From a virus, in the IMG/VR virus record IMGVR_UViG_3300017917_001441, positions 1-40,525 of that record: DNA of 40,525 nucleotides; one strand, 5' to 3'. Both the position numbers and the translations under genes were made by a program. This document shows positions 1 through 40,525 of the stretch, piece after piece. The notes under the pieces are model-generated. The model searched no databases. It saw only the letters and a program-made list of their open reading frames with translations, and was not told where the DNA came from. Within the stretch, counting starts at the first letter, position 1. The number at the start of each line of letters is the position of its first letter.

Positions 1-33
1 TGTAATAAAAAGTTCCCATCAAGAGGAACCTTT

Positions 34-62
34 AAAGAGACCACTTCGGTGGTCTCTTTTTT
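34..62 (+). terminator. Rho-independent terminator
   Basis: An 11-bp perfect stem (34-44 with 49-59) is closed by a TTCG tetraloop and followed by a run of T. It ends an upstream transcription unit that lies outside the window and insulates the late promoter and tail gene that follow. A TAA at 3-5 could be the stop codon of that upstream gene. Confidence 0.93.
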
Positions 63-68
63 TATGAC

Positions 69-75
69 CTAAATA
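69..75 (+). promoter_or_regulatory. T4-type late promoter (CTAAATA)
   Basis: CTAAATA matches the T4 late -10 element (TATAAATA) in its core. It ends only five bases before the ATG of the tail gene at 81. A start site 6-7 nt downstream would fall on the start codon, giving a leaderless mRNA, and no Shine-Dalgarno sequence is visible. Confidence 0.6.
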
Positions 76-80
76 GTTGT

Positions 81-617
81 ATGAACGTATTAACTAGAAC
101 CCCCCAAAACACCAATTATCTACAACCGACAAAGTTTCTTATGACCTTTGCTCGGATACCTGACACGACATGGTTCTGCCAGTCAGCCAATATACCCGGA
201 GTCAGCGTAGGACAGGCCCCAATCAATTTTCCAAGCGTAATGGTATACTCGCCTGGTAACCAGATATTGTATAACAATTTCAGTATGAATTTTACGGTCA
301 ATGAGAACCTATCTTCATGGACCGAATTGTATGATTGGTTTCGTTCCTTTGCCTCTCCAGACGGTACCGATGAACGGAATCTAAAGACACAGTTACAGAA
401 CCAGTATAATAATATGGCTAGTGATAAACAACAATATTCTGATGCCACTTTAACCATATTGAGTGCCTTGAATAACCCTATCGCTCGGGTAGAATTTGTT
501 AATATGTTCCCGGTATCTCTATCAGATATCTACTTTGATACCAAACAATCTGCTGATGATATCATTACGGCAGACGCCACATTTGTATTTGACCAGTTTA
601 AAATTGTACCACTATAA
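81..617 (+). CDS. gp19: Tail tube protein (T4 gp19-like)
   Basis: This 178-residue protein probably forms the inner tail tube through which DNA passes. It has the layout of T4-like tail tube monomers: an N-terminal strand (LQPTKFLMTFARIP, about 15-28), the 'ANIPGVSVGQ' segment near 36-45, a central WTELYDWF segment, and a C-terminal strand ending in 'ATFVFDQFKIVPL'. T4 gp19 is 163 residues. It sits alone behind a late promoter, as expected for a structural gene. In T4, uvsY also borders tail and baseplate genes, so its place fits. A minor baseplate or tube-initiator paralogue is the main alternative. Confidence 0.75.
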   Translation: MNVLTRTPQNTNYLQPTKFLMTFARIPDTTWFCQSANIPGVSVGQAPINFPSVMVYSPGNQILYNNFSMNFTVNENLSSWTELYDWFRSFASPDGTDERNLKTQLQNQYNNMASDKQQYSDATLTILSALNNPIARVEFVNMFPVSLSDIYFDTKQSADDIITADATFVFDQFKIVPL

Positions 618-630
618 GTAACACGGTTTC

Positions 631-659
631 TTGCCATGTAACACAATCTATGATATCAT
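631..659 (+). promoter_or_regulatory. Sigma70-type promoter for the uvsY-uvsW operon
   Basis: TTGCCA (631-636), a 17-bp spacer and TATCAT (654-659) with an extended TG at 651-652. It would start transcription about 25 nt before uvsY, separating early recombination genes from the late tail gene upstream. Confidence 0.6.
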
Positions 660-690
660 GTAGAATTGGTGTTAGACTATTGAAAATATT

Positions 691-1125
691 ATGGAAAATC
701 TAGAACAAGTATTAAAGTATTGGGAAAAAGATGCAGAAATGGACCAGACAGAACCTGGCAAAGAACTGTTGAACATACCCAAACTACACAACAAATATCT
801 CTCCATTCTTACCAAACATAAGATTGCCTCTAAAAAGGCACACTTTGACTATTTGCGGATGCGTAAGACGAAATGGGAATACTATACTGGCAAAATGAGC
901 CAAGAAGAATTGGAAGAATATGGCTGGGAACCATTTCAGTTTACATTAAAATCTGATGTGAGTACCTATCTTGAAGCTGATTCTGATTTGATTCGGTTAC
1001 TTGAAAAGAAAGTATATCATGAAGAAGTTATTTCGGTGATTGAATCGATTATGAATGAATTGAAACAAAGAACGTGGCAACTGAGAGATTTTATCTCTTG
1101 GGAAAAGTTTATTGGAGGTCAGTAA
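691..1125 (+). CDS. uvsY: UvsY recombination mediator
   Basis: UvsY loads the UvsX recombinase onto single-stranded DNA coated with gp32. The 144-residue length is close to T4 UvsY (137). Family features seen are the basic central segment with 'RKTKWEYYTGKM' (near 57-68) and the C-terminal amphipathic helix ending 'LRDFISWEKFIGG'. It is first in a run of overlapping genes: its TAA shares a base with the next ATG, and it leads on to uvsW, as in T4. No strong ribosome site precedes it. The partner uvsX is at 24188. Confidence 0.9.
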   Translation: MENLEQVLKYWEKDAEMDQTEPGKELLNIPKLHNKYLSILTKHKIASKKAHFDYLRMRKTKWEYYTGKMSQEELEEYGWEPFQFTLKSDVSTYLEADSDLIRLLEKKVYHEEVISVIESIMNELKQRTWQLRDFISWEKFIGGQ

Positions 1126-1763
1126 TGGCATTTCTTGTTGCAAACATACCACCTGTTAAATGTTTTGTGCGTAAAGAGTTTCTTTATAACCATGAGAAAG
1201 GTCATGGTGAATTAGAACCTTGTGTATGGATGACTGCCAAGGCAATTAAAGGCCAGGCATTTCGTATTGAATGTATGTTAACCGATTATGGTGCTTTGTT
1301 TGATAAATTGCCAATCTCTGCGTATGTATGGAAACCTGTGAATGATTATCTGCCGTTAGACAATCTACAAATTTGGGATTGTCTTTCGTATGACATGGCG
1401 GTAATTGAGAAATCAAACCTGCGTGGTCTCAAAGTAAAATATTTTGGCAAAGACCGTCAATTTCATTTTGGAAAATATTTGTTTACGATTGATTTTGCGG
1501 CACCAGATTTCAATCGCATTGATACCAGTTTCTCAGAAGGTGTGCAAGAACATAAATCATATAATTTTATTCAACTAGATAATGGACAGTTTGCATGTCA
1601 ACCAAACAATCGCTGTCTATGGTATGATGTATCATTGGTGCCACCAACAGTTAAGACACCAGACTTTAAAATACCTACAGAGGTTTATTCGGTAGAAAAT
1701 GTATCTAAATGGAGTGTTGGCACTCCTGATTCATGGTTCTACCAGTTTAATGAAAAAGAATGA
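1125..1763 (+). CDS. Conserved T4-like phage protein of unknown function
   Basis: A 212-residue protein between uvsY and uvsW. I chose the ATG at 1125 because it overlaps the uvsY stop (TAATG) and has GGAGGT about 6 nt upstream; a longer reading from 1074 would run through uvsY. The sequence is mixed alpha/beta and rich in aromatic residues (WDCLSYDM, FHFGKYLF, RCLWYDVSL), with no signal peptide or membrane segment. I recognise no catalytic motif. The position between a recombination mediator and a helicase suggests a recombination accessory role or a displaced structural gene. Neither is shown by the sequence. Confidence 0.8.
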   Translation: MAFLVANIPPVKCFVRKEFLYNHEKGHGELEPCVWMTAKAIKGQAFRIECMLTDYGALFDKLPISAYVWKPVNDYLPLDNLQIWDCLSYDMAVIEKSNLRGLKVKYFGKDRQFHFGKYLFTIDFAAPDFNRIDTSFSEGVQEHKSYNFIQLDNGQFACQPNNRCLWYDVSLVPPTVKTPDFKIPTEVYSVENVSKWSVGTPDSWFYQFNEKE

Positions 1764-3247
1764 GTGAATTAATAATATCTAAAAAAGATGAAGTCTATGC
1801 CAGAATAACTTGTGAAAAACATATCGCAAAAGAGTTATCGGAGTTCTTTACATTCTTTGTTCCTGGTTATCAATTTGTTCCTGCCTACCGTAATCGAATT
1901 TGGGATGGAAAAATTCGTATGTTTAATTTACAAACGAATCAAATCTATCTTGGTTTATTACCATACATTGAAACGTTTTGTGAAGAAAGGCAATATAAAT
2001 TCGAATATGGTGATCCAAGGCCAGATATCGAAGATGAATATTCGGTATACCATGCCAAAAAATTTATTGATTCATTAAACATACATTCTCGTGGTGAACC
2101 AATTGAAATACGAGAACATCAACTTAACGCATATATTCATGCCATGCAAAAACGCCGAGCGTTGTTGGTTTCACCTACAGCATCTGGTAAATCTCTTATC
2201 ATTTATCTTCTTTTTCGTCAACTTCTTCAATATCAAAATCTTAAAGGTCTCGTGATTGTTCCTACAACTTCATTGGTTGAACAATTATACTCAGACTTTG
2301 GCGATTATAACAATGGTGAAATGGTAAATGTGCATCGAATTTACCAAGGCAAAGAAAAAGAAACAAACAAACCTTTAACCATATCAACATGGCAATCTCT
2401 GTATAAACTGCCAAAAGAATACTTTGAACAGTTTGATTATATTATTGGTGATGAAGCTCATTTATTCAAAGCACAGTCATTGACCACCATACTTACATCT
2501 TGTATTAATGCTAAATATAGGATAGGATTAACAGGTACTTTAGACGGTACCAAAACACATAAACTTGTGTTGGAGGGTCTATTTGGTACGGTTAAGAAAG
2601 TTATTACCACCAGAGAACTCATTGATAAACAGCAAGTTTCAGATTTTGAAATAAAGTGTTTGGTTCTGAAACATGATGACGAGGTGTGTTTACAGTTAAA
2701 AGATAAAACATACCAAGAAGAAATACAGTATCTAATTGCAAACGAAAGTAGAAATAAATTTATTAAGAATCTTGCAGTTAGCTTAGGTAATAATACATTA
2801 ATACTGTATCAAATGGTTGACAAGCATGGTCAAATATTATATGATATGATTAAGAACACCAAGAACATTGGTGAACGAAAAGTATTCTTTGTTCATGGCG
2901 GTACTGATACTGCCGATAGAGAAGAAATAAGAAGAATAATGGAGATAGAAAATGATGCGATTGTTGTTGCATCTTTTGGTACTTTTAGCACTGGTATCAA
3001 CATTCGCAATCTACACAATATCATCTTTGCAAGTCCTTCTAAGTCAAGGATACGCAATCTGCAATCTATCGGTAGAGGACTACGGCAAGCAGAAGGTAAA
3101 GATAAAGCCACACTCTATGATATAGCCGATGATTTACGTTATAAAAAACATATGAATTTTACATTAAAGCATTTTGTTGAACGAGTTAAGATTTACACGG
3201 AAGAGAAGTTCCCATTCAAAATATATAAGATAGGACTAAAAAAATGA
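1760..3247 (+). CDS. uvsW: UvsW RNA/DNA helicase
   Basis: UvsW is the SF2 helicase that drives branch migration, unwinds R-loops and shifts T4 from origin- to recombination-dependent replication. The 495 residues match the family (T4: 503). Seen are Walker A 'SPTASGKS' (138-145), the DEAH box (231-234), motif III 'GLTGT' (about 256-260), and in the second RecA domain 'FSTGINIR' and motif VI 'QSIGRGLRQ'. The N-terminal about 110 residues form the family's small accessory domain. The start overlaps the previous gene by 4 nt, and its stop overlaps the next start. Confidence 0.95.
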   Translation: MSELIISKKDEVYARITCEKHIAKELSEFFTFFVPGYQFVPAYRNRIWDGKIRMFNLQTNQIYLGLLPYIETFCEERQYKFEYGDPRPDIEDEYSVYHAKKFIDSLNIHSRGEPIEIREHQLNAYIHAMQKRRALLVSPTASGKSLIIYLLFRQLLQYQNLKGLVIVPTTSLVEQLYSDFGDYNNGEMVNVHRIYQGKEKETNKPLTISTWQSLYKLPKEYFEQFDYIIGDEAHLFKAQSLTTILTSCINAKYRIGLTGTLDGTKTHKLVLEGLFGTVKKVITTRELIDKQQVSDFEIKCLVLKHDDEVCLQLKDKTYQEEIQYLIANESRNKFIKNLAVSLGNNTLILYQMVDKHGQILYDMIKNTKNIGERKVFFVHGGTDTADREEIRRIMEIENDAIVVASFGTFSTGINIRNLHNIIFASPSKSRIRNLQSIGRGLRQAEGKDKATLYDIADDLRYKKHMNFTLKHFVERVKIYTEEKFPFKIYKIGLKK

Positions 3248-3618
3248 ACACAATAAAGATAGTTCGATTAAAGAATGGTGAAGATATTATTGGTATGTTG
3301 CACGATGCTGATAATGGAGATTATGAAATAACCGAACCAATGTCGGTATCGGTTGTTCAAAAAGGACATCAAAGTGGTTTAGTAATGTCACACTGGTTAC
3401 CAGTTCAGTTGATTAAAAAGAATGAAATCAAAATCAATCCTCGTGATGTGCTTACCATGTTTGAACCTAACGATGAGTTTGCGGAATACTATACGAATAC
3501 CGTAGAAAAAATTAACGAGTTGTTGAAAGCAAAAAGTCTTGCTGATGAAATGACAGATGAAGAAATTGAAGATATTATGGATGCTTTAGATGATGGTGAA
3601 CACCAAACATTACATTGA
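3244..3618 (+). CDS. LSm/Hfq-like small beta-barrel protein, paralogue A
   Basis: A 124-residue protein whose N-terminus reads as a small Sm-like barrel: 'VRLKNGEDIIGML' (6-18) followed by acidic turns and 'ITEPMSVSVV'. The C-terminus is an acidic helix (EEIEDIMDALDDGE). The same pattern of GE-I-G, E/N-P and a late aspartate/asparagine-proline turn recurs in the protein at 19495, so the phage has two members of this family. It is the last gene of the uvsY-uvsW run (ATGA overlap with uvsW). The Sm-like fold is my reading of the strand pattern, not a proven assignment; RNA binding is speculation. Confidence 0.7.
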   Translation: MNTIKIVRLKNGEDIIGMLHDADNGDYEITEPMSVSVVQKGHQSGLVMSHWLPVQLIKKNEIKINPRDVLTMFEPNDEFAEYYTNTVEKINELLKAKSLADEMTDEEIEDIMDALDDGEHQTLH

Positions 3619-3701
3619 ATTAATTATTAATCTCATGGGTCAACACCGAGAACTATACTCTCTGTCAAGCCCTTTGTCAACAACTTTTTGTGGTATATTT
3701 T

Positions 3702-4244
3702 ATGGCTAAGCAAAAACATTACATTAATAACGAAGATTTTCTTAAAGCACTGGTCGATTATAAGGCTGCTTGTAAACTGGCAAAGAAAGAAAAAAGACCA
3801 CCTCCAGCGATTCCAAACTATATTGGAGAGTGTTTTATGAAGATAGCAGAGGGTCTATCACATAAACCTAACTTCATAAACTATACCTATCGTGACGAGA
3901 TGATATCAGACGGTATCGAGAACTGCCTACAATACTTTGATAACTTTGATCCAGCCAAATCCAAGAATCCATTTGCATATTTTACACAGATTATTTACTT
4001 TGCTTTTCTACGGAGAATCTCCAAAGAGAAGAAACAACTATATGTCAAGTATAAATCCACAGAACAAATTGGCATTCTAGACGAATTTGAAATGCTAGAG
4101 TTTGAAGATGGTACTAGTAAACAGTTTGAACTGTATGATAATATTGCCGAGTTTATTGAAAACTATGAAGGTGCTCGAAAGGTAAAAAAAGAATCTGCAG
4201 CGGCAAAGAAATCAAAAGGGCTTGAAAAATTTTTAGACGAGTGA
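3702..4244 (+). CDS. gp55: gp55, late-promoter sigma factor
   Basis: gp55 replaces sigma70 on host RNA polymerase and recognises TATAAATA-type late promoters, helped by the sliding clamp gp45. The 180 residues match T4 gp55 (185). The diagnostic sigma2-like segment is present: 'NPFAYFTQIIYFAFLRRI' (about 88-105), followed by basic 'SKEKKQ'. I chose the ATG at 3702; a GTG at 3690 would add four residues. Upstream, TG-G-TATATT at 3691-3699 looks like an extended -10 but lies too close to the ATG to be convincing. The many (C/TA)TAAATA sites in the window are its expected targets. Confidence 0.9.
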   Translation: MAKQKHYINNEDFLKALVDYKAACKLAKKEKRPPPAIPNYIGECFMKIAEGLSHKPNFINYTYRDEMISDGIENCLQYFDNFDPAKSKNPFAYFTQIIYFAFLRRISKEKKQLYVKYKSTEQIGILDEFEMLEFEDGTSKQFELYDNIAEFIENYEGARKVKKESAAAKKSKGLEKFLDE

Positions 4245-4250
4245 TATAAT
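4222..4250 (+). promoter_or_regulatory. Sigma70-type promoter before gp47
   Basis: TTGAAA (4222-4227), a 17-bp spacer, TG at 4242-4243 and TATAAT (4245-4250). It lies inside the end of gp55. The predicted start is about 3 nt before the gp47 ATG at 4260, so the message would be nearly leaderless. No Shine-Dalgarno is visible. Confidence 0.65.
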
Positions 4251-4259
4251 AATTAGATT

Positions 4260-5330
4260 ATGAAAATAGCAATTATAACTGACCAGCACTTTGGTGCACG
4301 CAACGATTCGATACACTTTCTTGATTACTATGAGAAATTCTATCGTGATACTTTCTTTTCAACTCTTGAAGAATACGGTATTGATACTGTTCTTATTTTG
4401 GGCGATACATTTGACCGTAGAAAATATGTAAACTTCTATACACTTAAACGTGCTAGAGAAATGTTCTTTGACAGATTATATGCCAAAGGCATTCAAGTTC
4501 ATATGTTAGCTGGTAATCACGATACCTATTTTAAAAATACCAATAATGTTAATTCAGTAGATTTATTACTACAAGAATACACCAACATTCAAGTAATCTC
4601 TGAGCCAACAACCATTACAGTCAAAGACACACAAATTTGTATGATGCCGTGGATTTGTTCAGAAAATTACAATAGCAGTTTGGCAGAATTACAAAATACA
4701 ACTGCCGATATTTGTATGGGTCACTTTGAGATTGCCGGCTTTGCTATGTATCGTGGCATGCCAAGTCAAGAAGGATTAAGTCGTGAGTTATTCAGAAAGT
4801 TTGATTTTACTTTTAGCGGGCACTATCATCATCGCAGTTCAGCTGACGGCATTCATTATCTTGGAAATCCATATGAACTTACTTGGCAAGATTATAATGA
4901 CGCTAGAGGCTTTCATATTTTTGACCTTGATACTCGTGACCTTACTTTCATAGAAAATCCAAATGTGATGTTCCACAAAATTATATATGATGATAAAGAA
5001 GAAAGTATTACCGAGATTACCAATAAAGATGTGAGCAAGTTTGCCAATACCTATGTGAAGGTTGTGGTAATCAACAAAACTAATCCCTATCTGTTTGACA
5101 AGTTCATGGAGAAATTATATCAGGTCAATCCTGTTGATATTACCATTGCGGAAGACTTTACAGACTTGACAGAAGGTCTAGAAGATGATATGATTGACCA
5201 AGCAGAAGATACTTTGACTATTATTAACAAGTATGTGGATAATATTCAAGAAGAACACATTGACAATGGCCGCCTCAAAACTGTATTAAAAGAACTGTAT
5301 GTCGAGGCATTGAATACTGAACAAGCATAG
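4260..5330 (+). CDS. gp47: gp47 recombination endonuclease subunit (Mre11/SbcD-like)
   Basis: The nuclease half of the gp46/gp47 complex, which resects DNA ends for recombination and degrades host DNA. The 356 residues show the metallophosphoesterase metal motifs in order: 'DQHFG' (8-12), 'GDTFDR' (48-53), 'GNHD' (85-88), 'GHF' (154-156) and 'GHYHH' (187-191). Length is close to T4 gp47 (339). It is followed after 9 nt by a 63-residue protein and then by its partner gp46. Confidence 0.95.
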   Translation: MKIAIITDQHFGARNDSIHFLDYYEKFYRDTFFSTLEEYGIDTVLILGDTFDRRKYVNFYTLKRAREMFFDRLYAKGIQVHMLAGNHDTYFKNTNNVNSVDLLLQEYTNIQVISEPTTITVKDTQICMMPWICSENYNSSLAELQNTTADICMGHFEIAGFAMYRGMPSQEGLSRELFRKFDFTFSGHYHHRSSADGIHYLGNPYELTWQDYNDARGFHIFDLDTRDLTFIENPNVMFHKIIYDDKEESITEITNKDVSKFANTYVKVVVINKTNPYLFDKFMEKLYQVNPVDITIAEDFTDLTEGLEDDMIDQAEDTLTIINKYVDNIQEEHIDNGRLKTVLKELYVEALNTEQA

Positions 5331-5339
5331 GAGCATAAA

Positions 5340-5531
5340 ATGGCAGAACAAACACCAAAAACAGAAACACCACAACCAGAACAGGAACTGACTTTTGTAT
5401 TTAAAGTTTCTGAAATCAATTTAATTTTAGGTGCTTTAGAAGAATTGCCACATAAAGTTAGCCGAAAAATGATTGATAATATTTTTGCACAGGCACAACC
5501 ACAATTACCACCACCACAAACTAATTCGTAA
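5340..5531 (+). CDS. Small conserved phage protein between gp47 and gp46
   Basis: A 63-residue protein with proline/glutamine-rich ends around a compact core, 'FVFKVSEINLILGALEELP' (about 20-38), which reads as a strand and two short helices. The start has GGAG a few bases upstream, and the stop shares a base with the gp46 ATG, so it is translated between two subunits of one complex. Similar small 'strand-N-I-L-aL-P' proteins occur widely in tailed phages with no known function. A role in the gp46/47 complex is only suggested by position. Confidence 0.7.
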   Translation: MAEQTPKTETPQPEQELTFVFKVSEINLILGALEELPHKVSRKMIDNIFAQAQPQLPPPQTNS

Positions 5532-7246
5532 TGATTGTATTTGAAAAAGTCCGTTGGAAGAATTTTCTTTCAACCGGAGCCAACTTTACTGAAATCAATT
5601 TAACAAAGTCACCAAACACTCTCATCATTGGCAATAATGGTGCAGGTAAATCAACCGTTCTAGATGCGTTGTGTTTTGGTCTATTTGGTAAACCATTTCG
5701 TAAAATCAACAAACCACAGTTATTAAACTCAATCAATCAAGCAGATTGTGTTGTCGAAATTGAGTTTACCATTGGCAAACGAATGTATAAGGTCATTCGT
5801 GGAATCAAACCAAACACATTTGAAATCTATTGTAATGGTGTTATGGTCGACCAAGATGCCAAGGCCAAAGACTATCAAGAACATTTAGAAAAGTTTATTC
5901 TTAAACTAAACTATAAATCATTTACACAGGTGGTAATTCTAGGTTCGGCTTCATTTGTTCCGTTTATGCAATTATCACCGGCAGATAGGCGTGCCATCAT
6001 TGAAGATTTATTAGACATTCAAATCTTCTCATCAATGAATGGTATTGTTAAAGAAAAGATGGCCATAATTAAAGACGACACAATCAAAAACAAACATCAA
6101 ATGGATTTGACATCTGAACGAATTAACTTTCAGAAACAAAATATTGAAGAACATAAAAAACACAATGAAGCCGAAATAGAAAAAAAGAAAGCAGAAATTA
6201 CAACCAGTAATGCACAAATAGAACAGTTAAACAAAGATGTGGCATTGATACAGAAACATATTGATGTGTTGAACAGTAAGATTGCTGACCAAATGGCTGT
6301 GCAAAAGAAAAGTGCCAAGTTGGTTCAATATGAATCTAAACTAGAATCTCGTCTAAAAAAACTTGATAAAGACATGGTATTTTATCATGACCATGATAAC
6401 TGTCCTACATGCAAACAAGGTATTGACCACGAATTTAAAACTCAACAGATTGTTACACTTAATGAAACAAAAGGTGAAGTTGATATGGCTCTAAAAGATA
6501 TTGAAAAACAGATTACTGAAACAAACGATAGAATAGAATACATACAGAAAACGCTTCAACACATTACAGCACACAATAATGAAATCGTTAAACATAATTC
6601 AACCATATCAGCGGTGCATACTTTTATCGTTAAACTTCAAACAGAGATTAGTGATTTATCAACCAAGAAAGATTCACTAGAAGATGAAAATGCTAAATTA
6701 AAAGAGTTGCGTGAAGAGCTGAAAGGCCTTCTTCTCATTCAAGAACAATTATCGGTAGATAAACAATACTATGAATTTGCAGGAGCTTTGTTGAAAGATA
6801 CTGGCATCAAAACTAAAATCATTCGCCAATACTTACCAATCATGAATAAACTGATTAACAAATATCTAACAGCAATGGACTTCTTTGTGAATTTTAATAT
6901 CAACGAATCGTTTGAAGAAACAATCAAAAGCCGTCACCGTGATGAGTTTAGTTATGCTAACTTCTCAGAAGGTGAAAAGATGCGTATTGATTTGGCATTA
7001 CTGTTTACATGGCGTCAGATTGCCAAGTTAAAGAATAGTACCAATACTAATCTGTTGATACTTGATGAGGTATTCGATTCATCATTGGATGGTGTTGGCA
7101 CAGAAGAATTCTTGAAGCTAATACATGAGATGGGAACAGACACCAATGTGTTTGTTATATCACATAAAGGTGACCAATTGTTTGATAAGTTTAGGTCTAT
7201 TATTAAATTCGAAAAGAAAAATAACTTTAGTCAGGTTGCAAAATGA
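5531..7246 (+). CDS. gp46: gp46 recombination endonuclease subunit (Rad50/SbcC-like ATPase)
   Basis: The SMC-like ATPase that works with gp47 in end resection. The 571 residues (T4: 560) show Walker A 'GNNGAGKST' (34-42), a long coiled coil (about 170-410) interrupted by a zinc-hook 'CPTC' (291-294), the ABC signature 'NFSEGEKMR' (477-485), Walker B 'LLILDE' (508-513) and a D-loop/H-loop region ending 'VISHKGD'. Its ATG overlaps the upstream stop, and its TGA overlaps the deformylase ATG, so the run is translationally coupled. Confidence 0.96.
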   Translation: MIVFEKVRWKNFLSTGANFTEINLTKSPNTLIIGNNGAGKSTVLDALCFGLFGKPFRKINKPQLLNSINQADCVVEIEFTIGKRMYKVIRGIKPNTFEIYCNGVMVDQDAKAKDYQEHLEKFILKLNYKSFTQVVILGSASFVPFMQLSPADRRAIIEDLLDIQIFSSMNGIVKEKMAIIKDDTIKNKHQMDLTSERINFQKQNIEEHKKHNEAEIEKKKAEITTSNAQIEQLNKDVALIQKHIDVLNSKIADQMAVQKKSAKLVQYESKLESRLKKLDKDMVFYHDHDNCPTCKQGIDHEFKTQQIVTLNETKGEVDMALKDIEKQITETNDRIEYIQKTLQHITAHNNEIVKHNSTISAVHTFIVKLQTEISDLSTKKDSLEDENAKLKELREELKGLLLIQEQLSVDKQYYEFAGALLKDTGIKTKIIRQYLPIMNKLINKYLTAMDFFVNFNINESFEETIKSRHRDEFSYANFSEGEKMRIDLALLFTWRQIAKLKNSTNTNLLILDEVFDSSLDGVGTEEFLKLIHEMGTDTNVFVISHKGDQLFDKFRSIIKFEKKNNFSQVAK

Positions 7247-7884
7247 GTGAAATACAAGATGATGGTATAATCAAGTTTAATACCGAAGATACATTAAAAG
7301 GTCCTAGTTATGCGGTAGAAGAACGCATACCAATTTTTAATTTGGTGCCCGAGAATGATCCCATATTAAGAGAATATTTACCTCAGTTTGATTTTGCCAA
7401 CCCGCCGGTGAATCCAGCCGAGTTTGCTTCATCATTAATTGAAACTTGTAAAAAATATAATGGTATTGGTCTATCGGCTAACCAATGTGGATTTCGGCAT
7501 CGTGTATTTGTAATGGGTGCCAAAAGCGAATTTGTTGCGTTCTTCAATCCTAAGATTGTAATGAAATCAAATGATGATGCACATATGGAAGAAGGATGTT
7601 TATCTTTTCCATTATTAGGATTAATGATTACCAGACCAGCAGAAATTATGGTTGAATACCAAGATTTTAATGGCCAAATAAGAAATACACAACTATCTGG
7701 TATATCTGCTCGTTGTTTTCAACACGAGCTTGACCATATGAATGGAATACTGTATACTGATAGAGTGAAACCAATGGCACTTCAAAGTGGGTTAAAGAAA
7801 CGTGCCAAATATAAAACTATGGTTACAAAAATGAATAAGAATTTGGAAAAATTACAAAATGCCAACACCAATAGAATTCGTTGA
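7243..7884 (+). CDS. def: Peptide deformylase
   Basis: Removes the formyl group from nascent N-termini. All three family motifs are intact: 'GIGLSANQ' (74-81), 'EEGCLSFP' (116-123, metal-ligand Cys119) and 'HELDH' (161-165, with catalytic Glu162). It therefore looks active. At 213 residues it is longer than the short deformylases of cyanophages; the extra length is an N-terminal tail of about 30 residues and a lysine-rich C-terminus. It follows gp46 with a 4-nt overlap, and its last 26 nt are shared with the start of the DruA-like gene in another frame. Confidence 0.95.
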   Translation: MSEIQDDGIIKFNTEDTLKGPSYAVEERIPIFNLVPENDPILREYLPQFDFANPPVNPAEFASSLIETCKKYNGIGLSANQCGFRHRVFVMGAKSEFVAFFNPKIVMKSNDDAHMEEGCLSFPLLGLMITRPAEIMVEYQDFNGQIRNTQLSGISARCFQHELDHMNGILYTDRVKPMALQSGLKKRAKYKTMVTKMNKNLEKLQNANTNRIR

Positions 7885-9124
7885 AAAACAATGGCAAGAA
7901 TGGCAAGAAAGAAATCCTGCCAGTTCTTTTGCACATATTGATGAAGAACATATGAAAAAAGTCCTCATCGAGGATTTGACCTATGCTTCACAAATGGATG
8001 TGCGTGAATATACTTTATATCAAAAATGGTGTGAAGTAAAAGAACGATATCCACAACAAGAAGTTTCTACATTGTGGGGCCAAGAAATGCAAATGGTTGA
8101 TCCTGCACAAAGAGAATTGGTAAATGAAGTTAAAGCTAATTTCTGGATGCCAAAAGAACCTGATGATTTTGAGAAATTAAAACCTGTCATGGTATTATCA
8201 AATGGTGAAGGTGCTGAACGATGGAATGCCATTCGAACTTTCTCATCAACCATGAAAAACAATTCAAATATTGGCCGTAATCTATATTACATTGTTACTG
8301 ATGAAGTAACAAAAAAATATCTTGGAGTTATCTGTATCTCCTCAGACTTCCTGGACTTGACTCCGAGAGATAATGCAATTGGCTGGTCGAGAGATGTGAA
8401 AACACAGCAACACATGATTAATCACACCGCAATCGGTTCTACGATTGTACCATTACAACCGCTCGGTTTTAATTATATGGGTGGTAAATTACTTGCTCTG
8501 ATGTGTTTATCTGACACAGTTCAAAAAGATTGGAAAAAACAATATGGTGATGTTCTTGCTGGTGTCACAACAACATCATTGTATGGCAAAACAAAAGCTG
8601 GCGGACTATCTCAATATGATGGTCTCGAACATTGGAACCAGATGGGGTTCTCCTCTGGCTCAGTTGCCTTTGAACCAACCAGAGCAACCAAAAAATTGGT
8701 GTTTGATTGGATCAAAGAGAATCACACTAGAAAATACTTTGAGTGGTGGGAAGCCAAGAACACACAAGGACTTCCACTTAAACGAGACCACAAGAATCGG
8801 TCATTAAACTTTGCATATTCTAAACTACAAATACCAAAAGAATTGATTCGTACCGAACATCAACGTGGTATCTATTTTAGTCCTCTCTACAATAATACCA
8901 ATGAATTTCTCCGTAAGGAGATTACCGATTCTGAACTGATAAAATCATTTGATACCAGTGAAGAAGCTTTATCCAACATTTGGAAAACCAAATATGCTAA
9001 AGGTCGTATTCGGCAATTACAAAAGAAAAATAATGTTTCATATGAAACACTTTTCTATGATGACCTTATTGAATTATCTTGGGAAGAAACCAAGGCAAAG
9101 TATTTGCCACAAGTTGGCAGATAA
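7859..9124 (+). CDS. DUF4338/DruA-like protein, paralogue A
   Basis: A 421-residue protein whose middle (about 125-270) resembles the DUF4338 domain of Druantia DruA: 'KKYLGVICISS', an 'RDNAIGWSRD' segment, 'IVPLQPLGFNYMGGKLLAL', 'VQKDWKKQYGD' and 'TTSLYGKTK', then a tyrosine-aspartate-glycine turn. The protein encoded at 27094 shares the same block ('QPFGFNYLGGKL', 'TTSLYGSTK', 'SQYDGM'), so the two are paralogues. The DruA link is from memory of the family and needs a profile search. DruA acts in an anti-phage system, but the role of phage copies is unknown. The ATG overlaps the deformylase by 26 nt. Confidence 0.65.
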   Translation: MPTPIEFVEKQWQEWQERNPASSFAHIDEEHMKKVLIEDLTYASQMDVREYTLYQKWCEVKERYPQQEVSTLWGQEMQMVDPAQRELVNEVKANFWMPKEPDDFEKLKPVMVLSNGEGAERWNAIRTFSSTMKNNSNIGRNLYYIVTDEVTKKYLGVICISSDFLDLTPRDNAIGWSRDVKTQQHMINHTAIGSTIVPLQPLGFNYMGGKLLALMCLSDTVQKDWKKQYGDVLAGVTTTSLYGKTKAGGLSQYDGLEHWNQMGFSSGSVAFEPTRATKKLVFDWIKENHTRKYFEWWEAKNTQGLPLKRDHKNRSLNFAYSKLQIPKELIRTEHQRGIYFSPLYNNTNEFLRKEITDSELIKSFDTSEEALSNIWKTKYAKGRIRQLQKKNNVSYETLFYDDLIELSWEETKAKYLPQVGR

Positions 9125-9145
9125 ACAAGTATACCGTAAATATAC

Positions 9146-9174
9146 TTGACACACACACTATATAATGATATGAT
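9146..9174 (+). promoter_or_regulatory. Strong sigma70-type promoter
   Basis: TTGACA (9146-9151), a 17-bp spacer and TATGAT (9169-9174). It drives the single small gene at 9231, which is closed by its own terminator. The 5' leader would be about 50 nt long. Confidence 0.8.
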
Positions 9175-9230
9175 GTGATTACTCGTAATACACGAGGTTT
9201 TTATTATTAATTTTAACATGGAGTTTTATT

Positions 9231-9512
9231 ATGTCTAAGAAGTTATCTGCAAAAGAGCGTATGTTGGCCGCATTGAAGCAGCGCAGTGGTTACAACACCT
9301 TTACAACCGAACAAGCTCAACGCCGTTTCGGTATCAGCAATGTTTCGGCACGCATCGATGAGTTACGCCAAGAAGGTCATTGCATCTACACTAACACTAA
9401 AGTTGTTGAAGGTCGCAAAGTTAAATTCTATCGTTTAGGTACACCTACCAAAGCAATGGTACAAGCTGCTTTGCGTGCTGGGTATTCTTTTTCAAATCCC
9501 TATAACGCATAA
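9231..9512 (+). CDS. Small winged-helix (HTH) protein
   Basis: A 93-residue basic protein that reads as a winged helix: a first helix 'KERMLAALKQ', a turn 'FTTEQAQRRFGI', a recognition helix 'VSARIDELRQEG', then a two-strand wing 'GRKVKFYRLG'. It is likely a DNA-binding regulator; such small proteins are common in T4-like marine phages. It has its own promoter, a GGAG ribosome site about 8 nt before the ATG and its own terminator. Its codons are more GC-rich than its neighbours' (CGT, CGC, ACC, GGC), which suggests strong expression. Its target is unknown; the palindromic promoters at 13830 and 14455 are candidates. Confidence 0.8.
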   Translation: MSKKLSAKERMLAALKQRSGYNTFTTEQAQRRFGISNVSARIDELRQEGHCIYTNTKVVEGRKVKFYRLGTPTKAMVQAALRAGYSFSNPYNA

Positions 9513-9526
9513 TTATAGGTAAGATA

Positions 9527-9560
9527 GAGGAGGTTTGCCTAGAGCAATCCTCCTTTTTTT
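9527..9560 (+). terminator. Rho-independent terminator
   Basis: A stem of AGGAGG (9528-9533) with CCTCCT (9549-9554), extended by TTGC/GCAA around a CTAGA loop, followed by seven or more T. It ends the single-gene winged-helix transcript. Confidence 0.92.
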
Positions 9561-9575
9561 ATATTCGGAGAACAA

Positions 9576-10394
9576 ATGGAAATTTCAATTAAAAAAGAAG
9601 ATTTACAAAAAAAGAGCCTATTTGTAGCCACGCCAATGTATGGTGGTATGAACCATGGACTATACATGAAAGCTTGTTTAGATTTACAAGGGCTATGTTT
9701 TCAATATGGTGTGCAGATTAAATTTTCATTTCTTTTCAATGAATCATTAATCACTCGTGCAAGAAACTATTTGGCAGATGAGTTTATTCACCGTTCTGGT
9801 TGCACTCATATGTTGTTTTTAGATTCAGATATTTCATATAATCCACAAGATGTGATTGCTTTACTGGCACTTGACAAAGATGTATCTGGCGGCCCTTATC
9901 CAAAGAAAGCCATCAAATGGAAATCAGTTAAGAAAGCTGTAGAAAAGAAACCAGATATTGATCCACAAACATTAGAAAAAGTTACTGGTGATTATGTGTT
10001 TAATCCCGTAAAAGGCACCGCACAGTTCTCGGTAACACAACCACTAGAAGTGTTAGAGATTGGCACAGGCTTCATGATGATTAAGCGTGAAGTATTTGCT
10101 AAAATGGAAGAAGCCTACCCAATGATTCGTTACAAACCAGACCATGTAGGTCAGGCAAACTTTGATGGCACTCGTTATATTCATGCCTTCTTTGATACAG
10201 TTATTGATACTAAAGATTCTATTGTAGGTGGTGGTTCCGACCGTTACCTATCAGAAGATTATATGTTCTGCCAAATGTGGCGAAAGATTGGTGGAGAAAT
10301 TCATCTCTGTCCATGGATGAAAACATCACACATTGGCACATATCATTTCCAAGGCGATATGCCTGCTGTTGCTAATTTTGTCGGAGAAATGTAA
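9576..10394 (+). CDS. GT-A fold glycosyltransferase
   Basis: A 272-residue cytoplasmic enzyme with a nucleotide-sugar binding core: 'FVATPMYGG' at the start, 'MLFLDSDIS' (a DxD metal motif, about 81-89), 'GGPYPKKAIKW', 'EIGTGFMMIKREVF' and 'LSEDYMFC'. This order is typical of phage glycosyltransferases with an inverting GT-A fold. It is well separated from the glycan cluster at 29881-35940 and sits instead between a DNA-binding protein and nucleotide and replication genes. It could therefore modify DNA bases or a host glycan. GGAG lies about 7 nt before the ATG, and its stop overlaps the next start. Confidence 0.8.
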   Translation: MEISIKKEDLQKKSLFVATPMYGGMNHGLYMKACLDLQGLCFQYGVQIKFSFLFNESLITRARNYLADEFIHRSGCTHMLFLDSDISYNPQDVIALLALDKDVSGGPYPKKAIKWKSVKKAVEKKPDIDPQTLEKVTGDYVFNPVKGTAQFSVTQPLEVLEIGTGFMMIKREVFAKMEEAYPMIRYKPDHVGQANFDGTRYIHAFFDTVIDTKDSIVGGGSDRYLSEDYMFCQMWRKIGGEIHLCPWMKTSHIGTYHFQGDMPAVANFVGEM

Positions 10395-10696
10395 TGGCAG
10401 GTGTGGCAGAAGGTCGTAAATTTGATGGTGGTAAATTAGAATATGGTTTACTACCGCCACTCGCATTAGAAGAAACAGTCAAAGTATTAACTTTTGGTGC
10501 ACAGAAATATGAACGAGATAATTGGCAAAAAGTACCTGATTCTAAACGCAGATACTTTGATGCCTTACAACGGCATGTTTGGGCTTGGAAACAAGGTGAA
10601 CAAATTGACCAAGAATCTGGTATACACCACTTAGCACACGCCATGTGTTGCCTAATGTTTTTGTATGAGCATGATGTCAAATATTCCAAAGAATAA
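10394..10696 (+). CDS. dATP/dGTP diphosphohydrolase-like protein (DUF5664 family)
   Basis: A 100-residue all-helical protein with the family's signature blocks: 'KFDGGKLEYGLLPPLALEE' (9-27), 'VLTFGAQKYERDNW' (31-44), 'RHVWAWKQGE' and 'ESGIHHLAHA'. Related MazG-superfamily enzymes split dNTPs to dNMP and pyrophosphate; the glutamates and histidine-aspartate pattern here would bind magnesium. One relative (MazZ) helps phages that use 2-aminoadenine, but no PurZ is seen in this window, so general dNTP pool control is more likely. The ATG overlaps the preceding TAA. A clamp promoter starts right after its stop. Confidence 0.75.
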   Translation: MAGVAEGRKFDGGKLEYGLLPPLALEETVKVLTFGAQKYERDNWQKVPDSKRRYFDALQRHVWAWKQGEQIDQESGIHHLAHAMCCLMFLYEHDVKYSKE

Positions 10697-10697
10697 C

Positions 10698-10726
10698 TTG
10701 ACAATTGTTTTTGAAAGTAGTATTAT
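10698..10726 (+). promoter_or_regulatory. Sigma70-type promoter for the clamp/clamp-loader operon
   Basis: TTGACA (10698-10703), a 17-bp spacer and TATTAT (10721-10726). It lies directly after the preceding stop codon and about 25 nt before the gp45 start, which has a GGAG ribosome site. Confidence 0.78.
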
Positions 10727-10751
10727 TAAATTTTACATGATGGAGATTTAA

Positions 10752-11426
10752 ATGAAATTATCGAAAGATACCTTAGATGTTCTAAAAAACTTTGCCTCAA
10801 TCAACTCTGGTATTGAGTTTAAGAAAGGCAATACAATTCGTACCATGTCATCTGGCAAAACAGTCCTTGCCAAGGCCACATTGAAAGATGAGTTTCCACA
10901 AGACTTTTGTGTATATGACTTAAATCAATTTCTCAGCATTCATTCATCGTCAGATAGTACCGAAATTGACTTTGATGAAAAAAATGTTGTATTTATTTTT
11001 GGTCCAAAAAAATCAACCACATATCGTAAAACTGCCAGAGAAATGATTGTTACTGCACCAGACAAAGAATTATCTTTGCCATCCGTAGATATCACATTCA
11101 CACTTACTAAAGAAGATTTGGCTGATTTGTTAAAGCATGCTTCACTTATTCAATCATCACATGTTGCAGTAGAATCAGATGGTGAAACAATTAATTTATC
11201 AGCGTTCAATGCCAAAGATGATTCAGCAAACGTCCATAAATCGGAAATTGGTGAAGGCAATGGTAAAAAATTTAAAATGGTATTTCTAGTAGATAATTTG
11301 AAAATGATTTCTGGTTCTTATGATGTTGAAATCTCTGCAAAAGGTTTGGCTTCATTTAAAAACAAGAGTGTTGACCTACAGTATTGGGTTGCAACTGAAT
11401 CCAAAGAATCGAAATTTGAAGGATAA
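10752..11426 (+). CDS. gp45: gp45 sliding clamp
   Basis: The trimeric processivity clamp of the T4 replisome, which also couples replication to gp55-dependent late transcription. The 224 residues match T4 gp45 (228). The sequence starts with the family pattern 'MKLSKDTLDVLKNFASIN' and has two repeated clamp folds of about 110 residues, ending in 'FKNKSVDLQYWVA', close to the T4 C-terminus. It opens the operon gp45, small gene, gp44, nuclease-like gene, gp62, regA. Confidence 0.93.
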   Translation: MKLSKDTLDVLKNFASINSGIEFKKGNTIRTMSSGKTVLAKATLKDEFPQDFCVYDLNQFLSIHSSSDSTEIDFDEKNVVFIFGPKKSTTYRKTAREMIVTAPDKELSLPSVDITFTLTKEDLADLLKHASLIQSSHVAVESDGETINLSAFNAKDDSANVHKSEIGEGNGKKFKMVFLVDNLKMISGSYDVEISAKGLASFKNKSVDLQYWVATESKESKFEG

Positions 11427-11428
11427 TT

Positions 11429-11620
11429 ATGTTAGTATATTTTACAGATGCAACTAATCAACAAAAGGTTGCAGTCAATCCAAAATATGTTGTAGTAATT
11501 TTTGTTTTACCTGATGGTGATATGAAAGGTAAAACGGTGATTGGATTAACTACAGGTAATATTGTTGTTGATGAATCTCAAATTGATGTTGTTGGTGTCC
11601 TACAAGGACAAATTGAGTAG
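11429..11620 (+). CDS. Small beta-rich protein between gp45 and gp44
   Basis: A 63-residue protein that starts 2 nt after gp45. It alternates hydrophobic strands and turns ('VAVNPKYVVVIFVLPDGD', 'TVIGLTTGNIVVDE', 'IDVVGVLQG'), suggesting a small barrel. I do not recognise a function. Its place between the clamp and the clamp loader implies co-expression with them. Confidence 0.65.
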   Translation: MLVYFTDATNQQKVAVNPKYVVVIFVLPDGDMKGKTVIGLTTGNIVVDESQIDVVGVLQGQIE

Positions 11621-11655
11621 TATTTTGTTGTATTATTTTATTATGAGGTGTGTGA

Positions 11656-12588
11656 ATGGAACATTTATTATGGGTCGAAAAGTATCGACCATCCAAAGTG
11701 GAAGATTGTATTCTACCTGATGCAATCAAATCTACATTTCAAGAATATGTAAATCGTAAAGAAATTCCCAATCTGCTTCTTTCAGGCTCAGCTGGTGTTG
11801 GTAAGACTACCATCGCTAAGGCTCTCTGTGAAGAAGTGGGTTGTGATTATATTATCATCAATGGTTCAGACGAATCAGGTATTGATGTTCTGAGAACCAA
11901 AATCAAAAACTATGCCTCATCAGTCTCCTTGATGGGTGGTCGTAAGGTCATCATCATTGACGAAGCAGACTATCTAAATCCAAATTCAACTCAACCTGCA
12001 ATGCGTGGTGCAATCGAGGAGTTTGCATCCAATTGTTCTTTCATTTTCACTTGTAACTTTAAGAATCGTATTATCGATCCGATTCACTCTCGTTGTACCG
12101 TGATTGATTTCAAAATCAATGGCCAAAAACCTAAAATGGCCACTCAATTTTTTAAGCGAGTAGAATGGATCTTACAACAAGAGGGTGTAGAATATGATAA
12201 AGAAGTGGTTGCTGCCGTTATTACAAAACACTTTCCAGATAATCGTAGAATTCTTAATGAGCTTCAAAGATATTCTGTATCAGGTCGGATTGATAAAGGC
12301 ATGCTTTCTAGTGTTGCTGATATACAACTTGCTGATTTACTTCGAGCCCTCAAAGGCAAAGACTTCGCCTCGGCTAGAAAATGGGTCACGAACAATCTTG
12401 ACAATGACCCAGCCAGAATCTTCCGTAGTCTATATGATAGTTTATATGAACAGTTAAAACCACAATCTGTTCCACAGTTGGTTTTAATTCTTGCTAAGTA
12501 TCAATATCAAGCCGCTTTCGTAGCTGATGCTGAAATTAATCTTATTGCTTGTTTAACCGAAATTATGGTAGATTGTGAGTTCAAATGA
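11656..12588 (+). CDS. gp44: gp44 clamp loader large subunit (AAA+ ATPase)
   Basis: gp44 forms the ATP-driven part of the gp44/62 loader that opens and places the gp45 clamp. The 310 residues (T4: 319) show the N-terminal 'WVEKYRPSKVEDCIL', Walker A 'GSAGVGKT' (44-51), the DEAD Walker B (102-105), sensor 1 'TCN' near 132-134 and the SRC arginine-finger motif (145-147), followed by the helical lid and collar domains. GAGGTGTG upstream supports the start. Its TGA overlaps the next ATG by 4 nt. Confidence 0.95.
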   Translation: MEHLLWVEKYRPSKVEDCILPDAIKSTFQEYVNRKEIPNLLLSGSAGVGKTTIAKALCEEVGCDYIIINGSDESGIDVLRTKIKNYASSVSLMGGRKVIIIDEADYLNPNSTQPAMRGAIEEFASNCSFIFTCNFKNRIIDPIHSRCTVIDFKINGQKPKMATQFFKRVEWILQQEGVEYDKEVVAAVITKHFPDNRRILNELQRYSVSGRIDKGMLSSVADIQLADLLRALKGKDFASARKWVTNNLDNDPARIFRSLYDSLYEQLKPQSVPQLVLILAKYQYQAAFVADAEINLIACLTEIMVDCEFK

Positions 12589-13046
12589 AAAAAGAAGAAA
12601 TGATGAATGAATTAGGTCTTGCTGGTGAAAAAATTGTTGCCAGTATGTTGAGTAAACTTGGATGTCAAATTGATCCATCTTATAATAAGTATGATTCCGA
12701 AAAAGACTTATTGGTTGATGGTAAAAGAGTTGAAGTTAAAACTCAAATACCTCTTTTTATCAAAAAAGCATTTACTTTTTCACCATCACAATTACAGAAA
12801 TGTAGGTCTGTAGATGCTTTGTATTTTAATGCGATTCCAAATCCTAATAAAAAATATGATTTACCAGAAAATGGCTGGATTTATCGTGTTGAACCGGATA
12901 AATTTGAATTTGAAAAATGGAATGATAAATCTGGTGAGCCAAGAATTTTGGTACCAATTAAACAAAACTGCATTTATCCTGTTCAAAGATTAACAGAAGA
13001 ACAAATAAAATACTTACAATCTTATACAACTAGTAGCTATGCCTGA
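12585..13046 (+). CDS. PD-(D/E)XK nuclease-like protein inside the clamp-loader operon
   Basis: A 153-residue protein with the outline of a restriction-type nuclease: helix 'LGLAGEKIVASMLSKLG' with Glu15, then 'YDSEKDLLVDGKRVEVKTQ' carrying Asp41 and the E-V-K triad element (Glu50, Lys52). This spacing (E, about 26, D, 8, ExK) fits the PD-(D/E)XK core of Holliday-junction or Mrr-type nucleases. In T4 nothing separates gp44 from gp62, so this is an insertion, overlapping both neighbours by a few nucleotides. It may be a replication-linked repair nuclease or a free-standing mobile endonuclease. Confidence 0.6.
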   Translation: MKKEEMMNELGLAGEKIVASMLSKLGCQIDPSYNKYDSEKDLLVDGKRVEVKTQIPLFIKKAFTFSPSQLQKCRSVDALYFNAIPNPNKKYDLPENGWIYRVEPDKFEFEKWNDKSGEPRILVPIKQNCIYPVQRLTEEQIKYLQSYTTSSYA

Positions 13047-13422
13047 TTTATTTAAAGAGATTATACCGTCTATCCTTCAGACAAAAAAATCAGTAATACA
13101 TGACGATATTGATGCCAAAGACTATGTTCCTTTTGTGGTTAATCGTGCTCTATCATATCATATGGATTGTGTTCTATACGCCAATGAATTGAACCTTCAT
13201 CCAGAGTTGGAAAAAGACCTTCAATATCAATATCTTCTAAATACCATTAGACCAATGAAACGGAAATTTCAACCGTGGCAGAAATCAGAGGTCGATAAGA
13301 ACATAGATTGTGTAAAAACCTACTTCGGTTATTCTAACCAGAAGGCTAAAGAAGCTTTACGCATACTAAATGATGAACAAATCGCTGAAATAAAAAGAAG
13401 AACAGATAAAGGCGGAGTATGA
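13039..13422 (+). CDS. gp62: gp62 clamp loader small subunit
   Basis: gp62 is the single non-ATPase subunit that completes the gp44 ring. The protein is 127 residues, shorter than T4 gp62 (187), as in many distant T4-like phages. Recognisable are 'DYVPFVVNRALSYHMDCVLYAN', read in two parts: 'FVVNRALS' (32-39) and 'CVLYANELN', and the basic 'RPMKRKFQPWQK'. It overlaps the nuclease-like gene at its start and regA at its end. Confidence 0.85.
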   Translation: MPDLFKEIIPSILQTKKSVIHDDIDAKDYVPFVVNRALSYHMDCVLYANELNLHPELEKDLQYQYLLNTIRPMKRKFQPWQKSEVDKNIDCVKTYFGYSNQKAKEALRILNDEQIAEIKRRTDKGGV

Positions 13423-13826
13423 TTAACATTACTGATTTAGTTGAGGTGACTTTGAATGAACAAGATGATTTCCTCAAAGTCAGAGAAACACTAACCCGAA
13501 TTGGTGTTGCCTCAAAGAAAGAACAAATTCTATACCAATCGTGTCATATATTACACAAAAGAGGTCAGTATTATATTGTCCATTTCAAAGAATTATTTGC
13601 TTTGGATGGTAAACCAACCGATATTACCGAAAATGATTTATCTCGTAGGAATGCCATTGTAAAACTATTACAAGATTGGGGTCTGGTAACTGTTGTTAAA
13701 AAGCAACAGATTGAGAACCCACCTCCAATTTTCCTTAGTCAAATCAAGATATTATCACATAAAGAAAAAGACGATTGGCAATTAGTACCAAAATATAATA
13801 TTGGTAAAAAATCACAAGACTATTGA
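13419..13826 (+). CDS. regA: RegA translational repressor
   Basis: RegA binds AU-rich sites around start codons of early phage mRNAs, including gp44 and gp45, and blocks their translation. The 135 residues (T4: 122) begin with the family pattern 'MINITDLVEVTLNEQDDFLK' and contain 'VRETLTRIGVASKKEQILYQ' and 'LYQSCHILHKRGQYYIVHFKE', read here as family landmarks near residues 20-65. It is last in the clamp operon, its start overlapping gp62 by 4 nt, which matches the 62-regA neighbourhood in T4. The next promoter begins within its last bases. Confidence 0.92.
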   Translation: MINITDLVEVTLNEQDDFLKVRETLTRIGVASKKEQILYQSCHILHKRGQYYIVHFKELFALDGKPTDITENDLSRRNAIVKLLQDWGLVTVVKKQQIENPPPIFLSQIKILSHKEKDDWQLVPKYNIGKKSQDY

Positions 13827-13851
13827 CAATTAGTATAAATACTAATATACT
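13823..13851 (+). promoter_or_regulatory. Overlapping sigma70 and late promoters with palindrome, before hsp20
   Basis: TTGACA (13823-13828), a 17-bp spacer and TATACT (13846-13851). The spacer holds a perfect consensus late element TATAAATA (13834-13841), centred in an inverted repeat TTAGTAT-AA-ATACTAA (13830-13845) that fills the spacer almost exactly. The site can thus serve both polymerase forms and looks like an operator. Confidence 0.7.
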
Positions 13852-13856
13852 TATGG

Positions 13857-13884
13857 TGGCGTGCTCAATGAGGCGCCAATTTTT
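13857..13884 (+). terminator. Hairpin with T-run between regA and hsp20
   Basis: TGGCG (13857-13861) pairs with CGCCA (13874-13878), with an inner CTC/GAG helix, followed by five T. It could end the clamp operon, but it lies downstream of the hsp20 promoter and so would also be in the hsp20 leader, where it may act as an attenuator. Confidence 0.6.
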
Positions 13885-13893
13885 GATTAACTC

Positions 13894-13916
13894 GCTTAAA
13901 CTAAGGAGAACTAAGC
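13894..13916 (+). promoter_or_regulatory. Shine-Dalgarno in a hairpin loop, hsp20 leader
   Basis: The strong ribosome site AAGGAG lies in the loop of a weak stem GCTTA (13894-13898) with TAAGC (13912-13916) that ends at the ATG. A competing stem CTTA/TAAG covers part of the site. Weak, AU-rich stems over the ribosome site are typical of RNA thermometers of small heat-shock genes, but this is inferred from sequence only. Confidence 0.4.
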
Positions 13917-14378
13917 ATGACTACAAGTCTATTACCAAGTCTATTTGACTTTCATAAATCGTTGGATCCATTCACAGTCGGTTACGACAAATTCTTCAAA
14001 GACATTGAAGAAGTATCTAAGACCGTTGCTAAGAATGTACCATCGTATCCTCCATACAATATCAAACAAATAAGCAAGAACAAGTATGTCATTGAAATGG
14101 CAGTTGCTGGTTTTGCCAAGTCTGATATTGAAATCACACTTGAAGGTAATAAATTGGTCATTAAAGGTTCCGCTAAAGAGAATGAACTTAAAGAAGAAGA
14201 AAATTTCTTGTTTAAGGGAATTGCTAACCGTGATTTTACACGTTCTTTTACCATCGCTGACAAGATTGAAATCGGTCAAGCCGAAATGGTAAATGGTATG
14301 TTGCGTGTATGGTTGGAAAATCTTGTGCAAACCCAAGATACCATTAAAAAGATTACCATTAAAGAAAAGAGTGAATAA
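13917..14378 (+). CDS. Hsp20-family small heat-shock chaperone
   Basis: A 153-residue alpha-crystallin-domain chaperone, which binds unfolding proteins without ATP. Seen are 'PPYNIKQISKNKYVIEMAVAG' as the domain start (read in parts: 'YVIEMAVAGFAKSDIEI', about 56-72), the beta-strand pair 'LEGNKLVIKGSA', and the C-terminal strand 'EMVNGMLRVWLENL' that replaces the usual 'NGVLTI' element. T4-like cyanophages also carry Hsp20. Expression should come from the dual promoter at 13823. Its TAA overlaps the ATG of a 23-residue ORF. Confidence 0.95.
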   Translation: MTTSLLPSLFDFHKSLDPFTVGYDKFFKDIEEVSKTVAKNVPSYPPYNIKQISKNKYVIEMAVAGFAKSDIEITLEGNKLVIKGSAKENELKEEENFLFKGIANRDFTRSFTIADKIEIGQAEMVNGMLRVWLENLVQTQDTIKKITIKEKSE

Positions 14379-14449
14379 TGAACTGGTGGCCCGTAACCGA
14401 TGAGGAATGGGAACAGTTGAATTATCCACAAAAAACTAAACCTCGGTAA
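14378..14449 (+). CDS. 23-residue acidic/aromatic micro-ORF
   Basis: A 23-codon ORF whose ATG overlaps the hsp20 stop (TAATG), suggesting translational coupling. It starts 'MNWWPVTDEEWEQLNYP' and ends in basic residues. It has three tryptophans. No function is recognised. Another micro-protein starting 'MNW' lies at 14894. Confidence 0.5.
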   Translation: MNWWPVTDEEWEQLNYPQKTKPR

Positions 14450-14454
14450 TAATC

Positions 14455-14493
14455 ATAGGGGGTCTTGACAACCCCCTATAAATCTGTTATAAT
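14455..14493 (+). promoter_or_regulatory. Consensus sigma70 promoter with -35 inside a palindrome
   Basis: TTGACA (14465-14470), a 17-bp spacer and TATAAT (14488-14493): a perfect consensus. The -35 lies in the 7-nt centre of a 9-bp inverted repeat, ATAGGGGGT (14455-14463) and ACCCCCTAT (14471-14479), a likely operator. TATAAATC (14477-14484) also resembles a late element. The predicted start falls on the ATG at 14500, so the message would be leaderless. Confidence 0.75.
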
Positions 14494-14499
14494 TATATT

Positions 14500-14691
14500 A
14501 TGAAAAAAGTGAAGAAAGTTAAACCTCTAATTCGTAAGGTTCGGTCTAAATCGAACTTCGATATCTATTACACTTCATCAACTTGGGAAAACAAGGAGAT
14601 TGAAGGCGTCACTTTTATTCCTGTAACAAAAAATATGAATGATAAACAAATTCATTATTTGCGTAAAGATAATGTGGAGTATGTGAAATGA
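14500..14691 (+). CDS. Small basic protein of unknown function
   Basis: A 63-residue protein with a strongly basic start (about 12 lysines and arginines in the first 21 residues) and a compact second half ('FDIYYTSSTWENKEIEGVTF'). It starts exactly where the consensus promoter predicts the mRNA 5' end. It overlaps the next gene by 4 nt. A nucleic-acid-binding or host-takeover role would fit its size, charge and strong promoter, but nothing in the sequence identifies it. Confidence 0.7.
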   Translation: MKKVKKVKPLIRKVRSKSNFDIYYTSSTWENKEIEGVTFIPVTKNMNDKQIHYLRKDNVEYVK

Positions 14692-14897
14692 GTAATAAAC
14701 TCGAAGCGATGAATTTGTATCAACGGCATCAATTTGATCCTAGTAATAAGGATGATTTGCGTTTAGCCAGATCCTTTTTGTTTAATCACAAATGGGGTGC
14801 CAATGGATGTCCATTTCATTTAGAATGGCCATATGAAGATGTGCCTTATATGTTGAAAACAAAAATCTCTGAATATTTTCTTAAAGGTTTGAAATGA
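14688..14897 (+). CDS. Small protein of unknown function
   Basis: A 69-residue protein with the segment 'RSFLFNHKWGANGCPFHLEWPYEDVP' region rich in aromatic residues (about 28-53) and a helical C-terminus. It is coupled to both neighbours by ATGA overlaps. I do not recognise the family. Confidence 0.7.
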   Translation: MSNKLEAMNLYQRHQFDPSNKDDLRLARSFLFNHKWGANGCPFHLEWPYEDVPYMLKTKISEYFLKGLK

Positions 14898-15064
14898 ACT
14901 GGTTGAAATATTCTGGTTGTAATATTACATTGAAACTTAATCCGTTTCATTGGCGATTACATTGTGCATATAACAAAACAAATGAGGCGTGGGAAACTGA
15001 TGCTTTTGTGCTTGAACTTTTACCATTGACTATCCGAATATGGATAGATGATGGTTCTTGGTAA
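14894..15064 (+). CDS. 56-residue protein of unknown function
   Basis: A short ORF, coupled at its start (ATGA) and overlapping the dCMP deaminase ATG at its stop (TAATG). It encodes 56 residues rich in tryptophan and hydrophobics ('MNWLKYSGCNITLKLNPFHW' at the start, 'LPLTIRIWIDDGSW' at the end), which suggests a small beta sheet. No function is recognised. The unbroken overlaps support it as a real gene. Confidence 0.65.
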   Translation: MNWLKYSGCNITLKLNPFHWRLHCAYNKTNEAWETDAFVLELLPLTIRIWIDDGSW

Positions 15065-15510
15065 TGAAACAAAAATTTATTGACGCTTATATGAATGTGG
15101 CAGAGCGATTTGCCAAACTATCATCCGCAAAACGATTACAAGTTGGTGCTATCATTGTCAAAGATGATAGGATTATATCTATTGGTTATAATGGTATGCC
15201 TGCCGGATGGACCAATGAGTGTGAAGAAGTGGTAGAAGTCCATGAGGATGGCGGTATTGTCACCAAAACTAAGGACGAAGTGATCCACGCTGAGGCCAAT
15301 GCTATCGCCAAACTGGCCAAAGGTAGTGAATCTGGAGATGGATCCACGATGTTCCTGACCCATGCACCATGTATTCATTGTGCAAAGCAAGTCTATACCG
15401 CTGGTATTAAAAAGGTATATTACCGAAATTCATATCGGGATACCATCGGCATAGATTTCTTAAATAAATGTGGTGTTGAAGTAAGTCATATTTCACCTGG
15501 TGAAAACTAA
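15064..15510 (+). CDS. cd: dCMP deaminase
   Basis: Converts dCMP to dUMP for thymidylate synthesis. The zinc site is intact: 'HAEANA' (His75, Glu77) and 'PCIHCAKQVYTAG' (Cys103, Cys106 region). I use the ATG at 15064, which overlaps the previous stop, giving 148 residues; a TTG six bases upstream is less likely. T4-like phages keep this enzyme to balance dTTP and dCTP. No partner thymidylate synthase is in this window. Confidence 0.93.
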   Translation: MKQKFIDAYMNVAERFAKLSSAKRLQVGAIIVKDDRIISIGYNGMPAGWTNECEEVVEVHEDGGIVTKTKDEVIHAEANAIAKLAKGSESGDGSTMFLTHAPCIHCAKQVYTAGIKKVYYRNSYRDTIGIDFLNKCGVEVSHISPGEN

Positions 15511-15517
15511 AGAGCAC

Positions 15518-15524
15518 CTAAATA
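15518..15524 (+). promoter_or_regulatory. T4-type late promoter (CTAAATA)
   Basis: CTAAATA just after the dCMP deaminase stop and about 40 nt before the metalloprotease ATG at 15565. It separates a late gene from the early nucleotide gene upstream. Confidence 0.6.
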
Positions 15525-15564
15525 TTTGAGAAGTGTTAGTTGGTTTTCACAGGAGAAACCTCAG

Positions 15565-16104
15565 ATGCAACTCAGTATAATCGGATGTCCCGATAAGAAG
15601 CGCTTTAGACCTTTCGTGAAGCGAGCCGCTCTTTTTTATGCTGAACAATTAATGACACCGAAAATGTTGGAAAACATTTATGTTCGGATTAAGTTTGACC
15701 CAAAAATAGATGCTTTAGGTTATGCGGATGTTATGAATTATAACGAAAGCAATAAACCTAGAGAATTTCAAATTGAATTAAATCCAACAGCCGGTTCTCA
15801 TGACATATTAGAAACATTAGCACATGAAATGGTTCATGTTAAACAATATGCTTATGGTGAAACGAATGAGTATGGAACTCGTTGGCGTGGCCAAAGAATC
15901 AATACCGAAAATTTAGATTACTATGATGAACCATGGGAAGTAGAAGCGTATGGTGTATCAATCGGCTTGTTTAGTAAATTTGCCATTAAAGAGAAATTGT
16001 GGGAAGTGTTTTCTGATATTCGTAATCCAGATGCACCACTTGTACCAGAGCCAATAGCATGGCGAAGTATACCACAAATAAGTATTGACAATCAACCTAT
16101 ATAA
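15565..16104 (+). CDS. SprT-like zinc metalloprotease domain protein
   Basis: A 179-residue protein with an HExxH zinc motif in 'LAHEMVHVKQY' (His87, Glu88, His91) and a downstream acidic 'EPWEVEAYG' that can supply the third ligand (about 125-127). This outline matches SprT/WSS1-like minimal gluzincins found in many T4-like phages. I chose the ATG at 15565 because AGGAGA lies about 8 nt upstream; a TTG at 15526 would give 192 residues but would sit inside the late promoter's start region. A late promoter suggests a role in virion maturation or late host-protein degradation; the substrate is unknown. Confidence 0.8.
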   Translation: MQLSIIGCPDKKRFRPFVKRAALFYAEQLMTPKMLENIYVRIKFDPKIDALGYADVMNYNESNKPREFQIELNPTAGSHDILETLAHEMVHVKQYAYGETNEYGTRWRGQRINTENLDYYDEPWEVEAYGVSIGLFSKFAIKEKLWEVFSDIRNPDAPLVPEPIAWRSIPQISIDNQPI

Positions 16105-16113
16105 TGTTATAGT
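16085..16113 (+). promoter_or_regulatory. Sigma70-type promoter for the tRNA-like RNA and tRNA operon
   Basis: TTGACA (16085-16090), a 17-bp spacer and TATAGT (16108-16113), within the end of the metalloprotease gene. The predicted start near 16120 is 2-3 nt before the folded element at 16123. Confidence 0.75.
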
Positions 16114-16122
16114 ATTACATAT

Positions 16123-16192
16123 GCGGTCGGGGTATAGAACCAGAGTAGGTGTCCAATCTACTCACTTAGTGCGAATCTAAGCCACCGCTCCA
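16123..16192 (+). ncRNA. tRNA-like structured RNA with encoded CCA
   Basis: This 70-nt element folds like a tRNA with a damaged D-arm. Its acceptor arms GCGGTCG (16123-16129) and CCACCGC (16182-16188) pair at six of seven positions, followed by T and an encoded CCA. A T-arm CTTAG-TGCGAAT-CTAAG has a 5-bp stem and a 7-nt loop that differs from a normal T-loop mainly at position 55. An anticodon-like arm GTAGG-TGTCCAA-TCTAC would present TCC, but position 33 is G, not T, and two extra pairs lengthen the stem. The D region has only 'GGT...ACC'. It could be a decayed tRNA-Gly, a tRNA mimic or a structured mRNA leader. Confidence 0.55.
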
Positions 16193-16212
16193 AATTCTCA
16201 AAGGACTATATT

Positions 16213-16374
16213 ATGGCAACACAATTACAAAGAAAAAAACCTGGTTATACAAAGTCTGGTGAAGTCAAATTGGTTAGTCTTAGTGTTGCACAATTAACAA
16301 AATTGTTAGAAGAAACAAGTAAACCAAAAAAGAAAGCAAAGATTCAAAACATTTTATTGAAAAAAGCGGCATAA
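16213..16374 (+). CDS. Small basic conserved phage protein
   Basis: A 53-residue protein, rich in lysine, with the central helix 'VSLSVAQLTKLLEETSK' and a basic tail. Small proteins with this 'KSGEVK-LSVAQLTKLLE' pattern occur in marine T4-like phages; no function is known to me. The ATG lies 20 nt after the tRNA-like element, with a weak AAGGA site. Its stop is followed directly by the 21-codon leader-like ORF. Confidence 0.65.
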   Translation: MATQLQRKKPGYTKSGEVKLVSLSVAQLTKLLEETSKPKKKAKIQNILLKKAA

Positions 16375-16440
16375 ATGAAATTCAATTTTACAAACCTTCC
16401 TCTATTAAATCTGCCAGTGCAGAGAGGGGTTCTTTTGTAA
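16375..16440 (+). CDS. Leucine-rich 21-codon leader-peptide-like ORF
   Basis: An ORF of 21 codons starting at the base after the previous stop: 'MKFNFTNLPLLNLPVQRGVL' plus a final L. Six of 21 codons are leucine, using CTT, CTA, TTA, CTG, CTT and TTG, and two are proline. Its last codons form one arm of a hairpin that competes with the terminator just downstream, and the genes beyond are tRNA-Leu and tRNA-Pro. This is the layout of an amino-acid attenuator. It has no strong ribosome site of its own and may be translated by coupling. Confidence 0.45.
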   Translation: MKFNFTNLPLLNLPVQRGVLL

Positions 16441-16475
16441 AATTTTTGTAAGTTTAAGTTTTATAAAAAGAACCC
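16427..16475 (+). promoter_or_regulatory. Candidate antiterminator hairpin
   Basis: GGGTTCTTTT (16427-16436) is a perfect 10-base complement of AAAAGAACCC (16466-16475). The 3' arm overlaps the 5' arm of the terminator at 16471, so the two hairpins exclude each other. The 5' arm is inside the leader ORF, where a ribosome finishing translation would cover it. Confidence 0.5.
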
Positions 16476-16499
16476 TAGTCTAAACAACTAGGGTTTTTT
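16471..16499 (+). terminator. Rho-independent terminator before tRNA-Leu
   Basis: A 9-bp perfect stem, AACCCTAGT (16471-16479) with ACTAGGGTT (16487-16495), a 7-nt loop and a T-run. It lies only 6 nt before the tRNA-Leu gene, so tRNA-Leu and tRNA-Pro would depend on readthrough or antitermination. Confidence 0.88.
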
Positions 16500-16504
16500 G
16501 TTTT

Positions 16505-16579
16505 ATCCCGATGGCGAAATTGGTAGACGCACTGGTTTAAGGTATCAGATTTTTGCAGGTTCGAGTCCTGCTCGGGACA
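16505..16579 (+). tRNA. tRNA-Leu (anticodon AAG), atypical
   Basis: The D-arm 'GGCGAAATTGGTAGACGC' is a hallmark of bacterial tRNA-Leu, the T-arm is GCAGG-TTCGAGT-CCTGC, and the discriminator is A, as leucyl-tRNA synthetase requires. The anticodon arm CTGGT-TTAAGGT-ATCAG gives anticodon AAG, one base from the usual TAG. The variable region is only 'ATTTTT', whereas leucine tRNAs normally have a long variable arm. The 1-72 pair is A-C, and CCA is not encoded. It is either a reduced functional tRNA or a decaying one. Confidence 0.8.
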
Positions 16580-16584
16580 CATAA

Positions 16585-16661
16585 CGGAGTGTAGCGCAGG
16601 CTGGTAGCGCATCTGCTTTGGGAGCAGAGGGTCGCAGGTTCGAATCCTGCCACTCCGACCA
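16585..16661 (+). tRNA. tRNA-Pro (anticodon TGG)
   Basis: A canonical tRNA: acceptor CGGAGTG with CACTCCG, anticodon arm TCTGC-TTTGGGA-GCAGA reading CCN codons, T-arm GCAGG-TTCGAAT-CCTGC, discriminator A and encoded CCA. It follows tRNA-Leu by 5 nt and probably shares its transcript. Confidence 0.96.
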
Positions 16662-16690
16662 TTGACAAAGTAATATAAGTAATATACAAT
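16662..16690 (+). promoter_or_regulatory. Sigma70-type promoter for tRNA-Thr and the cochaperonin
   Basis: TTGACA (16662-16667), a 17-bp spacer and TACAAT (16685-16690), starting at the base after the CCA of tRNA-Pro and about 10 nt before tRNA-Thr. Confidence 0.75.
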
Positions 16691-16700
16691 GTTAAGAAAA

Positions 16701-16776
16701 GCCCCTTTAGCTCATCTGGTAGAGCAACTGATTTGTAATCAGTAGGTGGTCTGTTCAAGTCGGACAAGGGGCACCA
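16701..16776 (+). tRNA. tRNA-Thr (anticodon TGT)
   Basis: Acceptor GCCCCTT with AAGGGGC, anticodon arm ACTGA-TTTGTAA-TCAGT, T-loop TTCAAGT, discriminator A and encoded CCA. It reads ACN codons, mainly ACA. It has its own promoter and lies just before the GroES-like gene. Confidence 0.95.
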
Positions 16777-16794
16777 CTAACTGAAAGGTAAATT

Positions 16795-17031
16795 ATGCAA
16801 CCAACTAGAGATAATATTATTGTAGAACGGATTATTAGAGAGGGTGCTACGGCATCTGGCATTATATTAAAATCATCTGATGAACCAGATAGAGCCAAAG
16901 TTATCTCTATTGGCCATAAAGTAAATGAAGTAAATATTGGTGATGCAGTATTGATTAATTGGAACAAGGCGACAAAGATTGAAAAAGAAATCTATGTCGT
17001 ACCTATTACAGAAGTAGTCTGGATTTACTAA
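16795..17031 (+). CDS. gp31: GroES-like cochaperonin (T4 gp31 analogue)
   Basis: A 78-residue protein with a shortened Cpn10 fold. 'QPTRDNIIVERI' is the first barrel strand, 'ATASGIILKS' is the mobile loop that contacts GroEL, and 'AKVISIGHKVNEVNIGDAVL' is the core of the barrel. T4 gp31 (111 residues) lets host GroEL fold the capsid protein, and this protein is the likely counterpart. It is shorter than GroES (97), mainly because the roof loop is missing. It shares a promoter with tRNA-Thr, and AAAGG lies near the ATG. Confidence 0.85.
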   Translation: MQPTRDNIIVERIIREGATASGIILKSSDEPDRAKVISIGHKVNEVNIGDAVLINWNKATKIEKEIYVVPITEVVWIY

Positions 17032-17106
17032 AAAGGTTGGACAGTCGGAGCCTCCGAAATTTTTTCCGGCGATTTCAAAATACGAAAAAGTAATTTTAGT
17101 TTTTCA

Positions 17107-17114
17107 AATAAATA
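17107..17114 (+). promoter_or_regulatory. Late-promoter-like element (AATAAATA)
   Basis: AATAAATA matches seven of eight bases of the T4 late element and lies 6 nt before tRNA-Met. It may drive tRNA-Met and iscU/erpA late in infection. Upstream, TCGGA-GCC-TCCGA (17046-17058) with a following T-run is a weak terminator for the cochaperonin unit. Confidence 0.4.
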
Positions 17115-17119
17115 TCTAC

Positions 17120-17194
17120 AGCGGGGTAGCTCAGAGGTAGAGCATTGGACTCATAATCCAGGGGCCGTAGGTTCGATTCCTTCCCCCGCAACCA
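17120..17194 (+). tRNA. tRNA with anticodon CAT (Met elongator or Ile2)
   Basis: Acceptor GCGGGG with CCCCGC, T8-A9 present, D-arm GCTC...GAGC, anticodon arm TTGGA-CTCATAA-TCCAG, T-loop TTCGATT, encoded CCA. The 1-72 position is an A-A mismatch. The anticodon stem lacks the three G-C pairs of initiators, and position 11-24 is C-G, so it is not an initiator. It could be Met elongator or an isoleucine tRNA whose C34 is changed to lysidine; the sequence does not decide this. Confidence 0.92.
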
Positions 17195-17208
17195 AACAAG
17201 GAGATATT

Positions 17209-17367
17209 ATGACATCTGATTTAGAACAATATCGTAAAATGGCCATAGAATTGTGGTTCAGTAATGGTGGTTCGTGCACTGGTGCTCAACCGGAACCAAA
17301 AGATATTGATGATGCAATTGCTGAAGATGAAGAATTTAAACGCATTGAAAGAGAACAGAAAAAGTAA
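17209..17367 (+). CDS. Small acidic protein before iscU
   Basis: A 52-residue protein with AGGAGA about 8 nt before the ATG. It is acidic ('KDIDDAIAEDEEFKRIEREQ'), with a helical start and the middle segment 'WFSNGGSCTGAQPEP' containing its only cysteine. Its stop touches the iscU ATG. No known function. It may simply be co-translated with the Fe-S genes; a small adaptor role is speculation. Confidence 0.65.
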   Translation: MTSDLEQYRKMAIELWFSNGGSCTGAQPEPKDIDDAIAEDEEFKRIEREQKK

Positions 17368-17775
17368 ATGGCGTATTCAGATAAAGTTATAGACCATTAT
17401 GAAAACCCACGCAATGTGGGTAAAATGGATGCTGGTGACATCAATGTTGGTACAGGTATGGTTGGTGCTCCAGCCTGTGGTGATGTAATGAAATTACAGA
17501 TTCGTGTAGAAGATGGCATCATTAGAGATGCAAAATTCAAAACATATGGATGCGGTTCTGCAATTGCTTCAAGTTCATTGGTAACTGAATGGGTTAAAGG
17601 TAAGACACTTGAAGAAGCTGCACAAATTAAAAATACACAGATTGCTGAAGAACTTTCTTTACCACCAGTAAAGATTCACTGTAGCATTCTCGCTGAAGAT
17701 GCAATCAAAGCTGCAATTAATAACTATAAAGAGAAAACAGATGCAATTAACCACCAATGCTGCCAGCAAAATTAA
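17368..17775 (+). CDS. iscU: IscU iron-sulfur cluster scaffold
   Basis: IscU is the scaffold on which IscS and partners assemble [2Fe-2S] and [4Fe-4S] clusters. The 135-residue protein is very close to enterobacterial IscU from end to end. All three cluster cysteines are present (Cys37 in 'GAPACGDVM', Cys62 in 'YGCGSAIASSS', Cys105 in 'KIHCSILAEDA'), with Asp39, and the HscA-binding 'LPPVK' (98-102). It therefore should work with host IscS and HscA/B. The end, 'INHQCCQQN', is unusual and adds two cysteines. The gene looks like an acquisition from a proteobacterial host. erpA overlaps its end. Confidence 0.97.
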   Translation: MAYSDKVIDHYENPRNVGKMDAGDINVGTGMVGAPACGDVMKLQIRVEDGIIRDAKFKTYGCGSAIASSSLVTEWVKGKTLEEAAQIKNTQIAEELSLPPVKIHCSILAEDAIKAAINNYKEKTDAINHQCCQQN

Positions 17776-18067
17776 AGATTTAATTGTTGACCAAAATGAT
17801 CCAGATATTAAGTGTTTAAGAATATCTGTTAAGGGTGGTGGTTGTTCAGGATTTCAGTATGACTTTATGTTTGATAATGAACTCGATGATGAATCTGATT
17901 TTGTATTTGAAGCTGAAGATATAAAAGTGGCTGTTGATTACATGTCTATGGAATATCTAAAAGAAGCTACTATTGACTACGTTGAAAAGAATTTTGAATC
18001 TAGATTTGTAGTCAAAAATCCTGGAGCAAAACACACCTGTGGGTGTGGTTCATCTTTTTCTGCTTAG
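17741..18067 (+). CDS. erpA: ErpA/IscA A-type Fe-S carrier
   Basis: A 108-residue carrier that takes clusters from IscU to target apoproteins. The three ligand cysteines are in place: Cys35 in 'GGGCSGFQYDF', and Cys100 and Cys102 in 'HTCGCGSSFSA'. The sequence 'VDYMSMEYL' and the end of the protein are closer to ErpA than to IscA. I chose the ATG at 17741, which overlaps iscU by 35 nt; an earlier in-frame start at 17699 would add an unlikely basic tail. Its stop overlaps the end of the convergent desaturase gene. Confidence 0.95.
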   Translation: MQLTTNAASKIKDLIVDQNDPDIKCLRISVKGGGCSGFQYDFMFDNELDDESDFVFEAEDIKVAVDYMSMEYLKEATIDYVEKNFESRFVVKNPGAKHTCGCGSSFSA

Positions 18068-18760
18068 TTTGGCAAGTTTAAATTTCTCTAATACTTTGAT
18101 ATAGAACCAACCTATATCTAACTCAAACCATTTCCTACTAAGCTTGGCAGAACCAGCATCGTTATGGTGATTATTATGAAGCTCTTCGCCACCAATAATA
18201 ATACCCAAAGGGAAAATATTTCTAGATGATTCTCTCGTTTCATAGTTTCTATACCCCCAATAGTGACCTATTCCATTAATTACACCAGCAGCCCAAAACG
18301 GAATCCATAACATCTGTATCAACCAAACTAATATACCCCAATAACCAAATAACGCAAAACAAACTAAAAAGTAAATTGAAACACCCAAATAGTTTAAAGG
18401 TGTATACAAATTCTTTTCAATAGCATCATCTGGTGTTCCTTTACCAAACGCATTGACCATCAATTTATCTTTTGCAGACGTATTGTATAGTATTGCACCA
18501 CCAAATAAAACTTTCCAAATACCAAATAACTGTGGTGAATGTGGATCACCTTGATTATCGGTCATACCATGATGTTTACGATGAATAGCCACCCACTCCT
18601 TTGTAACCATACCTGTAGTCAACCATAACCAAAAACGAAAGAAGTGATTTATTAACGGATGAAATGTTACAGCTAGATGAGTTTGACTACGATGAAGATA
18701 TAGGGTTACGGCGATGATGGTGAGATGAGTTGTCACTAGGACATAGATTAGTTCGTTCAT
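18050..18760 (-). CDS. Acyl-lipid/acyl-CoA delta-9-type desaturase
   Basis: A 236-residue membrane diiron enzyme that puts a double bond into fatty acyl chains. The three histidine boxes are intact: 'HRSQTH' (23-28), 'HRKHH' (60-64) and 'HNNHH' (195-199), with the extra 'GHYWGYRN' histidine (166). Hydrophobic segments at about 5-22, 40-52 and 125-160 fit the family's membrane hairpins. The motif 'FWLWLTTGMVTKEWVAIHRK' is typical of proteobacterial desaturases, so it is probably host-derived. It is convergent with erpA, the two sharing 18 nt. A late-type element lies about 90 nt upstream on the minus strand. Confidence 0.93.
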   Translation of the reverse strand: MNELIYVLVTTHLTIIAVTLYLHRSQTHLAVTFHPLINHFFRFWLWLTTGMVTKEWVAIHRKHHGMTDNQGDPHSPQLFGIWKVLFGGAILYNTSAKDKLMVNAFGKGTPDDAIEKNLYTPLNYLGVSIYFLVCFALFGYWGILVWLIQMLWIPFWAAGVINGIGHYWGYRNYETRESSRNIFPLGIIIGGEELHNNHHNDAGSAKLSRKWFELDIGWFYIKVLEKFKLAKLSRKR

Positions 18761-18848
18761 GTGTGTGTTTTAGTAGTGTGTGTGGAAAAAACCAAAGATT
18801 GAGTATAAGATATACCCAAAAATCTATTGGATGTATTATTGTCATTAC

Positions 18849-18929
18849 TTATTTAGGTGCGTGTTCTGCCCACATTAAAAACATTACAAGCATAAGTGTT
18901 ATAATAAAAATTAATGGTTGGTCTTTCAT
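18849..18929 (-). CDS. 26-residue single-pass membrane micro-protein
   Basis: A 26-codon ORF whose ATG overlaps the stop of the upstream minus-strand gene (ATGA). It encodes 'MKDQPLIFIITLMLVMFLMW' followed by 'AEHAPK': a short charged start, a membrane helix of about 17 residues and a short polar end. Size and layout suit a small holin, antiholin or enzyme-regulating membrane peptide. Its stop codon lies inside the late promoter element of the desaturase gene. No family is recognised. Confidence 0.5.
   Translation of the reverse strand: MKDQPLIFIITLMLVMFLMWAEHAPK
18850..18856 (-). promoter_or_regulatory. Minus-strand late promoter (CTAAATA) for the desaturase
   Basis: Plus-strand TATTTAG is CTAAATA on the minus strand, about 90 nt upstream of the desaturase start, with the same CCTAAATA context as the elements at 69 and 15518. 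Confidence 0.5.
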
Positions 18930-19366
18930 TTGTATAATTTGAAAAAATAGGTTACTAACGCCGATACAGTCATACACCACCAAAAAAGTCTTGCCATTTT
19001 ATATCTGTCACTATCCATAAATTTTATTTCTTCATCATGTTCTTTTTTTAACCTTGCTTTGACTTCCTCAATTTCAGTCCAAGCATTTTTACCATATTTT
19101 TTAATGGCATCTATTTTTAGATTGTCAATTTCTCTTTGATGTTTTTTTTCTGATTCATATTTTTCATATGCTTTAAATTCTCTTGAGGCTCGTATAAGCT
19201 CTTGTTGAGCTTTAGCTTGCATCCTTTTACGATGTTGTTCTTGAACTGACCTTTCCATATCAGCTTGTTGGTCAGTAACAACACCACCTAATTGTTTACC
19301 AATATTCTGAGCCTCTTTGAGTGTATCAACAGCTGCTTTTCCTGCGGACAAATTGGGATCTGGCAT
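18926..19366 (-). CDS. Coiled-coil protein with a C-terminal membrane anchor
   Basis: A 146-residue protein with a charged coiled coil (about 35-115, rich in Glu, Lys, Arg, Gln) and one membrane helix near the end ('LFWWCMTVSALVTYFF', about 127-142). The N-terminus 'PDPNLSAGKAAVDTLKEAQN' has no signal peptide, so it is probably tail-anchored with the coil in the cytoplasm. It is followed by the coupled 26-residue membrane peptide. A lysis or membrane-organising role is possible. It belongs to the only minus-strand block in the window. Confidence 0.75.
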   Translation of the reverse strand: MPDPNLSAGKAAVDTLKEAQNIGKQLGGVVTDQQADMERSVQEQHRKRMQAKAQQELIRASREFKAYEKYESEKKHQREIDNLKIDAIKKYGKNAWTEIEEVKARLKKEHDEEIKFMDSDRYKMARLFWWCMTVSALVTYFFKLYK

Positions 19367-19423
19367 ATTAAAAATATGTTATTTTTTGTTATTGGGAGAT
19401 AATAAAGAATACCGAATGTCAGG

Positions 19424-19452
19424 TTGACATATTAGAATAAAACATATATAAT
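19424..19452 (+). promoter_or_regulatory. Consensus sigma70 promoter for the 19495-20724 genes
   Basis: TTGACA (19424-19429), a 17-bp spacer and TATAAT (19447-19452): a perfect consensus. It drives the rightward block starting at 19495 (GGAG ribosome site). It sits back to back with a minus-strand late element at 19472, so the two transcripts would overlap. Confidence 0.85.
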
Positions 19453-19471
19453 TTCATTTCAACTACATACT

Positions 19472-19478
19472 TATTTAG
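19472..19478 (-). promoter_or_regulatory. Minus-strand late promoter (CTAAATA)
   Basis: Minus-strand CTAAATA in a CCTAAATAAG context, about 105 nt upstream of the coiled-coil membrane protein start at 19366. With the rightward consensus promoter it forms a divergent, overlapping early/late pair. Confidence 0.5.
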
Positions 19479-19494
19479 GCTTTGGAGATAATAA

Positions 19495-19809
19495 ATGAAA
19501 ATATTAGCATTAAAATTAATTACCGGTGAAGAAATTCTAGGTGAAATTGAATCAGAATCGGAAACAGAATTTGTGATAGAAAATCCTGTTGGTATTGCCA
19601 TTGTGCGTGATCCAAAGACTGGTCAACCAAATGTTGGGTTTGCACCATTTCCCATTCACGCTGAACAAAAGACTGGTGCCACGGTTGCTTTGAATAAGAA
19701 GAATGTAGTATACTCTTATACTCCGGCACAAGATTTTATTAATAATTATAATTCAATTTTTGGTTCTGGAATTGTTGTTCCTTCAACCAAAACACTAATT
19801 ACAGGTTAA
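19495..19809 (+). CDS. LSm/Hfq-like small beta-barrel protein, paralogue B
   Basis: A 104-residue protein of the same family as that at 3244: 'LKLITGEEILGEIE' (5-18), 'FVIENPVGIAIV', then 'NKKNVVYSYTPAQDFINNYNS'. The strand pattern fits a small Sm-like barrel, here without the acidic C-terminal helix. It is first behind a consensus promoter, with a good ribosome site. Two copies in different operons suggest separate roles or hetero-oligomers. RNA binding is a guess. Confidence 0.7.
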   Translation: MKILALKLITGEEILGEIESESETEFVIENPVGIAIVRDPKTGQPNVGFAPFPIHAEQKTGATVALNKKNVVYSYTPAQDFINNYNSIFGSGIVVPSTKTLITG

Positions 19810-19991
19810 TGGTACTAGAAAAATCCATAATTCGTACCGCCAAATGGAGTAAAGAGAATAACTGTTGGGATATCAAAGAAACATTGAATTATCAATGGTT
19901 CAATATAAATAATACACCAAAGTCACCTCTTTACACAGAGCTATCAGACGCTCTAAAATGGATTATCTCACACGATGAAAACCTATCGTAG
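19809..19991 (+). CDS. Small protein of unknown function
   Basis: A 60-residue protein starting on the last base of the previous stop and overlapping the phosphatase gene by 17 nt. It contains 'AKWSKENNCWDIKETLNY' and 'LSDALKWIISHDENLS', suggesting a strand pair followed by a helix. It is not recognised. Confidence 0.65.
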   Translation: MVLEKSIIRTAKWSKENNCWDIKETLNYQWFNINNTPKSPLYTELSDALKWIISHDENLS

Positions 19992-20724
19992 CATTTTTAT
20001 TAGTGATGTTCATCTTGGCACCAGAGATTGTCAGGCAGAAAAACTTAATAATTTTTTAAAGCATAACACCTGTGATACATTATATCTTATAGGTGATATT
20101 ATTGATGCTTGGAAAATACAACAAAATAAATGGCGATGGAAACAAAGCCATTCAAATGTGGTACGAAGAATACTTGGTCACGCAAAAAGAGGTACCAAAG
20201 TCATTTATGTGGCAGGTAATCATGATGAGTTTTTAAGACCAATGATACCATACGGATTCAGTTTTGGTGCAATACAAATCTGTAATCAAACCGAACACAT
20301 TGATACCAACGGCAAACGTTTTTTGGTAACTCACGGTGATTTATTTGATGGTATTTCTAAACTTGCACCATGGCTTGCTTTTCTTGGCGATAAGTTGTAT
20401 GATATGGTTCTAAACTGGAATTCAGCGTTTAATTCTTTTCGTAGAAAATTTGGTTTAGGGTATTGGTCTCTTTCAAAATACCTAAAGTATAAAGTCAAAT
20501 CATCTGTTGATTTTTTATTAGGATTTGAAAAGAATATTTCGGAGTATTGTAAAAAAAGAGGATTTGATGGTGTAATATGTGGTCATATTCACCATGCAGA
20601 GATAAAAGAATTAAATGGTATTTTGTATATGAATGACGGTGATTGGGTTGAATCCTGCACCGCTTTGGTTGAACATCATGACGGCACATGGCAAATTGTG
20701 CATTGGACGAAAGAAAAAGATTGA
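19975..20724 (+). CDS. LpxH-like UDP-2,3-diacylglucosamine diphosphatase family phosphoesterase
   Basis: A 249-residue calcineurin-like metallophosphoesterase with all metal motifs: 'SDVHLG' (10-15), 'GDIID' (40-44), 'GNHDE' (81-85), 'THGD' (119-122) and 'GHIHH' (203-207). The order and the segment 'TLYLIGDIIDAW' match the COG2908 group containing LpxH, which makes lipid X in lipid A synthesis; some relatives have other lipid or nucleotide substrates. A basic, aromatic cap (about 125-185) fits membrane association. It sits in the metabolic block near the desaturase. Its TGA overlaps the TTG start of gp43. Confidence 0.8.
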   Translation: MKTYRSIFISDVHLGTRDCQAEKLNNFLKHNTCDTLYLIGDIIDAWKIQQNKWRWKQSHSNVVRRILGHAKRGTKVIYVAGNHDEFLRPMIPYGFSFGAIQICNQTEHIDTNGKRFLVTHGDLFDGISKLAPWLAFLGDKLYDMVLNWNSAFNSFRRKFGLGYWSLSKYLKYKVKSSVDFLLGFEKNISEYCKKRGFDGVICGHIHHAEIKELNGILYMNDGDWVESCTALVEHHDGTWQIVHWTKEKD

Positions 20725-23255
20725 GCAATTTTTATACTAATGTTCAGAGTATTGGCGGCAACATACTCTATCGTGGCATTCAAAACGGCAAAAGAGTAAA
20801 GACGAAAGTAGAATATACACCGTCTTTATTTGTGCCATCTAAAAAAATCACCAGCTTAACAAGTTTAGAAGGTGATTATCTTGACGAGAAAAAGTTTCAA
20901 AACATCAAAGCGGCCAGAGATTATATCAAGCAATTTGAAGGTGTTTCTGGTGCTTCAAAGATTTATGGTCAAACTCGGTTTGAATATGCCTTTATTGCCG
21001 ACCAACACAAAGGCATGGTTGATTACGATTTCGATAAAATTGCCATCGCCATCATTGATATTGAAGTTGGCTCAGAGAATGGCTTTCCCGACCCATATCA
21101 AGCAAATGAACCAATCACAGCCATTGCTATTCGTAAACTAAATGGCGGCATCACCGTTTATGGTTGTGGTGAATATGAGGTACAAGATGATGAAGTTTAT
21201 ATTCGCTGCAAAGACGAATACAATCTATGCAAAACATTTCTAAATCATTTCAAAGACAATTATCCAGACATCATCACTGGCTGGAATACAAAGTTCTTTG
21301 ATATACCATACCTTATTAATCGTTTCAAAAAGATTCTTGGTGAAGATGAAGCCAAGAAACTTTCACCTTGGAATTATATTACAGAACGAAATGCTTATGT
21401 AAACAATCGACAGATGATTGATTATACTCTTGTTGGTATTTCATCACTTGATTATATTGAATTATACAAATGGTATGCTCCTGGCGGCAAATCACAAGAG
21501 TCTTATCGCCTCGATAATATTGCACAGGTTGAACTTGGTGAAGGTAAGATATCGTATGATGAGTATGACAATCTTCATGCACTCTATCGATTGAATTATC
21601 AAAAGTTTATTGAGTATAACATCAAAGACGTTGATTTGATTGTCAAACTAGAAGATAAACTGAAACTGCTTGAACTGGCAGTTACTCTTGCTTACGACAC
21701 CAAATCAAATTATGAAGATGTATTTGCACAAACTCGTATGTGGGACGCTTTGACATATGCTTATCTCCGTGAAAAGGATATTATTGTTCCACCTCGTATT
21801 GTTAAAGATAAAGATTCTGCCTTTGAAGGTGCCTATGTCAAAGAACCACAAATCGGTTTACATGATTATGTTGCTAGTTTTGACCTGAACTCTTTGTATC
21901 CACATTTGATGATGCAATACAATATCAGTCCTGAAACATTGATTGAGCCAGAAAACTATACTGATGAAATGCGGAACATTCTTTCACAAGGTATATCAGT
22001 TGACAAGTTGTTGAAGAAACAAATTGACACATTCAAACTTGAAGGTGCCACATTGACACCAAATGGCCAATTCTTCCGTACCGATTTTCAAGGCTTCTTG
22101 CCAAAGATGATGGAAGAAATGTATGAAGATAGAAAAAAGTTTAAAAAATTAATGTTGCAAGCAAAACAGGAGTATCAAAACGAAACCGATGAATCCAAAA
22201 AATACGAAATTGAAAAACGAATCGCCAAATATAACAATATTCAGTTGGCTAAAAAAGTATCACTCAACTCTGCTTATGGCGCTTTGGGTAGTCAGTATTT
22301 CCGTTTCTACGATTTGCGGATGGCTCTTGGGGTCACTACTGCTGGGCAATTAAGTATTCGTTGGATTGAAAATAAACTCAATCAATACATGAATAAGATT
22401 GTTGAAACAGAAGGCGAAGATTATGTAATCGCTTCTGATACTGATTCAATCTATCTCAAACTTGGCCCACTTGTCGACAAATTCTATAAAGACAAAGAAA
22501 CACAAAAGACAATCGACTTCATGGATAAAATTTGTGAAGAAAGAATTCAGCCATTTATTGATAAATCATATAAAGAACTTTCTGATTATGTTCATGCCTA
22601 TCAACAAAAGATGGAGATGAAACGAGAGGGTCTATCGAACAAAGGCATCTGGACTGCCAAGAAACGATACATTTTAAATGTTTACAACAATGAAGGTGTT
22701 GCATATAAAGAGCCGGATTTGAAAGTGATGGGCCTCGAAATGGTCAAGTCATCTACACCATCTGCCATCCGTGAAAAAATGAAAGAGGTTATTCGCCTGA
22801 TGGTTTCTGGCACAGAGAATGATATTCACAGGTTTATTGAAGATTTTCGAAATGAATTCAAAACATTACCTGTTGAAGAAATTTCTTTTCCACGTGGTTT
22901 AAATGGTCTAAATACTTACTCTGATAAAGGCACACTATACAAAAAAGGTACACCGATTCACGTCAAAGGTGCCATTCTTTATAACCACAATTTAGAAAAA
23001 AAGAACCTTACTAAAAAATATCCACTCATTCAAGAAGGTGAAAAGGTCAAGTTTACTTACCTAAAAATGCCTAATCCATTTAAAGATACAGTCATATCGT
23101 ATCCATCTCGTTTACCAAAAGAATTTGAACTACAAGAGTATATTGATTATGATATGCAATTCGACAAGGCATTTCTTGAACCAATCAAAATTATTCTTGA
23201 TTGCATTGGGTGGAAAACAGAAAAAACTAGCTCGATAGAGGACTTCTTCTCATGA
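20721..23255 (+). CDS. gp43: gp43 family B DNA polymerase
   Basis: The replicative polymerase, 844 residues (T4: 898). Exonuclease motif I 'IIDIEVG' (about 112-118), Exo II 'NTKFFDIPYL', Exo III 'YNIKDVDLIVKL', polymerase motif A 'FDLNSLYPH' (387-395), motif B 'KKVSLNSAYGALG' (511-523) and motif C 'DTDS' (573-576) are all intact. I chose the TTG at 20721 (overlapping the phosphatase TGA) because homologues start near 'SNFYTNVQ'; an upstream ATG at 20688 would add 11 residues in the previous gene. It is coupled to the next gene by ATGA. Confidence 0.96.
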   Translation: MSNFYTNVQSIGGNILYRGIQNGKRVKTKVEYTPSLFVPSKKITSLTSLEGDYLDEKKFQNIKAARDYIKQFEGVSGASKIYGQTRFEYAFIADQHKGMVDYDFDKIAIAIIDIEVGSENGFPDPYQANEPITAIAIRKLNGGITVYGCGEYEVQDDEVYIRCKDEYNLCKTFLNHFKDNYPDIITGWNTKFFDIPYLINRFKKILGEDEAKKLSPWNYITERNAYVNNRQMIDYTLVGISSLDYIELYKWYAPGGKSQESYRLDNIAQVELGEGKISYDEYDNLHALYRLNYQKFIEYNIKDVDLIVKLEDKLKLLELAVTLAYDTKSNYEDVFAQTRMWDALTYAYLREKDIIVPPRIVKDKDSAFEGAYVKEPQIGLHDYVASFDLNSLYPHLMMQYNISPETLIEPENYTDEMRNILSQGISVDKLLKKQIDTFKLEGATLTPNGQFFRTDFQGFLPKMMEEMYEDRKKFKKLMLQAKQEYQNETDESKKYEIEKRIAKYNNIQLAKKVSLNSAYGALGSQYFRFYDLRMALGVTTAGQLSIRWIENKLNQYMNKIVETEGEDYVIASDTDSIYLKLGPLVDKFYKDKETQKTIDFMDKICEERIQPFIDKSYKELSDYVHAYQQKMEMKREGLSNKGIWTAKKRYILNVYNNEGVAYKEPDLKVMGLEMVKSSTPSAIREKMKEVIRLMVSGTENDIHRFIEDFRNEFKTLPVEEISFPRGLNGLNTYSDKGTLYKKGTPIHVKGAILYNHNLEKKNLTKKYPLIQEGEKVKFTYLKMPNPFKDTVISYPSRLPKEFELQEYIDYDMQFDKAFLEPIKIILDCIGWKTEKTSSIEDFFS

Positions 23256-24172
23256 TACTAATACTCTTAACTTTCTTGGCTGCATTTTTACTATCCACTA
23301 TTGCAGCATATTACTCGGTTATTGGCCTTGCGTTAATATTCTCTGGTGCATTTTGGCCAGTTGTTATTATGGGTTCTACATTAGAGTTTGCCAAATTAGT
23401 AACAGCATCTTGGCTATATAACAATTGGCAAAAAACAAATATTTTATTGAAATCATATTTAACGACCGCAGTAATTATTCTCATGTTAGTTACATCAATG
23501 GGTATTTTTGGATTTCTTGCCAAATCACACATTGATTCGACATTGGATGCTGGTGCAAATTCTGCTGAGTTAAAAACACTTAATGCTCAACAAAAAGTGG
23601 CTGAACAACGATTAGAATATTTACTCAAACGAGCAGGCAATCCAGAAACAGCATCGGTACAAATTGACCGCCAAATTCAAACCACACAAAAAGAATTAAC
23701 AGATATAAACAAGAAACGTTTACCACTTCTTAAAGAGGAAAACAAATTAGTGGCAGATGTTGGCCCAATTAAATATGTGGCAGATATATTTTTTGGTAGT
23801 GGTGATGGTGCCGTGGACAAAGCAGTCCGTTTGGTAATCTTCATAATTATGCTTGTGTTTGACCCGTTGGCTGTGTTATTATTAATAGCAGGAAACATTT
23901 CATTGAAAGAAAAATATGGCAACAGAATATCATCGCCCATTTCAATACCTAGTTCTACCAAACGTAATAAAAAGAAAGTTCAAGTGGCTAAAGAACAGCC
24001 GGACAATACGATTCAAGTACCGAAAGAAAACTTGGTTACAATTGAGGAGAGAACTACATCTCCGAAAAAAAAGAGGGGCTTTCCGAGGCGCCAGACGGAT
24101 CGTATAAGTAGTTATGATGAACAAGCAGAATTGGCTTTCAAAGAAAAAAAATTAGATGGTGGCGACTTTTAA
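23252..24172 (+). CDS. Multi-pass membrane protein with coiled coil
   Basis: A 306-residue protein with hydrophobic helices at about 3-25, 30-48, 68-92 and 190-215. A coiled coil (about 105-170, 'AEQRLEYLLKRAGNPETA') lies between the third and fourth, and the C-terminal tail (about 220-306) is basic and polar. This layout of a membrane bundle holding a periplasmic or cytoplasmic coil is conserved in T4-like marine phages near uvsX, without known function. It lies between polymerase and recombinase genes, so it might anchor replication at the membrane. Confidence 0.8.
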   Translation: MILILLTFLAAFLLSTIAAYYSVIGLALIFSGAFWPVVIMGSTLEFAKLVTASWLYNNWQKTNILLKSYLTTAVIILMLVTSMGIFGFLAKSHIDSTLDAGANSAELKTLNAQQKVAEQRLEYLLKRAGNPETASVQIDRQIQTTQKELTDINKKRLPLLKEENKLVADVGPIKYVADIFFGSGDGAVDKAVRLVIFIIMLVFDPLAVLLLIAGNISLKEKYGNRISSPISIPSSTKRNKKKVQVAKEQPDNTIQVPKENLVTIEERTTSPKKKRGFPRRQTDRISSYDEQAELAFKEKKLDGGDF

Positions 24173-24187
24173 CAAATAAGGAAGATT

Positions 24188-25264
24188 ATGAGTATACTTG
24201 ATAAGATTAAAAAGAACAGTAGTATTAAAGAATCAGCAATTCTTTCTAAATCAAAGTTCTTTACTGATAAGGATATGATACAAACGGCAATTCCCATTAT
24301 CAATGTGGCATTGTCTGGTCGTTTAGATGGCGGACTAACACCTGGTCTTACAATGTGGGCAGGTCCCTCTAAACATTTCAAAACTGCCTTCTCTTTGTTG
24401 ATGGCAAAATCTTATTTGGAGAAATACAAAGATGCGGCTCTTTTGTTTTACGATTCTGAGTTTGGTACTCCTCAAAGCTATTTTGACAGTTTTGGCATCG
24501 ATACTGCTCGTGTCCTGCATACACCAATTACCGATATTGAACAGCTCAAATTTGATGTTATGCAACAGCTTACGCAGTTGGAACGAGGCGACCGAGTAAT
24601 TATTGTAATCGATTCGATTGGTAACTTGGCATCAAAGAAAGAAGTTGAAGATGCTCTTGAACAAAAATCAGTTGCAGATATGTCCCGTGCTAAACAAGTT
24701 AAATCATTGTTTCGTATGGTCACACCTCACCTTACAATGAAAGATGTGCCAATGGTTGTTGTTAATCACACCTATAAAGAAATCGGTATGTTCCCGAAAG
24801 ACATTGTTGGTGGTGGTACAGGTTCATATTACTCAGCCGATAATATTTTCATTATTGGTCGCCAACAAGAAAAAGAAGGCACCGAAGTTGTTGGTTACAA
24901 TTTTATAATTAATGTAGAAAAATCTCGTTATGTTAAAGAAAAATCTAAAATTCCCGTTACTGTATCTTTCGATGGCGGCATTAGCAAGTGGAGCGGTCTA
25001 CTTGATATTGCACTTGAATCCGGCCATGTGGTTAAACCTAGTAATGGTTGGTATAGTCAAGTAGATGAGAATGGAGAAATCCAGGAAAAGAAATACCGTA
25101 TCAAAGAAGTAGACACCAAAGAATTCTGGTTACCAATTTTAAAGCAAAAGTCATTTCAGGACTTTATTAAAAACAAATATCAAATTGCAGCTAGCAGCAT
25201 CATGCAAAAAGATGTTGAAGAAGCTTTCGAAGTTGAAACTATGAATGGTGCTGAAGATGAGTGA
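24188..25264 (+). CDS. uvsX: UvsX RecA-like recombinase
   Basis: UvsX forms filaments on single-stranded DNA and drives strand exchange for recombination-dependent replication. The 358 residues (T4: 390) show Walker A 'GPSKHFKT' (59-66, the T4-type variant), 'LFYDSEFG' with the conserved glutamate, Walker B 'VIIVIDSIGNLA', and 'RAKQVKSLFRM' with the DNA-binding loops after it ('GGTGSYYSAD'). AGGAAG upstream supports the ATG. Its acidic C-terminus, typical of UvsX, overlaps the next gene. Confidence 0.95.
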   Translation: MSILDKIKKNSSIKESAILSKSKFFTDKDMIQTAIPIINVALSGRLDGGLTPGLTMWAGPSKHFKTAFSLLMAKSYLEKYKDAALLFYDSEFGTPQSYFDSFGIDTARVLHTPITDIEQLKFDVMQQLTQLERGDRVIIVIDSIGNLASKKEVEDALEQKSVADMSRAKQVKSLFRMVTPHLTMKDVPMVVVNHTYKEIGMFPKDIVGGGTGSYYSADNIFIIGRQQEKEGTEVVGYNFIINVEKSRYVKEKSKIPVTVSFDGGISKWSGLLDIALESGHVVKPSNGWYSQVDENGEIQEKKYRIKEVDTKEFWLPILKQKSFQDFIKNKYQIAASSIMQKDVEEAFEVETMNGAEDE

Positions 25265-25433
25265 TATTGAAACAAAAGTAAAACATTCCAAAAGACGACA
25301 CAAATCAATTGCACATGATGTCTATGAACAGAAAAATGGTATTAAACATAGTCATCATACGGACAATCCAAGAAAAGTAGTCAAAGAAAAAACAATTCAA
25401 GAAAAACGATTTGATGGTGTAAAAGATGATTGA
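25257..25433 (+). CDS. Small highly charged protein after uvsX
   Basis: A 58-residue protein rich in lysine and histidine ('KHSKRRHKSIAHDVYEQKNG', 'GIKHSHHTDNPRKVV'). I chose the ATG at 25257, which overlaps the uvsX end; one at 25245 would add four residues. It overlaps the next start by 8 nt. It may bind nucleic acid because of its charge, but no family is recognised. Confidence 0.65.
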   Translation: MSDIETKVKHSKRRHKSIAHDVYEQKNGIKHSHHTDNPRKVVKEKTIQEKRFDGVKDD

Positions 25434-25749
25434 AGGCCTAGATTACTGTTTCATTTATCCAAAAAATGATGCCACAGCGGTACATATTCGATTTTTGGAT
25501 GGCAAATACAAAGATACTGTATTCAAATATGGTAAGGTAAAGTTCAAAGAAGAAAACGACCAAGTCTATTTACTTTTCGCTTATGATGTGATAGAATCCA
25601 CAGTTGATAGTCCAAAAAAATTGGAAAAAGATATGGACTTTAAGAACTATCTTGGTGATTTACTTGTGGAAATAATGAGCTCTAATATAGAGCAGGAAGT
25701 GATTGATGAAACTGGAACAGACGATATTAAAAAACTTGATTTACAATGA
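25426..25749 (+). CDS. Conserved protein between uvsX and gp41
   Basis: A 107-residue protein with a beta-rich first half ('YCFIYPKNDATAVHIRFLDG', 'VYLLFAYDVIEST') and an acidic helical second half. Its last 44 nt overlap the start of gp41 in another frame. Proteins of this size in this position are seen in T4-like marine phages; the function is unknown to me. Confidence 0.7.
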   Translation: MIEGLDYCFIYPKNDATAVHIRFLDGKYKDTVFKYGKVKFKEENDQVYLLFAYDVIESTVDSPKKLEKDMDFKNYLGDLLVEIMSSNIEQEVIDETGTDDIKKLDLQ

Positions 25750-27097
25750 GAACTTTCTAAGAAAAGTTTTACCATTTGTAAAGACAGAGTATTTTAGTGA
25801 TAGTGTAGAGAGAACTCTATTCAATGAAATTACATCGTTTACGGAAACTTATAATAGTCCGCCAACAACTGAAGCGCTTAGTATTGCCGTCAAAGAAAAG
25901 AGAAATCTTACGGCTGATGAGGTTCAGAGATGTGAAAATTATATTGTCGAAATTGAAAAGAATAAATCGGTTGAAACCGAAGTTCAATGGCTTATCGACA
26001 AAACGGAAAAGTTTTGCCAAGAAAAGGCTATATACAATGCAGTATTGGGATCTATTTCTATTCTCGATGGCAAAGATAAAACACACGATAAAGGTCAAAT
26101 TCCCAAGATATTGTCGGACGCTTTGGCAGTATCTTTCGATAATTCAGTAGGTCACGATTATTTACAGGACTCAGATGCTCGATATGAATTTTATCATAGA
26201 AAAGAGGAAAGAATACCTTTCGACTTGGACTACTTTAACAAAATCACAAAAGGTGGTTTACCTAACAAGACACTCAATATCGCTCTTGCTGGCACTGGTG
26301 TTGGTAAATCTCTTTTTATGTGTCATGTGGCTGCTGGGTGTATGGTTCAAGGCAAGAATGTATTATACCTCACTTTGGAAATGAGTGAAGAAAAGATTGC
26401 CGAGAGAATTGATGCAAACCTATTGAATGTAACCATTGATGATTTGATGGACTTACCAAAAGATATGTATGATAAGAAAGTGGCTAGAGTCCGTGAAAAG
26501 ACCACAGGTAAACTAATCATCAAAGAATATCCAACTGCATCAGCGTCCACTATCCATTTTAGGACACTATTAAATGAACTTAATCTCAAGAGGTCTTTTA
26601 TACCTGACATTATATTTGTTGACTATCTCAATATTTGTTGTAGTGCTCGTATTAAAGCTGGCAGCAATATTAATTCTTACACCTACGTTAAAGCAATTGC
26701 AGAAGAATTACGTGGCCTTGCTGTTGAGTTTAATGTTCCTATTGTATCTGCTACACAAACTACCCGTTCAGGATTTACTTCCAGTGATCCGGGACTTGAG
26801 GACACGAGTGAATCGTTCGGACTTCCCGCCACCGCAGATTTGATGTTTGCTTTGATTTCGAGTGAAGAACTAGAAGAACTTGGCCAAATCATGGTCAAAC
26901 AATTGAAGAATCGATATAATGATCCAACATTCCACAAACGATTTACTCTTGGTGTTGATAGAGGTAAAATGAAACTATATGATGTCGAACAGGCTGCACA
27001 GATGGGTATCGCTGATGCTGGCCATGATAAACCATTAAATACATTTGGTACCAGAGAAGAACGACCAAAAAAACAATTTAGTGGATTTAAAGTATGA
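25706..27097 (+). CDS. gp41: gp41 replicative DNA helicase (DnaB-like)
   Basis: The hexameric helicase of the T4 replisome, working with the gp61 primase. The 463 residues (T4: 475) show the N-terminal helical domain (1-150), Walker A 'GTGVGKS' (196-202), 'YLTLEMSEEKIAERID' (DnaB motif), Walker B 'IIFVDYLNI' and 'VSATQTTRSGF' with the arginine finger region. I chose the ATG at 25706; a TTG just before it is less likely. No primase gene lies next to it. Its TGA overlaps the DruA-like gene. Confidence 0.95.
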   Translation: MKLEQTILKNLIYNENFLRKVLPFVKTEYFSDSVERTLFNEITSFTETYNSPPTTEALSIAVKEKRNLTADEVQRCENYIVEIEKNKSVETEVQWLIDKTEKFCQEKAIYNAVLGSISILDGKDKTHDKGQIPKILSDALAVSFDNSVGHDYLQDSDARYEFYHRKEERIPFDLDYFNKITKGGLPNKTLNIALAGTGVGKSLFMCHVAAGCMVQGKNVLYLTLEMSEEKIAERIDANLLNVTIDDLMDLPKDMYDKKVARVREKTTGKLIIKEYPTASASTIHFRTLLNELNLKRSFIPDIIFVDYLNICCSARIKAGSNINSYTYVKAIAEELRGLAVEFNVPIVSATQTTRSGFTSSDPGLEDTSESFGLPATADLMFALISSEELEELGQIMVKQLKNRYNDPTFHKRFTLGVDRGKMKLYDVEQAAQMGIADAGHDKPLNTFGTREERPKKQFSGFKV

Positions 27098-28203
27098 TAC
27101 TGGCTAGAGAAGATGCTTTAGTATGTGCCAAAGCATTTAAAGATTATTTTGGTAACATCAATAGCATTGAAGAATATATGCGTGATGAAAAACTAAAGAA
27201 TCTTGACGATATACCACAAACATTATTTCCACTTGAAGATGATTTGTTTTCTGATTTCTCAATGCACCCCAAAGATATGAATATCGAAGTGTGTGAAATA
27301 CCAAATGATACATGGGAAAATTTACTTGCCATTACATCATCACACATCAATAAAGCACCTGTTGGTAGAAACATTCAATTGGCAGCCAAAGAGAAAAACA
27401 CAGGAAAGATTCTAGGATTCATTCGTTTGGGTTCACCTGTCATCTATATGCGACCACGCAATGAACTTCTTGGACAGGTGTTCTCGCAGAATCCTGATAC
27501 AACAAAACGATTTAATGATTCTTCTATGATGGGATTTGTCATTGTACCAAGTCAGCCATTTGGATTTAATTATCTTGGTGGCAAACTTATGGCAGCCATT
27601 TGTACCAGCCATGAAGTGAGAGAAATCTGTAATAAAAAATATAATATGAATCTTTGCCTATTTGAAACCACCAGTTTGTATGGTTCAACAAAGGGTGTTT
27701 CACAATATGATGGTATGAAACCTTACATTCGTTTTCAAGGTGTAACCGATTCTGATATGGTGCCAATGATGCACGGTGAACGATATACTCAATTAAAAGA
27801 GTTTGTAGAAAGCAAAGTTGGAGATATCTTAGAGGGCGATACAAAAACTACCAGTAGAAAACTCAGAATATTTACTAAGATTATTGCTCTTACTAAAGCC
27901 GCTTTGAAAGGAACAACTGAAGCGGAAGATTTTTCTTTAACGATTGAGAAAGCAAAATCATTAACAGAAAAGAAAAGATATTACACATCAAATTATGGTT
28001 ACAGTAACTACATCGATTATCTAGCCTGCAAAACAGATAAACTTTTACCAGGTGAAAACTACGATAAACATCATTTAAAAAATGTTATTGAATGGTGGCG
28101 GAGTAAAGCTATAAATAGGTACGAAACCCTCAAATCAGAAGGTAGATTACGAACAGAACTAGAAGTTTGGACTTCAGGTAAAGACATTCAAATTATCAGG
28201 TAA
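27094..28203 (+). CDS. DUF4338/DruA-like protein, paralogue B
   Basis: A 369-residue paralogue of the protein at 7859. Shared landmarks are 'VGRNIQLAAKEKNTGKILGF' (about 90-109; 'IGRNLYYIVTDE' in the other copy), 'VPSQPFGFNYLGGKLMAA', 'TTSLYGSTKGVSQYDGM' and the C-terminal region 'KSLTEKKRYYTSNYGYSN'. It lacks the first copy's RD-IGW segment, so the copies may differ in activity. It overlaps gp41 by 4 nt. As with copy A, the DruA link rests on remembered family patterns. Confidence 0.65.
   Translation: MILAREDALVCAKAFKDYFGNINSIEEYMRDEKLKNLDDIPQTLFPLEDDLFSDFSMHPKDMNIEVCEIPNDTWENLLAITSSHINKAPVGRNIQLAAKEKNTGKILGFIRLGSPVIYMRPRNELLGQVFSQNPDTTKRFNDSSMMGFVIVPSQPFGFNYLGGKLMAAICTSHEVREICNKKYNMNLCLFETTSLYGSTKGVSQYDGMKPYIRFQGVTDSDMVPMMHGERYTQLKEFVESKVGDILEGDTKTTSRKLRIFTKIIALTKAALKGTTEAEDFSLTIEKAKSLTEKKRYYTSNYGYSNYIDYLACKTDKLLPGENYDKHHLKNVIEWWRSKAINRYETLKSEGRLRTELEVWTSGKDIQIIR
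28110..28117 (+). promoter_or_regulatory. Possible internal late promoter (TATAAATA)
   Basis: An exact TATAAATA inside the end of the DruA-like gene, about 90 nt before the gene at 28205. A chance match is possible in AT-rich coding DNA, but the position fits late expression of the 460-residue protein. Confidence 0.3.
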
Positions 28204-28204
28204 A

Positions 28205-29587
28205 ATGGCAGACAAAACTAAACAACAAGAAGATGGATCCCGTTGGATTTTTTTGCGTGCATTAAAAGATAATGTTAACTATGAAAATTTGACTCCAACA
28301 AATCAATTTGTTGATAAAAAATCTCAAGAAATAATTTTAAGCAGATATAAAAATCCTAAAAAACCAAATCAAAAACTTGACCCAGCTTATAATATTCTTT
28401 TAGATAAAAAAGTCGATGAGTTGGTGGAAGTCTTTGGAGGAAATTTAGATAAAGAGTGGTTGGTATCATATTATTATCAAACTAAAGCTCTGTTATCAAA
28501 ATATTCTAAAGCTAATTTTAAACAATTAGAAATTGATAGAGATTCTCCTGGTGGTTTTATGGAGTTTATTAGTAATTTAATTGTACCATTGGGTATACCA
28601 AAAGGCAGTAAAGATACTTGGGATCCAGCAGACATTTGGATTGAAGATAAATTTAAAGAACCAAAAGATCCAAAAAAAGTATTAAAAGAACTTACAGAAT
28701 TTGGAAAAAATGAAAAGGCTGATGATAGAAAATTACAGATTTTAAAATTGCAACAACTAAATGCAAAGCTAAGAGATTTTTATAGAAAAGAAAAAATCAT
28801 AGGAGTTTCTCTAAAGAAAGCCGGTAAAAATGCAGAATATGTTGATGTGAATGTTGGTATAAATGAAAAAGAAATTTCAAAAGAATTTGATAGATTGGAA
28901 AATTTGAGTTGTGAAATTGTTGGTGTTAAATGTGCTTTAAACATATTACCTATGAAAGAAGTTTATGGTAAAGATTTTCAAACAAAGTCCGATAAAATGA
29001 AAAAACTTTTTAGAGCTAAAAAGAACGAAATTTATGCAGATAATTATCCAGAAAATCCCTATTGTTTTGCAACACAAGAAACATCCATAGAGATAGTAGA
29101 CCGGCAAACTGACACGACATATATATTAACAGTTAAAGCAACGCAAACAAGTGAATATAGTAATTTAAAATATGAACCTACAGAAAAAGGAAAAGGTTCT
29201 GCTAAATTAGGTAAAGCTCCTGTTGAAATGGTCGCAAAGATTATATCAAAATACAATTTAACATTTATTAATAACAATCGAGATTATCCAATAATATATG
29301 ATGAATCTAAAATTACTCAAAAATTAACTAACATAAAATCTAGTAAACAAGGATTACCGTCATCAAAAATTAATTTTGGTATATCAACTGATGCTGAATT
29401 CAAAAAAAATTTAGAAGCTTGCTACGCATCTGATCCTGTAACAGCACAATCAAAACTTATGCAAATGGATTTTTTAAAATCGATTTTATCGTTAAATGAA
29501 AAAGATTTGAGTAAACTTATTACTGATATTGTGTATGTTGCTAAAAAAGAAGGCCGTGCTTTTGGCCCATTTGGTAAAATTTATTAA
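28205..29587 (+). CDS. Large conserved phage protein, possible nuclease-like core
   Basis: A 460-residue, lysine-rich soluble protein. Its recognisable core is 'DTWDPADIWIED' (about 138-149) followed by 'LNAKLRDFYRKEKIIGVSLK' (about 185-204), a pairing I recall in T4-like cyanophage proteins. The D...(S)LKK spacing resembles a PD-(D/E)XK nuclease, and 'TYILTVKATQTS' adds a strand further on, but key residues are not certain. The gene uses more AT-rich codons than its neighbours, which hints at separate origin. It starts 1 nt after the DruA-like gene, so the two are probably co-translated. A structural role is the alternative. Confidence 0.6.
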   Translation: MADKTKQQEDGSRWIFLRALKDNVNYENLTPTNQFVDKKSQEIILSRYKNPKKPNQKLDPAYNILLDKKVDELVEVFGGNLDKEWLVSYYYQTKALLSKYSKANFKQLEIDRDSPGGFMEFISNLIVPLGIPKGSKDTWDPADIWIEDKFKEPKDPKKVLKELTEFGKNEKADDRKLQILKLQQLNAKLRDFYRKEKIIGVSLKKAGKNAEYVDVNVGINEKEISKEFDRLENLSCEIVGVKCALNILPMKEVYGKDFQTKSDKMKKLFRAKKNEIYADNYPENPYCFATQETSIEIVDRQTDTTYILTVKATQTSEYSNLKYEPTEKGKGSAKLGKAPVEMVAKIISKYNLTFINNNRDYPIIYDESKITQKLTNIKSSKQGLPSSKINFGISTDAEFKKNLEACYASDPVTAQSKLMQMDFLKSILSLNEKDLSKLITDIVYVAKKEGRAFGPFGKIY

Positions 29588-29595
29588 GGTGATAT

Positions 29596-29877
29596 ATGGG
29601 ACTTACTGATTTTGACCGTATTATGAAAGAATATGCCAATGTTGATGATGACTTTGGTTTCTCTGCCGTTTCTGAAGCAGAGTATAATGAAGTAATTAAA
29701 AATACAGAACAAACTGCTGATAATTACAAAGCAAGATTATCCGAAGTAGAAAAAATGATTATTCCTTTTCTTCAAAAGTTACATTCGACCGGAGATAAAG
29801 AATACATATATTGGCCAAATCGTAAACCAATTATAGAGAAACAAATAGAAAGAATTCTAAAACTAACACGAGATTAA
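29596..29877 (+). CDS. Small conserved helical phage protein
   Basis: A 93-residue protein with an acidic start ('FDRIMKEYANVDDDFGFSAV'), a helical middle and the segment 'DKEYIYWPNRKPIIEKQIER' near the C-terminus. This 'EYI-WPNR' pattern recurs in small proteins of T4-like marine phages. Function unknown. AAGGTG lies about 7 nt before the ATG. Confidence 0.75.
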   Translation: MGLTDFDRIMKEYANVDDDFGFSAVSEAEYNEVIKNTEQTADNYKARLSEVEKMIIPFLQKLHSTGDKEYIYWPNRKPIIEKQIERILKLTRD

Positions 29878-29880
29878 ATT

Positions 29881-30594
29881 ATGTCTGCTACTGTGATTAT
29901 ACCAACTACTGGTTCGCCAGAGGTGAAAACTGCCGTTGAATCTGTTTTAAATCAAAGTCATTATACAAAATGTTATGTTGTTATTGATGGTGATGACTAC
30001 ACAGACAGAACACTAGAAGTTCTTGGTTCTGCATTAGATGATGAAAGAGTTCATGTTTGTCCACTACCAATCAATGTCGGTGCCAATGGATTTTATGGTC
30101 ACCGTGTCTATGCCGCCTTCACACATTTAGTTGATACAGAATATGTTGCCTATCTCGACCAAGACAATTGGTTATATCGGTCTCATGTGGAAAACTGTAT
30201 CAAAACAATTAATACAAGAGGCTTAGATTGGTGTTATTCTTTACGCCAAGTATATAATAAACAAGGTAAGTTTGTTTGCTTTGATGACTGTGAATCTCTT
30301 GGCATCTGGCCAACCTATCACGGAGTTCATCACATAGATACTAATTGTTACTTCATTAAAACAGAAGTTGCAAATAAGATAGCAAGTGTTTGGCATGGCG
30401 GCTGGGGACAAGATAGAGTATTTCTACAAGCTATTACAAAACACTTTCCAAAATTCTATTGCACAGGCGAATATACAACCTGTTATCGTGTAGATGGTGG
30501 TAAAGGTTCTGTTAATGCAGAGTTCTTTGAAAATGGTAATAAAGTAATGAATGAAAAATATAATGGGAGTTATCCATGGCGTCAAAAAGCTTAA
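29881..30594 (+). CDS. GT2-family glycosyltransferase
   Basis: A 237-residue enzyme that begins with the GT2 pattern 'VIIPTTGSPEVKTAVESVLN' (5-24), then 'CYVVIDGDDYTDRT' (32-45), and a metal-binding 'AYLDQDNWLY' (about 88-97). It should transfer a sugar from a nucleotide donor in the cytoplasm. It opens a run of eight glycan genes and overlaps the next by 19 nt. The acceptor (virion glycan, DNA or host envelope) is unknown. Confidence 0.85.
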   Translation: MSATVIIPTTGSPEVKTAVESVLNQSHYTKCYVVIDGDDYTDRTLEVLGSALDDERVHVCPLPINVGANGFYGHRVYAAFTHLVDTEYVAYLDQDNWLYRSHVENCIKTINTRGLDWCYSLRQVYNKQGKFVCFDDCESLGIWPTYHGVHHIDTNCYFIKTEVANKIASVWHGGWGQDRVFLQAITKHFPKFYCTGEYTTCYRVDGGKGSVNAEFFENGNKVMNEKYNGSYPWRQKA

Positions 30595-31424
30595 TCATTG
30601 GTGCATTTACCAATTATAATTACAATCAATTAAAACCATGGGTCGAATCAATCGATGAGTGTGGTTTTACTGGCGACAAAGCCATGGTTGTTGGTAATGC
30701 TTCACAAGAAACAATCGGTGAACTTATCAAACGAGATTTCATCATCATTAAGATGCACGAAATTAATGCACCAATTCATGTGGCTCGTTTTCTATCAATC
30801 TATGACTTTCTTAAAAACACTTGGCAGAATTATAATCATGTGGTTACCACAGATGTCAAAGATGTTTACTTTCAAACCAACCCAATTGCATGGTTAGAAT
30901 TAAATCTTAAAGGCAAAAAACTAGTTGCCGGTTCTGAAGGTTTAAGATACAAAGACGAACCATGGGGTGATGAGAATCTCAGACAGGCTTATGGACCATA
31001 TGTGTATGAACAATTCAAACATAATGAGATATACAATGTAGGAACCATCGGTGGTGTGTCTGAATATGTAAAAGATATGATGTTCAATATTCTGTTCAAC
31101 GCAATCAACCGACCTATTCCTATTTGTGACCAGGCGGTGTATAATGTTCTGATTCAAACACAACCATTTAAAGATTCAATTTATTTTGCTAAACAATTGG
31201 ATGGTTGGGCTTGTCAGGCAGGTACCACGGTTGACCCATCTAAGATTGAATCATTCAGACCACATCTATTAGAACCAGAACCAAAGTTTGAGAATGGTAT
31301 TGTAAAGACTTCATTAGGTCGGCCATTTGCAATCGTGCATCAATATGACCGTGTGCCAGAATGGAAACAATTTATCAAAGAGAAATATAAACAAGAAGAA
31401 GTTTTAACTTTTAGGACAACATAA
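30576..31424 (+). CDS. GT-A-like glycosyltransferase domain protein
   Basis: A 282-residue protein whose layout fits a retaining nucleotide-sugar transferase: 'LIIGAFTNYNYNQLKPW' at the start, 'HVVTTDVKDVYFQTNP' (about 87-102, with a D-x-x-D in the place of DxD), and 'IYNVGTIGGVSEYV' and 'CDQAVYNVLIQ', as in GT8-like and DUF616-like proteins. It is coupled to both neighbours. Confidence 0.65.
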   Translation: MASKSLIIGAFTNYNYNQLKPWVESIDECGFTGDKAMVVGNASQETIGELIKRDFIIIKMHEINAPIHVARFLSIYDFLKNTWQNYNHVVTTDVKDVYFQTNPIAWLELNLKGKKLVAGSEGLRYKDEPWGDENLRQAYGPYVYEQFKHNEIYNVGTIGGVSEYVKDMMFNILFNAINRPIPICDQAVYNVLIQTQPFKDSIYFAKQLDGWACQAGTTVDPSKIESFRPHLLEPEPKFENGIVKTSLGRPFAIVHQYDRVPEWKQFIKEKYKQEEVLTFRTT

Positions 31425-31951
31425 TGGACTTTGAAAAAGAATATCAAGATGCATGTGCAAGAGATACTGACATACACGAGCATCTACCAATCATCTCCGA
31501 ATTAACATCACAATGCACCCATGTTACAGAACTTGGTGTTGGTTGGGCTCAAAGCACTCGTGCCTTTCTAAGATACAATGTAGAATTGCATAGTTACGAG
31601 TTTATGCCGCAACCTGGTATCCGTGAATTTTTTGAAGAAGCCCGTAATGCAGGTCGAAATGTTACGCTTCATGTTGATGACACTCGCAAAGTAGAAATTG
31701 CAGAAACAGACTTGATGTTGGTGGATAGTCTACATATCTATGAGCAGGTACAAAAAGAATTAGAATTACATGCCGGCAAAGTTCGTAAGTATATTCTATT
31801 TCATGATACCACATCATTTGCAGACCATGGTGAATTTGGTGGAAAAGGTATTTGGCCAGCAGTTCAAGAATTTATTGACAGTCATCCAGAATGGCAGTTA
31901 GTTGAACGCAGAACAAATAATAATGGATTGACGATATTGAAACGGGTTTAA
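31424..31951 (+). CDS. SAM-dependent methyltransferase-like protein (CmcI-like)
   Basis: A 175-residue Rossmann-like protein. 'HVTELGVGWAQSTRAFLRY' (32-50) resembles a SAM-binding motif I, 'DLMLVDSLHIYEQVQKEL' (about 95-112) and 'KYILFHDTTSF' (about 120-130) match the cephalosporin-hydroxylase-like/methyltransferase group. It may methylate a sugar in this cluster. It is short, lacking a clear substrate cap. Confidence 0.7.
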   Translation: MDFEKEYQDACARDTDIHEHLPIISELTSQCTHVTELGVGWAQSTRAFLRYNVELHSYEFMPQPGIREFFEEARNAGRNVTLHVDDTRKVEIAETDLMLVDSLHIYEQVQKELELHAGKVRKYILFHDTTSFADHGEFGGKGIWPAVQEFIDSHPEWQLVERRTNNNGLTILKRV

Positions 31952-31952
31952 T

Positions 31953-32954
31953 ATGAAAATTTTTATTACAGGAATTGCAGGCTTTTTAGGTAGTCATTTG
32001 GCTGATAGAATGTTGGAGTTGGGCCATGAAGTTATTGGTAATGATACATTGATTGGTGGTTATCGTGATAATGTGCCTAAAGATGCAAAATTTCATATAG
32101 TGGATTGTTGTGATGTTGAAAGCATGACATTCTATATGCAAGGCGCTGATATTGTAATTCATACAGCCGCAACAGCACATGAAGGTCTTTCTGTTTTCTC
32201 TCCAAGTTTTATTACCAAAAATATTTTTGAAGCCTCTGTCGCAACCATTTCAGCAGCAATTCAAAATAAAGTAAAACGATTTGTATATTGTTCTTCAATG
32301 GCACGTTATGGTAATCAACCTCACCCTTTTACCGAAGATATGATGCCAAAGCCAATTGATCCTTATGGTGTTGCTAAAGTGGCTGGAGAAGATGTATTAA
32401 AGATTCTATGTGAAACTCATGGTATGGAATGGAACATTGCAGTGCCACATAATATTGTTGGCCCTCGCCAAAGATATAATGATCCATTCCGAAACGTAAT
32501 GAGTATTATGATTAATCGTAATCTCCGTGGTTTACCGGCAATTATTTATGGTGACGGATTACAAACTAGGTGTTTCTCATATGTTGGTGATTGTGTTGAG
32601 TGTTTAGAAAAAATGGCTCTTGATTCTAAAGTTGTAAACCAAATTATTAACATTGGTCCTGATGATGGTACGGTAACAATTAAAGAACTTGCGAAATTAG
32701 TTTCTAAAGCAACAGATTTTGAAGGTGAAGTCATTTATGTTCCAGACAGACCAAGAGAAGTTAAACATGCAGATTGTTCTGCTGACAAAGCTCGTTGGTT
32801 ATTAAATTATGAAACAAAAACAACGTTAGAACAATCGATACAAGAAACGGTAGAATATATTAAACAAAAAGGACCAAAAGAGTTTGATTATTCTTATCCA
32901 TTAGAAATTAACACCAAAAAAACACCTAAAACTTGGTCAGAAAGATTAATATAA
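31953..32954 (+). CDS. NAD-dependent sugar epimerase/dehydratase (SDR)
   Basis: A 333-residue extended SDR. The NAD site 'ITGIAGFLGSHLADRML' (4-20), the catalytic serine in 'VYCSSMARYGN', the YxxxK motif in 'DPYGVAKVAGED' (about 136-147) and 'HNIVGPRQRYNDPFRNVMS' (about 171-189) are all present. It probably converts a UDP- or dTDP-sugar for the neighbouring transferases, like UDP-glucose 4-epimerase. Its TAA overlaps the next ATG. Confidence 0.9.
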   Translation: MKIFITGIAGFLGSHLADRMLELGHEVIGNDTLIGGYRDNVPKDAKFHIVDCCDVESMTFYMQGADIVIHTAATAHEGLSVFSPSFITKNIFEASVATISAAIQNKVKRFVYCSSMARYGNQPHPFTEDMMPKPIDPYGVAKVAGEDVLKILCETHGMEWNIAVPHNIVGPRQRYNDPFRNVMSIMINRNLRGLPAIIYGDGLQTRCFSYVGDCVECLEKMALDSKVVNQIINIGPDDGTVTIKELAKLVSKATDFEGEVIYVPDRPREVKHADCSADKARWLLNYETKTTLEQSIQETVEYIKQKGPKEFDYSYPLEINTKKTPKTWSERLI

Positions 32955-33721
32955 TGACATCCATATCCTTTTTTCATATAGCAGCTTATCCCGAATCTGC
33001 TAAAGTTATTATTGAAAATGCAAGAAAACACCATTCAAATAATTTTTATTTCCTTGGCGTTGATGGGAAACACAACCTTAAACAAACATCAGAAAAAAAT
33101 AATTGTCATTATGTAAAATTCGAACCTATAGGACCATTAATAGCACCACAAGGATGGAATTTAAACAAATCTTTAGAATTTTTAAATCGTTTTTACACGG
33201 CTTGCCAAATGGCCAAAACATCACATATAATTATGATGGAAGATGATGTGTTGATATTAAAACCAATTACAATTAATCCTGAATGGGAACATGCCTGTGC
33301 TGACACAAAAATTGGTAATGTGATACCAGAACCTGTGCATGATTTGATTGAACAACATTGCGGTAAACGACCGACATTTAAGCAATATGGAGCTGGTGGC
33401 GGTTCAATATTCAAAGTTAAAACATTTTTAGAATATTATGATACAAATATACAATGGTTTAAAAAACATTTTGATACGATACAATCTTATTACCCAACCA
33501 TAGGTTATCTGGACAGTTTTATGAATGTGTATTACTTTTTGGCTGGTAAAGATTATTCTGTAAATTATCGAAGAGCTGACACACATAACCACAAACCAGG
33601 TTTCGATTATGAATCATTTATAAGTAAACTATCACCAGAAATTGAAATATTGAATAACTATAAAAAATATTATTGGCCATCAGAAAATGAGGTCATAACT
33701 TTTAATACTGCACTAGCATGA
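32954..33721 (+). CDS. Predicted glycosyltransferase
   Basis: A 255-residue protein with 'ISFFHIAAYPESAKVIIENA' (4-23) and the acidic 'IIMMEDDVLILKP' (about 92-104) as the likely metal/nucleotide-sugar site, then 'FKQYGAGGGSIF' and 'YLDSFMNVYYFLAG'. I chose the ATG at 32954, which overlaps the previous stop. The fold fits GT-A, but the family is not certain. Confidence 0.65.
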   Translation: MTSISFFHIAAYPESAKVIIENARKHHSNNFYFLGVDGKHNLKQTSEKNNCHYVKFEPIGPLIAPQGWNLNKSLEFLNRFYTACQMAKTSHIIMMEDDVLILKPITINPEWEHACADTKIGNVIPEPVHDLIEQHCGKRPTFKQYGAGGGSIFKVKTFLEYYDTNIQWFKKHFDTIQSYYPTIGYLDSFMNVYYFLAGKDYSVNYRRADTHNHKPGFDYESFISKLSPEIEILNNYKKYYWPSENEVITFNTALA

Positions 33722-34521
33722 ATGACATTACGATAGTAACTGCTTTCTTTGATATTGGTCGAAGTGGCTGGACTCCAGACAAAGGATTGCCACACTACCT
33801 ACATCGAACCACGGAGACTTATCTACAACGATTTGGTTATTTGGCCAAATTAAATAATCCTATGGTCATCTTTACATCAAAAGAATTTGCCAAAGAAATA
33901 CAGTTTATTCGGCAAAACAAACCAACAGATATATTAGTAGTTGATTTTAAAAACAACTTTACAAAATTGAGAAATGAAATTCAAACGGTTCAAAGTAATA
34001 CAGAATTTCAATCTAAAATAAATCCCATGCAAGTAAAAAATCCAGAATACTGGAGTGCTGACTACGTTCTCGTTAATATGTTGAAAGCATCATTTGTTCA
34101 CCAAGCCATAAAACAAAATTTGATTAAAACAGATTTAATTTCTTGGCTTGATTTTGGTTATTGTCGTGAAGAATCTACACTTAACGGTGTTCAACATTGG
34201 CATTATACATTTAACAAAGATAAGATACACTTCTTTAATCTCAAAGATTGGAAAGAAGGAACATATATTGAAGATGTTATTTTTAATAATGATGTTCACA
34301 TTACAGGTCCTTGTATTGTTGCCGGTAAACAAATGTGGCCAGTATTGGAAGCATTAATCCATCACAATTTAGAAGAACTGTTTAAAAATAATTTGATTGA
34401 TGATGACCAGACTTTATTACTAATGTCTTATCTTCAAAAGCCAGAAATATTTGAATTACATAAAGTGAACAGTAACGATTGGTTTATTGTATTTAAGGAA
34501 TATAATGTTAATACACATTAG
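33718..34521 (+). CDS. HtrL/WlaTC-like glycan biosynthesis protein
   Basis: A 267-residue protein matching the HtrL/YibB/WlaTC pattern: 'TIVTAFFDIGRSGW' (5-18), 'YLQRFGYLAKLNNPMVIFTS' (about 35-54), 'SADYVLVNMLKASFVHQAI' and 'SWLDFGYCRE' (about 143-152). Relatives occur in lipooligosaccharide gene clusters, which supports an LPS-like or virion glycan for this operon. Confidence 0.8.
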   Translation: MNDITIVTAFFDIGRSGWTPDKGLPHYLHRTTETYLQRFGYLAKLNNPMVIFTSKEFAKEIQFIRQNKPTDILVVDFKNNFTKLRNEIQTVQSNTEFQSKINPMQVKNPEYWSADYVLVNMLKASFVHQAIKQNLIKTDLISWLDFGYCREESTLNGVQHWHYTFNKDKIHFFNLKDWKEGTYIEDVIFNNDVHITGPCIVAGKQMWPVLEALIHHNLEELFKNNLIDDDQTLLLMSYLQKPEIFELHKVNSNDWFIVFKEYNVNTH

Positions 34522-35227
34522 TTGCACTGCAAATTTGGGAGATTTTGCCAACGCTTTGCCTGTTATATCAGGATTATCTTTATCTGATGGTGGCCGTCCA
34601 GTTGACCTCATTATTCGTGGTGAAATGAGAAAGTTTGTTGGTATCAAAGACCTATTATTACAACAACCATGTATCAATTCAATTGAGTTTGATGATGAAG
34701 TATTTTTTAATGGTGCAATTAACCTAAGTTCTTGGACAAGAATGGATCAGAATGATCCAAATCGTCCAGTAGAAACTTGCCGATATGAAAATTGGATTCG
34801 TGACCACTACCAAGTTAATTTTCAAGTTGATGATAACTTTGAATTGATGATTGAAGATGCACCTTATGAAGATTTCAGTAACAAGTATATTATTGGTGAC
34901 CGTTGGAATCATCACACTATTGATACACGCAGAAAAACACAAGTAGTTAGAGATGGTGTTGATCCTGATCCGAGTAAAGTTGAATATCTAGATTATAGTA
35001 AGTCACTCATGCACAATTTGAATCTTATCAAATATAGTGCAAAGCCTTTTATCAGCACATTCACAGGTATTGGTATTCTTGCAGACTTAATGAATAAAGA
35101 AACGATTGTGTGTTGGGACGAAGATATGAGAATGTGGGACGGCCATCCTGTTGAGTTTGATTTCAAACGTCATTATTATGGTAATCGTAAATCAAAATTA
35201 GTTTATGTGAAAGATGTTACACTATGA
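34505..35227 (+). CDS. GT9-like (heptosyltransferase-like) protein, copy 1
   Basis: A 240-residue protein. 'ISCTANLGDFANALPVISGL' (4-23) resembles the N-terminal GD-xxxALP motif of GT9 heptosyltransferases, and 'FISTFTGIGILADLMNKETI' the C-terminal donor region. I chose the ATG at 34505, which overlaps the previous gene's end. It is shorter than GT9 enzymes (about 330), so each of the tandem copies may be one reduced enzyme. Its stop overlaps copy 2. Confidence 0.6.
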   Translation: MLIHISCTANLGDFANALPVISGLSLSDGGRPVDLIIRGEMRKFVGIKDLLLQQPCINSIEFDDEVFFNGAINLSSWTRMDQNDPNRPVETCRYENWIRDHYQVNFQVDDNFELMIEDAPYEDFSNKYIIGDRWNHHTIDTRRKTQVVRDGVDPDPSKVEYLDYSKSLMHNLNLIKYSAKPFISTFTGIGILADLMNKETIVCWDEDMRMWDGHPVEFDFKRHYYGNRKSKLVYVKDVTL

Positions 35228-35940
35228 TTATTAATATTGAGCCAGGCACCTTTGGCACAGTTCGTAATGGTGATATGATTGCTGTTGCAAACGTATTAGA
35301 ACACATACGAAAAACAAATAATAATCCTCTAATTCAATTTCATTTAAAACCTGGTAATGTTAGCGATGATACACATTGTCAGACATTCTATGAAATCATG
35401 TTGAAGATGACTAACTATTTTTCAATAGAACCAGGTGACCAATCGTTACCTTGGAGAAAAGTAAATGTTTGGGACTTCCGTGATATATCTGGTGATTTGG
35501 TAAAGATAAAAAATATTGCACCGATGGAAAAGAAAATTGTGGTCTTTCCATTATTTGATGCGCCATATAATGTGTGGAGAAATTGGCCTCAACCAGTTTA
35601 CGAACAAATTATTAAGAGATTTTCCACCGAAGAATATAAAGATTATGAAAAAATAATTTGTATCAAAGGACATTTTGGTGAATCTTGCCAATTTGAAGGT
35701 TGGCGATATTCTACCAACTTTGTGCAGAATTATTACCACATTACCACAGCCGAAGTGTTTGTGGGTGGTGACACAGGTTCTAGCCACTTTGCTTGGGCTC
35801 TTGACAGAGGACCTAAAGACCTGTTATACTATGGATCTAGCCGAGGCCTTGTTCATACTCTACCGTTCTATCTCATGGAAGGTAAAGGTAAAATGACAAC
35901 CTACTGGTTGGATTTTGAAGGTACCAAATGGAACATTTAA
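35224..35940 (+). CDS. GT9-like protein, copy 2
   Basis: A 238-residue protein in which 'NIEPGTFGTVRNGDMIAVAN' starts the first domain, 'VFPLFDAPYNVWRNWPQPVY' (about 103-122) resembles the GT9 donor-side segment, and 'VFVGGDTGSSHFAWAL' (about 178-193) matches the D-x-G-x-x-H signature of GT9. It ends the glycan cluster. The following 110 nt hold a late promoter and no gene. Confidence 0.65.
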   Translation: MIINIEPGTFGTVRNGDMIAVANVLEHIRKTNNNPLIQFHLKPGNVSDDTHCQTFYEIMLKMTNYFSIEPGDQSLPWRKVNVWDFRDISGDLVKIKNIAPMEKKIVVFPLFDAPYNVWRNWPQPVYEQIIKRFSTEEYKDYEKIICIKGHFGESCQFEGWRYSTNFVQNYYHITTAEVFVGGDTGSSHFAWALDRGPKDLLYYGSSRGLVHTLPFYLMEGKGKMTTYWLDFEGTKWNI

Positions 35941-35997
35941 GGTCGTATATATCGAACCCAATAATTCTAAGGTTGTACCATAAAAATTAAGAAGTTG

Positions 35998-36005
35998 TAT
36001 AAATA
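35998..36005 (+). promoter_or_regulatory. Consensus T4 late promoter (TATAAATA)
   Basis: An exact TATAAATA in the gap between the glycan cluster and the gene at 36051, which has an AAGGAA ribosome site. It marks the start of a late, probably structural, operon that runs to the window's end. Confidence 0.8.
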
Positions 36006-36050
36006 AGCAACCGGCAACCAAAGTGTGTTGCAAATCTAGTAAGGAAATCA

Positions 36051-37226
36051 ATGCTGTCTTTTTTAACGTTTCTGAAAGAGGAAACTCAGGAAGTTAGTGG
36101 CAAACTTAAGCATATTCATCATGCTGAGGATCGTCCACTCTTTCACGGAGCGGCTGGCTTTGAACATGCCAGAGATGCATTGAATACCGCACATGAACAC
36201 ATTAAGTCTGGGGGCCATAGTTCACACCTCACAATGAAATATGACGGTTCACCATCTCTTGTTTTTGGTCATCATCCAGAAAATGGTAAGTTTTTTGTGG
36301 CCAGTAAGTCTGCTTTCAATAAGAATCCTAAGATTAACTATACAGAAAAAGATATTGAAAAGAATCACGGACACGCACCAGGATTGGTGGCAAAATTAAA
36401 AGACGCCTTGCACCTAAAGAAAGTCGTTCCAAAGAAGGGAGTGTATCAAGGTGACGTTATGTTTGGTCATGATGATAAACACGAACACAAAGGTGGAGTA
36501 TCATTCACACCAAATACCATAAAGTATACTGCCAAAGGCGAAGATGCCGAAAGAATTAAAAAGGCAAAAGTTGGTGTAGTTGTGCATACTCAATACCACG
36601 GTAAAAACATTACCGATATGAAAGCTGACCCACATCCAGATGTTCACAATTTCAAACAACATGAAGATGTCTGGCATAAATCCGCAGAACATGATACTAG
36701 TAAAGTAAACTATTCAGAAAAAGCACAAGAACAATATAAAAAGCATATTGCAGCTGCACAGGAATTACATGATAAACATGGTGCAGCCATGTATCGTGCA
36801 ACACATCCACATAGTGGTGAAGCTGGTGGTCTGGCAACCTACATTAATCAAACTGTTCGTAAAGATGAAACTCCTACGGCCAAAGGATTACAGAAACACA
36901 TCACCAATATATACAAAAAGGCGGCATCAAAACTGAAAACTCCAGCTGCACAATCTCGTAAAGAGACCGAACTAAAAACACATATAGACCACATAAAAGG
37001 TAATGAAGAACATTACAATAATCTGTTGAAGATGCACCATCATTTGCAACAGGCCAAAAATGTTTTAGTGAAAACTCTAAATCAGAATACAGGCGGTTTG
37101 GAACATCACATAGATAGTAAAAAGACTGATCCAGAGGGATTTGTAGTTCATCATGCAGGTGAGCCAACAAAGTTAGTTAATAGAGCAGAGTTCGCCAAAG
37201 CAAATTTACTTAAAGTAAGAAAATGA
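36051..37226 (+). CDS. Nucleotidyltransferase/ligase-motif protein (DUF6267-like), likely packaged
   Basis: A 391-residue, histidine- and lysine-rich protein conserved in T4-like marine phages. It shows motifs of covalent nucleotidyltransferases (DNA/RNA ligases): 'KYDGSPS' (63-69, motif I with the would-be adenylated Lys63), 'GVYQGDVMF' (130-138, motif III position), 'EGFVVH' (362-367, motif IV) and 'TKLVNR' (373-378, motif V). The helical region between III and IV is longer than usual. The N-terminus 'MLSFLTFLKE' resembles the capsid-targeting peptide of T4 internal proteins. Ligase activity is not shown, and the family name is from memory. Confidence 0.65.
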   Translation: MLSFLTFLKEETQEVSGKLKHIHHAEDRPLFHGAAGFEHARDALNTAHEHIKSGGHSSHLTMKYDGSPSLVFGHHPENGKFFVASKSAFNKNPKINYTEKDIEKNHGHAPGLVAKLKDALHLKKVVPKKGVYQGDVMFGHDDKHEHKGGVSFTPNTIKYTAKGEDAERIKKAKVGVVVHTQYHGKNITDMKADPHPDVHNFKQHEDVWHKSAEHDTSKVNYSEKAQEQYKKHIAAAQELHDKHGAAMYRATHPHSGEAGGLATYINQTVRKDETPTAKGLQKHITNIYKKAASKLKTPAAQSRKETELKTHIDHIKGNEEHYNNLLKMHHHLQQAKNVLVKTLNQNTGGLEHHIDSKKTDPEGFVVHHAGEPTKLVNRAEFAKANLLKVRK

Positions 37227-39022
37227 AATCATTTTTAGAGTTAGTTGAAGAAACCAAACAAGGTGAGAAACACCATGTAATGACCTTTGGTCGTATGAAT
37301 CCTCCTACAACTGGTCACTTAAAACTCATTCACAAAGTAAAAGAAGTTGCAGACAAACATAACGCAACACACTCCGTTATTGCCTCTCATTCACAAGATT
37401 CTAAAAAGAATCCACTATCCGGTGAACAAAAAGTCAAACACCTAAAACGGTACTCACCAGGTACTCATTTTGAAACATCCTCAAAAGAAAAACCAAGTAT
37501 ATTTCACCATGCGGCTGAAGCACACAAGAAAGGCGTAACTCATCTTCATGTGGTAGTTGGTTCAGACCGTGTAAAAGAATTCAAACATTCGCTGAACAAA
37601 TACAATGGTGTTAAAGGTGCTCACGGACACTACGATTTCAAAAAGATTACTGTTCACTCTGCTGGTCACCGTGATCCGGATGCAGAAGGCACAGAAGGCA
37701 TGTCTGGTAGTAAGATGCGTCACCACGCTTCTACAGGAAACTATAAAGAATTTAAAAAAGGTGTTCCTGAACATGTTGCTGACCACCATGCAAAAGAACT
37801 ATACCATGATACAAGAAAGGGTATGGGACTGCATGAGAATATCAATCGTGGACTATTCAAAGCAATTTTTGTTACAGGTGGTCCAGGTTCTGGTAAAGAT
37901 ATTATCATCCGTGAAGCAATTCCAGAAGGTCGTGCTGTAGAACTCAATGTTACACAGGCATTTGATTACCTTGCTGACAAACAGAAACTATCTGAAAAAA
38001 CCAATGATTTTCGTAGAGAAGCTATTCGTAACCGTGGACCACTAATCATCAACAGCCCAGCCGATAGTATTGATAAAATCAATCATATTAAAGAAGAACT
38101 GGAAGACTTGGGATACAGAACCATGATGGTTTTTGTAAACACTACCAATGAAGTCAGTCAAGAAAGAAATACCAAATTATCTCGTATGATGGTGGAATCT
38201 ATTCGGTATGACAAGTGGTTGCAAGCTCAGAAAAACAAAGAGCTTTTTGCTGAATCATTTAGAAGGTTTATACAAATTGACAACACAGGTTCATTGGAGA
38301 GTATTGAAGAAGATATAACTCAAACTTACCTAAATATCAATGAATTTATTGAAACTCGAACCTATGGCGATATATCATTATCGTGGCTAGAAAAGCACGG
38401 TAAATTAAATATAGGTGACAACAAAATTAAGGAAGAAAAAAATGTTCAAAGCACTAATAGATTTACTAAGATTAAAACCAATCCAGAACTCCGAGCAGTT
38501 GGCCTCGATAGTTTGCCCGCCGACAACCGAGCAAACGAGCCCCAAACAGACGACATCCGATATAACGCAGGAAAGCGAACAAAAACCTACATCTTCCGCA
38601 CCTACAGTGAAGCGTCAGAACCAAGGCTCGAAATCAGGCCAGGCGAAAAAGAAACCAACTTCTCCAAAAACAAAGAAAAAGTAAAGAGTAAGAAGCGGTT
38701 CACCGATGCACCAACGGTTAGTCAAAGGTTAAGAAATACGGCCGGCATCGGTCCAGAATTTGATACACGCCAGCAGGGAACAGTATATCCCATGTCCGGT
38801 CTAGGCGATGTAACATATAGAGAACAAAAAGAATTTAATAGTTTTAGAAAAACAATTAAAGAGTATAAAGGTTTTCAGAATGACCCTACCATATCAGGTA
38901 TGGGTGTTGGTGGCGTTCTGAATGGTGCTACAAATCTTGAACCTATGCAATCTTATAAAGACGCAGACCGTAATATTGGAACACAAATAAACATTAAAAA
39001 GAAAAAGAAACAGGAGAAATAA
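37223..39022 (+). CDS. Nucleotidylyltransferase-P-loop kinase fusion, likely packaged
   Basis: A 599-residue fusion. Domain 1 (about 18-200) is a cytidylyltransferase-like fold with 'GRMNPPTTGH' (23-32, the HxGH-type site), 'GSDR' (113-116) and 'SGSKMRHH' (161-168, the ISSTxxR-type motif), as in NMN adenylyltransferases. Domain 2 (about 210-360) is a P-loop kinase with 'GGPGSGKD' (219-226). This pairing recalls NadR. The tail (400-599) is charged and low in complexity, and overlaps a second reading frame at 38442. The N-terminus 'MKSFLELVEE' looks like a capsid-targeting peptide. It overlaps the upstream gene by 4 nt. Confidence 0.85.
   Translation: MKSFLELVEETKQGEKHHVMTFGRMNPPTTGHLKLIHKVKEVADKHNATHSVIASHSQDSKKNPLSGEQKVKHLKRYSPGTHFETSSKEKPSIFHHAAEAHKKGVTHLHVVVGSDRVKEFKHSLNKYNGVKGAHGHYDFKKITVHSAGHRDPDAEGTEGMSGSKMRHHASTGNYKEFKKGVPEHVADHHAKELYHDTRKGMGLHENINRGLFKAIFVTGGPGSGKDIIIREAIPEGRAVELNVTQAFDYLADKQKLSEKTNDFRREAIRNRGPLIINSPADSIDKINHIKEELEDLGYRTMMVFVNTTNEVSQERNTKLSRMMVESIRYDKWLQAQKNKELFAESFRRFIQIDNTGSLESIEEDITQTYLNINEFIETRTYGDISLSWLEKHGKLNIGDNKIKEEKNVQSTNRFTKIKTNPELRAVGLDSLPADNRANEPQTDDIRYNAGKRTKTYIFRTYSEASEPRLEIRPGEKETNFSKNKEKVKSKKRFTDAPTVSQRLRNTAGIGPEFDTRQQGTVYPMSGLGDVTYREQKEFNSFRKTIKEYKGFQNDPTISGMGVGGVLNGATNLEPMQSYKDADRNIGTQINIKKKKKQEK
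38442..38684 (+). CDS. Candidate overprinted gene inside the kinase-fusion gene
   Basis: An 80-codon ORF in another frame of the host gene. It has an AAGGAAG ribosome site 6-7 nt before the ATG. It encodes 'MFKALIDLLRLKPIQNSEQ', then a Thr/Pro/Gln-rich stretch, and ends in a basic 'KKKPTSPKTKKK'. The base composition of the overlap is unlike its surroundings (many C and G codons in both frames), as expected under double coding. A CTAAATA lies at 38330. It could also be chance. Confidence 0.4.
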   Translation: MFKALIDLLRLKPIQNSEQLASIVCPPTTEQTSPKQTTSDITQESEQKPTSSAPTVKRQNQGSKSGQAKKKPTSPKTKKK

Positions 39023-39023
39023 A

Positions 39024-40525
39024 ATGTTTGTCAATAAACTTAATATGGATAGTATCGCAGAAGCAGTCAAAAAATGTATGGCTGAAGATGACCTAGAAGA
39101 AACTGGTCTCCGTAAAGCTGCATACGCTGCTCACTCTAAAGGTGAGAAAATGTTTACATTTAAAGGTAAAACATATCCTGTTAAAATTCAAGGCGAAGAT
39201 ATTTCTTATGGCGAAGCCGTTAAAGAAGAAACTGAGATTGATGAAGCTATGTCTGGTGAAGTTACTCGTACCAAAACAGGTCTAGTTCATCGTTCCACTA
39301 AAGCATACGGTGGTTCTAAACCAGAAAAACATGTCGTTGATACACTTAAAGGTCCAAAGACAAAAGACTTAATTGGAAAAGATGTAAAAGATGCATTGAA
39401 AACTCGTGGTCGTTACGATGAAGAAATGGAATTTAAAAATAAATTACTTGAATCTTTAAAAGGTAAACAACACAAGATTGATAAGAATAAAAATAACAAA
39501 ATTGATGCACAAGACTTTGCAATGCTTCGTGCACAGAAAAATGAAGAATTAGAATTAGACGAAGCTTCATGTGAAGCCGAAGTAAAGAAACATGAAAAGA
39601 AAATGCACGGTAAAGATGGTGAAGTTGCCAAGCATGTAGAAAAAATGCACAAAGAAGATGTTGAACAGATTGATGAGAAAAATGTGCCAACAAGTCCAGA
39701 AAAATGGGCTCGTGCAAAAGCTGCTGCCAAATCTAAATTTGCCGTATACCCATCTGCCTACGCCAACGGTTGGGCTGCAAAGAAATACAAAGCAATGGGT
39801 GGCGGCTGGAAATCAGTAAGTGAAGAAGCTGAAGAATTAGATGAAAAAGCAGGTTACTCCGCCAAAGCTGCTCATGCAGGTAAAGATATTGGCAAACCAG
39901 GCAAAGCATTTGGTATGATTGCAAAGAAAGCTGGTGAGCGTTATGGTTCAGCCGAAGCTGGCAAGCGTGTTGCTGGTGCCATTCTTGCTAAATTGCGTAA
40001 AGAAGATGAAGATTGGTCAGACGAAGATATTGACGCTTTGTTAGAGGTATATGAATTAGAAGAGCGTAAAATGACCGATTCCGAAATGAAAAAGCGTGAA
40101 GATATTGTTAAAGGTATGAAGAAAAGTTTGGCTGGTTTTAAACAGCGTTATGGTGCTCGTGCAAAAGATGTGATGTATGCCACAGCGACCAAACAAGCTA
40201 TGAAAGAAGATACGGTTGAAGAAGAAATTGATCCGAATGTTCGTACCAAAGATACATTAAAAGGACAAGAACCAACTTCACAAAAAGATGATATTGGTCC
40301 TGGTTCTGATGGCAAATCCACAAAAGTAAAATTTCGTGGAGGTCCAATGAAAGAAGAAGTAAAAAAGTCTGATATTCCAGCTTTCATTCGCAAAGCTCGT
40401 GGTGTTACAGAAGGTAAACATCCTGAGTCTGATACTGTTCCTTTTGTAACAAATGCGGATCAACCACCTTTTGACAAACCATACACTAAAATTGGTAAGA
40501 CAGTAACAGATAAATCTGGTGCAAA
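39024..40525 (+). CDS. Modular acidic internal/prohead-core-like protein (partial)
   Basis: An open frame running off the window; 500 residues are visible, starting 1 nt after the previous stop with AGGAGA upstream. It is built of short modules: an EF-hand/dockerin-like loop 'DKNKNNKIDAQDF' (153-165), a basic module 'KWARAKAAAKSKFAVYPSAY' (227-246) with 'AMGGGWK' (DUF5872-like), 'ERYGSAEAGKRVAGAILAKL' (305-324), and 'GFKQRYGARAKDVMYATATK' (371-390). Acidic spacers separate them: IDE-A (72-75), LDE-A (178-181), IDE-K (216-219), LDE-K (272-275) and LEE-R (345-348), each fitting the T4 prohead protease rule I/L-x-E. It is likely a packaged polyprotein or scaffold-core protein. Confidence 0.7.
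   Translation, partial: MFVNKLNMDSIAEAVKKCMAEDDLEETGLRKAAYAAHSKGEKMFTFKGKTYPVKIQGEDISYGEAVKEETEIDEAMSGEVTRTKTGLVHRSTKAYGGSKPEKHVVDTLKGPKTKDLIGKDVKDALKTRGRYDEEMEFKNKLLESLKGKQHKIDKNKNNKIDAQDFAMLRAQKNEELELDEASCEAEVKKHEKKMHGKDGEVAKHVEKMHKEDVEQIDEKNVPTSPEKWARAKAAAKSKFAVYPSAYANGWAAKKYKAMGGGWKSVSEEAEELDEKAGYSAKAAHAGKDIGKPGKAFGMIAKKAGERYGSAEAGKRVAGAILAKLRKEDEDWSDEDIDALLEVYELEERKMTDSEMKKREDIVKGMKKSLAGFKQRYGARAKDVMYATATKQAMKEDTVEEEIDPNVRTKDTLKGQEPTSQKDDIGPGSDGKSTKVKFRGGPMKEEVKKSDIPAFIRKARGVTEGKHPESDTVPFVTNADQPPFDKPYTKIGKTVTDKSGA

Follow-up and report, generated by a model that had tools for sequence, protein, structure and literature searches.

A conserved T4-like capsid-targeting peptide on candidate packaged enzymes of a putative late operon in freshwater T4-like phages

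In this study, we analysed a 40,525-base virus record, referred to below as the window, which belongs to a T4-like phage from freshwater. It starts directly downstream of the major capsid gene, with tail tube, UvsY and UvsW first, in the order that follows gp23 on the relative G001, and it encodes two components of late transcription, the late sigma factor gp55 (3690-4244; phrog_234, E 2e-63) and the sliding clamp gp45 (10752-11426). A near-identity DNA search of positions 30001-40525 against phages gave no match. Three consecutive plus-strand genes, p1, p2 and p3, occupy positions 36051-40523 behind the octamer TATAAATA. The first of them (p1, 36051..37226, plus strand) encodes a 391-aa protein of the family DUF6267 (PF19782, E 4e-94), with a score of 316 bits against a gathering cut-off of 27. 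It carries the ligase-type motifs K63-x-D-G, Q133-G-D, E362-G-x-V and K374, of which K63, D65, G66, Q-G-D, E362, G363, V365 and K374 are invariant over 54 sequences. K-x-D-G, E-G-x-V and K in this order constitute the motif order of covalent nucleotidyltransferases. The AF2 model of p1 has a pLDDT of 87, with residues 1-19 mostly disordered. The start of p2 (37223..39022, plus strand, 599 aa) overlaps the end of p1 (ATGA), and database matches (PF01467, E 4e-6; PF06414; phrog_3041, E 9e-63) as well as the structure model describe a cytidylyltransferase/NMNAT-like domain followed by a P-loop kinase and a disordered tail. The nucleotidyltransferase domain modelled at 37271..37837 (plus strand) displays a T-x-G-H and an M-S-G-S-K-M-R motif, with GH of T/HxGH and SxxxR invariant in 31 diverged sequences, while the kinase domain (37850..38356, plus strand) has the Walker A motif GGPGSGKD and finds adenylate kinase and Pnkp from C. 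thermocellum in Foldseek. The third gene, p3 (39024..40523, plus strand), is open at the window end, with 500 aa read.

In T4, the first ten residues of IPIII are enough for head targeting, and mutations assign residues 4 and 7 to targeting and residues 8 and 10 to processing; gp21 cleaves after L/I-x-E, and the internal proteins are ejected into the host (PMC9026906). The peptide MLSFLTFLKE at the start of p1 (36051..36080, plus strand; predicted cut after E10) is conserved at exactly these four positions. Among 34 distinct relatives, F4 and E10 are found in all, position 7 is F in 32 and Y in 2, L8 is kept in 33 with L or I in all 34, and positions 2, 5 and 6 vary freely. For the peptide MKSFLELVEE of p2 (37223..37252, plus strand; cleavage predicted behind LVE or at E10), none of 31 distinct relatives departs from M1, K2, F4 or E10 and all follow the pattern M-K-[ST]-F...E10, whereas position 7 is L or I in 30 of the 31 and position 8 is V, I, L or Y. 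Since p2 carries L7/V8 where T4 has F7/I8, it matches the T4 peptide less closely than p1 does. The closeness of both N-termini to the T4 IPIII start, claimed in the preliminary description of this DNA, consequently holds for p1 with positions 4, 7, 8 and 10 kept, and in a looser form for p2.

We then took a census with a motif drawn from the T4 peptides and the two peptides named in that description, which recovered T4 IPII and IPIII as positive controls. The motif was matched at 57 of 3043 start-region ATGs, compared with 21 of 9142 internal ATGs. The search for the same peptide in other genes, suggested earlier for the full genome, was run on the relatives' contigs, where most matches lie in one cluster around p1 and p2. 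DUF6267 proteins of a marine clade related to methylophage Melnitz bear the same tag in 35 of 47 distinct N-termini, those of the HTVC008M clade begin with a shortened stub such as MELLNEDK (3 of 24 match the motif), and no tag was found on DUF6267 of the cyanophages examined. The tag is therefore lost on DUF6267 in HTVC008M-like phages and in cyanophages, so that packaging of p1 is not universal, and we rejected universal packaging of DUF6267 on account of this absence and shortening. Homologues without the peptide, which had been named as part of what would speak against packaging, thus do exist in these two groups.

Further small tagged ORFs were observed along the way. A 54-aa ORF of T4 (NC_000866, 18966-19130) with the start MKTFKEFIKED is similar to tagged ORFs of 63 aa in the lake phages (G002 at 60773, G004 at 60284), and a small tagged family, MKSFKSFLSESVNISGDFNGNLY, lies beside terminase and virion genes in S-SCSM1 (44215-44535) and S-SZBM1 (122311-122628) and is absent from the virion lists.

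The T4-type late promoter TATAAATA ahead of the three genes, reported as exact in the preliminary description, was confirmed as an exact octamer at 35998..36005 (plus strand), 45 nt upstream of the p1 ATG. With four copies observed in the window against a chance mean of 4.7, the octamer alone is weak evidence, and we discarded its count in the window as an argument in itself. Upstream of p1, it is exact in 63 of 79 relatives at a distance of 42-51 nt, with 15 more showing at most one mismatch, and it also stands 28-29 nt upstream of the gp22 scaffold gene on the relatives G001, G002, G004 and G006, so that p1 and the scaffold gene have the octamer in common. This conserved promoter suggests that the p1 operon may be expressed late. 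Between promoter and p1 start lies a leader hairpin, GCAAC-CAAAGTGT-GTTGC (36014..36031, plus strand), with a fixed loop of 8 nt and compensatory changes on both sides of all five stem pairs (98% of cells paired). On the relatives' contigs scanned it occurs before p1 only, except for one unrelated-looking match (G007 at 3251) that does not precede p1, and no Rfam family was matched. The hairpin could act in translational control or as an mRNA-stability element.

The window starts after gp23 and does not include the prohead protease and scaffold genes. On relatives' contigs, a gp21-type protease and an L/I-x-E scaffold co-occur with p1/p2, and the portal gene gp20 and gp21 were found on four contigs that also bear p1. 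The gp22 scaffold of the relatives has 12-16 L/I-x-E sites and gp23 a single one at residue 50, a distribution as would be expected for T4-type maturation. The search for gp21 upstream of gp23, proposed as a check, was run on the relatives, whose contigs carry gp20, gp21, gp22 and gp23.

Nine L/I-x-E sites were counted in p3 compared with 4.2 expected (P 0.015). The module KNVPTSPEKWARAK... (39678..39845, plus strand), which is DUF5872-like, follows directly after QIDE. Among the sequences compared, this module appears in 8 distinct contexts and starts exactly after [LI]-x-E in 8/8; in three of them, MKTFIEFINEAEILDE^, MKKFNEFITEVENLEE^ and MLRFKAFLNEAEQLDE^, it stands directly behind a tag in a gene composed of tag and module. 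Module boundaries at L/I-x-E match the pattern predicted for a cargo chain separated by the protease, and the several such sites noted earlier between the p3 modules are borne out. The claim that all three genes share features of T4 internal proteins has to be narrowed, as the tag is present on p1 and p2 and no capsid-targeting peptide was found at the start of p3, which we accordingly dismissed as a tagged protein.

Independent information comes from cyanophage virions. In published proteomes, p2-type enzymes were detected by mass spectrometry in virions of S-SM1 (T4-GC190; PMC3037559), S-SCSM1 (ORF91; PMC9602691), S-SZBM1 (S-SZBM1_140; PMC9146016, Table 1) and S-CREM2 (gp154; PMC10665884, Table 3). 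From the genomes, their N-termini read MKKFSAFLNE, MKSFLQFLKE, MRFRQFIIE and MKNFSSFLTE, respectively, and the tag is thus present on 4/4 of these virion-detected enzymes. The virion list of S-CREM2 includes each of its three exact-motif proteins, namely gp6 (a SAM lyase), gp136 and gp154. The untagged DUF6267 proteins S-SZBM1_141 and S-CREM2 gp87 are absent from their virion lists, the two that were checked, which fits tag-dependent packaging and is not its refutation. Pooled over three phages, 5 tagged proteins were detected compared with 1.3 expected for the exact motif (P 0.003) and 2.2 expected for a loose motif (P 0.047); since the strict motif was fixed after matches had been seen, the weaker P of about 0.05 should be borne in mind. 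In this test, we included one variant that is shorter by a single residue and set aside one match at an internal start without annotation; two further exact-motif proteins, S-SZBM1_191 and S-SCSM1_30, were missed in the virions. The S-CREM2 SAM lyase (OR473000, 3837-5081), which carries the exact peptide MKDFDSFLEE, is likely an injected anti-restriction enzyme.

We therefore consider it likely that p1 and p2 are targeted to the capsid and processed there; the virion evidence stems from cyanophage p2 orthologues outside the clade of the window. An equally high confidence applies to our best explanation as a whole, in which p1-p3 make up a late operon that encodes internal head proteins, the phage being a T4-like relative of the Kyanoviridae. 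Packaging through the tag and cutting by gp21, as put forward in the preliminary description, is well supported by the position-specific conservation, the late promoter in common with the scaffold gene, the occurrence of gp21, gp22 and gp23 on the contigs of relatives and the tagged p2 orthologues detected in virions, while the proposed delivery with the DNA is extrapolated from T4. We propose a model in which residues 4 and 7 of p1 and p2 would dock the proteins to the scaffold core, gp21 would cut L/I-x-E at the end of the peptide and the resulting p1* and p2* would be free in the head. The predicted cleavage products would then leave the head together with the DNA into the host, by analogy to the T4 internal proteins. 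p3 is a probable further core protein, from which cleavage between the modules would release small proteins. With tagged relatives of p2 in purified virions, it is probable that these phages bring finished enzymes into the host along with their DNA.

Such enzymes would most likely be needed before phage gene expression, with NAD(H)-type nucleotides or the ends of RNA as their substrates; each of these two roles is possible, though on its own less likely than not. RNA repair and NAD restoration are both compatible with the folds found, and an enzymatic role is speculative. For RNA ends, DUF6267 would be a divergent covalent nucleotidyltransferase, similar to an RNA ligase, and the p2 kinase would heal 5' ends, both directed against host anticodon nucleases. 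This possible but uncertain function is consistent with the KxDG, EGxV and K motifs of p1, with the RNA ligases that are the first named non-family matches in the viral library BFVD (E 0.008-0.013) and with the similarity of the p2 kinase domain to bacterial Pnkp (Foldseek, TM 0.62 on target). The fungal tRNA ligase Trl1 ranks first among PDB structures for p1, but at an E of 0.16 this match is not significant, neither is the profile comparison (hhalign) with T4 Rnl1, and no Pfam ligase family was matched. We consequently rejected DUF6267 as an established RNA ligase, this being unproven. The designation of p1 as a ligase-motif protein is retained with regard to its motifs, with weak support from the fold.

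Alternatively, p2 would be a NadR-like NMN adenylyltransferase and ribosylnicotinamide kinase delivered for NAD salvage, refilling NAD drained by host defence. This assignment, which we likewise hold only tentatively, agrees with the domain order of NadR, with a Foldseek E of 1e-6 and with an earlier proposal that virion NMNATs refill NAD. However, the better score belongs to ATP sulfurylase/APS kinase (1e-8), and by curated model p2 was rejected both as NadR, with 16.5 bits for the NCBIfam model TIGR01526 far under its cut-off of 341, and as PPAT, below cut-off. p2 shares with NadR and ATP sulfurylase-APS kinase the succession of nucleotidyltransferase and P-loop kinase and differs from them by low sequence similarity.

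It is unlikely that the proteins, although targeted and cleaved, are components of the core for head assembly or DNA condensation, as T4 gp67 and gp68 are, instead of delivered enzymes. The lysine-rich, disordered or modular p2 tail and p3 and a promoter identical to that of the scaffold gene would suit such a function, but the catalytic motifs of p1 (K63, D65, G66, E362, K374; 54 sequences) and p2 (GH, SxxxR; 31) are invariant across diverged sequences, which argues for catalysis. With the prohead core proteins gp22, gp67 and gp68, p3 has many L/I-x-E sites and, as predicted from the promoter, late expression in common; its modules, in contrast, are mobile between proteins and stand alone behind the tag in other phages. 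Still less probable is that the N-terminal stretch forms an amphipathic helix with a different task, serving to dock to other proteins or to contact a membrane or a polymerase, on proteins that act late in the cell and reach virion preparations as contaminants. The cyanophage proteome authors allow that abundant soluble proteins might co-purify, and some exact-motif proteins went undetected. Against this reading, the conserved positions match the T4 determinants exactly, E10 included, one module follows the tag in some genes and a bare L/I-x-E site in others, and untagged DUF6267 from the same operon is missing in the two virion lists checked.

Compared to known systems, p1 and p2 resemble T4 IPI-IPIII (Tequatrovirus) in their 10-residue N-terminal peptide with aromatic 4, F7, I/L8 and E10 (looser in p2), in their late promoter and in the gp21 protease of the genome group. 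The T4 cargo consists of small restriction inhibitors, whereas p1 and p2 are large, have conserved catalytic motifs and belong to another clade with other hosts. The virion NMNAT/cytidylyltransferases of cyanophages have a nucleotidyltransferase domain homologous to that of p2, lie for the most part in the same genomic block and bear a similar N-terminal tag; p2 differs by its fused P-loop kinase with long tail and its tagged DUF6267 companion. That NMNAT-like proteins occur in virions and might enter the host has been reported previously, and the available parts of these accounts mention neither a targeting peptide nor cleavage of the enzymes; a report of a capsid-targeting sequence in cyanophages was likewise not evident in open-licence papers. 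The tag as explanation of packaging, its presence on DUF6267, the co-tagged set, the loss of the tag from sister clades and the chain of modules in p3 seem to be new, none having been found in the literature searched.

T4-like cyanophages and pelagiphages belong to the most common viruses of the ocean. Several of the virion proteomes contain enzymes whose route into the particle was unexplained and for which the authors could not exclude contamination. A tag matching the mutation-mapped T4 signal would account for the entry of such enzymes into particles, would predict host-ejected hypothetical proteins across hundreds of genomes and, if true, would mean that the T4 delivery route serves enzymes as well as small anti-restriction proteins. 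Tentatively, we suggest that T4 relatives of the Kyanoviridae type, in lakes as well as oceans, share a head-loading tag that delivers an enzyme starter kit. Its members may be a protein resembling RNA ligases and a nucleotidyltransferase-kinase, joined by a polyprotein that would be cut within the capsid into several small proteins, so that repair of RNA or NAD would be active ahead of phage gene expression, and the ejected proteome could be read from the tag.

Further genes of the window were recorded. Glycosyltransferase-like, epimerase and methyltransferase-like genes (29881-35940) lie immediately upstream of the p1 late promoter, and two related genes (7859-9124 and 27094-28203) both belong to phrog_19197. 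IscU-like (NifU_N) and IscA-like iron-sulphur cluster genes overlap at 17368-18067 beside four tRNA genes, with a fatty acid desaturase (18050-18760) on the opposite strand.
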